Origin: Pseudomonas silesiensis
GTDB taxonomy: Bacteria; Pseudomonadota; Gammaproteobacteria; Pseudomonadales; Pseudomonadaceae
Reading direction: 5' to 3'
Assembly (NCBI RefSeq): GCF_001661075.1
Contig: NZ_CP014870.1
Location: 6,019,703-6,083,702, forward strand
Length of the DNA stretch: 64,000 nucleotides
Part shown: positions 1 to 64,000 of the stretch, piece by piece
Layout of the letters: the number at the start of each line of letters is the position of its first letter
How positions within the stretch are numbered: position 1 is the first letter of the stretch
Translations under genes and position numbers: made by a program
Notes under the pieces: model-generated
Database searches by the model: none
What the model saw: the letters and a program-made list of their open reading frames with translations, nothing else
What the model was told of the DNA's origin: nothing

Positions 1-44
1 GATAGGTAAATTCGCACCTTGTGTTTCAGACTGGACCGCCACAG

Positions 45-124
45 CCCTGTAGGAGCGTGGCTTGCCCGCGAAGCTTTTGGCGGCATCGAGGCCCCCTTCG
101 CGGGCAAGCCACGCTCCTACAGGG
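45..124. repeat. REP-type palindrome (long hairpin)
   Basis: Two 29-base arms (45-73 and 96-124) are perfect reverse complements around a 22-base loop. The arms carry the extragenic palindrome core seen elsewhere in this window (TGTAGGAGC and GCGAAG). It lies 11 bases beyond the stop codon of the minus-strand regulator gene and could act as a transcription-ending or mRNA-protecting hairpin for it; that role is inferred. Confidence 0.85.
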
Positions 125-135
125 GGTCGGCGCAT

Positions 136-2049
136 TTACCGGGCGATGCCGTGTTTACGCAGCTTTCTATAGAGGGTATTGCGGCTCACACCCAGCTGTT
201 CAGCCGTGTGGGTCATATGCCACCGTGTCTGCTCCAGCGCATTGAGCAGCGCCAGCCGCTCGGCATCATCCAGCGGAAACTCGGATGGCGCTTCGACGGC
301 CGTCACCTGCGCCGGCCGAGCCTGACGAATCATTGCTGGCAAATCCTCCAAGCCGATTCGCCCGCCGTCACACAACGCCGCCAACGTACGCAGTACATTG
401 CGCAACTGCCGCACATTCCCCGGCCAGGCAAAATCCAGCAACGCCTGCCGTGCCGGCGCGTCGATGATCACCGTCTCACCGCCCCCCTCTTCGGCCAGCA
501 AAAAATCGAGCAATTGGGACTTGTCGCTGCGCTCGCGCAACGCCGGCAGTGCCACTTCCAGCCCGTTCAGCCGGTAATACAGATCTTCGCGGAAGCTGCC
601 GTCCTGCACCCGTTCCAACAGATTGCGGTGAGTGGCACTGATGATTCGGACATTGACCGACTCCGGTTCGCCGCCAATCGGTACCACTTGACGATCTTCC
701 AGCACCCTTAACAGCCGGGTCTGCAACGCCAACGGCATGTCGCCGATTTCATCGAGAAACAGGGTACCGCCATCGGCCTGCTGCAACTTGCCGCGCATGC
801 CCTCCTTGCGCGCCCCGGTGAAACTGCCGCCGCGGTAGCCAAACAGCTCGCTCTCGATCAGGCTTTCGGGAATGGCCGCGCAGTTGAGCGCGACGAAGGC
901 TTTATCGGCCCGTTGACTGGCGTGGTGCACGGCCTTGGCGAAGGCCTCCTTGCCCGACCCGGTTTCGCCATTGATCAGCAATGGCACGTCACGCTCGAAG
1001 ACTCGCAGGGACTTGCGAAAATCGTCCTGCAGCGCCGTGTCGCCCAGACAGATCCCGGACAGCCGGGGACGCTCGGCCACCGTCGGACTGCGCACCAGCG
1101 GCACCGGAATGCTGCGCGGCTGCCCTCGGAGCAAGGCAAACAGACTCCGCCCGTCACGGGTGCGCAGCGGCCAACTGGCGCTGGCGTTGACGCTCGCACG
1201 GCCGAGCAGTTCGTCCAGGGAGCAATCGAAAAACGCCTCGACCGGTTTGCCCAGTAATCCACCGCGGATATGCCCCAACAGGTTCAGCGCGCTCTGGTTG
1301 ACAGCGCTGATGCGCCCTTCCCCGTCGAACGCCAGCAGTCCTTCGCTGAACAAGCCGACCGATTCGGCCTGAAGATGAAAACGCAGCAACCATTGATTGT
1401 CGAAATACCGCAGGAAATAGCAGCTCTCGATCATCTTCGCCGACAGGTTGACCAGGGCCATGGTGTGGAACTGGCTCTGCCGCGAGACTTCGTGGCGCGC
1501 CGAGGACACGTCGAGCACCGCCAGCAGTTCGCCATGAGGGTCGAATACCGGACTTGCCGAGCAGGTCAGGCCCGTATGGCGACCGCGAAAGTGTTCGTCC
1601 TGGTGGATGGTCAGCGACTGACGTTCCACCAGGCACGTGCCGATACCATTGGTGCCTTCACAGGCTTCGCTCCAGTCGGCGCCCAGCCAAAGCCCGGCGC
1701 GTTCGAAAATCTTCCGCTCGGCGGGCGCGGTGATGCAATTGAGAATGACCCCGCGGGCGTCGGTGAGCAGCACTGCGTGTCCAGCGCCGGAGAGCTGCTG
1801 ATGCAGGCTGGACATTTCGTTGCCGGCAATATGCAACACCTGCTGCAAGCGTTCGCGACTTTCCAGGAGACGCCCATGTTCCAGCACCGTCGGGGCCATG
1901 GTCAGGGCCGGGTCGAGGTGGTAGTCCTCAAGACAGCGCAGCCAGGAGCGGGCAATGGAGGGATCGCTGCCGGGCCCCTGCAGGTGGGATTTCCCCTGAG
2001 TAACGGTCAAGACCTGCTGGGCATGACGACTCAAATGGTTGTCGTGCAT
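136..2049 (-). CDS. AcoR-family sigma-54-dependent activator of the ethanolamine/aldehyde genes
   Basis: This 637-residue enhancer-binding protein has the AcoR layout: an N-terminal GAF-like sensor (about residues 80-190), a PAS-like segment (about 235-300), an AAA+ domain and a C-terminal Fis-type helix-turn-helix (about 605-637). The AAA+ domain shows Walker A GETGSGKE at 361-368 and Walker B TLFLDEIGD at 429-437. The sigma-54 contact loop reads GSFTGA (408-413) instead of the usual GAFTGA. The gene is divergent from the aldehyde dehydrogenase gene, and a -24/-12 promoter lies between them, so it very probably activates exaC and perhaps eat-eutBC. Its effector (acetaldehyde or ethanolamine) is inferred from context. 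Family assignment is firm; the exact name is not. Confidence 0.93.
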   Translation of the reverse strand: MHDNHLSRHAQQVLTVTQGKSHLQGPGSDPSIARSWLRCLEDYHLDPALTMAPTVLEHGRLLESRERLQQVLHIAGNEMSSLHQQLSGAGHAVLLTDARGVILNCITAPAERKIFERAGLWLGADWSEACEGTNGIGTCLVERQSLTIHQDEHFRGRHTGLTCSASPVFDPHGELLAVLDVSSARHEVSRQSQFHTMALVNLSAKMIESCYFLRYFDNQWLLRFHLQAESVGLFSEGLLAFDGEGRISAVNQSALNLLGHIRGGLLGKPVEAFFDCSLDELLGRASVNASASWPLRTRDGRSLFALLRGQPRSIPVPLVRSPTVAERPRLSGICLGDTALQDDFRKSLRVFERDVPLLINGETGSGKEAFAKAVHHASQRADKAFVALNCAAIPESLIESELFGYRGGSFTGARKEGMRGKLQQADGGTLFLDEIGDMPLALQTRLLRVLEDRQVVPIGGEPESVNVRIISATHRNLLERVQDGSFREDLYYRLNGLEVALPALRERSDKSQLLDFLLAEEGGGETVIIDAPARQALLDFAWPGNVRQLRNVLRTLAALCDGGRIGLEDLPAMIRQARPAQVTAVEAPSEFPLDDAERLALLNALEQTRWHMTHTAEQLGVSRNTLYRKLRKHGIAR

Positions 2050-2143
2050 CTCTTATTGTTCTCCCCGAGCGGTTTACAGCGCAACCGAGCATCCTCCAGC
2101 CGAGCTTGCATTGCAATGCTGGCAAGACCATACGGTCACAAGC

Positions 2144-2161
2144 TGTGCCATAAACGGCACA
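2144..2161 (+). promoter_or_regulatory. Candidate upstream activator site for the divergent sigma-54 activator
   Basis: TGTGCC-6-GGCACA is a perfect 6-base inverted repeat, followed within 5 bases by a further GTGTCAC half-site-like sequence. It sits about 100 bases upstream of the predicted -24/-12 promoter, the usual distance for an enhancer-binding protein. Assignment to the neighbouring regulator is inferred. Confidence 0.5.
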
Positions 2162-2257
2162 AAGTGTCACAAGGACTGTACCGGAAGCATCACAGGCTGC
2201 GCCCGCCTGTCCGACAAAAATCGCGCAAGGCCTTGATTTACCTGAGCTGCAGCGCAG

Positions 2258-2273
2258 TGGCCCGACCTTTGCT
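2258..2273 (+). promoter_or_regulatory. Sigma-54 (-24/-12) promoter of exaC
   Basis: TGGCCCG-4-TTGCT matches the RpoN consensus TGGCACG-N4-TTGCW with one mismatch. The GG (2259-2260) and GC (2271-2272) are separated by exactly 10 bases, as required. Transcription would start near 2284, about 50 bases before the exaC start codon. Confidence 0.8.
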
Positions 2274-2336
2274 CTACGCTTATAACAGGCGCACATGCGC
2301 GCTCCCTTATAAGTACAAAAGCCAAGGAGAACTATC

Positions 2337-3857
2337 ATGCGTTACGCTCACCCCGGTACTGAAGGCGCTATCGTTTCGTTCAAGAGCAAATACGGTAACT
2401 ACATCGGCGGCGAGTTCGTCGCGCCTGTCAAAGGTCAGTACTTCACCAATACCTCGCCAGTGAATGGCCAACCCATTGCCGAATTCCCGCGCTCCAGCGC
2501 CGAAGACATCGAAAAAGCCCTGGACGCTGCCCACGCCGCTGCCGATGCCTGGGGCGCCACGTCCGTCCAGGCGCGCTCGCTGGTGCTGCTGAAAATCGCC
2601 GACCGCATCGAACAGAACCTGGAACTCCTGGCAATCACCGAGTCCTGGGACAACGGCAAAGCCGTGCGCGAAACCCTTAACGCCGACATCCCGCTGGCCG
2701 CCGACCACTTCCGCTACTACGCCGGTTGCATCCGTGCGCAGGAAGGCAGCGCCGCCGAGATCGATGGCAACACCGTGGCCTATCACATCCATGAACCGCT
2801 GGGCGTGGTCGGGCAGATCATTCCGTGGAACTTCCCGATCCTGATGGCCGCCTGGAAACTCGCCCCGGCCCTGGCCGCCGGCAACTGCGTGGTGCTCAAG
2901 CCTGCCGAGCAAACCCCGCTGGGCATTACCGTGCTGATGGAACTGATCGGCGACCTGCTGCCGCCTGGCGTGTTCAACGTGGTGCAAGGCTTCGGCAAAG
3001 AAGCCGGTGAAGCCCTGGCCACCAGCAAGCGCATCGCCAAGATCGCCTTCACCGGCTCGACCCCGGTTGGCTCGCACATCATGAAATGCGCGGCTGAAAA
3101 CATCATTCCGTCCACCGTGGAGCTGGGTGGCAAATCGCCGAACATCTTCTTCGAAGACATCATGCAGGCCGAACCGTCCTTCATCGAAAAAGCCGCCGAA
3201 GGCCTGGTGCTGGCGTTCTTCAACCAGGGCGAAGTCTGCACCTGCCCTTCCCGCGCCCTGGTGCAGGAGTCGATCTACGACGAGTTCATGAAAGTGGTCA
3301 TGAACAAAGTCCTGCAAATCAAACGCGGCGACCCGCTGGACACCGACACCATGGTCGGCGCCCAGGCGTCCGAGCAGCAATTCGACAAGATCCTGTCGTA
3401 CCTGGAAATCGCCAAGGGCGAAGGCGCCGAGCTGTTGACCGGCGGCAAGGTGGAAAAACTCGAGGGCAATCTGGCGACCGGGTACTACATCCAGCCGACC
3501 CTGCTCAAGGGCACCAACAAAATGCGCGTGTTCCAGGAAGAGATCTTTGGCCCGGTGGTGAGCATCACCACCTTCAAGGACGAAGCCGAAGCCCTGGCCA
3601 TCGCCAACGACACCGAGTTCGGCCTCGGTGCCGGCCTGTGGACCCGCGACATCAACCGCGCCTACCGTATGGGCCGCGCGATCAAGGCCGGTCGTGTGTG
3701 GACCAACTGCTACCACCTGTACCCGGCGCATGCCGCGTTCGGTGGCTACAAGAAGTCCGGCGTCGGCCGTGAAACCCACAAGATGATGCTCGACCATTAT
3801 CAGCAGACCAAAAACCTGCTGGTGAGCTACGACATCAACCCGCTGGGCTTCTTCTAA
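2337..3857 (+). CDS. exaC: NAD-dependent acetaldehyde dehydrogenase ExaC
   Basis: This cytosolic enzyme of 506 residues belongs to the aldehyde dehydrogenase superfamily and oxidises acetaldehyde to acetate with NAD. The catalytic glutamate motif (VELGGKSPN) and catalytic cysteine motif ([11 protein letters not shown], with two cysteines as in AldB/ExaC) are present and the length is normal. The start is supported by AAGGAGA seven bases upstream. In ethanolamine breakdown it would consume the acetaldehyde made by EutBC, which fits its position beside eat-eutBC and behind a sigma-54 promoter. A role in ethanol oxidation, as for P. aeruginosa ExaC, is equally possible. Confidence 0.95.
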
Positions 3858-3881
3858 CCGGCAGGAACACCGCAAAACCCT

Positions 3882-3999
3882 TGTAGGAGCGAGCTTGCTC
3901 CGGGCGGCGTTCCGACGATGGACGTGAACGAAGACGGGGGCCGCCTGGATGTACGCGGCGCCCTCTCGTCCTTCGCGAGCAGGTTCGCTCCTACACGGG
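3882..3999. repeat. REP doublet between exaC and eat
   Basis: Two inverted extragenic palindromes face each other: GTAGGAGCGAGCTTGCTC on the left and its imperfect reverse complement, ending in GCTCCTACA, on the right, with about 70 bases between. The pair separates exaC from the transport and ammonia-lyase genes and may separate transcripts. Confidence 0.8.
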
Positions 4000-4064
4000 T
4001 CTATCAGGCCTTCGCGCCAACCCGGCCATCGCGCCGGTCAAAAGAATAAGAACAGGTGAACCCT

Positions 4065-5513
4065 ATGCCTAGCGATCAAGCCAGCGTGCAGCCGGCTACC
4101 TCCTCTGTCGACTTTGAAAAAGTCGGCTCCGATTATTTCCAGCAACGCGAACTGAAAAAAGGTGCAGCAGGCTGGGTCCTGCTGGTCGGCCTCGGCGTGG
4201 CCTACGTCATCTCCGGCGACTACGCCGGGTGGAACTTCGGCCTGGCCCAGGGTGGCTGGGGCGGCATGTTTCTCGCCACGCTGCTGATGGCGACCATGTA
4301 CCTGTGCATGTGCTTTTCCCTGGCTGAACTGTCTTCCATGATCCCGACCGCAGGCGGAGGCTACGGGTTTGCCCGCAGTGCGTTCGGCCCTTGGGGCGGG
4401 TTCTTGACCGGCACCGCGATCCTGATCGAATACGCCATCGCACCAGCGGCGATCGCGGTGTTTATCGGCGCCTATTGCGAATCCCTGTTCGGCATCGGCG
4501 GCTGGATGATCTACCTGGCGTTCTACATCATCTTTATTGCCATCCATATTTTCGGCGTCGGTGAAGCCCTGAAACTGATGTTCGGCATCACCGCCGTCGC
4601 AGCCCTGGCATTGGGGGTGTTTCTGGTGAGCATGGTGCCGCACTTCAGCGTCGCCAACCTGCTGGACATCCCGGTCACCGATGCCAAGGGCGCCAGCAGT
4701 TTCCTGCCTTTCGGCTATGTCGGCGTCTGGGCAGCCATTCCCTATGCCATCTGGTTCTTCCTGGCAGTCGAAGGCGTGCCACTGGCGGCAGAAGAAACCA
4801 AAAACCCGAAGCGCGACCTGCCCCGCGGGCTGATTGGCGCCATGCTGGTACTGGTTAGCTTCGCCCTGCTGATTCTGGTGATCGGCCCAGGCGGTGCAGG
4901 TGCCCAGGCCCTGGTGACCTCGGGCAACCCATTGGTCGAAGCACTGAGCAAAGCCTATGGCGGCTCGACCTGGATGGGCCATTTCGTCAATCTGGTGGGC
5001 CTGGCCGGGCTGATCGCCAGTTTCTTCTCCATTATCTACGCCTACTCGCGGCAGATTTTCGCGCTGTCCCGCGCCGGCTACCTGCCGCGCAAACTGTCGC
5101 AAACCAACAAGAGCAAGGCCCCCGTACTGGCGTTGATCATTCCTGGCATCATCGGGTTCGGGCTGTCGCTGACCGGTCAGGGTGACCTGCTAATCCTGGT
5201 GGCGGTGTTCGGTGCGACCATTTCCTACGTCTTGATGATGGCGGCGCACATCACGCTGCGCATTCGGCGCCCCAAAATGGATCGTCCATACCGCACGCCA
5301 GGCGGTATCTTCACCTCGGGCGTCGCGCTGGTGCTGGCTTGCATCGCCGTGGTGGCGGGCTTCCTGGTGGATCCGCGCGTGGTGATTGGCGCTGCGATCA
5401 TCTATGGAGTGTTAATTGCTTACTTCGCGTTCTACAGCCGGCATCATTTGGTAGCAGGCACGCCCGAAGAAGAATTCGCGGCCATTCAGAACGCCGAAAA
5501 AGCGCTGCACTAA
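4065..5513 (+). CDS. eat: Ethanolamine permease (APC family)
   Basis: This inner-membrane transporter of about 482 residues has roughly 12 hydrophobic segments and belongs to the amino acid-polyamine-organocation family. It shows the helix-1 signature VLLVGLGVAYVISGDYAGW and the loop EGVPLAAEETKNPKRDLP typical of ethanolamine permeases. An in-frame GTG at 4056 is possible, but the ATG at 4065 has a better-placed ribosome site (AACAGG, eight bases away). The gene lies 52 bases upstream of eutB and is probably cotranscribed with eutBC, supplying their substrate. No separate promoter is obvious in the REP-containing gap before it. Confidence 0.93.
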   Translation: MPSDQASVQPATSSVDFEKVGSDYFQQRELKKGAAGWVLLVGLGVAYVISGDYAGWNFGLAQGGWGGMFLATLLMATMYLCMCFSLAELSSMIPTAGGGYGFARSAFGPWGGFLTGTAILIEYAIAPAAIAVFIGAYCESLFGIGGWMIYLAFYIIFIAIHIFGVGEALKLMFGITAVAALALGVFLVSMVPHFSVANLLDIPVTDAKGASSFLPFGYVGVWAAIPYAIWFFLAVEGVPLAAEETKNPKRDLPRGLIGAMLVLVSFALLILVIGPGGAGAQALVTSGNPLVEALSKAYGGSTWMGHFVNLVGLAGLIASFFSIIYAYSRQIFALSRAGYLPRKLSQTNKSKAPVLALIIPGIIGFGLSLTGQGDLLILVAVFGATISYVLMMAAHITLRIRRPKMDRPYRTPGGIFTSGVALVLACIAVVAGFLVDPRVVIGAAIIYGVLIAYFAFYSRHHLVAGTPEEEFAAIQNAEKALH

Positions 5514-5565
5514 CGGCCGCAAATTACGGCGCAGCCACCCATCTGCGCCGTCATGGAGAATCTTT

Positions 5566-6960
5566 ATGGCTAGTTTTGCTCACACTGTCGGTGGCCACAC
5601 CTACCGCTTCGACGGCCTCAAGGAAGTCATGGCCAAGGCCAGTCCGGCGCGCTCCGGGGACTTTCTGGCGGGTGTCGCGGCACTCAACGATGGTGAACGG
5701 GTGGCCGCGCAAATGGCGCTGGCGAATATCCCGCTCTCCCACTTCCTGCAGGAAGTACTGGTTCCCTACGAATCCGATGAAGTCACCCGGCTGATCATCG
5801 ACACCCACGACAAACAGGCGTTCGCGGTAGTCAGCCACCTCACCGTCGGCGGTTTTCGCGACTGGCTGCTCAGCGATGCCGCCGACGAACACAGCCTGCG
5901 CGCCCTTGCCCCCGGCCTGACTCCGGAAATGGCCGCCGCCGTGTCGAAAATCATGCGCGTGCAGGATCTGGTGCTGGTGGCGCAGAAAATCCGCGTGGTC
6001 ACCCGATTCCGCGGCACGCTGGGCCTGCGAGGCCGGTTATCCACACGCCTGCAACCGAACCACCCTACCGACGAACCCGCCGGCATCGCCGCGAGCATTC
6101 TCGACGGCCTGCTGTACGGCAATGGCGATGCGATGATCGGCATCAACCCGGCCACTGACAGCATCACCTCCATCTGCGCCATGCTGGAAATGCTCGATGC
6201 CATCATCCAACGCTATGAGATACCCACTCAAGCCTGCGTGCTGACCCACGTCACCACCTCGATCGAAGCCATCAATCGCGGTGTGCCGCTGGACCTGGTC
6301 TTCCAGTCGATCGCCGGAACCGAGGCGGCCAACGCCAGCTTCGGCATCAACCTCAACGTCTTGCAGGAAGGCTACGACGCCGGGCTGAGCCTGAACCGCG
6401 GCACCCTGGGCCAGAACCTGATGTATTTCGAGACCGGCCAGGGCAGCGCCCTGTCGGCCAATGCCCACCACGGCATCGATCAGCAGACCTGTGAGACGCG
6501 CGCCTACGCCGTCGCACGCCATTTCAAACCGTTCCTGGTGAACACCGTCGTCGGCTTCATCGGCCCGGAATACCTCTACAACGGTAAACAAATCATCCGC
6601 GCCGGCCTCGAAGACCACTTCTGCGGCAAGCTCCTGGGCGTACCGATGGGCTGCGACATCTGCTACACCAACCACGCCGAAGCCGATCAGGATGACATGG
6701 ACACCCTGCTGACCCTGTTGGGTGTGGCCGGGATCAATTTCATCATGGGCATCCCCGGTTCCGACGACATCATGCTCAACTACCAGACCACGTCGTTCCA
6801 CGATGCACTCTACGCTCGCCAGACCCTGGGGCTGAAACCGGCGCCGGAGTTCGAAAAATGGCTGGCAAACATGGGTATCTTCACCCAGGCGGACGGCAAG
6901 ATTCTCTTCGGCGACAACCTGCCGCCGGCCTTCCGCCAGGCCATGGCGCAACTGGGATGA
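5566..6960 (+). CDS. eutB: Ethanolamine ammonia-lyase, large subunit
   Basis: EutB (464 residues, full length) carries the active site of adenosylcobalamin-dependent ethanolamine ammonia-lyase, which converts ethanolamine to acetaldehyde and ammonia. Family-typical stretches such as [15 protein letters not shown] and the C-terminal [16 protein letters not shown] are intact. The ribosome site GGAGAAT sits just upstream of the ATG. No microcompartment shell genes are nearby, so acetaldehyde is presumably handled by soluble ExaC. The need for cobalamin connects functionally with the btuB and btuF-like genes at the other end of the window. Confidence 0.97.
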
Positions 6961-6968
6961 GTGTCGTA

Positions 6969-7793
6969 ATGGATAAACCACCTGTTGATCAGCAAAACCC
7001 GTTACTGGAGCTACGCCGCCTGACGCCCGCGCGGATTGCCTTGGGTCGCACCGGCACCAGCATGCCAACCACAGCACAGCTGGATTTCCAATACGCCCAC
7101 GCCCAGGCCCGGGATGCGGTGCACTTGCCGTTCGACCATGCCGCGCTCGGTACGCAACTGGCGGCACGCGGACGTGAAAGCCTGTTGCTGCACAGCGCGG
7201 CAACGGACCGAAACAGTTACTTGCAGCGCCCCGACCTGGGGCGAAAATTGAGTGATGCGTCGGCGCAGAGCCTGCGCGAATACGCTGCGGCCAAACCCGG
7301 CGGCGTCGATCTGGTCATCGTCGTCGCCGATGGCTTGTCGGCCCTGGCCGTTCATCGCCACACCGTGCCATTTCTGACACGGATGGAAGAACAGATCGAA
7401 GCTGAGGGCTGGTCGGTGTCACCCGTGGTGCTGGTCGAGCAAGGCCGGGTGGCCGTGGCCGACGAGATCGGTGAGTTGTTGGGGGCCAAGATGGTCGTCA
7501 TCCTGATCGGCGAACGCCCTGGCCTGAGTTCGCCCGACAGCCTCGGATTGTATTTCACCTACAATCCAAAGATCGGCCTGACGGATGCTTATCGCAATTG
7601 CATCTCCAACGTGCGACTTGAGGGCCTGAGTTACGGCATGGCGGCACATCGATTGTTTTATTTGATGCGCGAAGCCTGCCGGCGCCAGTTGTCGGGGGTC
7701 AATCTCAAGGACGAGGCCCAGGTTCATACGTTGGAGTCAGAAGCAGGAACGGACATGAAAGGTAATTTCCTACTGAGTCCGCCGGATGCCTGA
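6969..7793 (+). CDS. eutC: Ethanolamine ammonia-lyase, small subunit
   Basis: EutC (274 residues from this ATG) is the cobalamin-binding partner of EutB. The conserved body includes [15 protein letters not shown] and [19 protein letters not shown]. The open frame extends upstream inside eutB, but similarity to EutC begins at MDKPP, so the start is either 6969 or the ATG at 6957 that overlaps the eutB stop as ATGA. Both imply translational coupling to eutB. Confidence 0.95.
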
Positions 7794-7906
7794 ACCGTTT
7801 CTGCATTGCATTTCCATTCCGGTTTGAGGCAGGATCGAAGCACGGCCGCCAGGGGTTTCCCATCGCCGTCATCGCGTAAGACAGCCACTTGAAGACGAGA
7901 CCTACC

Positions 7907-8368
7907 ATGCGGATTATTCAAGCGACCCTCGAACACCTGGACCTGTTGACCCCCTTATTCGTCAAATATCGCGAGTTTTATGGCTCGCTGGCGTATCCGG
8001 ACTCGTCCCGGGCGTTCCTCGAAAAACGCCTGCGTCGCAAGGAATCGGTGATCTATCTGGCCCTGGCCGATGACGATAGCAACCGACTGCTGGGTTTCTG
8101 TCAGTTGTACCCAAGCTTTTCGTCGCTGTCGCTCAAGCGCGTGTGGATTCTCAACGACATCTACGTCACCGAAGATGCCCGCCGTCAGCTGGTAGCCGAC
8201 AATCTGATTCGTACGGCGAAGAAAATGGCCAAGGAAACCAATGCCGTGCGCATGCGTGTGTCCACCAGCAGCAACAACGAAGTGGCGCAGAAAACCTACG
8301 AATCCATAGGGTTCAAGGAAGACACCGAGTTCAAGAACTACGTGTTGCCGATCAGCGACGAACTCTGA
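7907..8368 (+). CDS. GNAT-family N-acetyltransferase
   Basis: This cytosolic protein of 153 residues has a GNAT fold. The acetyl-CoA-binding beta4-alpha3 region is about WILNDIYVTEDARRQLVADN, and the C-terminal part (NNEVAQKTYESIGFKEDTEF) is typical of the family. An upstream TTG (7889) is in frame, but the ATG gives the normal N-terminus (MRIIQAT). The substrate cannot be told from sequence. It follows eutC by 113 bases and may be in the same transcript without being part of the pathway. Confidence 0.85.
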   Translation: MRIIQATLEHLDLLTPLFVKYREFYGSLAYPDSSRAFLEKRLRRKESVIYLALADDDSNRLLGFCQLYPSFSSLSLKRVWILNDIYVTEDARRQLVADNLIRTAKKMAKETNAVRMRVSTSSNNEVAQKTYESIGFKEDTEFKNYVLPISDEL

Positions 8369-8777
8369 TCCACACCAGATGACCGTGTAGGTGCTGGCTT
8401 GTCGGATCGCCGCACCGCAGCGAAGACGCCCTGACAGCCAACCTGTTTCTGCGGATGTACCTCGATCCCCTGCAGGAGCAGCCGGTCGACGCTCGCGATG
8501 TTCGTCAACGATAACGCTGCAAGCCTGATACTCCGCAGCGTTCTCGGATGCATCGTCGGAACGCCGCCCGGAGCAAGCTTGCTCCCGCAAAAAAAATACC
8601 GCATCCCCCGCCCGTCTTTCGCGAAATCCCCCGCTACAAACTCGACGCGCTTTTCACCCCTCTGCCCGTATAATGCTGACCTTTCCGGCTTGTAAGAAAA
8701 ACTACTCCCGTTTGTAGGCTTTCGCGAAGTCATCCGCACAGGCCTGCCGAGTCGGGCCGATACCACAGGTGCCCTCC
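8369..8777. other. Intergenic region with REP fragments and a promoter-like TATAAT
   Basis: I see no convincing gene in these 409 bases. It holds two partial extragenic palindromes (8388-8425 and about 8565-8592). A perfect -10 box TATAAT lies at 8669-8674 without a clear -35; it probably starts the dedA transcript, giving a leader of about 95 bases. Confidence 0.5.
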
Positions 8778-9434
8778 ATGGATTTCAACCCGCTCGACCT
8801 TATCCTGCATCTCGACGTTTACCTCGACTTGCTGGTGAATAACTACGGGCCATGGATCTACGCCATCCTGTTTCTGGTGATCTTCTGCGAGACCGGCCTG
8901 GTGGTGATGCCATTCCTGCCGGGCGACTCCCTGCTGTTCATCGCTGGCGCGGTCGCGGCCGGGGGCGGCATGGATCCGGTGCTGCTGGGCGGCTTGCTGA
9001 TGTTGGCGGCGATCCTCGGCGACAGTACCAACTACGTGATCGGACGAACGGCGGGAGAAAAGCTGTTCAGTAACCCGAACTCGAAGATCTTCCGTCGCGA
9101 TTACCTGCAACAAACCCATGACTTCTATGACAAGCACGGCGGCAAAACCGTGACTCTGGCGCGCTTCCTGCCAATCATCCGCACCTTTGCGCCGTTCGTC
9201 GCCGGTGTGGCGAAAATGCCTTACCCGCGTTTCTTTGGCTTCAGCGTCCTCGGCACCATCCTGTGGGTCGGTGGCCTGGTCACCCTCGGTTACTTCTTCG
9301 GCAACGTACCCTTCATCAAGCAAAACCTGTCGCTGCTGGTGGTCGGCATCATCCTGCTGTCGCTGGTACCGATGATCATCGGCGTCGTCCGCAGCCGCTT
9401 CGGCAACGCCGCGTCCAAAGCCCACCCGCGCTGA
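8778..9434 (+). CDS. DedA-family inner-membrane protein
   Basis: This membrane protein of 218 residues has the DedA/VTT signature: an N-terminal re-entrant-like segment with FCETGLVVMPFLPGDSLL and the conserved GRFLPIIR-type motif, here ARFLPIIRTFAPFVAG. DedA proteins are implicated in lipid-carrier (undecaprenyl phosphate) recycling and membrane homeostasis. A GTG at 8769 is in frame, but the ATG at 8778 fits the family N-terminus. The next gene starts 6 bases after the stop, so the two are probably cotranscribed. Confidence 0.92.
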   Translation: MDFNPLDLILHLDVYLDLLVNNYGPWIYAILFLVIFCETGLVVMPFLPGDSLLFIAGAVAAGGGMDPVLLGGLLMLAAILGDSTNYVIGRTAGEKLFSNPNSKIFRRDYLQQTHDFYDKHGGKTVTLARFLPIIRTFAPFVAGVAKMPYPRFFGFSVLGTILWVGGLVTLGYFFGNVPFIKQNLSLLVVGIILLSLVPMIIGVVRSRFGNAASKAHPR

Positions 9435-9440
9435 CCCGGC

Positions 9441-10253
9441 ATGTGGTCACTGAGCGCCTGGCGTCGCCGGCGCATACTGGGCAAGCACCCGATTGCCGAT
9501 GACATGTGGCAGCGGGTGCGCCATCACCTGAGTTTTCTCGATGGCATCAGCGCCGCCGAAGACCAATGGCTGCGCGAAGCCTGCGTGCTGTTTCTCGACG
9601 ACAAACACCTCACCGCCCTGCCCGGCGTCGAACTTCACCAGGAGCAACACCTGCTGCTTGCCGCCCAGGCGCAACTGCCGTTGATGCATCTGGGCGACCT
9701 GAACTGGTATCAAGGCTTCCACGAAATCGTCCTGTACCCCGACGACTTCCTCAGCCCCCAACGCCATCGTGACGCCAGCGGCGTCGAACACGAGTGGGAC
9801 GGCGAACACAGCGGCGAGGCCTGGCAACAAGGCCCGGTCATCCTCGCCTGGCCTGGCGTCATGGCCAGCGGCGGCTGGGAAGGCTACAACCTGGTGATCC
9901 ACGAACTCGCGCACAAACTCGACATGCTCAACGGCGACGCCAACGGCCTGCCGCCGCTGCACGCCGACATGCGCGTCAGCGACTGGGCCAGGGTCATGCA
10001 AGCGGCCTACGACGACCTCGACGGCCAACTGGAGCGCAACCCCGACGCCGAAACCGCCATCGACCCGTACGCAGCGGAAAACGCCGCCGAATTTTTCGCG
10101 GTCACCAGCGAATACTTCTTCAGCGCCCCGGACTTGCTGCACGAGGCGTATCCTGAGGTTTATGAACAGCTGAAGCTGTTTTACCGGCAGGACCCGCTCG
10201 CCCGGTTGCGGCAACTTCTGGCCGAGAACCCGGTCTATCAGGCACACGACTAA
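9441..10253 (+). CDS. mtfA: MtfA-type zinc peptidase (M90)
   Basis: This soluble protein of 270 residues has the gluzincin motif HELAHKLD and a downstream glutamate in AAEFFAVTSEYFF, as in MtfA. In E. coli MtfA titrates the repressor Mlc and has aminopeptidase activity; whether that role applies in Pseudomonas is unknown. The start lies 6 bases after the dedA stop, with a weak ribosome site. Confidence 0.9.
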   Translation: MWSLSAWRRRRILGKHPIADDMWQRVRHHLSFLDGISAAEDQWLREACVLFLDDKHLTALPGVELHQEQHLLLAAQAQLPLMHLGDLNWYQGFHEIVLYPDDFLSPQRHRDASGVEHEWDGEHSGEAWQQGPVILAWPGVMASGGWEGYNLVIHELAHKLDMLNGDANGLPPLHADMRVSDWARVMQAAYDDLDGQLERNPDAETAIDPYAAENAAEFFAVTSEYFFSAPDLLHEAYPEVYEQLKLFYRQDPLARLRQLLAENPVYQAHD

Positions 10254-10366
10254 GGTCTCTACGACCTCTAGTACATAGCAACGGTGGCGGAATATGCCTA
10301 TAATCGCCGCCACTTTTTGGTCAATCCGGCCAAGTGTTTTTGGTCAACTAACGGGGGCACCGCCCA

Positions 10367-10894
10367 ATGAGCTACAGCAAGATTCCGGCTGGCAAAGACC
10401 TGCCGAACGACATCTACGTCGCGATCGAGATCCCGGCCAACCACGCGCCGATCAAGTACGAAATCGACAAAGACAGCGATTGCCTGTTCGTTGACCGTTT
10501 CATGGCCACCCCGATGTTCTACCCGGCCAACTACGGTTTCATCCCGAACACCCTGGCCGACGACGGCGACCCCCTCGACGTGCTGGTCGTGACCCCTTAC
10601 CCGGTTGCTCCAGGCTCGGTGATCCGCGCCCGTCCGGTCGGCATCCTGCACATGACCGACGACGGCGGCGGCGATGCCAAAGTCATCGCAGTCCCACACG
10701 ACAAGCTGTCCCAGCTGTACGTCGACGTGAAGGAATACACCGATCTGCCTCCTCTGCTGCTGGAACAGATCAAGCACTTCTTCGAGAACTACAAAGACCT
10801 CGAAAAAGGCAAATGGGTGAAGATCGAAGGCTGGGGCGACGCAGAAGCCGCTCGCACCGAGATCATGAAGTCGGTTGCGGCCTACAAAGGCTAA
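10367..10894 (+). CDS. ppa: Inorganic pyrophosphatase
   Basis: This cytosolic, hexameric family I pyrophosphatase of 175 residues hydrolyses pyrophosphate to phosphate and drives biosynthetic reactions forward. The metal-binding signature [10 protein letters not shown] is complete, as are the conserved [10 protein letters not shown] and the C-terminal [15 protein letters not shown] at 10299-10304 is a plausible -10 element, and a strong terminator follows the gene at once, indicating a single-gene transcript. Confidence 0.98.
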
Positions 10895-10925
10895 AGCCAG
10901 CTGGCAGCGTTTAGCTGCAAGCTGC

Positions 10926-10955
10926 AAAAAAACCCCGGTTGATCCGGGGTTTTTT
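10926..10955 (+). terminator. Rho-independent terminator of ppa
   Basis: A 7-base GC-rich stem (ACCCCGG/CCGGGGT, loop TTGAT) is preceded by A7 and followed by T6, so it may work in both directions. Confidence 0.92.
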
Positions 10956-11069
10956 GTGGGCGCCTGAAAAACCCTGTTTAAACGTACCGTATAAAAATCC
11001 GCAAGCATGGGTTTTATTGTTTAATTTTCCCCAAACACGTCTTACATCCAGTCTAAATTTCCCGCGCAA

Positions 11070-11092
11070 TTTGAACAGTTCGTTTATTCAAA
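11070..11092. promoter_or_regulatory. Candidate operator upstream of the S24 repressor
   Basis: The inverted repeat TTTGAA-11-TTCAAA lies about 30 bases upstream of the repressor start and overlaps the expected promoter. It could be the repressor's own operator; this is inference from position and symmetry only. Confidence 0.35.
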
Positions 11093-11122
11093 GCCCCACC
11101 CGGCGCCAGTAGACTCGCGTTT

Positions 11123-11869
11123 ATGAAAAAGAACACTAGCGGTCCACGGTTTAAAGCGCTCCTCGAAGCGGCGAACATTACGACGACAGGATTCGCCGAA
11201 TTCCTGGACACGGCGCCGCAAAACGTCCACAACTGGTACGCCCGAGGTGTACCCGCCCACTGCATGGAAGAAGTCGCCAGAAAACTGTCCGTGAACAGTC
11301 AGTGGCTGAAAACCGGCGAAGGCCCGAAAGACCCCAAGGAACTGCGTCTGCTCGACGAGTCCGGCAATACCTTCGACGCCCAGGCTATCCGCGGCACCTA
11401 CAGAGTCATCGAGCCGACCGATGTCGAACTGCCCTTCTATAAAGAAATAGCCATCACGCCCGGCCCCCACAAAACCCAAATCATAAAAGACCACAGCCAA
11501 TCCATTCGCCTGCCTCGCAGCGATCTCGACTCCCTGGAAATCAACCACGCCGACGCCATCTGCGCGCGCATGATCGGCAACAGCATGGCCGAAAAGATTG
11601 AAGACGGCTCCCTCCTCGCCATCGACCGCGGGCTCACGCAAATCATCGATGGCGAGATTTACGCCATCGAGCATGACGGCATGTTGCGGATCAAATACCT
11701 GCATCGGATTCCCGGCAACGCGCTACGCATGCGCAGCCACAACAGCGCCGAATACCCGGATGAGATCTTCAGGGCCGCGCAAATCGAAGAGCAGAACATC
11801 AGGGTATTGGGCTGGGTATTCTGGTGGTCAACCCTGAACAAACGCAGGCCGCCGGTGCCGTTCCTGTAA
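11123..11869 (+). CDS. LexA/CI-like repressor with S24 self-cleaving domain
   Basis: This 248-residue protein has an N-terminal helix-turn-helix (about residues 8-65, including TGFAEFLDTAPQNVHNWY) and a C-terminal S24 peptidase domain. The catalytic serine lies in MIGNSMAEKIEDGS and the catalytic lysine in GMLRIKYLHR, so it should undergo RecA-stimulated self-cleavage like phage CI or PrtR. It lies just outside the left boundary of the integrated element and is better seen as a resident or former prophage regulator than as element cargo. Its targets are unknown. Confidence 0.88.
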   Translation: MKKNTSGPRFKALLEAANITTTGFAEFLDTAPQNVHNWYARGVPAHCMEEVARKLSVNSQWLKTGEGPKDPKELRLLDESGNTFDAQAIRGTYRVIEPTDVELPFYKEIAITPGPHKTQIIKDHSQSIRLPRSDLDSLEINHADAICARMIGNSMAEKIEDGSLLAIDRGLTQIIDGEIYAIEHDGMLRIKYLHRIPGNALRMRSHNSAEYPDEIFRAAQIEEQNIRVLGWVFWWSTLNKRRPPVPFL

Positions 11870-12051
11870 TGCCGCGGCCCTCCCTGCGCCATCACACAGG
11901 CCCTGGAGCTGGCTTGTCGGACCGCCGCTCCGCAGCGAAAGCGGCGGAACATTCACCCTCGAAATCCACGTCTACCCCATGGCCCAAGACATACCCGACA
12001 GCTCTACCCCACACACCAAGCTGGGAATTCCCCAAAAAAATCAGTATGCTA

Positions 12052-12230
12052 CGCCCCACATTTGCGCATCGACCCTTCCCAAGGCCCAGATCGCAACGAC
12101 CCGGCAGATCACTTTCTCGCCGAGTCCCACAGCCGGACGCAAGATCCGGGTGTACGTTTTGAAGGCTGTTGCGGTTTACCAAAAATAAACCAAGCCAGTC
12201 CCCGAGAAGCCGGCCACAAGCCGGCTTTTT
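12052..12230 (+). ncRNA. Possible small RNA gene ending at the att-site terminator
   Basis: This is tentative. A TATGCT -10-like box (12045-12050), with CTGGGA about 18 bases upstream, is followed by about 160 non-coding bases that end in a good rho-independent terminator. The element has integrated precisely in that terminator, which is how elements using tRNA, tmRNA or small-RNA 3' ends behave. I do not recognise the RNA family, and short open frames here look accidental. Confidence 0.3.
12207..12230 (+). terminator. Terminator hairpin overlapping attL
   Basis: The stem AAGCCGG/CCGGCTT (loop CCACAAG) runs into five T residues. The 3' arm and T run belong to the 20-base att repeat, so integration keeps a working terminator for whatever lies upstream. 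Confidence 0.8.
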
Positions 12231-12233
12231 AAT
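12214..12233 (+). repeat. attL: left 20-base direct repeat of the element
   Basis: CCACAAGCCGGCTTTTTAAT occurs here and identically at 43656-43675, in the same orientation. The integrase gene is 164 bases to the right. The pair delimits a 31,442-base unit. Confidence 0.88.
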
Positions 12234-12313
12234 TGTCCGAAATAATCCTACCCCATCCGAGAATCCACCTGATAGCCTTGCTATTCCGTGCGTTTCAGGC
12301 ATTCCCCTGTCCG

Positions 12314-12330
12314 ATGGCGTTCAACGCCAT
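12314..12330. promoter_or_regulatory. Palindrome upstream of the integrase
   Basis: ATGGCGTT-C-AACGCCAT is a perfect 8+1+8 palindrome between attL and the integrase start. It is a candidate operator for an AlpA-like or other regulator; no partner can be named. Confidence 0.4.
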
Positions 12331-12351
12331 TTGACCTCATCCGACGATCAA

Positions 12352-12386
12352 GTGGGGGGACAGGTGGGGGGACAAATGGGGCGACA
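12352..12386 (+). repeat. Three 12-base-period direct repeats at the left end
   Basis: GTGGGGGGACA (12352, 12364) and ATGGGGCGACA (12376) repeat every 12 bases just upstream of the integrase start. Two further copies, in the same orientation, lie just inside the right end. They are likely arm-type binding sites for the integrase and may also control its expression. Confidence 0.7.
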
Positions 12387-12397
12387 GGGGAAATCCA

Positions 12398-13609
12398 ATG
12401 GGTAAGCTGAATCCGAAACAAGTCGAAAACCTGACCGAACCAGGCACCTATGAAGATGGCGACGGGCTACGGTTGGTCGTCAAACCCACCGGGCGTAAAT
12501 CCTGGCTACTTCGCTTCCAACTGGCAGGCCGGCGCAGGGAGATGGGTTTGGGCTCATTCCCTGAAGTGAGCCTCAAGAAAGCCAGGCTTGAAGCCAGCGC
12601 CAAGCGCAGTCAATTAAGCAATGGTGTAGATCCTCTAGCCGCTCGTGATATCGAACGTGCTGCTCAACGCGAAGCCCAACGCACCAGCGAGGCAAAACAG
12701 CTGAAGTTCGAGACGCTCGCGGAAGAATACTGCGAGGCCCACGGAGGCGCCTGGTCGGAGAAGTGGCGCAAAGGCTGGCTGCGGAAGCTGGAGCTGTATG
12801 CGTTTGCCCAAATTGGCAAACTGTCCGCCGAGGAAATCAGCACGCCTCAGGTGCTCAAGGTGCTGCAACCCATATGGGCCACCAAGACCAGAACTGCCGA
12901 CGAGGTACGTGGGCAGATTGAGCAGGTTCTGGACGCCGCCAAGGCACGCAACCTGCGAGAGGGCGAGAACCCTGCTCGCTGGCGTGGTCACTTAGACAAT
13001 CTGTTGAGTCGTGCTGAAAAGAAGAAGGCTAGGAAGCGCGAGCACTTTGAAGCTTTGCGGTGGCAAGACGTGCCATCGTTGATAGCCAAACTCAAAGCGG
13101 ACAACACACAAGCATCCTTTGCCGCTCAACTGCTGATCATGACCAGCGCACGTGCCCACATGGTGAGGTTTGCACGCTGGGATGAGTTCGATCTTGAGGC
13201 TGGCACTTGGTGCCTGCCTGATGAGCGAATGAAGATGCGGGTTGCATTCGTAATCCCGCTCGCTGACGAAGTCGTAAAGCTGGTGCAGAGCATTCCGCGA
13301 GCTGGGGGAACCTCTTATCTATTCCCAGGCCAGGGCAAGACAGGGGTCATGCACGCAAACGCCATACGGACACTTCTACACGGGATGGAGTACGACCATG
13401 TCACACGACACGGCTTTCGATCCTCATTTCGAGACTGGGCAGGAGAATGCACTCACTACCCGCGTGAGGTTTGCGAAATGGCGCTGGCCCATGATGAGCG
13501 TGACCAGACTGAAGGGGCTTACTCTCGCTCCGATTTTTTAGAGAAACGTCGATCACTGATGATTGATTGGGCTAGGTTTGTTTGCTCGGCGACGGCCCCT
13601 GCGAACTGA
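12398..13609 (+). CDS. int: P4-type tyrosine recombinase (integrase)
   Basis: This 403-residue recombinase has an N-terminal DUF4102-like arm-binding domain (DGDGLRLVVKPTGRKSW), a core-binding domain and a C-terminal catalytic domain. Catalytic residues can be followed as R in TSARAHMVRFARWDEFD, HGFR with its H and R, then LAH and the tyrosine in EGAYSRSD. It is expected to integrate and excise the element at the 20-base att site and lies next to attL, as usual for this family. The ribosome site is GGGGAAA, shortly before the ATG. It appears intact, so the element may still be able to excise. Confidence 0.95.
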   Translation: MGKLNPKQVENLTEPGTYEDGDGLRLVVKPTGRKSWLLRFQLAGRRREMGLGSFPEVSLKKARLEASAKRSQLSNGVDPLAARDIERAAQREAQRTSEAKQLKFETLAEEYCEAHGGAWSEKWRKGWLRKLELYAFAQIGKLSAEEISTPQVLKVLQPIWATKTRTADEVRGQIEQVLDAAKARNLREGENPARWRGHLDNLLSRAEKKKARKREHFEALRWQDVPSLIAKLKADNTQASFAAQLLIMTSARAHMVRFARWDEFDLEAGTWCLPDERMKMRVAFVIPLADEVVKLVQSIPRAGGTSYLFPGQGKTGVMHANAIRTLLHGMEYDHVTRHGFRSSFRDWAGECTHYPREVCEMALAHDERDQTEGAYSRSDFLEKRRSLMIDWARFVCSATAPAN

Positions 13610-13956
13610 TCTTAGGGACACTCCAAACAACTTGCACTGAGCTCACTTCACGCTCAGACGTCAGCCGCTTCCAGCTTTTTCCGGGAAAAAAAGGTCGGTG
13701 AACCCGATCAGATCAACTTTCCAGCCGATTTCATTTACTCGAAGTCGGAAAAGCTTATCCGGCTCATGTGGTACTCAGGCCAGGTGGCGAACGTGCATTT
13801 CAGCAACGTTAAGGATTTGTTCACAGTTTCCATAGCGTACTCTTCGTTTCAATGCTGAACGGCAAGATAAACAAAAACGATGAAGGATGCTAAATTGCCA
13901 CTATCAGGATATTCAAAATTTTCCAACGGCAACAGGCAAAGGAGTAGCTTGCCCGC
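13610..13956. other. Gap with a short orphan reading frame
   Basis: No complete gene is seen. A plus-strand frame stays open for about 70 codons and ends at TGA 13856-13858. Its only ATG (13766) gives 30 residues, ending NVKDLFTVSIAYSSFQC. It may be the 3' remnant of a lost gene. The last 100 bases are A+T-rich and presumably hold the promoter of the caspase operon. Confidence 0.4.
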
Positions 13957-15102
13957 ATGTCACTAGTATTTGCTGACCGCTTAAACCAGCCAGGAACTCA
14001 TGCGTTTGTGGTCGGCGTGAGCGCCTATGAACACTTACCAAAAGGCTCTGAATCTGCCTCGTCTGATTTCGGCATGGGCCAGCTCAACGCTGCCGCACGG
14101 TCGGCCTCTGAGTTCGCCGCTTGGTTACTTAATGAATATCACAATCCTGCAGCGCCGCTTCGTAGCCTACGCACATTGCTTTCACCTTCGTTGCCCAACG
14201 AGCACATTCATCCGGATATTCAGTCGCTACTAGGGGGGAACAGTGCCGCTACCTTGCAAAACTTTAAGGACCAGTTCAAAGAATTCCACAATGACCTGAT
14301 AGGTAACGAGTCTAATATTGCGATCGTTTATGTCTCCGGTCATGGAGTGCAGCTAACCTCGGAGGGAGCAATTCTCTTACTCAACGACTTTGGAGGAGAT
14401 GTCGACTCTGGCCTCGAAGGCTCAGTTGACATTTTCAATCTAAGGCAAGCATTACGTTTCGACACTTCAGCACACACACAATTTTGGTTCGTCGACACTT
14501 GCAGACAACGCCCGGAGATTGCAGAGTTTTATGAGAAAATGGAAGGCGCATACAAGAAAAGCATCCGCCGCTCCAGTATAAGAAAAAACTCCTCACTGTT
14601 CCTTTCTTGTTCTACCGGCACGCAAGCATATGCCAATAAATCTGGCCTTACCTTCTTTTGTGATGCGCTTCTACATGGATTAAGATCAGCACAAGCTGCA
14701 GACTCTGACGGAGAGCACGGATCACTTTGGCGCGTCTCTGCTCCTAGCCTATCAAGCTACTTAGATAAGGCAGTTCCAGAGTTTGCCCTTGAAAAGGGTC
14801 GCCATCAATACGTCGAGTGCCAAGGATGCTCGTCTCCAGCAGTTTTACATGTTTACAAGACAACGCCTAACGTCCAATTACATATTGATGTCGGACCCGA
14901 AGCAGATCGTCCTAACCATACGGAATTCAACCTTAAACAATCAGGTAAACACTGGGTTGAGAATTATTCCAACTGGCCACTAGACACTGAAATTCCGGCA
15001 GGCCTTTATTCTGCTAACTGGAAATGCTGTCACTCCGTCGATGCTTACGCCAGCGAATATAACTTTAAACCACCGATGCGCCGTGTGGAACTGAAAAAAT
15101 GA
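13957..15102 (+). CDS. Caspase-like (C14) cysteine protease
   Basis: This protein of 381 residues has the caspase-hemoglobinase fold in its first 260 residues. The start strand is HAFVVGVSAYEHL, the catalytic histidine is in YVSGHGVQ (His129) and the catalytic cysteine in WFVDTCRQR (Cys182). The C-terminal 90 residues look like a small beta-sandwich. No signal peptide is visible, so it should act in the cytoplasm. It overlaps the next gene by four bases (ATGA) and heads a three-gene operon. Bacterial caspase-like proteases often act as suicide effectors in phage defence; that role is inferred here. The catalytic assignment is confident, but the activating signal and the substrate are unknown. 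Confidence 0.85.
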   Translation: MSLVFADRLNQPGTHAFVVGVSAYEHLPKGSESASSDFGMGQLNAAARSASEFAAWLLNEYHNPAAPLRSLRTLLSPSLPNEHIHPDIQSLLGGNSAATLQNFKDQFKEFHNDLIGNESNIAIVYVSGHGVQLTSEGAILLLNDFGGDVDSGLEGSVDIFNLRQALRFDTSAHTQFWFVDTCRQRPEIAEFYEKMEGAYKKSIRRSSIRKNSSLFLSCSTGTQAYANKSGLTFFCDALLHGLRSAQAADSDGEHGSLWRVSAPSLSSYLDKAVPEFALEKGRHQYVECQGCSSPAVLHVYKTTPNVQLHIDVGPEADRPNHTEFNLKQSGKHWVENYSNWPLDTEIPAGLYSANWKCCHSVDAYASEYNFKPPMRRVELKK

Positions 15103-16169
15103 AGCCTTTTGATCACTCACCGCAGCCCACGGGCAGTTTAACTGTAACCATAGCCTCGAGATTAAACCGAGGTGGTAGAAAGACAGAAATCAGCATTCGC
15201 GACCATAGTCTCGCGCTTTTATCTTGCAATACTCTTCGTGAATTTGACCTTAAGCCTGGCATCTATGAAGTCAGTGCATTAAACGATGCTGGTGAAAAGT
15301 CAGAGCACATCGTCAGAATTCACCCCAACAAAACAACCTCGCTCAAACTAAATTTCAAGTTAGCTGAAAGCATAGACAGTCATCTGAAAGACGAAGACTT
15401 TCGGACACTTCAGAATAACGAAATTATTTCTTTAAAAAGTACACAATTTTCTCTACACGGCGCTAGTGCTGGATTAGAGATAAATGAACTTGAAAATCAG
15501 ATGATAGTGCGCCATACAGGAGAGATGCTCGAGGTTTCAACTATCACCGTGCTTTGTAATGACGAGTTTCATAGATTCAGTCTGCCGTTAAGTAATGGGA
15601 CACACCATCGCTCAGTCTTCTGCCACCTACTTGCCGACACCCTGAAAGACTTTGGCATACCTCGCGTGCGACTTTCTCAAGGGCGCACCGTAGCATCAGC
15701 CATGGAGCGTCTATATGAAAGCAACCGATTACGCAACGCAGCTGAAATTGCTAAAGACTCGCTAAAGTACCTCACATCGCAAGTCGAGGATCCGACAGGG
15801 ATATTAATTGGAGCACTAGCTTTATTTAAGGCCGATCGCCTGAAAGATGATGTTGAATGGCTAGAATCATTTAATGATAAGTATCCATGGCTACCTGATG
15901 GGAAGATTTTGTTAGCCTGCCTGATGAGCGACGAATACCCTGATAGCTCGATGAAACTAGCGCTTGCGGCTAGCGAACAGACTATACTTTACAGGGACAC
16001 ATTCTCCATGCTAATTAATTTTCTACGACAATGGCCAGACAAAGAATCGTTACAACGCAATACTGCGCTTGAATACCTAGGACGGATTTCACCATATATA
16101 AATTGGCGATCTACCTACTTATGTCTTTCACTACCACAAAAAAGTTCAGGAAATAATGCTGATGTTTGA
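15099..16169 (+). CDS. Unrecognised protein of the caspase/MBL operon
   Basis: I do not recognise this 356-residue protein. Its first 90 residues are beta-rich and end in a pattern, FDLKPGIYEVSALND, typical of carboxypeptidase-regulatory or PEGA-like beta-sandwiches. A similar PAGLY pattern occurs near the end of the neighbouring caspase. The rest is mainly helical. There is no signal peptide, membrane segment or catalytic motif I can name. It is coupled to the caspase by ATGA and overlaps the next gene by 14 bases, so the three products are almost certainly made together. It may be the sensor, adaptor or protease target. Confidence 0.75.
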   Translation: MKPFDHSPQPTGSLTVTIASRLNRGGRKTEISIRDHSLALLSCNTLREFDLKPGIYEVSALNDAGEKSEHIVRIHPNKTTSLKLNFKLAESIDSHLKDEDFRTLQNNEIISLKSTQFSLHGASAGLEINELENQMIVRHTGEMLEVSTITVLCNDEFHRFSLPLSNGTHHRSVFCHLLADTLKDFGIPRVRLSQGRTVASAMERLYESNRLRNAAEIAKDSLKYLTSQVEDPTGILIGALALFKADRLKDDVEWLESFNDKYPWLPDGKILLACLMSDEYPDSSMKLALAASEQTILYRDTFSMLINFLRQWPDKESLQRNTALEYLGRISPYINWRSTYLCLSLPQKSSGNNADV

Positions 16170-17271
16170 AATACGGATGCTTCCTGCCAGCGAAGGTGAC
16201 GCATTGTGGATTGTCTGGGGCGACGAAAAAAAGCCTTACCAAATGCTTGTGGATATGGGGACAATTCAAACCGGAAACCTACTTTACAAAGAAATAAAAG
16301 CACTCAAACCGGAAAATAGAAATTTCGAGCTCGCAGTCGTAACACATATTGATAGTGACCATATCGGAGGCATGCTGAGTTGCTTCGTGCGACGACCTCC
16401 CTTGGCAGGTTTGGAAATTAAGGATGTGTGGTTCAATGGCTTTGACCATCTAGAGCTCACAACCCAAGTCCTCGATACTGAATCATTGGGGGCCAACCAG
16501 GGAGACGAACTGACTCAATGGCTACGCGATAGCGGACACTGGAATGTAGCTTTCAAAAAAGGAGCGGTTGTAGCGCCAAAGTGTAGCCCGTTCCCTATTT
16601 TCGAGTTATCGGGCGGCATGAAAGTCACCGTACTCGGTCCATCACGGGAGCGACTTGACCAACTCAAACCAGAATGGAAAAAACAACTAGCTAGGGCTCT
16701 GTTAAGAACTCGTCCAGCTGCACCAGACGACGGAGTCGAAGCTATGGGTAGCCACAACGCTCCCCGAACGCGGCACCGCCTTAGAGATCTTGCTAACATG
16801 CCGGAACGTCCGGACCCAAGTATTCCTAACGCTAGCAGCATCGTGTTGATGTTGGAATACTCTGGCCGCAGAGTTATCTTGACAGGAGATGCGTGGGCTG
16901 ATGACCTGGAACGAGCAATTCGCAAATTGAGTCCAGAGGGCTGCCTAGAGGTAGATGCTTTCAAAGTTCCCCACCATGCTAGCAGATTCAACATAACTGA
17001 AAGCCTGATTAAATCATTACGATGCAAGACTTGGCTAATATCAACTAATGGCTCAGGACATCATCACCCTGACGATCAAGCCATTGCAAAAATAATTTAT
17101 CATAGTTCAATTCAACCGGCAGAGTTAAATTTCAATGTCCGCAGCCCCTGGAATGAAGACTGGCTTTCAACTGATCGCCAACAAAGCCTCAACTACATCG
17201 CGAAACATGGCGACAAAGCACTAGGCCTATCCCTCCCACTGCCAGCCAATGTCAGTTTCAAATTATGCTAA
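16156..17271 (+). CDS. Stand-alone ComEC/Rec2-like metallo-beta-lactamase-fold hydrolase
   Basis: This soluble protein has 371 residues. Metal-binding motifs in order are THIDSDHIGG (63-72), GDAWADD after ILT, then VPHHASR and a final GHHHPD, the series seen in the MBL domain of ComEC/Rec2 but without membrane segments. The first motif is H-x-D-x-D-H rather than the usual H-x-H-x-D-H, which is normal for the ComEC branch. ComEC MBL domains are linked to DNA degradation during uptake, so a nuclease role is plausible. An alternative ATG lies at 16162. It is the last gene of the operon with the caspase-like protease. Confidence 0.85.
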   Translation: MLMFEIRMLPASEGDALWIVWGDEKKPYQMLVDMGTIQTGNLLYKEIKALKPENRNFELAVVTHIDSDHIGGMLSCFVRRPPLAGLEIKDVWFNGFDHLELTTQVLDTESLGANQGDELTQWLRDSGHWNVAFKKGAVVAPKCSPFPIFELSGGMKVTVLGPSRERLDQLKPEWKKQLARALLRTRPAAPDDGVEAMGSHNAPRTRHRLRDLANMPERPDPSIPNASSIVLMLEYSGRRVILTGDAWADDLERAIRKLSPEGCLEVDAFKVPHHASRFNITESLIKSLRCKTWLISTNGSGHHHPDDQAIAKIIYHSSIQPAELNFNVRSPWNEDWLSTDRQQSLNYIAKHGDKALGLSLPLPANVSFKLC

Positions 17272-17374
17272 TTCGAGGTAATTATGTGACCAGGGCTGAA
17301 AGTTCTTCTACTCCAACTCGGACCACCCTGAAATTAAGTTCTGCCTTTACCAGAAAACACAAACCAAACAAATA

Positions 17375-18046
17375 TCATCTATGCTTGGACATTTTTAAAA
17401 GATAGGTATCCCTAGGAACGCCTTTGGCCCTTAGTGCAAACTTAATAAAATTCTCAGCATTCGGTACAACTTTTCCAAACCGATTAGAAACAATGAAGCC
17501 ATCAAGCTTTTCACAGAGCTTTTCAGCTGTATCCACCTGAGTCTTCCACCCTTCGCTTGGAGAGTCGCTGAGCAAACCAACCAAATACTCGCTCACCATT
17601 TCTCTAATGCGCTTGTTGGCTCGTCCACCGCTAGATGGCCCTTTTATAGTAATTTCAGCGTGCCTAGTGAAATCTTGATATCCATCAACAAACCCTAGAT
17701 GATAAGATGCATAGGTAAGCAAAGTTAACGCTTTATTTTCATCCTCTAATTTTAGCGCCTTCAGTGAAGATAGATAATAAAGACTAGCAAAGAAAAATCC
17801 AACCATAAAGGTATCAGCATGCTCAACAGCTTCACCGGCATTCCAGTAGCATGATGCTATTTCATCCGACCCAATGTCCTGGGCATCAATAATTTTCTCT
17901 ACACGCTTTCTGAATCCAGAATAAAGCTCATCCGGCCAGAACTCTTTAAACACCCCACGTAAAACCCTGCCCACCTTTATCGAAATACGCTCTGCATCTA
18001 GAGTGGAAATCTCTTGCGGAAGCAATGGTAGGAAAAGCATCTTCAC
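17375..18046 (-). CDS. Hypothetical protein
   Basis: This 223-residue protein is not recognised. It is largely helical, with no signal peptide and no clear motif; a hydrophobic stretch (TFMVGFFFASLYYLSSL, about 79-95) could be a buried helix or a membrane contact. It is A+T-rich like its neighbours and lies 112 bases downstream of the DUF3987 gene in the same orientation, so it may be in that transcript. The ATG used is the first in the frame; an overlapping shorter frame further upstream seems spurious. Confidence 0.6.
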   Translation of the reverse strand: MKMLFLPLLPQEISTLDAERISIKVGRVLRGVFKEFWPDELYSGFRKRVEKIIDAQDIGSDEIASCYWNAGEAVEHADTFMVGFFFASLYYLSSLKALKLEDENKALTLLTYASYHLGFVDGYQDFTRHAEITIKGPSSGGRANKRIREMVSEYLVGLLSDSPSEGWKTQVDTAEKLCEKLDGFIVSNRFGKVVPNAENFIKFALRAKGVPRDTYLLKMSKHR

Positions 18047-18158
18047 GTAACATCCTGATAGTTAAATCTTGGTATATTTCACTTCCAATCTTACCACACA
18101 ATTGCTGCTTCACACCAAGTAGCTTAGAAATGCTAAGGACAACTGCCAATTCTCAAAA

Positions 18159-19613
18159 CTACCAAGAACGAGCGCGCGGGCCGTTTAATTCAATATGCCG
18201 AGCCCTTCCACTTCTAGAAAAATCAATTTTACCCTGATTACGCAGTACGGACAACGCTCTATCTAAACGCTCCTTTTCTCTGAGCTTGTTTGGACCGCGC
18301 TGTAAAACTTCATTCTTAAAAACATAATCAAAGCCCTTACTTCGATAACGATCAAGCCAGATATTTAATTGCACGGCATCAATTTCTTCCTGCATTGGTA
18401 TCGCAAAGATACGTTTAAACTCATCTGAACACCAAAGACATAGTTCAACTGCAAACTCCAACGTCTGTAATGACACGTCCCCATCAAAACCCTCAAATAG
18501 ATGAAATAGCGCAGCCACCCTGGAAATATTGTCGACTAATTTTGAGGCGTGATCACCAAATCCTTCGAACCTCCCATCCTTATTGATACCTGATTCAATA
18601 GCGTTAAAAATATCCAACCAGCGCTCACTTGCCTCAGGAGAGAACTGGACTGTCTGACGCTTCGGGCTATCGATGCTATCTAGCAAAGTCGCATTCTGCC
18701 TGATAATTATTTTGAGGCGCTCGGAAAAGACAGTGCAATGCTCCCAGGACGTTGTTCCATTCTTAATAAGCCTTGAACCTTGGGTTGACAATGGATAGCA
18801 GACTAAAAAACGAGCCCAAAGCCCAGACCCTCGAGTTTTTTCACCTAGACGTTTTATATAATCTTTAAACGCACTTTCTTGCGCCATTATGGAAACCGTT
18901 AGGCGCGCCTCATTAAGTTCGTAGCTTTCTGTAGTTCTACGATCAACAGTAATTGAATCGCCGCTCCAGATAGAATTTTGCTTTGGCAGGTCATTCAGCG
19001 CGCGCCCATTTAACACCCCACCACCTTCACTAGAAATCAAACCGGCCGTCGGTAGATTTTGATGAAGCCCCAGAAACAAAGCCTCAGGCGTAGAGTCATC
19101 ATACAAAATCTTAAACTGCTTAGGCTTAGCTGGCCTGCTATTACCATGCTCATACAAAATACGCTCACTTTCTTGCGTGCATCTTCCATTGAGCACAAGT
19201 TTCCCTATTAATCTAAGAATAGCTTTGTTTTTCGCCTCCCATATCTTGCATTTAGTTACCCACTCATTAATCATCGTCTGATACACCACCCCATACTCTT
19301 CTTGCACCTCTCTTACTGGAGCTAAAAAGATGCTTTCAGCCGTTGATTTGCGCTCTCCAGAGTTTGCAATAGTCAAAAGCATTAACGAAACTGGAACGCA
19401 TTGACCATTTGGCTTTCGCACATCAAAGAGCCCTTGGAGTGATACAGAAATAGCCGTCAGCGCACTGAAGAAGATCAGAGGTAATGGAGCCTGAATATTA
19501 TTTTGAGCCTCATTAATTGCAGCGCCAAGGAGTGGCAAAGGTGCACATCTCGGGAAAGGACTACCGCACGGTGGCAAGTCTCTTTTGAGGCCGTAGTAGG
19601 ACGTCATTAGCAA
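18159..19613 (-). CDS. DUF3987-family protein (YfjI-like)
   Basis: This protein of 484 residues contains the characteristic LLTIANSGERKST phosphate-loop-like segment of DUF3987 proteins. They are found in phages, satellites and integrative elements, often beside primase or replication functions. It overlaps the AlpA-like gene by seven bases, so the two form one operon. A role in element replication is inferred from family context; no primase motif is visible in the protein itself. Confidence 0.85.
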   Translation of the reverse strand: MLMTSYYGLKRDLPPCGSPFPRCAPLPLLGAAINEAQNNIQAPLPLIFFSALTAISVSLQGLFDVRKPNGQCVPVSLMLLTIANSGERKSTAESIFLAPVREVQEEYGVVYQTMINEWVTKCKIWEAKNKAILRLIGKLVLNGRCTQESERILYEHGNSRPAKPKQFKILYDDSTPEALFLGLHQNLPTAGLISSEGGGVLNGRALNDLPKQNSIWSGDSITVDRRTTESYELNEARLTVSIMAQESAFKDYIKRLGEKTRGSGLWARFLVCYPLSTQGSRLIKNGTTSWEHCTVFSERLKIIIRQNATLLDSIDSPKRQTVQFSPEASERWLDIFNAIESGINKDGRFEGFGDHASKLVDNISRVAALFHLFEGFDGDVSLQTLEFAVELCLWCSDEFKRIFAIPMQEEIDAVQLNIWLDRYRSKGFDYVFKNEVLQRGPNKLREKERLDRALSVLRNQGKIDFSRSGRARHIELNGPRARSW

Positions 19614-19966
19614 TCCGCCCCGATAGCCACTAATGCTGCACCGACGCCTCTTTGACAGACGCTACTTTTAATTTCGGTGCGCATGCGCCCTCCCCAGCCA
19701 GCAGCAATCCTAGAATCAAGCCAGCTGCAGAGGTCAGATTCGATCCAGCCGACAGCCCCACACCTGCCGCCCCCACTCGAGAGCTTGATCGGATGTGGAA
19801 AAGAAGGATCATGCCTCGGTGAATTCAGATTCATCCAATCGTAGACAGTTGAGCGACTTACCCCCACCCGCTCTAAAACCAGTTTCAAACGCAGCACTCT
19901 GATAGCTGGTTTCCCACTTTGCTCCAAGCCGAATACGTTACCGGCTTTATTGTCAGTGATGCACAT
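19607..19966 (-). CDS. AlpA-like helix-turn-helix regulator
   Basis: This 119-residue protein has a MerR/excisionase-like winged helix-turn-helix (RLKLVLERVGVSRSTVYDWM) and the family motif FPHPIKLSSGG, followed by VGWIESDLCSWLDSR, typical of phage AlpA regulators. AlpA-type proteins activate integrase expression and act as excisionases, so this is the best candidate for controlling excision. The N-terminus is longer than in minimal AlpA proteins. A strong ribosome site (GGAGGGCGGAG) precedes the ATG. Confidence 0.88.
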   Translation of the reverse strand: MCITDNKAGNVFGLEQSGKPAIRVLRLKLVLERVGVSRSTVYDWMNLNSPRHDPSFPHPIKLSSGGGRCGAVGWIESDLCSWLDSRIAAGWGGRMRTEIKSSVCQRGVGAALVAIGADC

Positions 19967-20134
19967 CTCTCCGCCCTCCAGCTAATTCATCGAAAGATTG
20001 CGATGCTAGGGACTTTGAGCAGCGGTGGCGCGCCGCCTGCTTACAGCCGAAAAATATTGCAAGCACTCGACTTGACAAAATAGAAACAAGTAGTTTTTTT
20101 TGCGAGTCAAACTCACAAAAATTACCGGCGCAAG

Positions 20135-20168
20135 CTGCTATTTTCGCTATTAGTAGCGGAAATAGCAG
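20135..20168. promoter_or_regulatory. Large hairpin in the divergent control region
   Basis: The arms CTGCTATTTTCGCTA (20135-20149) and TAGCGGAAATAGCAG (20154-20168) pair at 14 of 15 positions around a 4-base loop. It lies between the minus-strand alpA-like gene and the plus-strand recombination module, in an A+T-rich stretch. It could be an operator, an origin or a nick site. Confidence 0.55.
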
Positions 20169-20242
20169 TTGTGAGAGCTGTCGATTAAAAAATTTTCAGT
20201 CATACATCACTGCAATGACATCTACCGATGGAGCTCAGAACC

Positions 20243-20572
20243 ATGTCATTGCAATGTCCTCTGTGTAACTCCCCCAAGATCGCATCCTTACAAACAGCCA
20301 TGAAGATTGGCGCAGCTGTTGGAACCGTCGGCGGAGCCGCTCGTGGTGCGAGCGCCGCCCTGGCAGTAGGCCAGGTGGGCGCCTCTGTCGGCGCTATTGC
20401 CGGCCCTCTTGGCATCACCCTCGGCACAGTTTCTGGTGCCATCCTCGGCGGGCTCGCTGGAGGTGCAGGCGGCTGTGCCCTCGGTGCTCAACTTGGCGAA
20501 AAACTCGATCGCCATGTGTTCGCCAACAACCTTTGTCTCGCCTGCAATCATCGCTTCAACCTACCAGCCTAA
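20243..20572 (+). CDS. Small protein: zinc-ribbon halves flanking a glycine-rich segment
   Basis: This 109-residue protein begins with CPLCNSPK and ends with CLACNHRF, two CxxC knuckles that could form one zinc ribbon. Between them is a 70-residue stretch of G/A-rich, glycine-zipper-like sequence (for example GTVGGAARGASAALAVG), which could enter membranes. The start at 20243 is preferred because of GGAG nine bases upstream. No function is known to me. It opens the module with the DUF932 and YqaJ genes. Confidence 0.7.
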   Translation: MSLQCPLCNSPKIASLQTAMKIGAAVGTVGGAARGASAALAVGQVGASVGAIAGPLGITLGTVSGAILGGLAGGAGGCALGAQLGEKLDRHVFANNLCLACNHRFNLPA

Positions 20573-20595
20573 TCCTCTTACAACATTCTTCGGTA

Positions 20596-20619
20596 AATGC
20601 TGCGCGTGCGCAGCATTTA
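20596..20619 (+). terminator. Hairpin before the DUF932 gene
   Basis: AAATGCTGCGC and GCGCAGCATTT form a perfect 11-base stem with a 2-base loop. Without a clear T run it is more likely an attenuator or processing site than a full terminator. Confidence 0.5.
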
Positions 20620-20649
20620 TGCCGGTACGCACCCAAAGGAATCACTCCC

Positions 20650-21618
20650 ATGGCTCATCTCGTCGAACAAATGGCATACGTTGGCGCTACCCCTTGGCAT
20701 GGTTTGGGTAACCGCCTGACGCAAAAACAACCGCTTGAGGTCTGGCAGCGAGAAGCCGGCATGAACTGGCAAATCCAGGACAGCCCAGTTCACTTCAAGG
20801 CCGACACTGTCGGCAACCTAGGCACAATTCACTCCTTTCCGGAACAAAAGGTTCTCTACCGCTCTGACACCAAGGCCCCCTTGTCGGTGGTTTCCAACCG
20901 CTACCAGGTCGTGCAGCCTCGTGAGGTACTGGAGTTCTACAGAGATCTGACTGAGGTCTCCGGCTATGAGCTGGAAACAGCAGGGATACTCAAAGGTGGC
21001 CGCAAGTTCTGGGCTCTGGCCAGAACCGGGCAGACAACCGTGCTGAAGGGGGACGATCAGGTGAATGGCTATCTTCTGTTAGCCACATCCTGTGACGGCA
21101 CGCTGGCCACCACCGCGACCCCGACCACCGTGCGTGTAGTTTGCAACAACACCCTGACCATCTCCCTGAACGGCGCTACCCGTGCAATCAAGGTGCCGCA
21201 CAATACGCGCTTTGATCCGCAGACCGTGAAGAAACAACTGGGCATCGCCGTCTCGCAATGGGATGAATTTATGTACCGCATGCGCGCACTGGCGGAGCGC
21301 AAGGTGCAGTGGCATGAGGCGATGGGCTTCTTCATGAATGTGCTGTGTGATGTGGCCCCCAATAGCAAGCTGCCGGAAGTGCTTCCGAATGAGCGAGCGC
21401 TGCGCAAAGTCCAAGGGCTGTACGAAGGCCAAGGTCGTGGAGCCACGCTTGCATCAGCTCAAGGAACTGCATGGGGCTTGCTCAACGCCGTGACGGAGTA
21501 TGTCGATCACGAGCGACGCGCCAGGAGTACTGAGTACCGCATGGACTCTGCGTGGTTCGGGGCCGGGGCCGTCCTCAAAGACCGCGCACTGAATGCTGCA
21601 CTGCAACTCGCCGCTTAG
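20650..21618 (+). CDS. DUF932 phage/plasmid-like protein
   Basis: This protein of 322 residues matches the DUF932 family seen in phages, plasmids and integrative elements. It shows the N-terminal TPWHGLGNRL motif and a central LLLATSCDGTLATTATPTTV region. The true start is the ATG at 20650; the longer open frame runs through the preceding gene's end. Function is unknown, but the family regularly travels with YqaJ exonuclease, as here, suggesting a recombination or replication accessory role. Confidence 0.88.
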   Translation: MAHLVEQMAYVGATPWHGLGNRLTQKQPLEVWQREAGMNWQIQDSPVHFKADTVGNLGTIHSFPEQKVLYRSDTKAPLSVVSNRYQVVQPREVLEFYRDLTEVSGYELETAGILKGGRKFWALARTGQTTVLKGDDQVNGYLLLATSCDGTLATTATPTTVRVVCNNTLTISLNGATRAIKVPHNTRFDPQTVKKQLGIAVSQWDEFMYRMRALAERKVQWHEAMGFFMNVLCDVAPNSKLPEVLPNERALRKVQGLYEGQGRGATLASAQGTAWGLLNAVTEYVDHERRARSTEYRMDSAWFGAGAVLKDRALNAALQLAA

Positions 21619-21643
21619 CCTCACTCACCTACTCAACGATTAA

Positions 21644-21678
21644 AACGCCTGGTCAGCTTCTGCTGGCCGGGCGTTTTT
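21644..21678 (+). terminator. Terminator after the DUF932 gene
   Basis: AACGCC-T-GGTCAGC pairs with GCTGGCC-G-GGCGTT around TTCT and is followed by five T residues. The downstream YqaJ gene starts 21 bases later, so read-through or attenuation is likely. Confidence 0.8.
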
Positions 21679-21698
21679 ATACCGGATAGGAAAACATC

Positions 21699-22703
21699 AT
21701 GGATAAGCAATCGCTGCAACACTCCTGCAGTAAACCCCGCCCCGCCTTGCGCCTTGTCGGTACCAAACAACTACCGCGTGAGAATTGGCTGGCCGTGCGT
21801 AAACAAGGCATCGGCAGCTCGGATGCAGCCGCCGCAGTAGGTCTTAACCCTTACAAATCCCAGCTGGAGCTGTGGCTGGAGAAAACTGGCCGTGATACCT
21901 CACTGCCCAAAATAGATCCCAATGACGAAGAAAGCCCTGCTTACTGGGGCAACATCTTGGAGCCGATTGTCGCGACTCATTACACCAAGCGTAGTGGGCG
22001 CCGGGTACGTCGCATCAATGCCGTGTTGCAGCATCCTGATCCTAAATTGCCCTGGATGCTGGCCAACATCGACCGCGAGGTCATCGGCGCCGACGATGTG
22101 CAGATCCTCGAATGCAAAACAGCCGGCATCAACGGCGCACGTCTCTGGAATGAGGGCGTGCCCGAATATGTGCAGCTGCAGGTCATGCACCAGCTGGCCG
22201 TGACAGGCAAGCAGTCGGCGGATGTGGCTGTACTGCTCGGCGGCCAGCATCTGGAGATCCACCGCATCGAACGAGACGAGTCGATGATTGCTCGGCTGAT
22301 CGACCTGGAGCGGCTGTTCTGGGACTACGTGGTCAGTGACACCCCGCCACCGGCCGATGGTACAGACTCGGCCGAAGCGGCGTTGCGCTGCCTCTACCCC
22401 GAGGACAATGGTCAAACCCTGGACCTCTGCCAGCACACGGAACTGGCCAGCACCTTCCTGGAGCTCAAGGCTGTTCGCCAGAACATTGCTCAGCAAGAGA
22501 CGCGTGAGGCGCAGCTCAAGCAAGTCCTGCAGCAAGCCATGGGGGCAGCCACCCGTGCGGAGTTTACCGAGGGCTATATCAGTTGGAAGAAGTCCAAGGA
22601 CAGCATTGCTCTGAACGTCGAACAGATGCTCAAGGACAAACCCTACCTGCAAGCCCGCTATCCCAAGATCAAAACAGGCAGCCGCCGCTTCCTGATTGGC
22701 TAA
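21699..22703 (+). CDS. YqaJ-family (lambda exonuclease-like) viral recombinase
   Basis: This 334-residue protein has the YqaJ nuclease signature: WLAVRKQGIGSSDAAAAVGLNPY near the N-terminus (an RxxGIGGSD-type motif), and the catalytic D...E-x-K core in NIDREVI..VQILECKTA. Such enzymes are 5'-3' exonucleases used in single-strand annealing recombination, usually with a ssDNA-binding annealase. The neighbouring 306-residue protein may be that partner. It sits between two hairpin terminators. Confidence 0.9.
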   Translation: MDKQSLQHSCSKPRPALRLVGTKQLPRENWLAVRKQGIGSSDAAAAVGLNPYKSQLELWLEKTGRDTSLPKIDPNDEESPAYWGNILEPIVATHYTKRSGRRVRRINAVLQHPDPKLPWMLANIDREVIGADDVQILECKTAGINGARLWNEGVPEYVQLQVMHQLAVTGKQSADVAVLLGGQHLEIHRIERDESMIARLIDLERLFWDYVVSDTPPPADGTDSAEAALRCLYPEDNGQTLDLCQHTELASTFLELKAVRQNIAQQETREAQLKQVLQQAMGAATRAEFTEGYISWKKSKDSIALNVEQMLKDKPYLQARYPKIKTGSRRFLIG

Positions 22704-22719
22704 ACCGTTTCCCTCATCC

Positions 22720-22756
22720 AAGCCACCCGGACCGTTTACGTCCCGGTGGCTTTTCT
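22720..22756 (+). terminator. Terminator after the YqaJ gene
   Basis: AGCCACCCGGAC and GTCCCGGTGGCT form a stem of about 12 bases, followed by TTTCTATTTT. It again precedes the next gene by about 25 bases. Confidence 0.75.
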
Positions 22757-22780
22757 ATTTTCAGATCAAGGATAACCGCC

Positions 22781-23701
22781 ATGCTCAAAGGTTTAGCCAT
22801 CACCCCTCCGGTACTCGGGCGTATTTCCATCGGCAAGGTCGTCGAGAAAAACGGCAAGCGCCTGCCCGAGAAAGACGATCAATTCACCATCACCTCGCAA
22901 GTCCAAAACCGCGACGGTTGGTTAATGCACCCGCACAATGAGGAGCTGCGCAATGGCCAGGATGGCAAACTGCGCAGCATTCCGATCCGCTTGCTGTTCA
23001 ACGAGCCGGACCTGAACTTTCGGGCTGACTACAGCCTGTTCGACCGCGCTACCGGCCGGCCGCTGTGCGTGGGCAATGGTGAAACATGCAAGCGTTTGAC
23101 CAAGGACGGAATCCAGTCGTTGCCCTGTCCTTCACCGGATGGCTGTTCGCTGGCGCAAGGCGCAGCCTGCAAGCCCTACGGACGACTGAATGTTGCCATC
23201 GGGAATGAAGATCCACTGGGCAGCTTTGTCTTTCGCACCACGGGCTACAACAGCATTCGTACCCTGGCAGCACGTCTGCACTACCTACAAGCCATCTCCG
23301 GCGATCGATTAGCCTGCCTGCCGTTGGAACTGCGTCTGCGTGGTAAGTCCACGCGGCAGAGCCACGGTGCACCGATTTTCTACGTCGATATCACGGTGCG
23401 CAGCGGCCTGAGTCTAGAAGACGCCTTACTGGAAGCCAAGCAGCTCGACAAAACCCGGCAGGCCTCCGGCTTTAACCAAAGCGCTCTTGATCATGCGGCC
23501 CGGCAGGGCTTTAACAATGGGGCCTTTGAGGACAGCGAGGAGGACACCGGCGCCGTCGTCGAGGAGCTCTTCCCTGCCATTGAAGATCAGCCCAGCCATG
23601 TTGAGCCCCATTCCCAACTGGCTGCGCCTACCAAACCCTCACTCGCGCAAAAGCTGCAGTCGCAAGCCACGCGACACAAGGGCAGACCCACCGCCCAGTA
23701 A
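22781..23701 (+). CDS. Putative metal-binding recombination accessory protein
   Basis: This 306-residue protein is of the type often labelled hydrolase or metal-binding protein in integrative elements. A cysteine-rich patch (NGETCKRLTKDG...PCPSPDGCSLAQGAACK, about 100-132) probably binds metal. The last 60 residues are acidic and disordered, resembling the acidic tails of ssDNA-binding proteins. The start is the ATG at 22781, after the terminator. Its fixed position after YqaJ suggests an annealing or DNA-binding partner role; this is inferred. Confidence 0.75.
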   Translation: MLKGLAITPPVLGRISIGKVVEKNGKRLPEKDDQFTITSQVQNRDGWLMHPHNEELRNGQDGKLRSIPIRLLFNEPDLNFRADYSLFDRATGRPLCVGNGETCKRLTKDGIQSLPCPSPDGCSLAQGAACKPYGRLNVAIGNEDPLGSFVFRTTGYNSIRTLAARLHYLQAISGDRLACLPLELRLRGKSTRQSHGAPIFYVDITVRSGLSLEDALLEAKQLDKTRQASGFNQSALDHAARQGFNNGAFEDSEEDTGAVVEELFPAIEDQPSHVEPHSQLAAPTKPSLAQKLQSQATRHKGRPTAQ

Positions 23702-23750
23702 CCGCATTTCTCAATCCCCCGTTCTCACGCATTCATATAGGAATACCCTC

Positions 23751-24248
23751 ATGAAATATCACAAGCTTATAGCCAATGAAAGGACCGGGACCTATGTCAT
23801 GGACTCACCGGTCACCGAGGCCGACATCCTGCAGATGGCGCAACAACTAGCGATGAGTCGGTTGTCGAAAGGTCGGGCACTGACTGAGCCGAAACAGGTC
23901 TTCAGCCACCTACAAACACTGCTGCAGTACCACGAGCATGAAGTCTTTGCGTTATTGCTGCTTGATACCAAGTACCGGGTGATTGGTTTCCGAGAGCTAT
24001 CCGGAGGCACCCTAGACGGGGTCAGCGTATATCCACGGGAAGTGGTTAAGGTCGCCTTGGAGCACAACGCTGCCGCCGTGATCCTAGTACATAAGGTGCA
24101 CAACAGCGACTCAGAGACCTGTCAAGCCGATCGCACATTGACCACCAACATCAAGAACGCACTAAACATGATTGGCACCCGAACATTGGATCATGTCGCA
24201 GTGGGATATGAGGGATGCAGATCGATGGCTGAGCAGGGGTACCTGTAA
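23751..24248 (+). CDS. RadC-like JAB/MPN-domain protein with altered metal site
   Basis: This 165-residue protein covers the JAB/MPN domain of the RadC family without the N-terminal HhH part. The family core is followed through EVFALLLLDTKYRVIG, PREVVKVALEHNAAAVILVH and the C-terminal SMAEQGYL. The usual metal motif HxHP...SxxD aligns to H114-K-V116-H117...C124-Q-A-D127. The second histidine is therefore replaced by valine (with a histidine one place later) and the serine by cysteine. It closes the DUF932/YqaJ module. RadC-like proteins are common in mobile elements and their role is unsettled. Confidence 0.85.
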   Translation: MKYHKLIANERTGTYVMDSPVTEADILQMAQQLAMSRLSKGRALTEPKQVFSHLQTLLQYHEHEVFALLLLDTKYRVIGFRELSGGTLDGVSVYPREVVKVALEHNAAAVILVHKVHNSDSETCQADRTLTTNIKNALNMIGTRTLDHVAVGYEGCRSMAEQGYL

Positions 24249-24425
24249 CGCCTATGCTCACACCGTCCGATGGACTGCCCTTGGCTGATGCTAGGGCGGT
24301 CATCGGCACGATCCCCATCAGTTATTTTTTTAGCCATCGATCTGCAGTCCTAACCCCAGTGCCACCAACGTAGAAGCCCCAATCAGAACGCCCTGAGTTT
24401 GTCACTCGCTTATAGCACTGCGATG

Positions 24426-25676
24426 TCAGTGACCAGCCCCAACATCAGACGAGCTTTCTGGCAGAGTGTTTGGCTTTGGTCTTTCAATATAAGGGACGTC
24501 AAACATCGGTCTGGAACGCCACCCTTCTGGCTCGCGATCGATCAAAACCCAATATTTTGAAGCTCTCTTCGGCGCGGGAAGCGGGGTCTTTAACTTCATT
24601 CTTTCGAGGTAGCGCTCTTCAAACGCGGGTCTGTTCATCGCTTTAAACCCAATGTTCTCAACAGACGGACCGCGAACCAAATTGGCTGAACCACTCATGA
24701 CCTCGCACACGCTCTCGGAAATACCGGCGAAGAATTTTGCATGGAAATCTTGCTTCCTGGCATCCATGGCGACAAGCCTGTTTTCCAAGCCAAATTTCTC
24801 TAGAAGGTTGACCGAAATTCCGTCCTCCTCCATGGCCTTCCTATAGGCCGTCCACGTCGCTCCACGCGTCAAGAAAATGGACTTCTCAGAGTCCAGTATG
24901 CCAAGCAGCCACTCCCATACGGCCAACTGTTTTTCTGAAGACATGAATGTCGTGCCCACGAACGGTGAGACGATCAGAATTTGCTCGGCAAGCAGATTCC
25001 AACGGATGATCAACTTTTCAAGCAAGTCCATTGCATCGTCCTTGGACACAATGCCATCCAACGTTTCCTCAAACTTTGCGCCGGAAACATCCGCAAGGAG
25101 AAAGTCGTTTTCCGATGTAGGTCCGGTGCCGGCGCCCATCAAAAGCCGCGCATAAAAGGTGGCCGTGTGCCTCCCTCCGCACGAACACTCCACGGGCACA
25201 CGCACCACTGCATAGTCGTGGTGGGGACCACCCTTCAATAGATAGTTCTGCGCGACGTGGTAGGCTTTAACAACTGCCGAAATCTCGTTTCCCAAAGCTG
25301 TCTTGGCGAGCCTCTCTAAATCAGCCGAGCCCTTCGCGCATTGATAGAGCGGGGTTGCCGAGTAGTTGAACCGCCACACATTGAGGTTCAGATCAATGTT
25401 GTGTCGGAAAACGTCATGGGCAACTGTGCTCCGATCCCCAGCGAATGACTTTTCATGCCTTGCTTTGATTTGCTTGCAAAGCTTGCTGCCAGACTCTAGA
25501 GGATTGTTGAGCTCGATGACGAACGGTTGATTGCACCTAGGGCAATCAACCTCCCAATAGCCAGGGTCGTTTTCACCTTGAAATTTGATCTCGACGTAAT
25601 GATGCGGCTCCCCGCAATGAGGACAATTTGCCGCATGCTCTGTTCTGTATGTGCCATCGTCTCGGCTTGATCTCAT
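24426..25676 (-). CDS. Zinc-ribbon and phospholipase-D-like domain protein
   Basis: This 416-residue protein begins with a zinc ribbon (CPHC at 18-21, CPRC at 45-48) and has a further CSCGGRH cluster (164-170). The C-terminal half is PLD-like: LIVSPFVGTTFM, then FHAKFF (His312, Lys314) and SGSANLVRGPSVEN (328-341), matching one HxK...GSxN catalytic set, as in PLD-type nucleases that act as dimers. It stands alone, so it is either a defence nuclease or an element maintenance function. Function is inferred from the motifs. Confidence 0.75.
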   Translation of the reverse strand: MRSSRDDGTYRTEHAANCPHCGEPHHYVEIKFQGENDPGYWEVDCPRCNQPFVIELNNPLESGSKLCKQIKARHEKSFAGDRSTVAHDVFRHNIDLNLNVWRFNYSATPLYQCAKGSADLERLAKTALGNEISAVVKAYHVAQNYLLKGGPHHDYAVVRVPVECSCGGRHTATFYARLLMGAGTGPTSENDFLLADVSGAKFEETLDGIVSKDDAMDLLEKLIIRWNLLAEQILIVSPFVGTTFMSSEKQLAVWEWLLGILDSEKSIFLTRGATWTAYRKAMEEDGISVNLLEKFGLENRLVAMDARKQDFHAKFFAGISESVCEVMSGSANLVRGPSVENIGFKAMNRPAFEERYLERMKLKTPLPAPKRASKYWVLIDREPEGWRSRPMFDVPYIERPKPNTLPESSSDVGAGH

Positions 25677-25870
25677 CTTGTCTCCTGGGCATTCGTCCTG
25701 AGCGCTATTCCATCAACCCGATAGAGCTCTCTTTTCACACTACCCTGCGGTGAATCCAGCTTCAGGCAGAACGAACTTCTGAACTACAGGGATAGCTAAC
25801 CCCAAGGAAGTGAACGAGCCATCTCCGCTGAATCACCACAACAATCGAAATGGAATGCAGCGCTATCAAG

Positions 25871-25910
25871 TAAACGGGTGTCGGTATCCGGTTTTACTGG
25901 GGTAATTTCA
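25871..25910. repeat. Possible relic of an IS2-group insertion-sequence end
   Basis: About 40 bases (TAAACGGGTG.TCGGTATCCGGTTTTACTGGGG as a run of similar blocks) resemble the right end of the complete IS at 33515-33551, including the GTATCCGGTTTT/GTGTCCGGTTTT core. No transposase sequence accompanies it, so it may be a scar or coincidence. Confidence 0.35.
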
Positions 25911-25927
25911 AACGAAATGCAGGTGGC

Positions 25928-26251
25928 TCAACACTCATCTTCTTCATAATCGACTTCAACGATCTCAACCGCCAAGCTCTGGATGATCTCGATACCTTCA
26001 GGGCACTCCACCAACTCGAGCCCGTCGATGCTTGGAGTTGTGAAGCCGTAATCAGCCGTGACGCGCCATACGACAGCCCCAGCCTGGGTAGCCCCTGTGA
26101 ACAAAGACGCATAGATTTCACCATCCTCCTTGAATTTTTGAGCCTCCAGCAGCTCAGATGAGGACTGAACAATCGAATCTGCCGGGATAGTTATCTTCTT
26201 GCCTGACAGTTCGTAAACTACATCCTGAGTCACTTCAATCATTGATGCCAT
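25928..26251 (-). CDS. Small acidic hypothetical protein
   Basis: This 107-residue, strongly acidic protein ends EVDYEEDEC. It is beta-rich by inspection and has no motif I recognise. The start MASMIEV is preceded by AGGAGGG. Acidic small proteins in islands are sometimes anti-restriction or DNA-mimic proteins, but nothing here proves that. Confidence 0.55.
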   Translation of the reverse strand: MASMIEVTQDVVYELSGKKITIPADSIVQSSSELLEAQKFKEDGEIYASLFTGATQAGAVVWRVTADYGFTTPSIDGLELVECPEGIEIIQSLAVEIVEVDYEEDEC

Positions 26252-26363
26252 GGTGCCCTCCTAGTAAAAGGGCACCACTGTAGTGGCAATCGGATAGCTA
26301 GGAAACAGGGCATTTGCTCAGAAGGGGGGAATACGCGTCAACTGATCGACGATATTTCCTACC

Positions 26364-27020
26364 TTAGACCCGGCTGGCTCCAAACCCATGCTGACCATCC
26401 CCATAGGCTTTAGTAGCAGACTTGCAGAGGTAGCTGGCTCTGTAGAACAACTCTTGCTGCCCCAGCTCATCATCTCTATGCAGGCGATAGTCAGGTTTAT
26501 CTGGGATATGCACTAAGCCGTTACACTCATCGACTGATAGTCTCAGGGCACTAGCCCAGGATCCTACGAGACGATTGAAGATGTTATCCCTTCCTGGCTC
26601 AAAATTTCCAAGCGTAGTGAACGCATCTCGGTTGAGCAAGATGAGAACATGGTAGTGGGGCTTACCCAAGAGCCCGATCTCCCTCGCCCAAACATACCGT
26701 ACTTTAGTGTCATGGATATACTTTCCCGACGAACCAGCCTTTAATCGATTGTGCTTGATCTTCGCCTTGAAGGATTCCAGGAAGCGGTCCATCACCCTGT
26801 TCGTATACAGGTAGTCAGGCAGATCTATAGCAGCGGGAAAGCGCAAATCAAATCTGAAAGCGAAAACACGCGGACAATCGTCCAACGCTCGCTGGATCAC
26901 TCTATTAAGACTATATAGATAGTTTCGAACAAAAGGACCTTTACTCACTTGGATAGGCAAACCAAGGTAATGATCCTCACAGCAGAGCATGAGATTAGAA
27001 TTTCCTGGATGACGCTTCAT
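26364..27020 (-). CDS. YagK/YfjJ-type replication protein (inovirus Gp2-like)
   Basis: This 218-residue protein resembles the inovirus Gp2/YagK-YfjJ family. It shows an HUH-like KPHYHVLILLNRDAF motif, a preceding RYVWAREIGLLG strand and the downstream YLCKSATK helix containing a candidate catalytic tyrosine region. Such proteins initiate rolling-circle replication or nick DNA. The frame also contains an ATG at 27047, but the ATG at 27020 has GGAG seven bases upstream and is preferred. The ribosome site lies in a hairpin (27027-27055). It is the most likely replication initiator of the excised element. Confidence 0.82.
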   Translation of the reverse strand: MKRHPGNSNLMLCCEDHYLGLPIQVSKGPFVRNYLYSLNRVIQRALDDCPRVFAFRFDLRFPAAIDLPDYLYTNRVMDRFLESFKAKIKHNRLKAGSSGKYIHDTKVRYVWAREIGLLGKPHYHVLILLNRDAFTTLGNFEPGRDNIFNRLVGSWASALRLSVDECNGLVHIPDKPDYRLHRDDELGQQELFYRASYLCKSATKAYGDGQHGFGASRV

Positions 27021-27026
27021 GAGTGA

Positions 27027-27055
27027 ACTCCGATACGTTAAATACATATCGGAGT
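27027..27055 (-). promoter_or_regulatory. Hairpin covering the ribosome site of the rep-like gene
   Basis: ACTCCGATA and TATCGGAGT are perfect 9-base inverted arms with an 11-base loop. In the minus-strand mRNA the 3' arm contains the GGAG ribosome site, so folding would block translation. As DNA it could equally be an operator or nick site. Confidence 0.6.
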
Positions 27056-27689
27056 GAGGCTTAGTAATTTTTTACAACGGCTATAATACCAAGCTCATCT
27101 ACCCTGTAGAGATAGATAAACAATACATGACCACACAACTAGAACCAAACAGCCAGATTTATCAATACTAATGAATAAATATCGCTTAAACAAGTTAGCG
27201 AACGACAATCGATTAACAGCGAGCTGCATAATGTAATAGGCAACAGCTTACTTCCTCACAACTGTAGCAGCGCAAGTACTACATGAGCATCAGCACATAG
27301 CACTACGCATGAACGCAATAGTTCTTATAAACATATTACCAATACCGAAAATATCACCCCCTACTGCAGCCAGGATTTTAATTAAAGAGCTCAGTACAGA
27401 TCAAAATCACCAACCACCTCAACTCTGGAAAAAAAACACTGTGCTTCGAAATATCAGTTAGCCCTTACCAAGGAGAGTTTGAGTACTGCAGACCCAGACC
27501 ACCCCACTGACACGCGAGTCGTTCCAATCATAAACCAGGAACTCCTGAGATAAGTCGCTCCCGAGACCTCCCGCATGAAGCAGCTTGAGATGGCGAGTAC
27601 GATGAGACCGCCCCGTGTACAATGACAACCGCATCAATAATCACCCTTTTTACTCTGGCTAATATGACAGCCGCGAAAGAGAGCTAGCC
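27056..27689. other. Long A+T-rich non-coding stretch
   Basis: About 630 bases without a supportable gene lie between the divergent rep-like gene and the Septu-like operon. It has runs rich in A and T (27060-27400) and several short inverted repeats. It holds the promoter of the operon to the right and, next to a rolling-circle type initiator gene, could hold a replication origin. No repeat array or RNA gene is evident. Confidence 0.4.
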
Positions 27690-28988
27690 ATGAAGGTCAC
27701 GCAGTTGTGTCTCCTAAATTTCAGGGGGGTCAAGGAACTTTCGGTTGACTTCACCCAGCGCACTACAGCTTTTGTCGGGGTCAACGGCGTGGGTAAATCC
27801 ACGATACTGGATGCACTGGCCATTGCCTTGTCGCAGCTGATCTGGCGAATCAATGGGCACGCGCAGAAGGCACGTCCCATCGCTTTGGACGACATTTGCC
27901 ACGGGACCGAATTCGCTCGCATTGAGGTAACGGCTGAGCTGAACGGTAATTCGTTGACCTGGGCCACGGTCACCAATCGCAAGAAGGGCGCGCATGGCGA
28001 CCCACTCCGGAAAAGTGATCTTGACGCACTGAATGAGTCAGTCAAAGCGTTGAGCGAGCAGTGGGTCCATGCGGCGTCAGAGACCCAGGCATTCCACGAC
28101 CGACCGTTAGCGGTTTACTACGACGTTAACCGCGCAGTTCTAGACGTGCCGATGCGTGTGCGCGAGAAGCTGCAACACAATGCGAGTGAGATTTACCAGG
28201 ACGCACTGGACCACGGCGGTGCCGATTTCAAGCGGTTCTTCATTTGGTTCCGGAACTTCGAGGATGCCGAAAATGAGATGCGCACTGACGACCCGGCATT
28301 TCGTGACCGTGGGCTGGAGGCTGCTCGCAAGGCCATTTTGACGTTTACGGGATTTGACGGCGTGCGTGTGCGCCGCAAGCCCAAGATGCGTATGACGGTG
28401 AGCAAGGGAGGTGACGAGTTCAATGTGCTTCAGCTGTCAGATGGCGAGCGCAACATGCTGGCACTGGTGGGCGACATGGCTCGTAGGTTGAGCGTGCTCA
28501 ACCCCAACCTCACCAACCCGAACGAGGGTGCTGGAGTGGTCATGATTGATGAACTTGACCTTCACTTGCACCCACGCTGGCAACGTGAAGCCGTAGCCAA
28601 GCTCGAAGCCACCTTTCCGAACTGCCAGTTCGTCATCACCACGCACTCACCTCAAGTGGTGGGGGAGCTCCGCCCTGAATCCGTCATGCTGCTACGCGGC
28701 GGCCACTTGCTTGGCCACGCTCCACGTGCGTTGGGGTTGAGCAGTGGCGAGGTATTAGAAGAGCTGATGGAGGGCGACGCCCGGAACACTGGTTTTAAAT
28801 CCGAGATCGTTCAGGTTGAGCGTGCTATTGAGGATGAGCAGTACGACCAAGCTCGCCAAGCTTTAGCAGCTCTACGGGAGAGTTTCGGTATCTTGCCAGA
28901 GGTGCTACGTCTTGAGGAATCTCTAGAATGGTTTGACCCCACAGAGAAAGTCGACCCCATTTCGTCAGGACAGGAGGATGGCGAGTGA
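27690..28988 (+). CDS. ptuA: Septu-like ATPase PtuA (AAA/SMC-type)
   Basis: This 432-residue RecF/SMC-type ATPase has Walker A GVNGVGKST (30-38), an ABC signature LSDGERNMLAL and Walker B VVMIDELDLHLHP, followed by the conserved TTHSPQVV. It is paired with an HNH nuclease gene through a GTGA overlap, the PtuA-PtuB arrangement of Septu. This pair also acts as the effector of some retrons; I see no reverse transcriptase here. PtuA is expected to hold PtuB inactive until infection, which is known for the family and inferred here. Confidence 0.9.
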   Translation: MKVTQLCLLNFRGVKELSVDFTQRTTAFVGVNGVGKSTILDALAIALSQLIWRINGHAQKARPIALDDICHGTEFARIEVTAELNGNSLTWATVTNRKKGAHGDPLRKSDLDALNESVKALSEQWVHAASETQAFHDRPLAVYYDVNRAVLDVPMRVREKLQHNASEIYQDALDHGGADFKRFFIWFRNFEDAENEMRTDDPAFRDRGLEAARKAILTFTGFDGVRVRRKPKMRMTVSKGGDEFNVLQLSDGERNMLALVGDMARRLSVLNPNLTNPNEGAGVVMIDELDLHLHPRWQREAVAKLEATFPNCQFVITTHSPQVVGELRPESVMLLRGGHLLGHAPRALGLSSGEVLEELMEGDARNTGFKSEIVQVERAIEDEQYDQARQALAALRESFGILPEVLRLEESLEWFDPTEKVDPISSGQEDGE

Positions 28989-29674
28989 GGACAGTGTCGA
29001 AAGGGGCAGAATGCAACGTATTGAGAGCTTGGAAACGTAGCAATAGGACATCTCCGCAGAACATTCACTACGACTATCTCGACGGTGCAACAAGAGAGGC
29101 CATGCTTAGCCAATTGGTTAAGGAGCAGGCAGGGCTATGCGCTTACACCCTGAAGCAAATCGTTCATCGTGACGGCAAATGGCAAGCGCACATCGAGCAT
29201 ATCCTGCCGCGCTCACAACACGACGCTGACAGCTCGGTGAGCTGGACAAATTTACTGGCCTGCGTTCCGCAGCCTGGCGGTGCCTGTGAGTACGGAGCCG
29301 TTCGAAAAAGCGCATACGATCCTGCCCAAAATCCCTTTGTAAGCCCTACGATGAGAGGGCTGGCTGTGCATTTTCGATTTAGAGAAAACGGTGAGATCGA
29401 AGGATTGACGCCGGAGGCTGTCGATACATCGGCACCAGGCGTGTTGAATTTGAACCACATCGCTTTGGTGAACGATCGCGGGGCCAAGATCCTAAGTGCA
29501 TTAGGGCGCAGGCCCAGCGCAGCAGCCGCCCGCCGCCGCGCTGAGGAACTACGCAAGCCAGATCGCTCAGGCAACATGGAGCCTTATTGCGAGGCTGTAG
29601 CGCAGGTGCTCGAGGTCTATGCGATTCGTTTAGAGAGGAAGGCAGCTCGTATAGGAGGAGCCAAACGAAGATGA
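28985..29674 (+). CDS. ptuB: Septu-like HNH endonuclease PtuB
   Basis: This 229-residue protein has the HNH motif HIEHILPRSQ (69-78), with the asparagine in SWTNLLACV (Asn89) and extra cysteines likely to bind zinc. It starts at a GTG that overlaps the ptuA stop and has AGGAGG seven bases upstream. It is the presumed DNA-cutting partner of PtuA. Its own stop overlaps the ATG of a 33-residue open frame, so the operon continues. Confidence 0.88.
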   Translation: MRTVSKGAECNVLRAWKRSNRTSPQNIHYDYLDGATREAMLSQLVKEQAGLCAYTLKQIVHRDGKWQAHIEHILPRSQHDADSSVSWTNLLACVPQPGGACEYGAVRKSAYDPAQNPFVSPTMRGLAVHFRFRENGEIEGLTPEAVDTSAPGVLNLNHIALVNDRGAKILSALGRRPSAAAARRRAEELRKPDRSGNMEPYCEAVAQVLEVYAIRLERKAARIGGAKRR

Positions 29675-29772
29675 GCCTAGGGATCATGCTCAAAGATGTA
29701 CTGAATACGATTCAGGGTAAGGGGCCGGTGAATACACCTACCAATCTTCCTAAGGGAGAACAGTTGGCGTGA
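29671..29772 (+). CDS. 33-residue micro-protein inside the Septu-like operon
   Basis: The frame starts at an ATG overlapping the ptuB stop (ATGA) and ends in a TGA that overlaps the GTG start of the next gene (GTGA). An AGGAGG lies about 12 bases upstream. The peptide MSLGIMLKDVLNTIQGKG plus a short Pro/Thr-rich tail has one possible amphipathic helix. Exact coupling on both sides argues for translation, either as a product or as a bridge that passes ribosomes to the next gene. No similarity is known to me. Confidence 0.55.
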   Translation: MSLGIMLKDVLNTIQGKGPVNTPTNLPKGEQLA

Positions 29773-30542
29773 GCCATTATTTTGATCATGTAAGTCAAGA
29801 ACTGCACAGCAAGATCGCCCAGGCTAAGGTGTATATCAGCCGGCACAATCCCACCACTGGCGCGCTGGCGGAAGCAGTGCTGCGCCAATTCCTCAACGAT
29901 CACTTGCCTGGGGCGGTCGGCGTCGAGCAGGGCTTTATCATCGACAAGGAGGGCGGTCTTTCTAAGCAGTGCGATATTTTGATTTACGATTCCCACTGGT
30001 ATGCCCCGTTCTATCGGGTAGGTGGTGTAGTTGTCGTGCCGGCGGAGGCGGTGATCGCCATCATCGAAGTGAAAACCTCGATCAATAAGGCGGCGTTACA
30101 TGATGTGATCCGTTATTTCCAGAGCTTCGAAAGCCTGAGACTGGAAGCGAAGACCTACCTCTTCATGTTCAATGCCCCCACGCTAGGGACTGTAAGCCGG
30201 CACTTTCACACGTATCGGCATCAAGGTGACTATCAGGAGTTCGACCACGACACTTTCCACTTCCTCCCGGATGAAATCACCGGTTTGAATCACTCCTACC
30301 ATCTCCAGAAGGGCTCGGTTATCCACGATCGCGATGCAATAGGGTATCTCTCGTACTTCTATCAGGATCATGAGGGTACTGAGATCAATGCGCTGGAGCG
30401 GTTCTTTCTGTCGGTGTACGCCACCGTCGAGCAGCACCTCACCCGACACCATCTATTTTCTCCATCACTGGCGCCGCGCGCGGCCTACCACAGCAGCAAG
30501 GCCTCCAACAGCATCTTTGCGATTGACCTGTTCCCCATGTAA
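29769..30542 (+). CDS. DUF6602 protein with PD-(D/E)XK nuclease signature
   Basis: This 257-residue protein of the DUF6602 type has a restriction-nuclease-like core in canonical order: GALAE (31-35) as the first acidic helix, QCDILIYD with Asp69, and AIIEVKTS with Glu100-x-Lys102. The GTG start overlaps the micro-gene stop and has AAGGGAG upstream. It is the fourth gene of the ptuAB operon. Adding a second nuclease to Septu is not part of the basic two-gene system, so it may be an accessory effector or an independent module carried along. Nuclease activity is inferred from the motif. Confidence 0.8.
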   Translation: MSHYFDHVSQELHSKIAQAKVYISRHNPTTGALAEAVLRQFLNDHLPGAVGVEQGFIIDKEGGLSKQCDILIYDSHWYAPFYRVGGVVVVPAEAVIAIIEVKTSINKAALHDVIRYFQSFESLRLEAKTYLFMFNAPTLGTVSRHFHTYRHQGDYQEFDHDTFHFLPDEITGLNHSYHLQKGSVIHDRDAIGYLSYFYQDHEGTEINALERFFLSVYATVEQHLTRHHLFSPSLAPRAAYHSSKASNSIFAIDLFPM

Positions 30543-30692
30543 CGGAGCAAGGGCGTAGTGTCAGGGCCGGCTATGTGGATCGACGGGGCACACATAGCAA
30601 CTCAGCCCGCTGCCGTCGTCGTGGGAGGTCCAAGCAGGAGCGTCGTCTCGACTGACCCAACGTAAGCGTAAGTCCAACTCACCTTGCGTAAG

Positions 30693-30854
30693 TCAGGCCG
30701 GCACCCCGTGATGCGGCAGCAATTGCTCAATTTCGCTAGCCAGCTGTGTTGGCAGCCGCCTCAGCACATCCTTGAGGTAGGCATACGAGCCCTGCCCATT
30801 TATGCGCGCCGACTGGGTCAGTGTTTCGCAGCCATAGTAGAGGGCAGTCACTGG
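30693..30854 (-). pseudogene. Remnant of an IS66-family transposase (C-terminus)
   Basis: The minus-strand frame ending at TGA 30693-30695 reads YAYLKDVLRRLPTQLASEI then EQLLPHHGVPA, the well-known C-terminus of IS66-family TnpC. It is preceded by TLTQSARINGQGS in the same frame. Nothing of the upstream transposase body remains. The GTAAGCG sequences just left of it fit an IS66 end. The rest of the 30,543-30,958 gap shows no gene. Confidence 0.8.
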
Positions 30855-30958
30855 TATGGGATGCCTCTCAGCAACTCATACCAATCTTGAATCCCCAAGG
30901 AAAAACCATGAGCATCATGCCCTTATTTTTTTCCTTCACAGTCATTCTGACGACGGCA

Positions 30959-32224
30959 TCAAGCGCTGAAGTTGTCCCCCATCTGTCTATCAAATGATTG
31001 GCGAATCAGACCGATGACGTAGGGCAGCTCGTCCTTGCTAGCGAGGCCAATCTCAACGTCCCCATTTCCCCAGCGCCCAAGGTTAGTCACATCGAGGCAC
31101 AAGCCTTTGGGATCATCGATCTCTTGGAAGGGCATGTTGAGCGACAGGCGCAGACGTTTGGCCTGCGGCACCACATCGACAAAGTTGGTTTCCGCTTTGA
31201 AGGCAATATAGAGCTTGAGTACTTCTTCGTTGACGCAAGGATCAAGCTCCAGAACGGCGGTACGCAAGCATTCAAAGAGTTCGCGCATAGGGCCAGCACC
31301 CAGGAAGGGATGTTCATCAATGCTGTACTGCTGGCCAGACTGAATCGTTGTCGGGCGGTAGGCGTCGAGAATATCAGCGCCTACAAACGGCACGCTCCAG
31401 ACCTTTGTCGCCTCTATTGCTAAGCGATCAGCGCGAGACTTGATCGCCTCTTCATTCCATACCTGGATTTGTCCCAAGCCTTTGTTAAGCTTTAACGGAC
31501 TCTGCGCAAAGCCGACAGGGTTGCCATCTCTGTCAGTCACTTGGTCACGTTTGTAGTTAAAAGGATGATCTCGATACTCGCTGTTATAGCCTGTAAGCGT
31601 GAGGTTACCCAAGGTATGCAGCCACGTCTGCTGAACCGTCTGCCAGTCTGGCCCCAACTCCGCTTGCCACTGCGTGGGCAATTCAGGATTCTGCGGCAAG
31701 ATGTGCTCGATGGTGTAATCCTCCACCATCACGCGCTCCTTGCGGCCGTGGTTCTCCAGACGTCGTAACCAGTAGCTACGGCTACGGAAGTTGTAGAGAT
31801 CACGCTGTTTGAGTTCTCGCTGAAGCTCTTCATCGGCCGGAAAGCGGCGATAGGACGGCAGAAGCAAGAAAGCGGCTTGAACGCTCTCCAAATACCGATC
31901 CTTCTTCAGAGTGCGCGATAGTCCAGCGAAAGTCTTGTTTAACGAATTGGTTGGGATGGAGCACACCGCACGACGGAAAACGTAGCTCTCGACCAACCGA
32001 ACCACCTGATGTAGTTCTTCGACACTGAGCCGACCCTGCTTGTAGTCATGATAGACATCGAGCAGGAAAGGATAGGCCACGTCGACCTTAAGCTCCCGTA
32101 GGTCATGGAAGACCTGCTTGAGTAGAGGTTGTGACTCTGCGCCAAGCGCAATGGCGCAATAGTAGGTCGCATAGCCGTGGATATCCGCAACCAAGTCGGA
32201 AATGTTACCTAAGAGGGTACCCGC
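30959..32224 (-). pseudogene. DUF262/DUF1524 protein, C-terminal fragment (split by IS)
   Basis: These 422 codons hold the C-terminal half of a GmrSD-like protein, including the DUF1524 HNH-type motif YTIEHILPQNPELP and LGNLTLTGYNSEY. The fragment begins exactly at the 5-base target duplication of the IS to its right and has no start of its own; the open frame continues meaninglessly into antisense IS sequence. Joined to 33552-34432 with one CCCGC removed, the frame reads through ...YAG-TLLGNISDL... without a break. Confidence 0.9.
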
Positions 32225-32288
32225 TGAACGAGCCCCATGAAAGACAGGACACCGTTTCCCCCTTACGATAAGGGATAGGCAAACGGTT

Positions 32289-32681
32289 ATGTTTATGACT
32301 AACAGCAACGATAAGAGTGGGGAGCTTTTGGGCCAGGAGCGGCGGCGCCGCTGGAGCCCAGAGCAAAAGCTGGCCATGGTTCGCGAGAGCCTTGAGCCAG
32401 GACAAAGTGTGTCGGTCGTCGCTCGGCGCAACGGTATCAATGCCAATCAGCTGTTTCTGTGGCGCAAGCTGTATCAGGACGGCAGCCTGTCGGCGGTCAG
32501 TGCCGGCGAAGCCGTGGTGCCTGCCTCCGAGTTGAGCGATGCGCTCAAGCAGATCCGTGAACTGCAACGGATGCTGGGCAAGAAAACGATGGAAGCGGAA
32601 ATCCTCAAAGAGGCCGTGGAGATCGCCCGGTCGCGAAAATGGATTGCGCACTCACCCTTGTTGCCGGGGGACGACCAGTGA
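32289..32681 (+). CDS. IS3-family transposase OrfA
   Basis: This 130-residue protein has a helix-turn-helix ([20 protein letters not shown]) and a leucine-zipper-like C-terminal helix ([18 protein letters not shown]), the normal OrfA of the IS2 group. It overlaps OrfB by 43 bases; the A-rich stretch around 32634-32640 could support the -1 frameshift that makes the OrfAB transposase. Confidence 0.93.
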
Positions 32682-33514
32682 AGCTGGTCAGCGAATGTCT
32701 CGGTGTGGCGCGCTCGCAATTAACGGTTCGAATCAAGCAATCGGTATCGCCCAAAATACGGCGAAGCAGGCCTGTGAACGACGCTGAGTTGGTGGCCGAA
32801 ATCCAGCAACAGGTCAGTGAACTGCCCAGCTATGGCTACCGTCGAGTCTGGGGATTGCTGCGTCGCGCCCGTGAAACCCAGTTGCTACCCGCGATCAACG
32901 TGAAGCGGGTTTACCGGGTGATGCGTGATCACAACCTGCTGCTTGAACGCCGGATCAAACAACCCGGCGTGCCGCGTCGGCACGAAGGACGTATTGCGGT
33001 GCAAACCAGCGATACGCGTTGGTGCTCGGACGGCTTTGAGTTCCGCTGCGAGGACGGCGCCAAACTGAGCGTGACCTTCGCCCTGGACTGCTGTGATCGC
33101 GAAGCCATCGGGTGGGTCGCCAGCCCGACCGGGTACAGTGGCGATGATATCCGCGACTTGATGCTGGAAAGCGTGGAGAAGCGCTTCGGTGATCAACTGC
33201 CGACCACGCCGGTGCAATGGCTCAGCGATAACGGCTCGGCGTACACCGCCGAACAGACACGCCTGTTTGCTCGACAGATCGGTTTGCAGCCGGTGACCAC
33301 CCCAGTTCGCAGCCCGCAGAGCAACGGCATGGCCGAGAGCTTCGTGAAAACGATCAAGCGTGACTACGTGGCGCACATGCCTAAGCCGGATCGAGAAACG
33401 GCGTTGCGTAACTTGGCAATTGCCTTCGAGCATTACAACGAGCAGCATCCGCACAGCGCCTTGAATTACCGTTCACCGAGGGAGTTCAGGCGCTTGGCGG
33501 CAGCATCAATTTAA
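32639..33514 (+). CDS. IS3-family transposase OrfB (DDE integrase core)
   Basis: This 291-residue catalytic half has the rve core: first aspartate in [12 protein letters not shown], second in [12 protein letters not shown], and glutamate in [16 protein letters not shown]. It is full length and intact. It is probably made as a frameshift fusion with OrfA and acts on the ends of its own element. Confidence 0.95.
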
Positions 33515-33551
33515 CGGGGAGTTGGTGTCCGGTTTTGTAGGGGCAAGTCCA

Positions 33552-34432
33552 CCCGCATAGATTTTAAAAGCGACATACACCTCTCGGACATTAGGGATTT
33601 CTCCAGTTTTTGCTGTCAGATAGTGTCGCATGAACGCATCAAAATGCACCGTATAAGCTGCCTGCCCAAAGCCCTTCTCCATCGGACGCCAGTAACTCTT
33701 GTAGAGCTCTGTCTGCAGATTGGGCTCCAACCCCATGAGGATGTAGTTACGGATCAAATCAGCCTGACTGAGTTCCAGTCCGGTGGAATTCATGCTCTCG
33801 AAGATTAGCTGGGGGTTATCCTGGGCGCGATCCAACGAGACATCGACAATCACTAGTTTTGCCAGACCCTCACACACTGCGTCTAGCTCGTTGTGATGTT
33901 GCGTCAAGAGCTCCCGGAAAAGCTGGTAGTTCTCATAGACACGCGTACTGCTTTCGGCAGGCATGGGCGTGTCTTTAAGGATTGCGCGGAGCGTATCGTT
34001 GTCGGTTTCAGAAAGGATCAGCTTGAAGTGGCGCTCACCATCCTCATCAGGATTGAGTAGGTAGTAGTTGCGCAGCTTCCGGGGAGAAAAGGCCTCCAAT
34101 AAATCCTCGAACGGATCTAATTTGTCAGGGGCGAGACCTTTAAGATAGCTGGCCAGAGCGGCAACCAGCAGCGTACTCGTGGTCAATCGCTGCTGCCCAT
34201 CGATGACCAGCAGGGCTTCCTGACTGGTGACTGATGACAATGCACGCTCAATGTAGACAATGGAGCCGATGAAGTGCGCGTTAACCTTTTCATTACGTCC
34301 GGCCCGCAGTAGATCCGCCCATAGCTGACGGCACTGCGCTTCAGTCCAGGAGTAATTACGCTGGTAAATCGGAATAACAAACTGCGGCGACTTACGCAGA
34401 AACTTGAGTAAGTTGGCTTCGGTAGCTTTCAT
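33552..34432 (-). pseudogene. DUF262/DUF1524 (GmrSD-like) protein, N-terminal fragment (split by IS)
   Basis: The first 293 codons hold the DUF262 domain, with the ParB-like nucleotide motif IDGQQRLTTS (77-86) and FVIPIYQRNYSW at the start. The ATG overlaps the stop of the res-like gene by one base (TAATG), so this was the fifth gene of the operon. The IS at 32225-33551 breaks it; without the IS and one 5-base duplication the protein would be 713 residues. DUF262+DUF1524 proteins such as GmrSD cut modified phage DNA, so the host has probably lost that activity. A truncated DUF262 protein of about 300 residues with an IS-derived tail could still be made. Confidence 0.92.
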
Positions 34433-37400
34433 TATTTCACCAACTCCATCAACTTCCCAAACCCATCCACCACGTCGTACCTCACCTGCGCTGAGGTGAT
34501 CTTGGCGAAGAACTTGCGAGCGCAGGCGATTTTGGAGGCTTCGATGGCACGCAGATCCATGCTGGACATTGAACCCTTGGTTTCGGCGACAAAGTAAACG
34601 TGCTTCACCTTGCCCTCTTGGAAGGCGATAGCCCAATCTGGGTTGTAGTTGCCTACCGGCGTGGGTATGAAGAAACTCTTCGGTAGCTTGGCGTAAACCA
34701 CCACTTCAGTGCTTGCATCCAGCTCCTCGACGAATTTACGCTCGATGCTGGAGTCGGTGAACACGTAGTCATAGACGTGGTGCTTAGCTTCGAAGGCCTT
34801 GCTGAAATCGTCCTTGGGTTTCTCTGCAGTGAAGATGTTAGAGCTATGGGTTTCGTCCACCGGACTGTAAGCGATGTGCTCGACGATAGCTGTGGCCTTT
34901 TGCTCATTGATGAGCGTAGAGGCCTTAGCGATGAAGTCTTCCGGGTTGGTTTTGTACTGGCTGAAGACTGCCACGTTGATGTCTTTGAGGATGCTGGCAA
35001 TGGTACTGCGTGTTAGCTGGGTGTCCTCAGCCAGATTGCCAATCAGATCGTATTTCACCGCCGAATGAACGGAGTGGTTGTACTTTTCGGTCGAGCTTTC
35101 GGCGATCTTAAAGGCCGAGCCACTCTTCATATCGTCGAAGCTGGCATTCTCCAACTGGCTGCCGCGCTCGATAACGTACTGCATCGGTTTAACCCGTAAC
35201 TCAGCATCCAACGCTGCCACGCACTTGCCCACCAGCTCATTGCTTTCAAAATGAACGGTGTAAGCGGCTTTACGGTTGATTTTGTTCCACAGCGCTTGAA
35301 ATTCCTTCTTCTCGAAGTTCGAATTAAGGGGATTGATCTTGGCTTTGCGGTCATCACCAATCTCCGGCATTTGCGCCGCACTGAAGACGCTATCGATCAG
35401 CTGAAATACCTGAGTTGCATAGGGCTGCAGTTCAACCGGCAACTCTGCCAGTTGTTCTTGTTTTTTGGCCTCATGGTAGGTCAAGGTGATCTGATCGTTG
35501 TCGTCGGTGTAGTCGTTTTTCAGCAGGTACTTGTAAATCTGCTTGGCCAGTTGCGCAGAGACCTCAACGTCGCCAGTTGGGGTTTGTAAAATTTTTCCTT
35601 TGAAGTAATTCTCGGTGGCCTCACGCGGCCGTGCCGACAAAGACTCACTGATGTCCTTCTGCAGTGCACCAACGAAGTCCTTGTAGCTTTCGCTGGCCAC
35701 CACCGTCAGCTCATTAATTTGGTGCACGGTGGCCGGATCATCCATACGGTCACCCTGTTGGTTGACGGACAGGCGCATTCCACGACCCACCTCTTGGCGC
35801 CGCGAGATACTGTTATCGCTGTGCTTTAAGGTACAAATAACGAAGACGTTGGGGTTATCCCAGCCTTCGCGCAAAGCCGAGTGGGAGAAGATAAATCGCA
35901 CCGGTTCGTCGAATGACAACAGGCGTTCTTTATCCTTAAGGATCAAGTCGTAGGCATCCACGTCGTCGGTCTCAGTAGCTTTTTTCCCCACTGTGGGATC
36001 GACTAGGCGCTTGCTCTTCTTGTCGATAGAGAAGTAGCCATTATGGGTCTGGCGAACCTGAATACCCTTGAGATAGCGGTTGTAGGGAGTGTCTTCCAGC
36101 GTCATCACGTCGGTGAGGTAGGCGTTGTACTCTTCCTCGAAGATCTGCGCGTACTCGCCAGGCGATTCGCCGGTTGCGTCGTACTGGCGGTATTTTGCCA
36201 CCTCATCAATGAAGAACAGCGACAGCACCTTGATGCCCTTACTAAATAGCATCATCTCCTTCTGAAAGTGTGCTTTGACCGACTCGCGGATTTGGATGCG
36301 CCGCATGGCGGCCTCATCCACGTTGCCCACGGCCTCTCCGGCAACTAGCTCCACCCCGTTGGTAAAGCTCAGTGTATCGATACGGGCGTCAATCTCAGCA
36401 ACCACGAAGCCTTTGTACTGATCCAGTCCACCAGATAGATCGTACAGATTGTCGTTGCGGCCGAGTTTGCGCATTACTCGTTTGATACCACTGCTTTGCT
36501 TGATTTCCATCTCAACTCGCGCCACAGGCGATTTGGTCGAGACTTCAATGTCCTGTAAAAATAGATAAGCGTTGGTACCGGTCAGGCCTTTAACAGTGAT
36601 GCCGCGCACGCTGATCTTCTTCACCAGCTTTTGATTGTAGGCATCCAGCGCATCAAGGCGGTGGATTTTGTTGTACTCCGTTTTGTGAGTGGCCGAGTAG
36701 CGCACGATCATCAACGGATTAAACTCGCTGAAGGAAGCCAGCGTCTTGGCTCCCTCCATCTTCTGCGGCTCATCGAGAAACAGAATCGGCCGGTTAGCCT
36801 TGATCACATCAATGGGGCGGCGCGATTGAAAGTCATCCAGCTCTTCATAGATCCGCCGCTGATCTGCACCACGGGCTGCGAACGCCTGGACGTTGATAAC
36901 CATGACGTTAATGCCGCCATCCGAAGAGAAGCTTTCCAGGTTGTGCAGCTGCTTGGAGTTGTAGATGAAGAAGCGCGCCTTCTTGTCGTAGCTCTCTAAA
37001 AAGTGCTCGGCCGTGATCTGCAGCGACTTATAGACACCTTCACGAATGGCAATACTCGGCACTACAACGATAAACTTGCTCCAGCCATAACGTTTGTTCA
37101 GCTCGAACATGCTCTTGATGTAGCAATAGGTCTTACCAGTGCCTGTCTCCATCTCCACATCGAGATTGATGGTGCAGCCCGTATGTTTATCTCTAGCCTG
37201 CACCGCCGATAACGGCAAGTTCTGACGGCGTTGCACATCTTGAATGTTTCCCAACAACTGCGCCGCGCTCACCACTAACTCTGCATTCTTGAAACCAGCC
37301 TCAATAGGCTCAATCCTCTCCGCACCGAGCAAGTCAATCTGCTGTGGTGCCACCGGCGCGAAAGACTTAGCTCCAGGGTCAACGCGATAGCTTACACCCG

Positions 37401-37485
37401 AGGATTTTGGCTGGCCAATAAAGCAGTCGGCTAAGGCGTCTACCGCATAAGTCTGGTAGGGCTGGACTTTAAACTTCAGTTTCAT
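34432..37485 (-). CDS. Type III-like restriction subunit (Res), helicase-nuclease
   Basis: This 1,017-residue protein has a superfamily 2 helicase core with Walker [11 protein letters not shown] (about 112-121) and the DE-box variant FLDEPQK. The C-terminal PD-(D/E)XK nuclease shows [10 protein letters not shown] then YFVAETKGS, as in type III Res subunits. An ATG at 37491 is in frame, but 37485 has the better spacing from AAGGGG. It is 13 bases downstream of the mod gene and is coupled to the DUF262 gene by TAATG. It would translocate and cut unmodified DNA together with Mod. Confidence 0.9.
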
Positions 37486-37498
37486 ACGCATCAGCCCC

Positions 37499-39388
37499 TT
37501 ATAGCGTCTTGATTTCGGTAGCTGGCGAAAGCAATTTAAACATCTGCCCGACATTAATTTTTACGCTATCACTGGCGAAGCCAGCGTCGCGGAAAACCAC
37601 ACGTAGCGGCTTATGCCCAACGAGCTGTTTGATGAAGTCTTCGTCGATACCGATATCGAAGCAGGCGACCAGTGCATTGCCGTCAACGAAGTACACGGTC
37701 TTACCAGCGATAATTTGCTGGGTGATAGGAAGGGCTAGATCTACCCCCCAGTCCAGCAACACCTGAAAAAGTAGGTCTTCAGCAGTGCGGTCTTCGCGGA
37801 TATTATCAACTTGATCGGATAGCAAATCCTGGCGAACTGCATCCGGGATGTAGTAAACCTCGTTCATATTTGAGGTATCAATTTTGAAATACCTAAATCC
37901 GACATCGAGTTTTAAACCATCACTACTACCTTCTTGGGAATTTGAATCAGACTCAACCTTAGCAGAAAAATTTCTGAGCCTTGACTTAGCGAGATCAGCA
38001 ATCGTTTCAAACCCGTCTTCTGGAGCAGGAAGCACCTCTGGAATTTGGACCAGAATATATCGGCGATTACCACCATCTTCCATATTTAGAGCAACAACCG
38101 CTTGCCCAGCGGGAGCACTACCAGCAAAAAAGTCCATAACTATATCGTCCGAGTTAGCGGACGTAGCTATTTTGATGGCCCTCTTTAACAATTTAGTAGG
38201 CTTAACCGAATTCAGCACATTCTCTGTATTTTTGAATGAAACATAATCGAGCAGTTCTCGCTTTGCCTCTTGGGTGTGCCCTACTTCTTTATAAGACCAC
38301 AATGTCTGCGGAACCCGCCCCCCAGAGACCTCAGACAAGAAACGTTTCAAACGAGGCATGTTATTTCCGTCAGCCCCCCACCAAATTCGATTATCAGCAA
38401 TAAGCTTTTCGAAGTTCGCCTTGGAATGCCGCCAGTATAGGCCCCTACCAGGAACAAATACCTTACCGGTGGGCCCCTCCACTTCATACTGGCCATCTGC
38501 ATATGCATTTCGAGCGGTAAGATTGTCTGACATCCAGGGCCCACGCGTGTCTTGGTCCGGATTTTTATACAACGCATCCTGCTCAGCTGTTCGATCTAAC
38601 AGTGTAGGAGTCCAAGAGGCTGCATTTTTTGCATAAATCACTATGTAATCATGGTCCTCTGAAAAGTGTTTCGCGCTATTCTTTGGGGCATATACTTTTT
38701 GCCAAATAACAGTCGCCACGAAATTTTGAGCACCAAAAATTTCGTCACAAATCTTCTTCAAGCTATCAACTTCATTATCGTCAATCGAAATAAATAGAGA
38801 GCCATCATCTTTGAGAAGATTCCAGGCAAGCTTTATTCTCGGATACATCATCGAAAGCCAATCAGAGTGAAACCTACCATTAGCCTCAGTATTTGCTACA
38901 AGTCGTCGACCAGTTGCATCTTGTTGATTTGATCGTTCAAAATAGGCTTCGCTATTTTCGGAAAAATCATCATCATAGATAAAATCGTTCCCCGTATTGT
39001 AGGGTGGATCTATGTAAATCATCTTTACTCGATTTAAATAAACCTCCTGCAAAAGCTTTAGGGCTTCAAGATTATCCCCTTCAATAAATAAATTTCTTGT
39101 CGAATCGAAATCAATACTTTCATCCCGGAAAGGTCGGAGAGTCTTCGCAATTGGTGCATTAGCCATCAACAACGCTTCGCGCTTACCCGGCCAATTCAGC
39201 TGATAGCGCTCCTGTGGTCCGTCAACGATAGAAGAAGACAATTCCTGACGCAGCAGGTCGAAGTCAATGGCCTTCTTCAGCTCACCCGCTGCATCCCGAG
39301 CCTCGGTAACGCAATTGGGAAACAACGCGGCCAGCTTATCGATATTGGCTTCGGTCAGGTTTTGAGAGTGCATCTTCAGCTTGTCCAT
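37499..39388 (-). CDS. Type III-like DNA methyltransferase (Mod)
   Basis: This 629-residue beta-class adenine methyltransferase has the catalytic motif [11 protein letters not shown] (DPPY at 127-130) followed by the target-recognition region. The SAM-binding motif lies near residue 420. That motif reads [13 protein letters not shown], whereas related enzymes usually have FAGSGTT or similar, so the last glycine of FxGxG is alanine. The long N-terminus with [13 protein letters not shown] is typical of type III Mod. The ribosome site is AGGACG. It lies between DUF4391 and res in one operon. Confidence 0.92.
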
Positions 39389-39431
39389 GGGACGTCCTGT
39401 AATTCTTAAATTCTTGGGTGCGAACTGGCGC

Positions 39432-40124
39432 TTACGCGCTCAGCTGATCAATTTTGGTATTCAGTTCCCGCAATTGAGCGTTGAGCTCCACTTTGCGGTT
39501 GAACTGTATTTCTTTGTGCAAACGCGCCTCCAGCTTGCGTTGCTCGCCTTGCAAGCTGCGCAGTCGGGTCAGTCGCTGCAGCTGCTCTGAAAGACTTTCA
39601 CCAAGCCTCGCTGGTTTGGGTAGCAAGCTACGCAGCAGTTGTTCGTAAAGGCCATACAGATCCAGCGCCACCGGCAGTAGCTGCCGCTCGGTATCAGCAG
39701 CTAACCAGGCTCCCGAGAAGTAGCCATCAATGACCCACTTGCTGGGATCGGCTTCGCTCGGGCGCTTAAAGGTCGCCACCATGCGGGTGCATTGCTCATG
39801 GTGCAACTGGAAGATGATCGGCAACGGGATAGCGCGGTCGATAGCGCGCAGCACATCTTCATCCAACTCAGCTGATTTCAGTACGATGTCGAAAATCTGA
39901 ATTTCTACGACACCGCCCCGCGCCGGGAGGTTAATAGTTTCCGGGGCCAGTTTGTACTGCCAGGTGATTTGCTCGACCTGGGCAACAAACTTTTCGCGCA
40001 GCGTCGAGCCGACAGAGCCGCGCTCGTAGATTTTGTTCTTCGCCACCACGCGGCCAACCTTGGCCTGTGAAGGAAAACTAAACAGCGCGGGCGTGACTGG
40101 TGGTGTAACTGGGGCCTGGCTCAT
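39432..40124 (-). CDS. DUF4391 protein of the helicase-Mod-Res operon
   Basis: This 230-residue protein matches the DUF4391 family. Its N-terminal two-thirds are mixed alpha/beta (VGRVVAKNKIYERG near the start), and the last 60 residues form a charged coiled coil (LQRLTRLRSLQGEQRKLEA). It overlaps the upstream helicase gene by four bases. The family is found next to helicase and type III-like R-M genes and its biochemical role is unknown. A structural or regulatory link between helicase and methylase is plausible. Confidence 0.85.
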   Translation of the reverse strand: MSQAPVTPPVTPALFSFPSQAKVGRVVAKNKIYERGSVGSTLREKFVAQVEQITWQYKLAPETINLPARGGVVEIQIFDIVLKSAELDEDVLRAIDRAIPLPIIFQLHHEQCTRMVATFKRPSEADPSKWVIDGYFSGAWLAADTERQLLPVALDLYGLYEQLLRSLLPKPARLGESLSEQLQRLTRLRSLQGEQRKLEARLHKEIQFNRKVELNAQLRELNTKIDQLSA

Positions 40125-43100
40125 GCCGTGCCCTGAATGACGATGAAAGTAATAAGCTCGAAATCATCCAGCCCAGAGATGGTGTCGACCAACGCGGTGG
40201 TCTTACCGCCGCTGAACAGACTATCGATGTCCTTCTCTTCCTTCAAATCGATCATCGAGCGAATCGCTTGGTCGAGCAGATTGGAGTAGGCGCGCATGTT
40301 ACGCCCGTCTTCAGTTGCTTGATTGAACAACTGATAGGCGTCACGAATCGGCTGACTGTGGCCCTTACAAGCGCTACGCGCCAGATCCAGCAGGCGCTTG
40401 GCTTCTGTCTGATCACTGATGATCTGCCCTTCAAGACTGATATAGATCAGGTAAAAGGGATGCAGTCGATTCTGTTGATTAAGGCTGAAACCGTGCTTGC
40501 GATTGCGCAAAGTGAAAATTACGCCGGGCACTAATCCAAGCTCTTGCTCAGCCGGCACGACGGTGTGCAAACCATTGGGAATGTTATCAAGGTCACCATT
40601 TGCCTTGATGTAATTGAGCAAGTCCATGCGAAAATCGTTGAGGCCGAGGTCGGTGATGGAGACGCCGGTCTTTATGTCTTCCATCTCAATCACTTCATCC
40701 TGCAAGCGTCGCAGCTGCTCTTTGCGATAGGCCACGTCGTTGGCCTGGGCGTTGAGCACGTTGTCGTCACCGGTGGCGGTAACGTCAGCAATCATCATGC
40801 GATTTTCAACCCGCTCTTTGAGGTTGATGTACTCGTCAAGGCTTATGTCTGGCCAGTAGTTGACCAACTGAATACTGGTATTCTGCGAACCAATACGATC
40901 TACCCGACCGAAGCGCTGGATGATGCGCACCGGATTCCAGTGAATGTCATAGTTGATCAAGTAGTCGCAGTCTTGCAGGTTCTGGCCTTCGGAGATGCAG
41001 TCGGTGCCGATGAGAATGTCGATTTCACGGGCCTCATCTGGATAAATCACTGCTTTTTCTTTCGAACGCGGCGAGAACAGCGTCAGCAAACCCTGGAAGT
41101 CGTAAGTCTGGCGACTGCCCGGCATAGTGCCAAGGGTGGACTTGGGCACATCGCTGCCGGTGACCTTGCCAGAATGTACCTTGTGAGTGCTCAGCAGGTA
41201 CTCAGCCAGGTTGTCGTAAAGGTAATTGGCGGTATCGGCGAAGGCGGTAAAAATCAGCACCTTGCGATTTCCAGGATTGATCGGTGATGCCAGCTTGCTG
41301 GTGATCTGGGTTTTCAGGTGCTGCAGTTTGGCGTCGTCGGCTGGTGTGACTTTGGCCATTTCAGCCAACAACTCTTCAATGAAGATCAGGTCACCTTGCA
41401 GGTCTTGCTCCCAAGACGGCACGTCCATGTCTTCCAAGCTGATCTGAATCTTCTTACCGATGGTAATGTCGCCGGGCAAAGGTAAATTATCGTCGTCAAA
41501 ATCGGTATCTTCAAAGGCCGCGGTAACGTCGGCGAAGTCACTGGCAAGGCCGGTTTTCTTGAAAGTGGCGATTTTATCCAGCGCGCTCCGATGCGTGTTT
41601 TGCAGATTTTTCAGGGTCAGACGGAAAGACTCGACCGAGCTCTCGAGCCGCTTTAGCAGGTTGGTAGTCATCAGCGCTTGCAGGCTTCTCTCACGGTCAA
41701 CCTGTTTGAGCTTGCCTTTACCTCCCTCCACTTCGGTGTCGTACATCTCTTCGTATTTTTTCAACCGACTGGGCAGGATATAGCTAACCGGTGCGTACAC
41801 GGCGAGCTTAAGCAGCGACAACCGGTTGAAGATTTCGTTGAAGCCGATGACGTCACCACGCGGAGTCAACGGGCAATGAAACGATAGGGGCTTGCGGCGC
41901 TCAGGAAAACTGCCGATGTCGGCGGTGTTGTAGAAGGTCTCGATATGCCGGCGCGATCGGGCAATGGTGACGCTGTCGAGCAGTTCGAAGAAGTCGAAAT
42001 CAAGGGTATTGAGAATCGCAGCTGCAGTACGTTTTTCGGGTGGCAGACCGGTCCACACATTAAAGGCTGCCTGGGCGCGACGGAAAATACCGTCGATGTC
42101 CTTTTCAGTGCGAAGCTTCTTACTAAGGTTGTCGCTCTCGCCCTCGTAGGCCAAGGCCAACTGGTTTCGCAAGTCACTAAAACGGTTGTTGACCGGGGTG
42201 GCCGAAAGCATCAGCACTTTGGTTTTCACACCTTGACGAATGACCTGATTCATCAGCCGCTGGTAACGGGTCTCTTTGTCTTTATAGACGTCGTTGTTAC
42301 GGAAATTGTGCGACTCATCGATCACAACTAGGTCGTAGTTACCCCAATTGACGCGATCCAGCGGAATGCCCAGTGACTCACCACGGGTACGAGTCAGATC
42401 GGTGTGACAGAGCACGTCGTAGTTGAAGCGATCCTTGGCAAAAATGTTGGTCTTAAGGTTCTGGTTGTAGTTGCGCCAGTTGTCGGAGAGCTTCTTAGGG
42501 CAGAGCACCAAAACCGACTTGTTGCGCAGCTCGTAATACTTGATCACCGCCAATGCGGTGAAGGTTTTACCCAGGCCCACGCTGTCCGCCAGGATGCAGC
42601 CGCTGTAGGTTTCCAGTTTATTGATCAGTCCGGTGGCCGCGTCGCGCTGAAAGTTGAACAGCTTTTGCCAAATCAGACTGTCCTGATAGCCGGTGCGGTC
42701 ATTGGGTAGGACGTCCTCATTTACGTCTTCCAGAAACTCGCGGAAGATGTTGTAGAGCATTAGAAAATAGATTCGCTCTGGGGGGTTCTCCTGGTAGACC
42801 GATGCGATGTGGTCGCAGAGTCGACCAGTCACATCTTCAAGTTTTTCCGAGTCGCTCCAAATTTGCTCGAACAAGTTGAGGAACATGCCCGTGTGGGCTG
42901 GTTCATCGAAACGGGAAACGATGTTTGAGAGCGCATCACCTTTCTGGTAGCCCAGATCGACAGCTGTAAATCCCTGAACGGGCATAAATACGGCGTCGCC
43001 CGCCTCAGCCTGTGCACCGATAAAGGGCTGCATCGGAGCCTGAGCACGGTTGGAACGGAAGGTAGCCTTACGGCGTATCCAGTCTGCACACTCCCTGGCG

Positions 43101-43411
43101 ATGGCTTTTTGAGTAAGTTGATTCTTCAACTGGATCTCAAACTCACTACCAGTCAGGCTGCGCTCGCGCTCCGCCTTGGGGATATAGAACTCGCGCTGCT
43201 CCTTCTTGATCTTGTCGCTGACCTCATTGGGGACGAAGGTCGGCGAGGTGAAGATGAACTCCAAGGAGTCTATGCTCTCCAGCTCCTTCTTCAGCGCCAC
43301 GTAGGCGTAGATCGAAAAGCACGAAGCAGCGATCTTCAGCTTCGAACCCGGCTTAATCGTACCTTTTAGGCTTTCACCAAGCAGGGTATTGATGTTGTCG
43401 ATCAGTTCCAT
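40121..43411 (-). CDS. SNF2-type helicase with N-terminal PLD-like region
   Basis: This 1,096-residue protein starts with a PLD-like fold (LKIAASCFSIYAYVALKKEL) without a convincing HKD motif, then a SNF2/superfamily 2 helicase. The helicase has Walker A DSVGLGKTFTA (about 276-286), DESH box VVIDESHNFRN, LSATPVNNR, and motif VI RFGRVDRIGSQN. The long open frame begins earlier, but the ATG at 43411 starts the conserved protein and follows AAAGGG. It is the first gene of the five-gene operon. Similar helicases act as DNA translocases in DISARM-like systems; this one is not accompanied by DISARM genes. Confidence 0.88.
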   Translation of the reverse strand: MELIDNINTLLGESLKGTIKPGSKLKIAASCFSIYAYVALKKELESIDSLEFIFTSPTFVPNEVSDKIKKEQREFYIPKAERERSLTGSEFEIQLKNQLTQKAIARECADWIRRKATFRSNRAQAPMQPFIGAQAEAGDAVFMPVQGFTAVDLGYQKGDALSNIVSRFDEPAHTGMFLNLFEQIWSDSEKLEDVTGRLCDHIASVYQENPPERIYFLMLYNIFREFLEDVNEDVLPNDRTGYQDSLIWQKLFNFQRDAATGLINKLETYSGCILADSVGLGKTFTALAVIKYYELRNKSVLVLCPKKLSDNWRNYNQNLKTNIFAKDRFNYDVLCHTDLTRTRGESLGIPLDRVNWGNYDLVVIDESHNFRNNDVYKDKETRYQRLMNQVIRQGVKTKVLMLSATPVNNRFSDLRNQLALAYEGESDNLSKKLRTEKDIDGIFRRAQAAFNVWTGLPPEKRTAAAILNTLDFDFFELLDSVTIARSRRHIETFYNTADIGSFPERRKPLSFHCPLTPRGDVIGFNEIFNRLSLLKLAVYAPVSYILPSRLKKYEEMYDTEVEGGKGKLKQVDRERSLQALMTTNLLKRLESSVESFRLTLKNLQNTHRSALDKIATFKKTGLASDFADVTAAFEDTDFDDDNLPLPGDITIGKKIQISLEDMDVPSWEQDLQGDLIFIEELLAEMAKVTPADDAKLQHLKTQITSKLASPINPGNRKVLIFTAFADTANYLYDNLAEYLLSTHKVHSGKVTGSDVPKSTLGTMPGSRQTYDFQGLLTLFSPRSKEKAVIYPDEAREIDILIGTDCISEGQNLQDCDYLINYDIHWNPVRIIQRFGRVDRIGSQNTSIQLVNYWPDISLDEYINLKERVENRMMIADVTATGDDNVLNAQANDVAYRKEQLRRLQDEVIEMEDIKTGVSITDLGLNDFRMDLLNYIKANGDLDNIPNGLHTVVPAEQELGLVPGVIFTLRNRKHGFSLNQQNRLHPFYLIYISLEGQIISDQTEAKRLLDLARSACKGHSQPIRDAYQLFNQATEDGRNMRAYSNLLDQAIRSMIDLKEEKDIDSLFSGGKTTALVDTISGLDDFELITFIVIQGTA

Positions 43412-43573
43412 ATGAAGGATTCCCTTTATGCGAGCTGAGGGGATTATCATGGAGCTTGCAACGAATATCACGGATTACTAGCCGGCAGATTGCCACGTAC
43501 ACAAATTCCAGCCTAATGAGCGCCATAATGATCCCAACCTTGAGTCTGATGGTTGGGTGCACGAACGGACACA

Positions 43574-43596
43574 GTGGGGGGACAAATGGGGGGACA
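43574..43596 (+). repeat. Two 12-base-period direct repeats at the right end
   Basis: GTGGGGGGACA (43574) and ATGGGGGGACA (43586) have the same sequence, period and orientation as the three copies beside the integrase. They lie about 60 bases inside attR, as expected for integrase arm sites. Confidence 0.75.
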
Positions 43597-43655
43597 GAAA
43601 TCTCTAAAGCCACAAACACCAACAAAACAAGGTAAATACCCAAAAATAACGCCGC

Positions 43656-43675
43656 CCACAAGCCGGCTTTTTAAT
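43656..43675 (+). repeat. attR: right 20-base direct repeat of the element
   Basis: Identical to 12214-12233. Here the left arm of the terminator hairpin is degenerate (GCCGC), so only the attL copy makes a full terminator. Sequence to the right resumes core-genome character. Confidence 0.88.
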
Positions 43676-43779
43676 GCCTGACAGAAAGCAGACCCGTCGT
43701 CTAAAACTCTGAACAAGAGGTTGTGAAGCAGGGAAGCAATTGCTACCGTAACGACAAACGTCATTACAGGTATCTCACC

Positions 43780-44019
43780 ATGGCTTCTATCAACATTCGC
43801 ATTGACGATGACCTGAAGCAGCGTTCATTTGCCGAGCTGGAAAAACTCGGCGTAACGCCCTCCGAGCTTCTGCGCCAAACACTCCAATACGTCGCCGAAC
43901 GAGGCAAATTGCCTTTCAAGGCAGCATTACTTAGCGAAGAGGATGAAGCCCTCATTGCAGTGGTCACCGAGCGCCTTGCCGCCCCTCAGCGAGTCAAGGT
44001 TAGCCTGGATGACCTATAG
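43780..44019 (+). CDS. relB: RelB/DinJ-family antitoxin
   Basis: This 79-residue protein has a ribbon-helix-helix start (ASINIRIDDDLKQRSFAELE) and DinJ-like TPSELLRQTLQYVAERGKLPF. It would neutralise the RelE-type toxin encoded next, with an 11-base overlap, and repress the operon. It lies just outside attR, so it is probably resident, though it could have been left by an earlier element. Confidence 0.9.
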   Translation: MASINIRIDDDLKQRSFAELEKLGVTPSELLRQTLQYVAERGKLPFKAALLSEEDEALIAVVTERLAAPQRVKVSLDDL

Positions 44020-44311
44020 CCTCGAATTTGATCGTCGCGCATTGAAAGAGTGGAACAAACTGGGCGGCACCTTGCGCCAGCAGTTCAAAAAGAAGCTTGT
44101 TGAGGTGTTGAAAAACCCTCGCGTTGAAGCCAACCGACTTCGTAATTTGCCAGATTGCTACAAGATAAAGCTACGCAGTGCCGGCTATCGGCTGATCTAT
44201 CAAGTGATTGATCAAGAGGTTGTGGTGTTTGTGATCGCCATTGGAAAGCGAGAAGGTGAAGCCGCTTATCAAGATGCTCAGGACCGAATCAGTCAGCAAC
44301 CTGCTGACTGA
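44009..44311 (+). CDS. relE: RelE-family mRNA interferase toxin
   Basis: This 100-residue protein has the RelE fold: YSLEFDRRALKEWNKLGGTLR at the start, NRLRNLPDCYKIKLRSAGYR in the middle and VVVFVIAIGKRE near the end. The basic and tyrosine residues used for ribosome-dependent mRNA cleavage are in place. The ATG lies inside the end of the antitoxin gene. An open frame extends further upstream but would be out of family. Confidence 0.92.
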   Translation: MTYSLEFDRRALKEWNKLGGTLRQQFKKKLVEVLKNPRVEANRLRNLPDCYKIKLRSAGYRLIYQVIDQEVVVFVIAIGKREGEAAYQDAQDRISQQPAD

Positions 44312-44489
44312 TTCGAAGGGTTTTCCTTACGCAACCTCAAGTACATGCGCGCTTTTGCCGAAGCGTGGTCGGACGTGGAATTTGTGCAACAAGCTGCTGC
44401 ACAATTGCTATAAACCCCTGTAATGGAATGGCAAGTAGCTCAAGCTGGTGAGTCCATGTAAGCAATGCTGCGTTCGCTGTAGCTGAGCC

Positions 44490-45305
44490 TCACGGATAAC
44501 TAAACCCCTTAACCAACGTCAACTCCCCCACCGCCCGCATCGGCACCAGGAACGTCTCCATCTTCTCGTCCGGCGTCCCCTCCTCCGTAATCACCGTCAC
44601 CTGCGCCGTCGTCAGCGGTTGAACCGCCTCCTCCTGCCCCTGTTCATCACTCCGGTACCCGCCCCCGAAATAGTTCACGTAAACGAGGTACTGACCTTTG
44701 ATCGGCGCCGGCATGGCAAAGATTTCCGGGCCGTAGCCTGTCGTCACGTCGACATCGAGCGCCGCACCGTTGGGGACGACGCGATCGCCGTACCAGATGT
44801 GCGCGCCATCCGGGGTTATCAGGTGCAGATCCAGATCCGTGCCATCGCTGTCCCATGCCAGCAGCACCCGCAATTTGGCCGCGGTGGCGCCGCCGCTGGT
44901 GTTGAGGAACTGCGTGCGGTGGCGTTGCTGGCCATCGGCGCTGCGCACTTCGACGCTGTTGCTGCCGTTGGGGAATGAGAACGGTCGATCAAAGCGGCCA
45001 GCGGGATCGATTTTCAGCGGCATGCTGACGCCATTGACAATCAACCGGCCGGGCTCATCGGGCTTGGGCGTGGCCTTGATCTGGCCGGTGATGCGTGCGG
45101 TGTTGGCCTGCCCGACCGGGGTGTTCACCGAGGACGCGGGGTAGTTGACGACCTGGCGGAAATTTTCGCCTTCACCTTCAGGTGCTCCGGTACGCCAGCC
45201 ACCCACCGGAGTGTCGAGTTTGACTGCGCTATCGGCGGCGATCGTCATCGGCAATACGCAACAGGCGAAAAGGAACAGCAAGCCCTGTGGATAACGGAGT
45301 TTCAT
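44490..45305 (-). CDS. magF: MagF: periplasmic DUF2135 (YfaP-like) protein
   Basis: This 271-residue protein has an N-terminal signal peptide (cleavage near AAD/S after about 24 residues) and a C-terminal DUF2135 domain. The domain shows the calcium-site-like WDSDGTDLDLHLITPDG and YLVYVNYFGGG. It is the last gene of the six-gene alpha-2-macroglobulin operon, 3 bases after magE, and a distant paralogue of the first gene, magA. It probably acts with the macroglobulin in the periplasm. Confidence 0.9.
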   Translation of the reverse strand: MKLRYPQGLLFLFACCVLPMTIAADSAVKLDTPVGGWRTGAPEGEGENFRQVVNYPASSVNTPVGQANTARITGQIKATPKPDEPGRLIVNGVSMPLKIDPAGRFDRPFSFPNGSNSVEVRSADGQQRHRTQFLNTSGGATAAKLRVLLAWDSDGTDLDLHLITPDGAHIWYGDRVVPNGAALDVDVTTGYGPEIFAMPAPIKGQYLVYVNYFGGGYRSDEQGQEEAVQPLTTAQVTVITEEGTPDEKMETFLVPMRAVGELTLVKGFSYP

Positions 45306-45308
45306 GGT

Positions 45309-46928
45309 CTATTCCAGCAAGAGGTGGCGGGCGAGCCCTTCGATGTAGGCTTCATTCTGGCCGTTGGGGTGTGCTTCGAAGGCCAGGTGCAGGTACTCGT
45401 GGGTCAGGTCTAGACGGTCTTGCAGTGACAGCACGCCGCGCACGTAGATGCGCTGGCGTTCGCGGTCGACATGGGGCCGGCCGAAGGTGAGGCGACAGAC
45501 GGCGAAGGTGCTGACTTCGTTGTAGCCGGTTTCGCTTTCCAGGCGTTGGCGCCAGCCGCGGCGCTGTTTTTGTAGCCAGTCCTGGGCGGCGGAGAGTGCT
45601 TCGCAGGAGGCCACGGGATTGTCCCAGCGACTGAGGCTGGCACGTGGATAGGCGTGCAGCAGGATGGCGTCGTAGCGTTGGCCGGTACTGGCTTGTTCGA
45701 CGGCTTGTTGCCAGGAGAGTTGGTTCGGGCCGGGTTGGTCGGAGTGGTAGGTGACGGTGCTGCCGGCGAGGACCAGGTCGCTGGTCCAGGCGGCGATATT
45801 GCGCGACTCGGCGGTGGCCGGGCGCGGGGCGACACGCTGGCGATTGCTGCTGTCGTCGATGCTCAGGCAGTCGCCGTTGCGGCTGGCGTTTTGCAGGAGG
45901 TAGGTGCGGATGGCGACGGCCAGGGCTTTAGCGGCTTCGGCGGGTTCGGCCCTGGCTTCGCGCTGCAGGACGCGAGCGACGTATTCTTCGCGGTCCAGGC
46001 GGGCAACCAGCTTGTCGCCCGTTAAAAACAGTTCGCCGTCGCTGTGGATATCGAGTTGGTTGCCGTTGGCGAATTCGACCCGATAATCGCCCTGCATGTG
46101 ACCGGGCGCAACAACACGATCCCCCGCCAGGACGCGTCCAACCGGATAGCGCGAAAACAGCCCGACTTCGACGCAACGCCCGGCGTCTGCTGGCCACTCA
46201 ACCGGCAGCACGGTTGACAAGGCTGCACCATAATTTCGCAAGATCATCTGACTGGTCCCCCGGCCACCTGCCCAGACCGGCGTTCCATCCGCCAACCACC
46301 CGGCAAACCCACCCTGGCGCGACGCAGGGTCCTGGTCGTCCAGCCAACTCCAGGTTTTCACCCGCAGCCGGCCGCCAAGTTCACCCACGACATTGCCATC
46401 AGCGGCATTCAAGACCACGTCCAACAACACCCGGCGTGCCTGATCCTGTCCCGGTATCATGCTCAGCGCCCGCAACAATTCAGTCACTGGGACCCGAGTG
46501 GCAGGCTGCAACGACGGCAAGTCCAGCAACCACTCAGGCGCTTGGCGCGCCTGCCAATACTGGCGCCACTCAACGCCAGAAATGCCCAAGCGCCCAGGCT
46601 CGAAATACAACCCGCACGAGTTGACCAGTGCCTGATCGCGCTCGATCTTGCTGCCCGCCGTGCAGCAATAAACTTCCTCTTTCGACTGCCCGCGACATTC
46701 ATAAGCCGGTTCACGCGCGCCGGTATCCACCAGCCAGCCGTAGACGAATAACTTCCACACACTGCCCAGCGGGGTCTCCAGCCCGGAAGACAATGGCTCG
46801 CGCGCGATCACCCGAGTCCGGCTCAAGGAGAGCAATTCACCTTTGAAGCCCAGGCGTAGCGGCTCGTCCTGCGCAGTCGCCAGTACAGGAATCAAGCACA
46901 GCAGCATCCAGACCAGGGACCGGGTCAT
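45309..46928 (-). CDS. magE: MagE: DUF2300 (YfaQ-like) multidomain periplasmic protein
   Basis: This 539-residue protein has a signal peptide (cut near ATAQ-DE). I see three parts: an N-terminal penicillin-binding-like region with SxxK (SVWK, 56-59), SCG at 104-106 and KTW; a SpoIID-like middle (EEYVARVLQREA...AVAIRTYLLQNA, 314-348); and a C-terminal HEYLH (510-514) with a downstream Glu530, like a zinc peptidase. The family is annotated only as DUF2300, so peptidoglycan-related activity is inference. The ATG follows the magD stop by one base. Confidence 0.88.
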   Translation of the reverse strand: MTRSLVWMLLCLIPVLATAQDEPLRLGFKGELLSLSRTRVIAREPLSSGLETPLGSVWKLFVYGWLVDTGAREPAYECRGQSKEEVYCCTAGSKIERDQALVNSCGLYFEPGRLGISGVEWRQYWQARQAPEWLLDLPSLQPATRVPVTELLRALSMIPGQDQARRVLLDVVLNAADGNVVGELGGRLRVKTWSWLDDQDPASRQGGFAGWLADGTPVWAGGRGTSQMILRNYGAALSTVLPVEWPADAGRCVEVGLFSRYPVGRVLAGDRVVAPGHMQGDYRVEFANGNQLDIHSDGELFLTGDKLVARLDREEYVARVLQREARAEPAEAAKALAVAIRTYLLQNASRNGDCLSIDDSSNRQRVAPRPATAESRNIAAWTSDLVLAGSTVTYHSDQPGPNQLSWQQAVEQASTGQRYDAILLHAYPRASLSRWDNPVASCEALSAAQDWLQKQRRGWRQRLESETGYNEVSTFAVCRLTFGRPHVDRERQRIYVRGVLSLQDRLDLTHEYLHLAFEAHPNGQNEAYIEGLARHLLLE

Positions 46929-46929
46929 G

Positions 46930-49900
46930 TCAGTGGACCGTGACCTGGCCCAGTGCCGGCTTTTGTTCCTGGGCCTGATGCTGCGGCGCATAGACCTGGG
47001 TGAAGCGAACCGGCGGCAGGTTGAACTGACCTTTTTGCGAGAAGCGCACCAAGTGACGCAGGCGCAATTCGCCGCTCAAGGCGTCGACTGGAATGGCGTA
47101 GGCCATTTGCCCCGGCTCGAAACGTGCTTTTTCCAACGCCGTCGGCTCGGTGCCGGCCTTGTCCATGAGTTTGATGCCCCAGGTGGTGCGCTCGACGTCC
47201 GCACCCGGTGGCAGCGGCACTTCGAGCATGCCATAGCGCAGCGGTTGCGCGGCTTTGCTGGTGATGATCACTTCGTCCAGGTAGAGGCTGTCGCTGGCCA
47301 ACGGCTTGTTGCCGACCGCTTCCAGTTTGAAGGTAAAGGCTTCGTCACCCGGTACCAGACGGGACAGGCGACGGGTGATGGTCACGGCCATCGGCTCGAC
47401 TGCAGGTTGCCGGGTCTGATAACTCAATGCGGCCCGCAGCGGACGCTCTTGCGCGCCAGCCAGGGACAGAGCCCCAGGCACGGCCGAAGCCCCCTGCCAC
47501 GCCCAGTAAACTTCACCGGTCGCCCCCTGCGCCTGCTTCCAGCCTTCACCCGGCGTCAGTGCGACGGCGGGCGATGCCTGTTCGATGCTGCGTTGCAGCC
47601 AGACCAGCGCCAACGCACGCTCCAGTGTCGATTGCTGTGGCAGCAAACGCTGCAGCAGTGCTTGAGCGTGAGCCTGATCGAAGCCTTGCAGCGACAGATT
47701 CAACGCTTCAGCAAACGGCTGGGAACTGACTTCCACGCGCTGCTGCGCATCCGCCAGTTGCCGAGTGAAAGCCTCTGGCGCATCGACCTTCGCCTGGCGA
47801 GCCAAAGACGCGGTCAACACGCGAGCACTGGCCAACCCCAACGCAGAATCCGGATCGCTCATGACGATGCTGTCTTCGCCATCGTCCATCTGGTTTGCGG
47901 CATTACCCTCGCCGGCGTTCGCCAGGTCATCCATCAAGCCACTGAGCAAGGTGTTCACCGGCAATTGCATCTGTTTGGCGAACGACACAATCAGCGCCCG
48001 CTGCAACAGCGGCGTGTTCTTCGCCTGTTTCGCATAGACCTCCAGCACCCGCTGCCAATGCTCCGGTGGCAGGCTCAACCCCAACGCCTTGCTGGCGTGC
48101 CAGTCGGCGTAGTAGGCGTAAGCGGTAAGAAACGCATCCGGCTCACCCTCCATGCCCCACCAGGTGAAGCTCGCCGACGGCCCGGCCATTTGCACCAGGC
48201 GCAGGCGGCTGTTCTGCATGATCAGGCGCAAGCGATCGCGGATCCGCGGGTTAGACGACAGGGTCGGATAGGCGATGCTCAATGGCAGCAATCGGCTGGC
48301 GGTCTGTTCCACGCCGCCGTAGGGGTAACTCAGCAGATCATCCAGTGCCGAACGGAACAGCGCTTGCGCACTGTCATCCAGGCGCAGGCGAATATCCGTC
48401 GCGTCCGCCGGCAAGGTCAGCGGCGTATCACCGCTGGCTACGTCCAGGCTCTGGCTTTGAGTGACCTGCCAACCTTCACCGGTCGCGGTCAGGCGCACGC
48501 TCAAGGCATCAGCGGTTTTGCCGTCTTGCACCAACTCGGCGGTCCACTCACCGTTGGCCAATGCGAATGTGGGCAGCGGGATGTAATTGATGCCGTTATT
48601 CAACGTCACCGGAACACGCTGTTCAGTGCCGCCGTCATGGATCACCAGCTCAGCCGCTACCGGTTTCTTGGCCTGGCTGAAGGCGAACACACCGAGCTCC
48701 GGTTTGTCGCCACTGCGGAATCGAGTTGGCCCGCTCCACTTCAGGTACAGCGGTTTTTCCGAATGGACGAACTGTTTCTTCTGCCCGACCCGACCATCAT
48801 CGGCGATGGCCCGGGCGGTGATGCGCCAGCGGGTCAAGGAGTCCGGCATCTTGAAGGTGAAGCGGGTCTTGCCATTGGCATCGGTCATCAATTCCGGCTG
48901 CCAGGCGGCGGTGTCGACGTCTTCGCGACGCGGTCGCTCCAGCACTTTCACCCCACGCTCGCTGCGGTTGGCTTTGCCCGGTGCTCCCGGGCTGCCCGGC
49001 AGTGCCACGTCATAGCTGATGAACGACAGACTGGCACTGGTTCGCACGTTATTGCGGCGCGGGTGATAGAAGAACTGGTCGATGCTCGGTGCAACTTCCG
49101 GTTGCAATGCGTAGACCATTTCATCCACCACGCTGACCGTCAGGTGCGCCGGGATCGGCTTGCCGGCGAATTGAGTCGTGAGGTCGATAGACACCGTGTC
49201 GCCAGGTTGATACGACTCTTTGTCGGTGGCGATCGCTACGTCGATTTGCGGCGCAACAACCTTGATGCCGGCGTTCTGAAAACTGTACTGACCGCCCTTG
49301 GTGTAGAGCACAGAGAAAGTCAGGTTTGGCGCGAAACTGTCTTTCACCGGGATCCGCGCGCGGTATTGCGTCTCGCTGAGTTTTTCCAACTGCAGCCAGT
49401 CGCCGCCCTTTGACAGCAGCGCGGTGGCCTCGACATTGTCCCGCTCCAGCGACAGCAATGCATCGCTGACCGGCTCGGGGAAAGTGATCAGAGCCAGCGC
49501 TCCATCGCCGGCCTTGTACTCCGGTTTATCGAGGACGATTTCTACGGTGCCCGGCACGGCCTTGACGCCATCGCCGGTGACCGAATGACCGGTCGCGCCA
49601 ACGACACGGCCATGGTCATCCTTCAAGGTCAGGTTGTAAGTGCCCGGTCGCTCAAACGCCAGGGTGAAACCTTTATCGGCGGCGGCCAGTTTGCCCTCGC
49701 CGGCGCTCTGGTCTTCCAGCCGCACCCACCCATAACTGCTCGGTATGACGGCCTTGCTCTGTTCGCTGCCACCTTCATTCAGATAACTGAACGCAACCTT
49801 CTCGCCCACCGCGCTGAATCGCTGGGGAGCGCGCAAACTGAAATTCGCGGCGCCGCGGTCGATGAGGATTTCCTTGGTGGTCTTGACCCGGTACGCCGCG

Positions 49901-51495
49901 CCATCGCTGGCAAACACGGTGAGCATATAGCGGCTCGGCTTCTCGGCGGCCGGCAGGTCGAGGGTCGCGTTGCCTTTGGCATCGGTGGTCAGTTCGGTAC
50001 TGGTCAACTCCACCGGGAATTGCCCGAGATACTGCAGCTCGTTGTCGACCATCGACAGTTGCTGGGCGCGCAGGCTCAGGCTCAATTTGGCATTGGCCAC
50101 GGGTTTACCGTCCGGGTACAGCAACACCAGACTACCCTTGACCGGTTCGCCGGTGCGGTAATCCTGCTTGGCCAGATTCAAGGAAATTTCGAAGTGTGGC
50201 TTGATGTATTCGGCAACGCGGAAGGCGCTGCTGTAGGCCTGATCCTTGTAGCTGAAACGCAATTCATAACCGCCCGCCACGGCGTTGTCCGGCAACTGGA
50301 AGCGCCCTTGGGTCCCAGCCTTGGAATCGAGTTTCAGCGCCAGGTTTTGCAGTGCTGTACCGGTGGCATCGAGCACGGTGAGGTTGACGTCGGCGGCACT
50401 CGGCTGCACCGAGTCGCGAGCATTCTTGAATTCGCGACCGACGATTTTCAGCGACACCCAATCCCCCGGCCGATACAGCGGCCGGTCAGTGAACGCATAG
50501 AGTTTGGTGTCATAGATTTCGCTGTCGTAGTAGAAGTTTTCAGCGACGAACACCCCACCCTCCTCGTCCTCGCCAATCACGAACGAGCGTTCCGGGCTGA
50601 CGTGTTTCAACCGCAGCAAACCATCGGCATCGGTGGCGCCACTGCTCATCACGCCCAGGCCATCGGTCCACAGCACATTGACCTTCGGTACTGAACTGCC
50701 TTGGTGTTTGTGCGCAGCCCAGACCACCAGTTCATCACCGGCTATCTTGCTCACCGCCACGGTGTTGGAGACGAAGACCATGGTGGTCGCGCGGTACTTG
50801 CCGATCAGGGCTTCCACCAGATACAGACCCGGCTTCAGGTTGCCCAACGGGATGTACACGTTTCCCGGTGCCACACTGACGAACTCGCTGGAAGAACCGG
50901 CCAGGTTCACCCCGGCAGGGGGCTGGATCGATTTGGCTTGCCACAGTGGATAACGAAATTGGCTAATCACCGGTAAACCCGGAATCAGCGCAAATTGCGG
51001 CTGCGCATCGTAGGGCGTTGGCGAGGCGATGGCAGTACCCATCTTCAATTCCGGCACTTCTTCGGTGACTTGTTTACGCGACTCGTAGGAAAACGCCCGT
51101 TGCATCACCCGACGGGATTTGCGGTACCAGTTGTCCCACAGGTACGCGAGGGTATTCGACAGGCCTTCGCCCTTGAACTGGCCGTCACTGACCACCCGGT
51201 GGAGGTTCTTCTGGCGCTTGAGGAAATCCAGCGGCTTGTCGATCCGATACACGCGAATGTCGGCGCCGCCGTAAGGCTCCATGCGGAACCGGCGATAGTC
51301 ACGGCCCGGCGCTTCGAGGCGCACCATCACCTGTTCATCGCTGGCGAAGCTGCTGTCGGCCAGCAGGAAAAAACTTTCACCGGCCACTGGCGTATAGCCG
51401 CTCGGCTCGACGGTGTCTTCGGCATACACCGTCGAAAACGGCAGCACCAATACCAACAGCAGAGGCAAAAAACGCAGCATGCGGATACCGATCAT
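46930..51495 (-). CDS. magD: MagD: bacterial alpha-2-macroglobulin (YfaS-like)
   Basis: This very large periplasmic protein (1,521 residues) has a signal peptide ([16 protein letters not shown]), many MG beta-sandwich domains and a C-terminal complement-like alpha/alpha toroid. Macroglobulins trap proteases that enter the periplasm. The thioester motif CxEQ is replaced by GVEQ at about residues 1061-1064, so this member cannot form the covalent thioester, as in other YfaS/MagD-type proteins. The start overlaps magC (ATGA); MLRF at 51480 is an alternative. The operon order agrees with P. aeruginosa magABCDEF. Confidence 0.95.
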
Positions 51496-52130
51496 TGGGA
51501 GAGAAAGTTCAGTCGATAGACGCCGATGAAGTTGGGGTTGGCTGCGTCGGGGATCCATCGGGTGTCCTTCCATGTCATGAGTTGCTGCAGGCTTGCGGAA
51601 CGCATGCCGTTGTCTGTGGGGCTGGTGGTGCCGGTGTGATAGGCGATGTAGCGGCCCATCCAGATCATCAGGTGCTGGTCGTCGCCCTGATCGAAAAACA
51701 TCAGGTCGCCGGGCCGGGCTTGCGCTATATCGCGGCCGACCAAATGGCTGTTGAACTGGATCAGCTTGATCGCGTTCACGTACGGCCCGACTTTGCCGCC
51801 GCCCTGCTGCCATTGCCGGGCGAGGCTTCGTTGCGTATCGCTCAGTTGCAGTTCCGGTGGCAGGTAGCGGTTGGACAGGCCATTGCTGCGCAGCCATTTA
51901 TCGTCATGGACTTTCAACGCTTCGTTGGCGGCGAACCGCACCAGGCCGGCGCAGTCCTGTTGGTACCAGCGCGGGCTCGGGCCCTGGGTCAGCTGTTCCT
52001 GGGCGATGCGCACGAACCAGGCGCGGAATACCTGGGATTGCTGCGGGTCGAGCGCTGCGGCTTCGCTGGCAAAGACGCGACTGCCCAGCAGCAGCGCCAG
52101 CAGGCCAAGACCTCGGATGAGTGTGCTCAC
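51492..52130 (-). CDS. magC: MagC: DUF1175 (YfaT-like) NlpC/P60-related protein
   Basis: This protein of about 212 residues starts at a GTG that overlaps the magB stop (GTGA) and has a signal peptide ([20 protein letters not shown]). The DUF1175 domain resembles NlpC/P60 amidases: [18 protein letters not shown] holds the candidate cysteine, and [17 protein letters not shown] the candidate histidine. It probably acts on the cell wall or on peptides next to the macroglobulin; activity is not known to me. Confidence 0.88.
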
Positions 52131-53836
52131 AGGGCTTTCCACTCTAGCGGCAACCATTGCCAGTGACCGTCGGGTTCGCTGCCTTCAGGCAAGGTCAGGG
52201 CATATTTCCCGTAGCCGCCGAGCTTGCGCAGTTTCGGGATCAGATAGGTTTGCGCGGCGTTGTAGAACACCGGTTCCATATCCTGCGGCAGGCTGTCGAG
52301 GGTTTCCTGCTGCATCAGTTGCGCCATGGAGTCCGGGCCGAAGTAGACCGGCATCAGCAGGTCTTTCGGCACGACGTCAGCCATCGGCGGGAAGCGTTTA
52401 TCGAGGGTGCCGAGGGCTTTATCCACTAACTTGTCGTCGAGGGAAAACAGCAGCGTCGAACCGTGGCGCGCCAGACTCACGCGCATGAAGGCCTTGCCGG
52501 TGATCGCGTCCGGGTTCTCCGCATCCTTGGCCTTGTAGGGGCCGAAGTTGGTACTGACCTGGCGTTGCCATTGGTGAGTCATGCCTTCCTGCTTCTCGAG
52601 CACCGGGAACGCATGCTCTGCGACCTTGCCTTCGTAGGCACCGACCATCGCGCCGAACAGGTTGCCCAGATCGCCGTCGAGCTTAGCGCTGTCATCGTCG
52701 TTCAGGCTGGCCACCAACAATGGCGTATACAGCCGCGAGTCGGCATACCAGCACAGGCCGGCGGCACCCGCCATGTGTTCGGTCAGGGCCTGGGCAACCG
52801 TATCGTCAGCGCCGAGTTTCACCAGCAGCGGTTGCTGTTGTTCAGCGGCCAACGGCAAGGCCACGCAAGCGCTGGCCCCCATGGGCATGGCTTGCCAGAT
52901 TGGTTTGAAATCGAATTCCGGCTGATTTTCCAGCTCATCCATGGCAAGGAAGCTGTGCCAGCCCTTGTCGTCCATGTCGAAGCGCAGGCCGGCGAAATTC
53001 GGGATGAAGCGCTGATACCCCATGGCCAGGACACTGGCATTGACCGACAACCGTTGTTTCACCTCTGCGGCACGGGGTTGCAGACCGAAGGCTTCGGGGA
53101 ACAGTTTGTCGCCATTGAGCAACGCGGCAATGGCCTGGGTCGAGACGCTGCCCGGCGCTTCAGGCATGCCACTGTCCGGATCGTAGAGTTTGGCCGGATT
53201 GGACAGCACCACCAGTTTGTCGCCATGGGAGGCGAACACCAACGCCTTGCTGGCGTTGTAGTTGAGTTGATAAAGCGCCACCTCGTCGGCACCGACGTTC
53301 ACCTCGCCGAGCCTCGTCAGCTGCGTATCGTCCAGCGCCACTTTGGCCAGCGGTTCCAGCACCTTGGCCAGGCCACCGCGATCCATCACCAACAGGAAAT
53401 CCTTGAGCCGGCCATCCGCCCCGCGCCACAGCGCCACGTCCGCCGGCTGATCGAACAGCTGCTCGATCAGGCTGTCCTGCAGTTTCAGGTCATGCTCGTA
53501 AATGATCCGCCGCAGACTGCCGATCAGGCCGAGACGATCGGCATGGGTTTGGTAATAGAAGACGAAATCTTCGGTGAGGGTTTCCTTGAGAAACGGCACC
53601 GCCAGCAAGTCCTTGGGCAATTGGCTCAAGGAATGGGTTTCGAGCAGACCGTCCGGACGGCTCATGCCAAGTTTGTCGCTGGCCAATTGCGCCGGCGGTG
53701 CCTTGGGCTGATGCATGAACCAGCCAAAGCCGGCCGCCACACCTGCCACCAGGCACAATCCGCCCAGGAGCACCGGCCAGCGCCGGGAAGGTTTGGCGGC
53801 GGGCGCGGCGGCCGGAGTCACAGTGTTATCGCTCAT
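52127..53836 (-). CDS. magB: MagB: DUF2138 (YfaA-like) membrane-anchored protein
   Basis: This 569-residue protein has an uncleaved N-terminal anchor ([21 protein letters not shown], about 20-40) preceded by a short cytoplasmic tail, so the bulk lies in the periplasm. The DUF2138 domain has no known catalytic motif. It sits 31 bases downstream of magA and overlaps magC by four bases. In P. aeruginosa the corresponding protein is part of the MagD complex; by analogy it may tether the macroglobulin to the inner membrane. Confidence 0.88.
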
Positions 53837-53867
53837 TTAACAAAACCCAATCCGTGGTACGGGATGT

Positions 53868-54659
53868 TCAATAGTTGAAAGTCTTGACCAGCAGCAGGTC
53901 GCCGATCGCGCGCAGGGGCACGATGAAGGTCTCGCGTTTCTCGTCGACAGTGTTTTCGTTCAATACCAGGTTGATTTGCGAGGTGATCACCTCGTTCTGG
54001 TTGCCGCGCTCATCGAAGTTATAGCCGCCGCTGCCGAAGTTGCCCCAATAGTTCACGTAAACCAGATAGGTGCCCTGCATCGGCGCGGTCATGGTGAACA
54101 TTTCCGGACCGGGGCCATCGACGCCATCCGGGTCCAGGCCGCCGCCGTTGCTCATCGCCGGGCGCGCCCAGAACGCATGCTGGCCGTCCGGGGTAACGAT
54201 GTGCAGGTCGAGCTCGGCTTTCGGATCGTCCCAACCCAGCACCACGCGAATCCGCGCCGGCGTGCGCAGGTTGTTGGCTTCATAAAATTGAACTCGCTTG
54301 AGCGACTGGCCTTCGGCACTGCGCACTTCGACGCTGTTGGAGCCGGCGCCAAAGGCATACGGCCGGGCGAAACGTCCCTGGTCGTCGGTGTACAGATTGA
54401 GGGGATTACCGTTGACCGCCAGGGTATGGGGCCCGCGTTGGTTGCCGATGGCCTTGAGCTGGCCTTCGATCATGGTGCGATTGCGCTGCACGCCCCGGTC
54501 GATGGGCGGCGTGGGATAGGCGACTTGAGGCTGTTCACTGCGATCCAGCAGGCCGTTGTAGCGCCAGCCGCCTACCGGTTCCGACAGTTCGGCCGTGGGC
54601 TCGGCCCTGGCAGCGGTGGCGCAGACCAGCCCCATCAGCAACAGCAGCAATGAATGCAT
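53868..54659 (-). CDS. magA: MagA: periplasmic DUF2135 (YfaP-like) protein
   Basis: This 263-residue protein has a signal peptide (MHSLLLLLMGLVCATAARA) and a C-terminal DUF2135 domain with WDDPKAELDLHIVTPDG and YLVYVNYWGNF, paralogous to magF at the other end of the operon. It is the first gene of the mag operon. The ribosome site AGGAGG is embedded in a leader with several GGA motifs, consistent with post-transcriptional control by RsmA-type proteins as reported for P. aeruginosa mag. Confidence 0.9.
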   Translation of the reverse strand: MHSLLLLLMGLVCATAARAEPTAELSEPVGGWRYNGLLDRSEQPQVAYPTPPIDRGVQRNRTMIEGQLKAIGNQRGPHTLAVNGNPLNLYTDDQGRFARPYAFGAGSNSVEVRSAEGQSLKRVQFYEANNLRTPARIRVVLGWDDPKAELDLHIVTPDGQHAFWARPAMSNGGGLDPDGVDGPGPEMFTMTAPMQGTYLVYVNYWGNFGSGGYNFDERGNQNEVITSQINLVLNENTVDEKRETFIVPLRAIGDLLLVKTFNY

Positions 54660-54667
54660 GTGACGCC

Positions 54668-54735
54668 TCCTGCCATGCCTCGACGAAACCTTGCGCCTGA
54701 TCCTCGGCGCGTTACAGATCCAAACCCTGCGTTCC
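54668..54735 (-). promoter_or_regulatory. mag operon leader with four GGA motifs
   Basis: On the minus strand GGA occurs at 54733-54735, 54719-54721, 54701-54703 and, within the ribosome site, 54668-54670. Spaced GGA motifs with one in the Shine-Dalgarno are the usual layout of RsmA/CsrA targets. I did not test whether they sit in hairpin loops. Confidence 0.5.
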
Positions 54736-54852
54736 GTCTGAAAGCCCCGTGACTGTGGGGTTGTAGAAGACCCGAAGATTAGCCATTCAGCGGTTTTTTA
54801 ACAATCAGGCAGATCTCTATTTGCTGTAGGAATCGTGAAATTTGCCGGGCAT

Positions 54853-54896
54853 GAGCCGAATAGCGAGCTTATTCGGCTCACAAAATGAGCCGAATA
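54853..54896. repeat. Threefold GAGCCGAATA operator-like repeat
   Basis: GAGCCGAATA occurs at 54853-54862 and 54887-54896 in direct orientation, with the inverted copy TATTCGGCTC at 54870-54879 between. The spacers are 7 bases each. It lies in the 354-base divergent region between mag and xseB, about 120 bases upstream of xseB. It looks like a regulator-binding array; the regulator is unknown. Confidence 0.6.
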
Positions 54897-55013
54897 ACTC
54901 GGATCACGCTAAAAGAGACCGCAAATTGCAACGCCCAATACCCCGCTCATTTGCCCATACCCCCCATGTCTGCTAGTGTCGCGCCGGTTTAACGTCAACC
55001 GGAAATAGCCGCC

Positions 55014-55256
55014 ATGGCCCGCAAAAAAGCTGCACTGGATTTCGAACAATCGCTCGCTGAACTGCAAACGCTGGTCGAGCGTCTGGAGAATGGCGAATTG
55101 TCCCTGGAAGACTCGCTGACGGCTTTCGAGCAAGGCATCGGCCTGACCCGCGATTGCCAGGCGGCGCTGGCCCAGGCCGAACAAAAGGTTCAGGTGCTGC
55201 TCGAACGTGATGGCGAGTTGGCCGAGGAACCCTTCGACGCGGATTTGCCAGAATGA
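55014..55256 (+). CDS. xseB: Exodeoxyribonuclease VII small subunit
   Basis: XseB (80 residues) is a short helical-hairpin protein that assembles on XseA to form exonuclease VII, which degrades single-stranded [23 protein letters not shown] is diagnostic. It overlaps ispA by four bases (ATGA), the conserved xseB-ispA-dxs arrangement. Confidence 0.96.
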
Positions 55257-56140
55257 TTGCAGCGTATTCGGCCACCAGCCAGGCTCGTGTCAACGCGGCA
55301 CTGGAAAGCCTGTTCATCGCGCCAGGCCCTGAGCTAGCACGCCTTTACGAAGCCATGCGCTACAGCGTGATGAATGGCGGTAAACGGGTGCGGCCGTTGC
55401 TGGCCTATGCCGCCTGCGAAGCGCTGGGCGGCGAGGCTGAACACGCCAACGGCGCGGCGTGTGCCGTGGAGCTGATCCACGCCTATTCCCTGGTGCACGA
55501 CGATTTGCCGGCCATGGATGACGACGACCTGCGTCGTGGCCAGCCGACTACCCACAAGAAATTCGACGAAGCCTGCGCGATCCTGGCTGGCGACGGTTTG
55601 CAGAGCCTGGCCTTCAGCGCCCTGCTCGATCCGCGCCTGAACACTGCGGATGCCGACACCCGCCTGCAAATGGTCAGCGCCCTGGCGTTGGCGGCAGGCC
55701 CGGCCGGCATGGTCGGCGGCCAAGCCATCGACCTGGGTTCGGTCGGCCTGAAGCTCGATCAACAAGCCCTTGAATACATGCATCGGCACAAGACCGGTGC
55801 ATTGATCGAGGCCAGCGTCAAACTCGGCGCCCTGGCCAGCGGCCGTGCCGAGAAAGACCAACTGTCGTCGCTGCAGGCTTATGCACAAGCCATCGGCCTG
55901 GCGTTTCAGGTGCAGGACGACATTCTCGACGTCGAAAGCGATACCGCAACCCTCGGCAAACGCCAGGGCGCGGACATTGCCCGGGACAAGCCGACCTACC
56001 CGTCCCTGCTCGGCCTCGACGCAGCCAAGGCCTACGCCCTGGAACTGCGCGATCAGGCCCTGCACGCCCTGCGACCGTTTGACGCGGCCGCCGAGCCGTT
56101 ACGCGACCTGGCCCGCTATATCGTCGACCGGCGCAGCTGA
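55253..56140 (+). CDS. ispA: Farnesyl diphosphate synthase
   Basis: This 295-residue cytosolic prenyl synthase adds two isopentenyl diphosphate units to dimethylallyl diphosphate. The first aspartate-rich motif is [14 protein letters not shown] and the second [10 protein letters not shown], both complete. Translation is coupled to xseB, and dxs follows 92 bases later, so isoprenoid precursor supply and chain elongation are encoded together. Confidence 0.97.
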
Positions 56141-56232
56141 CGGCGTATCCGCCAACTTGAGACCTACGCGTGGGCAGGGGGCGATGCATCAGGTAAACTG
56201 CCGCATCTTTTATACCTATAACGATTCGCCTG

Positions 56233-58131
56233 ATGCCCACGACGTTTCATGAGATTCCCCGCAAACGCCCGACCACGCCCCTGCTCGACCGTGCCAACAC
56301 GCCGGACGGCCTGCGCCGGTTAGGCGAAGCCGAGCTGGAAACCCTGGCCGATGAGTTGCGCCTGGAATTGCTCTATACGGTCGGTCAGACCGGCGGGCAT
56401 TTCGGTGCAGGCCTGGGCGTCATCGAGCTGACCATCGCGTTGCATTACGTCTTCGACACCCCGGATGACCGGCTGGTGTGGGACGTGGGTCATCAGGCCT
56501 ATCCGCACAAAATCCTCACGGGCCGTCGCGAGCGCATGGGCACCCTGCGCCAGAAGGACGGCGTCGCCGCTTTCCCGCGTCGCTCCGAGAGCGAGTACGA
56601 CACCTTTGGCGTCGGACACTCCAGCACCTCGATCAGCGCAGCGCTGGGCATGGCCATTGCCGCCCGCCTGCAGAACAGTGATCGCAAGGCGATTGCCGTG
56701 ATCGGCGATGGTGCATTGACGGCCGGCATGGCGTTCGAGGCGCTGAACCACGCGCCTGAAGTGAACGCCAACATGCTGGTGATCCTCAACGACAACGACA
56801 TGTCGATCTCGCGCAACGTTGGCGGGCTGTCGAATTACCTGGCAAAGATCCTTTCCAGCCGCACTTACGCGAGCATGCGCGAAGGCAGCAAAAAAGTCCT
56901 GTCGCGCCTGCCCGGCGCTTGGGAAATCGCTCGGCGCACCGAAGAATACGCCAAAGGCATGCTGGTGCCCGGCACGCTGTTCGAAGAGCTGGGCTGGAAT
57001 TACATCGGCCCGATCGATGGCCACGACCTGCCGACCCTGATCGCCACCCTGCGCAACATGCGCGACCTGAAAGGGCCGCAATTCCTGCACGTGGTGACCA
57101 AGAAAGGCAAAGGCTTCGCCCCGGCGGAAGTCGACCCGATCGGCTACCACGCCATCACCAAGCTCGAACCGGTGGACGCGCCGGCCGCTGCGCCGAAGAA
57201 AGCCAGCGGACCGAAGTATTCCGGCGTATTCGGCGAATGGCTGTGCGACATGGCCGCCGCCGACTCGCGGTTGGTGGGCATCACTCCGGCGATGAAGGAA
57301 GGCTCCGACCTGGTGGCGTTCAGCGAGCGTTTCCCGCAGCGCTACTTCGACGTGGCGATTGCCGAGCAGCACGCCGTGACCTTCGCCGCCGGCATGGCGT
57401 GCGAAGGCGCGAAACCGGTGGTAGCGATCTATTCGACGTTCCTGCAACGGGGTTATGACCAGCTGGTGCATGACGTGGCGGTGCAAAATCTCGACGTACT
57501 GTTCGCCATCGACCGCGCAGGCCTGGTGGGCGAAGACGGCCCTACGCACGCGGGCAGCTTCGACCTGTCGTTCCTGCGCTGCATCCCCGGCATGCTGGTG
57601 ATGACCCCGAGCGACGAAAACGAACTGCGGAAGATGCTCACCACTGGCCACCTGTTCGACGGCCCGGCGGCGGTGCGTTATCCGCGTGGCTCCGGCCCGA
57701 ACGCGACGATCGAGAAAGACCTCGAACCGATCGAAATCGGCAAGGGCGTGATTCGCCGCCAGGGCAGCAAGGTCGCCCTGCTGGTGTTCGGCGTGCAACT
57801 GGCCGAGGCGCTGAAAGTTGCCCAGACGCTGGATGCGACCGTGGTCGACATGCGCTTCGTCAAGCCGTTGGATGAGGCCCTGGTGCGCGAGATCGCCGGC
57901 AGCCACGAGCTGTTGGTGACCGTCGAAGAGAACGCGATCATGGGCGGTGCCGGTGGCGCGGTCAGCGAGTTCCTCGCCCGGGAAAACATCCTCAAGTCGA
58001 TGCTGCATCTGGGGTTGCCGGATAGCTATGTCGAACACGCCAAGCCTGCGCAGATGCTGGCGGAATGTGGGTTGGATGAGGCCGGAATCGAAGCATCGAT
58101 TCGTCAGCGCCTGCAATTGCTCAATTTGTAA
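56233..58131 (+). CDS. dxs: 1-deoxy-D-xylulose-5-phosphate synthase
   Basis: This 632-residue thiamine diphosphate enzyme condenses pyruvate and glyceraldehyde 3-phosphate in the first step of the MEP isoprenoid pathway. The ThDP motif [25 protein letters not shown] and the transketolase-like [16 protein letters not shown] are intact. It has normal length, and TATAAC at about 56216 may be a -10 element of its own promoter. Confidence 0.98.
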
Positions 58132-58144
58132 ACCCAATCGCTCA

Positions 58145-58218
58145 CTGTAGGAGCCGGCTTGCTGGCGAAGGCGTCCTCGAAGACGCCAGAAGCTTCGCTG
58201 GCAAGCCAGCTCCTACAG
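58145..58218. repeat. REP palindrome between dxs and btuB
   Basis: CTGTAGGAGCCGGCTTGCTGGCGAAG and its near-complete reverse complement ending GCTCCTACAG form a long hairpin just after dxs; a second inner stem (GCGTC/GACGC) lies in the loop. It probably ends or protects the dxs transcript. Confidence 0.85.
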
Positions 58219-58253
58219 GGGACCGAGTTCTCTTCGCTTTCTACGAATAACCC

Positions 58254-60137
58254 ATGAATCTCTCCCGCCTCGCCCTGACGCTGACCCTTCTGCCGTCCGG
58301 CCCACTCCTGGCCGACACCTTCGAACGCGATCAAGCCCTGAAACTGCCTGACGTGCTGATCAGCGCCAACCGCCAGGTGGAAGCCCGCAACGACAGCAGC
58401 GCCGCCAACACCGTGTTCACCCGCGAAGACATCGACCGCCTGCAACCGGGCAGTGTCACGGATCTGCTGCGTCGGGTACCGGGCGTACAGATCGGGCAAA
58501 CCGGCGGGCGCGGCAGTCTGCCGGGGGTTTACATACGCGGCACCAAGTCGGCCCAGAGCCTGGTGCTGGTCGACGGCCAGCGAATCGGTAACTCGACCTC
58601 CGGCGACAGCAACCTGCAACACATCAACATCGAGCAGGTCGAGCGCGTGGAAGTGCTGCGCGGCTCCCGCTCGGTGATTTATGGCAGTGATGCAATTGGC
58701 GGGGTGATTCAGATATTTACCCGTCACGGCGGCGAACCAGGCCTGCAACCACGGATGCATGTGGGCTTTGGCAGCAACCAGACCTGGGAGCGCAGCCTCG
58801 GTTTGTCGGGTGGCGATGAGAAAACCCGCTTCGACCTCGGCGCCAGTCTCGATGAAACCGCCGGGATCAATCGCACCCGCGCGTCGTATCCCAGCGACGG
58901 CGATCACGATGAGTACCGCAACAAATCGGTCAGTTTGAGCCTGAGTCACGCTCTCACCGATGACATCGAAATCGGCGCCAACCTGCTCGATAACCGCGGC
59001 AAAAGCGCGTTCGACAATCCTTTTGGACGCTTCGACACGACCACCTTCGAGTCGGTCCAGCAGCAGCCTTACAGCGATTTCGCCGTCAGCAGCATCAGCA
59101 GCTACGTCGATGCCCGGGTTAACGAGATCTGGAAAACCCGCGTCGAAGTCGGCCACAGCGAAAACCGCGAGAAGACACTCGACAAGCTCAGCGAGGAGCG
59201 CAGCGTGTTCAACACCTATCGCGACTCGGTGAACTGGCAGAACGACCTGACCCTGAACGACCGCAACAGCCTGATCCTCGGCGGCGACTGGTACGAAGAC
59301 CGCATCAACAGCAGCACCCCCTTCGACGAGGACAGCCGCTGGAACCGCGCGGCGTTTATCCAGCATCGCTATCAGGCGGACAGTTTTTCCACGGAACTGG
59401 GATTGCGCCGCGACCAGAACCAGCAGTTCGGCGGCCAGAACAGCTGGAGCGGCACCTTCACCCTGCCGCTGAACCCGGACAACGATCTGTTGCTGACCTA
59501 CAGCGAAGGCTTCCGCGCGCCGACCTTCAATGACCTGTACTACCCGGACTTCAGCAACCCTGATCTCAAGCCCGAGACCTCGAAAAGCTATGAGCTGCAA
59601 TGGCGCAGTCAGCTGACTGAAAGCAGCCGGCTGGAAGCTTCGCTATATCGCACGGACCTGGAAGACGCGATTATTTTCGGCAGCAACTCACGGCCGCAAA
59701 ACGTTGCCTCGGCCCGGATCAACGGGTTTGAAGCGGCCTTGAAGCAGGAGCTGTTCGGCTGGCAGAGCAACCTCGGCATCGCCATCATCGACCCAAGGGA
59801 TCGCGACAGCGGCCACACGCTGGCCCGACGCGCGCGGCGGACCTTGAGCCTGGATCTGGATCGGCAGTTCGACCGTCTGGGCCTCGGCGCCAGCTGGCAG
59901 GCGGTGAGCAGCAGCTATGACGACGAGAACAATCAGCAGCCATTGGGTGGGTATGCCTTGCTGGGGTTACGCAGCAGCTGGGCGCTGAATCGCGAGGTCA
60001 AGCTTGAGCTGAAGGTGGATAACCTGCTGGACAAGGGTTACAGCCGGGCGCTGTACAGCCATGACAGTAGTCAGTATGGGTATCGCGAGGAAGGTCGGGC
60101 GTGGATGTTCGGGGTGACCTGGACGCCGGAGATCTGA
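58254..60137 (+). CDS. btuB: TonB-dependent outer-membrane receptor, BtuB-like (vitamin B12)
   Basis: This 627-residue protein has a signal peptide (ALTLTLLPSGPLLA). A TonB box-like LPDVLISANR is followed by the plug domain (DIDRLQPGSVTDLLRRVPGV) and a 22-strand barrel ending in the aromatic WMFGVTWTPEI. Similarity to BtuB and the nearby btuF-like gene support cobalamin or cobinamide uptake. No cobalamin riboswitch is evident in the 122 bases upstream, most of which is a REP element. Confidence 0.9.
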   Translation: MNLSRLALTLTLLPSGPLLADTFERDQALKLPDVLISANRQVEARNDSSAANTVFTREDIDRLQPGSVTDLLRRVPGVQIGQTGGRGSLPGVYIRGTKSAQSLVLVDGQRIGNSTSGDSNLQHINIEQVERVEVLRGSRSVIYGSDAIGGVIQIFTRHGGEPGLQPRMHVGFGSNQTWERSLGLSGGDEKTRFDLGASLDETAGINRTRASYPSDGDHDEYRNKSVSLSLSHALTDDIEIGANLLDNRGKSAFDNPFGRFDTTTFESVQQQPYSDFAVSSISSYVDARVNEIWKTRVEVGHSENREKTLDKLSEERSVFNTYRDSVNWQNDLTLNDRNSLILGGDWYEDRINSSTPFDEDSRWNRAAFIQHRYQADSFSTELGLRRDQNQQFGGQNSWSGTFTLPLNPDNDLLLTYSEGFRAPTFNDLYYPDFSNPDLKPETSKSYELQWRSQLTESSRLEASLYRTDLEDAIIFGSNSRPQNVASARINGFEAALKQELFGWQSNLGIAIIDPRDRDSGHTLARRARRTLSLDLDRQFDRLGLGASWQAVSSSYDDENNQQPLGGYALLGLRSSWALNREVKLELKVDNLLDKGYSRALYSHDSSQYGYREEGRAWMFGVTWTPEI

Positions 60138-60166
60138 TCAAGGATTTGCGGTGCCCAGGCCGGCCT

Positions 60167-60315
60167 CATCGCGGGCAAGCCCGCTCCCACACTGGATCTT
60201 TGTGCACCACAAATCCAATGTGGGACACTGGATCTCTGTGCACCACAAATCCCATTTGGGGACACTGGATCTCTGCGCACCACAAATCCAATGTGGGAGC
60301 GAGCTTGCTCGCGAT
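60167..60315. repeat. REP doublet enclosing three 36-37-base tandem repeats
   Basis: Outer inverted arms CATCGCGGGCAAGCCCGC and GCGAGCTTGCTCGCGATG enclose three tandem units at 60190-60225, 60226-60262 and 60263-60298. Each unit begins CACTGGATCT and contains GCACCACAAATCC. The repeats lie between the convergent btuB and btuF-like genes. Confidence 0.85.
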
Positions 60316-60330
60316 GGCAGCACCTCGGTC

Positions 60331-61134
60331 TCAGCGGTCCGGCGCGATGACCTGGCACAACTTGGCCGTCGCCTCGATCATCTGCCCACTCGGCCGTTCC
60401 AGGCCTTTATCCGTCACCAGCAGCAACTGCCCCTGCGCCACCGCCGCCACCTGCGGCCACACCTTCCACGCATCGAGCTGCGCCTGATCACCGGCCAGAA
60501 TCACCTCGGGATTGCGCTGCAACACTGCTTCGATACTGACCTGCGGCGCCGGCAATGTCAGGTCGGCGAACACATTGCGCGCGCCGCACACCTCAAGCGC
60601 ATCACTGATGATCTGCCCGCCGCCCACGGTGTACAGCGGCCGATCCCAGACCTGGTAAAACACCTGCAACGGCTTGTCCCGTCGATAACGCAGGCGCAAC
60701 GAATCCAGGTGCTGACGCAAGTTCCCAGCCAATAAAACACCACGCTCCGGCCTGCCGAGTTGCATGGCAATCGCCTCGATCTGCGCAGTGAGTTGTTCGA
60801 AGGTGTGGGGTTCGGCGACGTAGGTCGGTATGTTCAGTCGCTTGAGCTGCTCACGCTGGGCCGGGCCGACACTGCCGGGCCAGAGCAACAACAAGTCGGG
60901 TTTCAGGCTGAGCAGTTGCTCCATGTCCACCTGACCATAGCGGCCAACGGAAGGAACATCCTTGAGTTCCGCGGGACGCTCACCGGCATCCAGCACCCCC
61001 ACCAGCAGATCGGCTGAGCCCAGTTCGACGACGATTTCGGACAGCGATGGCGCCAGGCTGACCACCCGCTCGAGCGCAGTCGCCGAGCCGCTGACGGCCA
61101 GCAGCAACACCGCCAGCCAGACGCTGCGCATCAA
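60331..61134 (-). CDS. btuF: Periplasmic cobalamin-binding protein, BtuF-like
   Basis: This 267-residue protein has a signal peptide ([20 protein letters not shown]) and the helical-backbone substrate-binding fold of BtuF/FhuD (RVVSLAPSLSEIVVELG, DLLLLWPGS, VLQRNPEVILAGD). It should bind cobalamin delivered by BtuB. No BtuCD permease or ATPase is in the window. It overlaps the upstream membrane-protein gene by four bases and is cotranscribed with it and ribA. Confidence 0.85.
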   Translation of the reverse strand: MMRSVWLAVLLLAVSGSATALERVVSLAPSLSEIVVELGSADLLVGVLDAGERPAELKDVPSVGRYGQVDMEQLLSLKPDLLLLWPGSVGPAQREQLKRLNIPTYVAEPHTFEQLTAQIEAIAMQLGRPERGVLLAGNLRQHLDSLRLRYRRDKPLQVFYQVWDRPLYTVGGGQIISDALEVCGARNVFADLTLPAPQVSIEAVLQRNPEVILAGDQAQLDAWKVWPQVAAVAQGQLLLVTDKGLERPSGQMIEATAKLCQVIAPDR

Positions 61135-61550
61135 CCGAGTTGACGCGGAATACGGTAGAGGTAGAACAGTACCAGGGTCGACAGCGCCAGCAGCATCAGT
61201 GGCACCGCTTCAAGGCCGACGAACACCGCCAACGCACCGATCCAGGCCGGCAGAGCGGCGACCAGGAATGCGGTACGACGCTTGGCGGCCAGGGCAATCC
61301 AGGCGGCAGGCTCTTCAGGGGTGTCGAGGGCTTTCTGGGTGGCGATCAGCCCGTGTTTGTAGCCACCAAAGAATTTCAGGCTGACAAACATCGAGGCCAC
61401 ACCGGCGATGAACAATGGCATCGCCAGCACCGGCAGGATCGCCTCGCCCTGGCCAAACACACCGTTGATCACGAACAGGGGCACCAGGGCCAGCGCCAGG
61501 TATTGCCACCAATTGACGGACAGTCGCCGCCGCACCTGACCGCGGGTCAC
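61131..61550 (-). CDS. Small inner-membrane protein, unknown function
   Basis: This 139-residue protein has four hydrophobic segments (about 14-33, 38-58, 90-107 and 112-131) with a cytosolic-looking charged loop ([14 protein letters not shown]). I do not recognise a transporter signature. ATGA overlaps with ribA upstream and with the btuF-like gene downstream place it in one translational chain. It might assist cobalamin uptake or be unrelated to it. Confidence 0.75.
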
Positions 61551-62164
61551 GCCCGGTCCGCCTCACCCTGGTGCTCGTTGCCCATCATGTGGTCGAGCTT
61601 GCTGGCCTTGGTGGCCAGGTAGAGTTTGTTATGCGGATTGTGGCCGGTGTGCAGCGGTACGCGCTCGGTGACCACGATACCCATGTCGGTCAAGGCTTTG
61701 ACCTTGCGCGGGTTGTTGGTCATCAAACGCAGGGATTCCACGCCCAGGTGCTGCAGCATCGGCAGGCACATGGCGTAATCGCGCTGGTCGGCGGCAAAGC
61801 CCAGGCGTTCGTTGGCTTCCACGGTGTCGGCACCGCCATCCTGCAATTCATAGGCGCGGATCTTGTTCAGCAAGCCAATGCCACGGCCTTCCTGACGCAA
61901 GTACAGCAACACGCCACGGCCTTCACGGGCGATGGCCTGCAAGGCTGCCTCGAGCTGCGAGCCGCAATCGCAGCGCTGGCTGAACAAGGCATCGCCCGTC
62001 AGGCACTCGGAATGCAACCGGCCGAGTACCGGGGCACCGTCGACGAACTCACCCAGACTCAGCACGACGTGCTCGCGCCCGTTTTCCTCATCGAGAAAGC
62101 CGTGCATGGTGAAATTCGCAAAAGGCGTTGGCAGCTTGGAAGCGGCGACAAAAACGACAGGCAC
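61547..62164 (-). CDS. ribA: GTP cyclohydrolase II
   Basis: This 205-residue enzyme opens GTP to give the pyrimidine precursor of riboflavin. The zinc-site cysteines are in [19 protein letters not shown], and [18 protein letters not shown] carries the catalytic arginine region. It is a stand-alone RibA without the RibB half. It heads the ribA-membrane protein-btuF chain. Confidence 0.97.
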
Positions 62165-62298
62165 CGGTGTGCTCCTGATCTATAGGTACTGGAGATTCGC
62201 AGACGCGGCATTGTAACAGCAGGTTCCAACTGACGCTTAGGCTGAATTATGGGGCATAACGATCAAAATGTTTGATCTCAACCACGCCCCGCCCCACT

Positions 62299-62393
62299 CC
62301 TGTGGGAGCGGGCTTGCTCGCGAAGACGGTGGCTCAGTCAATAATGATGTCGCCTGACACACCGCTTTCGCGAGCAAGCCCGCTCCCACAGGG
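62299..62393. repeat. REP doublet between the ABC binding protein and ribA
   Basis: CCTGTGGGAGCGGGCTTGCTCGCGAAG and its reverse complement (62365-62393) flank about 40 unrelated bases. The 273-base gap holds nothing else apart from the presumed ribA promoter near 62200-62260. Confidence 0.85.
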
Positions 62394-62437
62394 TCGGAGG
62401 CACCCCAGGTAAGTTCTCGCCAGCCGCATGATCGGCT

Positions 62438-63175
62438 TCAATTCGGATCAAACGGATAAGGCTGCTTCCAACGCTCGAAAATCGGTTTCAGCCGGCCGCT
62501 TTTCACCAATTGTTCCATGCGTTGGTCGAACAGCGCCATCAATGCACGGGCCCTGGGTGTATCGGCGAAGCACAGGTACAGCGGCAACTCTGCTATGTGG
62601 GTGCGACGGAACTGCGAGGGATCCCTGGCCCGCTTGACGACGTAGTCGACCTCGGTCAGCGCATCGATGTAAAAGTCGGCGCGATTATGGACCAGCATCG
62701 ACAGGATTCCGGTACGCCGCAGGACTTCGTTGTAACGACGCACGTTGGGCAGGTAGTCCTGATAATCGTAGCCGCGGACCCAGGCCAGTCGATAGTTGCC
62801 CAGGGTTTCCGGAGTCGGGGCCGGATTGCTGGCCAGCCCCAGGGCATAGATGTGATCGGTATCGAAGCTCCAGCGTGGATACAGCAGGTCGCTGGTCTCG
62901 TCACGATAGGAGCCGACGCAGGCGTCCACTTCACCCCGCTGGGCCAGCCCCATGGAACGCAAGTAGGGCTCGGTACGGATGTCCAGCTTGACCCCGGCCG
63001 GCTCGAACACCTCGCGCAACACGTCCCAGCCCAGACCGTGACCGTCCGCGGCGGTGTAGTCTTCCCAGTCCTCGCTGGCCAGATGAATCACGGACGGGGT
63101 CGCCGGTTCATCCGCCGCCTGGGCAAGCGCACTCAACATCGCCAAGACCATCACCAGCAACCAGCGTCGAGCCAT
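62438..63175 (-). CDS. Periplasmic solute-binding protein (SBP_bac_3 type)
   Basis: This 245-residue protein has a signal peptide (WLLVMVLAMLSALAQAAD) and the amino-acid-binding-protein fold (family 3): HLASEDWEDYTAADGHGLG, SYRDETSDLLYPRW and a C-terminal MEQLVKSGRLKPIFERW. It is an orphan: no permease or ATPase genes are adjacent. Ligand unknown. It starts 22 bases downstream of the pgpA stop and is probably in the thiL-pgpA transcript. Confidence 0.85.
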   Translation of the reverse strand: MARRWLLVMVLAMLSALAQAADEPATPSVIHLASEDWEDYTAADGHGLGWDVLREVFEPAGVKLDIRTEPYLRSMGLAQRGEVDACVGSYRDETSDLLYPRWSFDTDHIYALGLASNPAPTPETLGNYRLAWVRGYDYQDYLPNVRRYNEVLRRTGILSMLVHNRADFYIDALTEVDYVVKRARDPSQFRRTHIAELPLYLCFADTPRARALMALFDQRMEQLVKSGRLKPIFERWKQPYPFDPN

Positions 63176-63197
63176 CCCTAATCCCCTGTTCCGCCAC

Positions 63198-63701
63198 TCA
63201 GGCGAAAATCCATACCAGCCCCTGCATCGCCAACCACGCAAACACCCCGGCCAATACGTCGTCGAGCATGATCCCGACGCCACCGTGCACATGCTTGTCT
63301 ATCCAGTGAATAGGCCACGGCTTGAGGATATCGAAGAAGCGAAATACCAGAAAACCTGCCAGCAACCAATACCAACCTTCCGGTACCAGCCACAGCGTGA
63401 TCCACATCCCGACCATTTCGTCCCAGACGATGCCTTCGTGGTCGTGCACCCGCAAATCGTCGGCCACCTTGCCGCACAGCCAGAAGCCGAACAGCATGGT
63501 GATGCCCAGCATCAGCCAGTAACCCCAGTCGGGCAGCATCTGCCACAGCGGAATAAAGGGTAGCGCAACTAACGAACCCCAGGTGCCCGGTGCTTTTGGC
63601 AGGGTGCCCGAACCGAAGCCGAACGCGATGAAATGCCAGGGATTGCGCCAGACCGAGGGCGGTACGAATTCCGCCGGGACTTGATTGGGATGATCTGTCA
63701 C
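63198..63701 (-). CDS. pgpA: Phosphatidylglycerophosphatase A
   Basis: This 167-residue inner-membrane enzyme dephosphorylates phosphatidylglycerol phosphate. The PgpA signature includes FGSGTLPKAPGTWGSL and HDHEGIVWDEMVGMW. It overlaps thiL by four bases (ATGA), the usual gammaproteobacterial order. Confidence 0.96.
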   Translation of the reverse strand: MTDHPNQVPAEFVPPSVWRNPWHFIAFGFGSGTLPKAPGTWGSLVALPFIPLWQMLPDWGYWLMLGITMLFGFWLCGKVADDLRVHDHEGIVWDEMVGMWITLWLVPEGWYWLLAGFLVFRFFDILKPWPIHWIDKHVHGGVGIMLDDVLAGVFAWLAMQGLVWIFA

Positions 63702-64000
63702 GGTGTCTCCCGAAAATGTTGATAGCCCCGGGTTTGCGGGGTGATGTCTTGGCCATCGGCATCCAGCAGCACGACGCCTTGCCCTGCCACCACACGCCCG
63801 ACCACATGGATCGGCCAGCCATCTGCCATCATTTGTGGCAACTCGACAGACGGTAATGTGAAGGCCAGGACGTAATCGTCTCCGCCACTGAGGGCCGCGT
63901 TTACTGCACCCGACTGACCGAGCAAGGCCACTAAAGCCTTCGACAGCGGCAAACGGTCCCGTTCAACTTGAATGCCTACCTTCGATGCGAGAGCGATATG
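63698..64000 (-). CDS. thiL: Thiamine-monophosphate kinase, C-terminal part
   Basis: The last 100 codons of ThiL; the gene continues past the window edge. HIASKVGIQVERDRLPL and ALSGGDDYVLAFTLP are family-typical. ThiL phosphorylates thiamine phosphate to thiamine diphosphate, the cofactor of Dxs encoded nearby. The apparent TTG start at 63952 is not a real start; the frame is open to the edge. Confidence 0.93.
   Translation of the reverse strand, partial: HIALASKVGIQVERDRLPLSKALVALLGQSGAVNAALSGGDDYVLAFTLPSVELPQMMADGWPIHVVGRVVAGQGVVLLDADGQDITPQTRGYQHFRETP

Follow-up and report, generated by a model that had tools for sequence, protein, structure and literature searches.

The three-gene operon at positions 13957-17271 of the window, by which we mean the whole 64,000-nucleotide stretch of Pseudomonas silesiensis DNA analyzed here, is a further copy of Canu (CanABC), an anti-phage system described in late 2025; we are highly confident of this identity, and the activity is predicted. 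The first-pass annotation had taken the set for one outside the named defense systems, which is out of date: a match to an already described system, the outcome it had itself listed as counting against its proposal, is what we found. For this operon, the anatomy, the conserved gene order, and a duplicated, co-varying motif are established. The sharing of that motif by two loops of CanC, together with its loop-to-loop co-variation, is new here; the extended motif and the co-variation are absent from the passages of PMC12799240 that we covered, and the figures of that paper include cut-site logos.

Gene order and genomic setting

The three ORFs called at first agree in their coordinates with the ORF list, and all lie on the + strand. 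CanA (13957-15102) is a caspase-like protease of 381 aa and CanB (15099-16169) a protein of 356 aa, both as in the ORF list, and CanC (16162..17271), whose start was taken from relatives, is a predicted gated ComEC-like MBL pro-nuclease of 369 aa (371 aa from the ATG at 16156). The 4-base overlap of CanA and CanB noted earlier is correct; the 14-base overlap of CanB and CanC holds for the ATG at 16156 but becomes 8 bases with the second ATG, at 16162. We favor the latter, short of proof, because, with starts placed by script, among the 27 other CanC rows drawn from loci 22 begin there or further downstream and 5 further upstream, and because the database relative P0178 (92% identity, 369 aa) starts there. 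CanC residue numbers refer to the 371-aa form.

The layout, with the caspase gene at the 5' end, the MBL nuclease gene at the 3' end, and a third gene in the middle, is that of Canu. A survey of co-occurrence, as had been proposed, found the A-B-C order retained at 24 of 38 relative loci, and the arrangement is therefore beyond chance. Promoter and terminator searches at the operon gave nothing above shuffled sequences.

A tyrosine integrase gene (12398..13609, + strand; Phage_int_M, Arm-DNA-bind_3, and Phage_integrase in Pfam) adjoins the operon on its 5' side, and a gene without a Pfam match, DUF3987, and AlpA genes follow on its 3' side. Septu, type III restriction, and other defense genes surround it, in line with the defense island described at first; a PtuA ATPase 10 kb away is part of the Septu pair. 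The CanB profile was found in 7 of the 398 genus genomes (the window's own included). CanB was found neither in phage records nor, by single-sequence tblastn, in plasmid records; since distant Canu loci do occur on plasmids, we read the plasmid result as a limit of sensitivity. The operon might instead be a housekeeping proteolysis or DNA-repair unit with no phage connection, given that ComEC-like hydrolases also serve DNA uptake and that defense by this copy is a prediction; however, the patchy presence in the genus, the adjoining integrase, and the surrounding defense genes make this very unlikely.

The predicted proteins

CanA matches Peptidase_C14 (Pfam) at 33.4 bits, against a cut-off of 21.4, and its caspase domain is MALT1-like, as in Canu, with an intact His/Cys dyad. 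The dyad had been recognized from the start, and the comparison with 71 chosen CanA relatives (alignment A5) bears it out: Cys182 (codon 14500..14502, + strand; DTCRQ at 180-184) is invariant and His129 (codon 14341..14343, + strand; SGHG at 127-130) is at least 90% conserved. In Canu, CanA is described as having an Ig-like fold at its C terminus. In the present CanA, residues of about 296-379 make up a C-terminal beta domain, confident and mostly strand in the structure model, and the PDB rows listed for CanA show no alignment past residue 303. A comparison of CanA and CanB domains using hhalign aligned CanA 296-381 with CanB 8-90 (E 8.1e-5, probability 57%), the six further domain pairs giving E values of 0.11 or worse. 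The CanA profile had no matches among solved structures. The EACC1-associated caspases (NF047832) are, like CanA, a bacterial caspase family; the NCBIfam model gives 22.7 bits where the cut-off is 140, and assignment to them was dropped.

The middle protein, which the first reading could not place, now has a predicted fold and family through the suggested structure prediction and profile search. CanB has no Pfam match, and its relatives bear PF27295.1; its profile gave chance-level matches only against solved structures. The structure model (pLDDT 85.6, pTM 0.80) and VIA-align matches indicate a beta-sandwich at 10-88, a second beta domain at about 117-192, and TPR-like helices at 197-333. CanB is probably a partner of CanA, acting as sensor or scaffold. 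Matches to CanA and CanB share one open frame at five loci (L027, L031, L036, L038, and L089), a hint of a CanA-CanB complex.

CanC was described early on as a ComEC-type MBL hydrolase, and this description holds: it matches Lactamase_B (PF00753) at 32.9 bits against a Pfam cut-off of 22.7 and ComEC_Rec2 (TIGR00361) at 43.3 bits, under the equivalog cut-off of 190.05, and at the sequence level it matches the ComEC structures 9ic4 and 30bt. The HxDxDH, D, and HH elements are conserved. The H, D, D, and H of the metal-binding HIDSDH (residues 64-69; 16345..16362, + strand) are invariant in the 25 rows of alignment A3, as are D243, H271, and H272 (A3 numbering, 2 lower than that of the 371-aa form) in the C-terminal MBL metal-site region, from GDAW at 244-247 to PHH at 272-274 (16885..16977, + strand). 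CanC is thus predicted to be a ComEC-like MBL nuclease.

The paired loop motif and its proposed reader

CanC has the two insertions characteristic of Canu, which ComEC is without, each with a conserved glycine (G112 and G198). Loop 1 reads T108-E-S-L-G112 (16477..16491, + strand) and loop 2 V194-E-A-M-G198 (16735..16749, + strand), both fitting hydrophobic-[E/D]-x-[L/M/F/Y]-G. Gly occupies the G112 column in 144 of 148 rows and the G198 column in 120 of 148, with a gap in 26; the loop 1 Gly and the QG after it are nearly invariant.

Matching positions of the two copies co-vary, and the acidic position gives the strongest coupling of 46,915 column pairs. The top couplings are register-wise (-3/-3, -4/-4, and -1/-1), and coupled positions tend to agree in residue or class between the loops (E/E, D/D); off-register -4/-3 coupling is also high (ranks 28 and 82). 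On the tree, both supported independent contrasts for the acid ran in the same direction, five for aromatic/aliphatic gave means of 3.4 in the same direction and 1.6 in which the other loop stayed as it was, and seven for L/M gave 4.2 the same, 0.2 opposite, and 2.6 without change; these contrasts are few, and none is significant alone at the median. In simulation, L/M co-variation was only marginal (82/1,500). Exceptions among 132 rows include 12 that mix aromatic and non-aromatic residues between the loops and 11 without the acid in one or both; one locus, L057, has D in one loop and E in the other.

Co-variation within a protein often reflects contact, and this, with the near-invariance of the loop 1 Gly and its QG, could mean that the motifs are a structural feature of the nuclease family whose loops pack together. 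We consider this quite improbable, since the register-wise couplings toward the same residue or class at matching positions are what one protease reading both loops would give, rather than contact partners. Moreover, two Avs1a nucleases have loops in the corresponding positions, both of which carry other residues, and mutation of either predicted loop site of Klebsiella aerogenes CanC (KaeCanC) abolished defense (PMC12799240).

The same two Avs1a nucleases, reading ISA[RK]QG and ISAG, have Ile-Ser at the place matching the CanC loop motif, which suggests cleavage before the Gly, that is, between L111 and G112 in loop 1 and, by analogy of register, between M197 and G198 in loop 2. In human caspases and MALT1, substrate logic has a hydrophobic P4, Glu at P3 (LEHD, VEID), and a small P1' such as Gly; their P1 is Asp or Arg, whereas that of CanA would be Leu, Met, Phe, or Tyr. 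The comparison of relatives thereby yields a concrete prediction of the target sequence of a bacterial initiator caspase. Inspection by eye for residues of CanA that follow the motif class of CanC yielded no firm association. Use of the motif as an autoprocessing site in CanA or CanB is not supported (21 of 149 CanA and 2 of 32 CanB rows match, at several places among the rows listed).

We propose that the two loops hold CanC, a ComEC-like DNase, inactive; that infection switches on a complex of CanA, a paracaspase-like protease, with its partner CanB; that this complex would cleave both loops before the Gly of the motif, here most likely at the two bonds named above; and that the opened CanC would break down DNA, leading to cell death or arrest ahead of phage release. 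This copy would then operate as KaeCanABC does, the likeness and the exact bond being drawn by analogy. The protease-switch abortive infection first put forward for this operon has its parts present and matches the design reported for the K. aerogenes system (PMC12799240), so the idea is broadly supported and its novelty is not.

Some related caspases without CanC adjoin genes for astacin proteases or alpha/beta-hydrolase-like proteins, some of which carry a similar motif. At the aligned place, caspase-adjacent astacins read VESFG (L032 and L035, near-identical), FEAFG (L055), IQPFAAG (L034), and VQAQG (L093, whose neighbor matches the CanA profile at 3e-43). The VESFG astacin is the neighbor of a Bradyrhizobium caspase and its CanB-like protein. 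Astacins without a caspase neighbor by annotation (L094-L098) have no strict match there, although L094 and L095 read EILFG and L097 APQG, so this control is only suggestive of a link to the caspase. The alpha/beta-hydrolase-like genes read TETFG (L029), VEAYG (L090), LLAMG (L038), and LLAQG (L089), with none in L039; a loose motif of such length is not rare in a 400-residue protein, and the weight lies in the shared place only. An astacin query in the phylum search found nothing in 398 genomes. The CanA-CanB pair may thus be an exchangeable zymogen activator. Tentatively, and as a possibility we rate somewhat below an even chance, it could be a portable one, whose caspase-type code (hydrophobic at P4, Glu/Asp at P3, Leu/Met/Phe/Tyr at P1, Gly/Ser/Ala at P1') has come to serve toxic pro-enzymes of unrelated kinds. 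It would act on the CanC DNase through two sites, on astacin-type metalloproteases at the edge of the pro-domain, and on alpha/beta hydrolases within an internal insert. If so, evolution would have given bacteria a single initiator caspase with a set of executioners that can be exchanged, and a search for the motif could reveal new caspase-activated effectors.

Comparison with known defense systems

KaeCanABC defends against T4 (Tuck et al. 2025, PMC12799240), and this defense depends on the two active sites as well as on the two predicted loop sites; T4 with and without dda served to test its trigger; KaeCanA and KaeCanB form a complex, CanAB activates CanC, and the infected cell dies or arrests once the protease has turned on the nuclease. 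The present operon shares with it the order caspase, CanB, MBL nuclease, the MALT1-like caspase, the defense-island setting, and two extra CanC loops with one conserved Gly in each (PMC12799240). The host and the sequence differ, and the likeness is one of gene order, architecture, and published description.

With PADLOC models, CanC scores 228.8 bits for LmuA of Lamassu (MBL type) and 152.5 for Avs1a; the NCBIfam Avs1a model gives 194.5, against a cut-off of 420. These scores could mark a remnant of Lamassu or AVAST type 1, in which the MBL subunit is still accompanied by a protease. Against this, no STAND NTPase/protease, LmuB (SMC-like), or LmuC match occurs among the operon genes and scanned neighbors, the nearby PtuA belongs to Septu, the protease is a separate caspase with no trypsin fusion, and the CanC loops do not have the Ile-Ser sites of the two Avs1a nucleases. 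We regard a remnant as exceedingly unlikely and rejected both assignments in favor of Canu. The 6A-MBL anti-phage system was likewise rejected (NF058524, 29.5 bits against a cut-off of 220). Neither MBL nor lactamase is mentioned in the main text of the 2020 conflict-systems survey PMC7159879.

Hachiman HamMAB and AVAST type 1 have a homologous gated nuclease that, like CanC, is opened by a partner protease (PMC12799240). They use a trypsin-like protease that forms a fusion with a further defense protein, whereas CanA is a separate caspase, and their reported cuts follow Ile (PMC12799240), in contrast to the L/M/F/Y-G of the CanC motif.

Three-gene operon and its surroundings

The operon under study comprises three head-to-tail genes on the forward strand, whose products we call CanA, CanB, and CanC after the published Canu anti-phage system. 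Gene 1 (CanA; 13957–15102) encodes a caspase domain in which His129 and Cys182, the residues predicted by the first-pass annotation, are both present; gene 2 (CanB; 15099–16169) is an open reading frame for a protein in which a Pfam search found no domain; and gene 3 (CanC; 16156–17271) encodes an MBL domain. These coordinates confirm the proposed 4-base overlap of genes 1 and 2. The proposed 14-base overlap of genes 2 and 3 holds for a start at ATG 16156, but the second ATG at 16162 (overlap of 8 bases) is favored, because CanC starts at or after that place in 22 of 27 other aligned rows (further upstream in 5) and a 92%-identical database relative (P0178) begins exactly there.

An integrase immediately precedes the operon, and the next 30 kb contain Septu (27690–29674; PtuA 439.9 bits, PtuB 126.9 bits), a type III restriction enzyme and methyltransferase (34432–39388, reverse strand; 1091.4 and 745.1 bits), and a DUF4391 protein with a 1116-aa Snf2-like helicase (39432–43471, reverse strand; PADLOC C3a139 HKD+Snf2, 412.7 bits). 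Also present is a reverse-strand defense gene that matches PADLOC Orf5/HEC-06 (30959–34636) and that we take to be of the DUF262 type; it is split into two pieces (30959–32446 and 33506–34636) by a transposase gene with rve domains (32639–33514). Just downstream of the operon lies a 223-aa gene (17375–18046, reverse strand) with a marginal PADLOC AbiH match (E 0.044) and no match in Pfam or NCBIfam, followed by genomic-island genes at 18159–27047 (DUF3987, AlpA, DUF932, YqaJ recombinase, directionality-factor-like, and YagK/YfjJ). Two direct-repeat pairs (24 and 25 nt, 96% alike) occur at 12209–12387 and 43574–43675, in a different order at the two ends; they are candidates for island ends (attachment sites) or for shared terminators.

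A scan for CanA relatives, with one genome per species, yielded 38 loci. The closest named relatives belong to Pseudomonas, which makes a Pseudomonas host probable. CanC was found in 24 of the 38, all with a CanB match between CanA and CanC. In locus L013, CanB is spread over two frames, and two contigs among the 14 CanC-less loci (L014 and L026) stop <350 bases from the caspase. Five loci (L027, L031, L036, L038, and L089, the last added to the 38) hold CanA and CanB matches in one open frame, which fits a physical partnership of the two proteins. The distribution of the system is patchy: the CanB profile matches 7 of 398 genus genomes (5 strongly, 2 weakly), the CanA profile matches 6 of 369 class genomes (2 full-length), and in the phylum it matches 68 of 398, with >50 bits in only 4; the window's own genome is included in the 7, the 2, and the 4.

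A motif common to the two CanC loops

We aligned 148 CanC sequences: that of the window, 27 from other loci, and the 120 top-ranking of 512 database hits. The alignment revealed a motif, hydrophobic-[E/D]-x-[L/M/F/Y]-G, common to both loops. In the window CanC (numbered from ATG 16156), it reads TESLG in loop 1 (residues 108–112, with Thr in first place) and VEAMG in loop 2 (residues 194–198). A strict form,.[ED].[LMFYWH]G, occurs in loop 1 of 128, in loop 2 of 127, and in both loops of 125 of the 148 rows; the same search found it in 9.7% of shuffled loop-2 regions. Both sites could be read in 132 rows. In these, counting back from the motif Gly, the acid at -3 was E/E in 111 and D/D in 10, E was never paired with D, and 11 rows were without an acid in at least one loop. 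The class of the -1 residue (aromatic or non-aromatic) agreed in 120 of these rows and was mixed in 12.

By corrected mutual information over 46,915 column pairs, the -3/-3, -4/-4, and -1/-1 pairs ranked 1, 5, and 13, respectively, with -2/-2 at 471 and the off-register -4/-3 pairs at 28 and 82. Restricting the ranking to the 132 readable rows (41,582 pairs) gave ranks 1, 4, and 18 for the first three. Relatedness was controlled for in three ways: contrasts on a tree from which the loop columns had been left out, simulations, and representatives of <62% identity. On the tree, the acid changed 5 times at each site; it had 2 supported independent contrasts, both in the same direction. The 5 aromatic/aliphatic contrasts gave means of 3.4 same, 0 opposite, and 1.6 without change, and the 7 L/M contrasts gave 4.2, 0.2, and 2.6. 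When independent change was simulated on this tree, the association seen in the data was reached in 0 of 1,500 runs for the acid, 0 of 1,500 for aromatic/aliphatic, and 82 of 1,500 for L/M. Among 66 usable representatives, the aromatic/non-aromatic class was concordant in 57 and discordant in 9; where both loops carried an acid, 57 were concordant and none discordant.

As further sequences, we used six plasmid CanC genes adjoining a CanA-family caspase (L054, L056, L057, L058, L099, and L101), which are ≤46.5% identical to any aligned row and were unused in the co-variation analysis. The -1 class matches between loops in all six. Loop 1 of L057 has D and loop 2 has E, which counts against a rigid acid rule, and S or A replaces Gly in loop 2 of L099, L101, and L058, which likewise counts against a rigid rule. 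The loops also match in L100 and L103, which have no caspase by profile search; the motif is absent from L102 (MoxR neighbor) and L106 (S8 peptidase neighbor). L100 (598–4229) is a Cupriavidus plasmid nuclease whose loops both read DRLG; the 861-aa protein next to it is matched by neither the CanA nor the CanB profile and may be an activating partner of another kind. In addition, a Tle1-like phospholipase gene lies upstream of the Canu-type set on a Bradyrhizobium plasmid (L056, 3386–4432), and TIR-domain genes adjoin the caspase/CanC sets of L058 and L101 (Agrobacterium and Bosea plasmids).

Predicted cut sites and other possible targets

The available part of the published account (PMC12799240) points to the loop glycines as the places of cutting, with the exact bond unmapped, and places HamM cleavage just after an Ile. 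Loop 1 of L104 and L105 (annotated as Avs1a) and of L107 (next to a NACHT gene) contains I-S-[A/V]-[R/K]-Q-G, and loop 2 of L104 and L105 contains I-S-A-G. In L105, the motif Ile residues (134 and 235) are close to I134 and I234, which were mutated in published Avs1a (PMC12799240, available part). Counting back from the conserved loop 1 Q-G, whose spacing is kept in 137 of 148 CanC rows, this Ile aligns with the CanC L/M/F/Y and not with Gly. We infer that loop 1 would be cut between L/M/F/Y and Gly (L111|G112) and, by analogy with it, loop 2 at M197|G198. The resulting code (hydrophobic P4, Glu at P3, small P1') resembles human caspase sites.

Another enzyme gene lies directly upstream of the caspase, without a CanC match, in six of the original CanC-less loci and in L055, L089, L090, and L093. 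It is an astacin metalloprotease in L032, L034, L035, L055, and L093, and an alpha/beta-hydrolase-like gene in L029, L038, L039, L089, and L090. The hydrolase-like genes have a VHGV start and HSxGG in common; of three scanned against Pfam, two gave below-cut-off matches and one gave none. Each of the five astacin loci has a CanB match after the caspase, that of L093 at 19 bits; of the five hydrolase-type loci, three (L029, L038, and L089) have one at E 1e-3 or better. At the astacin pro-domain boundary, the motif is strict in 3/5 and degenerate in 2/5, and the insert shared by the hydrolase-like genes has the acid motif in 2/5 and an acid-free form in 2/5. The controls were small in number, and EILFG stands in one pair of astacins not flanked by a caspase. 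That these neighbors are caspase targets, and hence exchangeable effectors, is a lead from sequence rather than a result.

Relation to the published Canu system

The first-pass annotation did not recognize the set as a named system, a view overtaken by the caspase-nuclease loci that Tuck et al. 2025 (PMC12799240) published as Canu. In the available part of that account, Klebsiella aerogenes canA encodes a MALT1-like caspase with an Ig-like C-terminus, the canB product co-purifies with CanA, and canC encodes a ComEC-like nuclease whose active site is thought to be blocked by two loops, in each of which a glycine is conserved. The same part reports that the K. aerogenes system stops T4, that neither active site and neither predicted cut site is dispensable, and that the mutations of T4 escapers lie in the gene for the dda helicase (PMC12799240). 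Our operon shares these parts and their order, and is very probably a Canu system that works by proteolytic activation of CanC. Since Canu is published, the operon is of an ordinary kind; what is new here is a sharp prediction of how the substrate is recognized, and the possibility of an exchangeable effector family.
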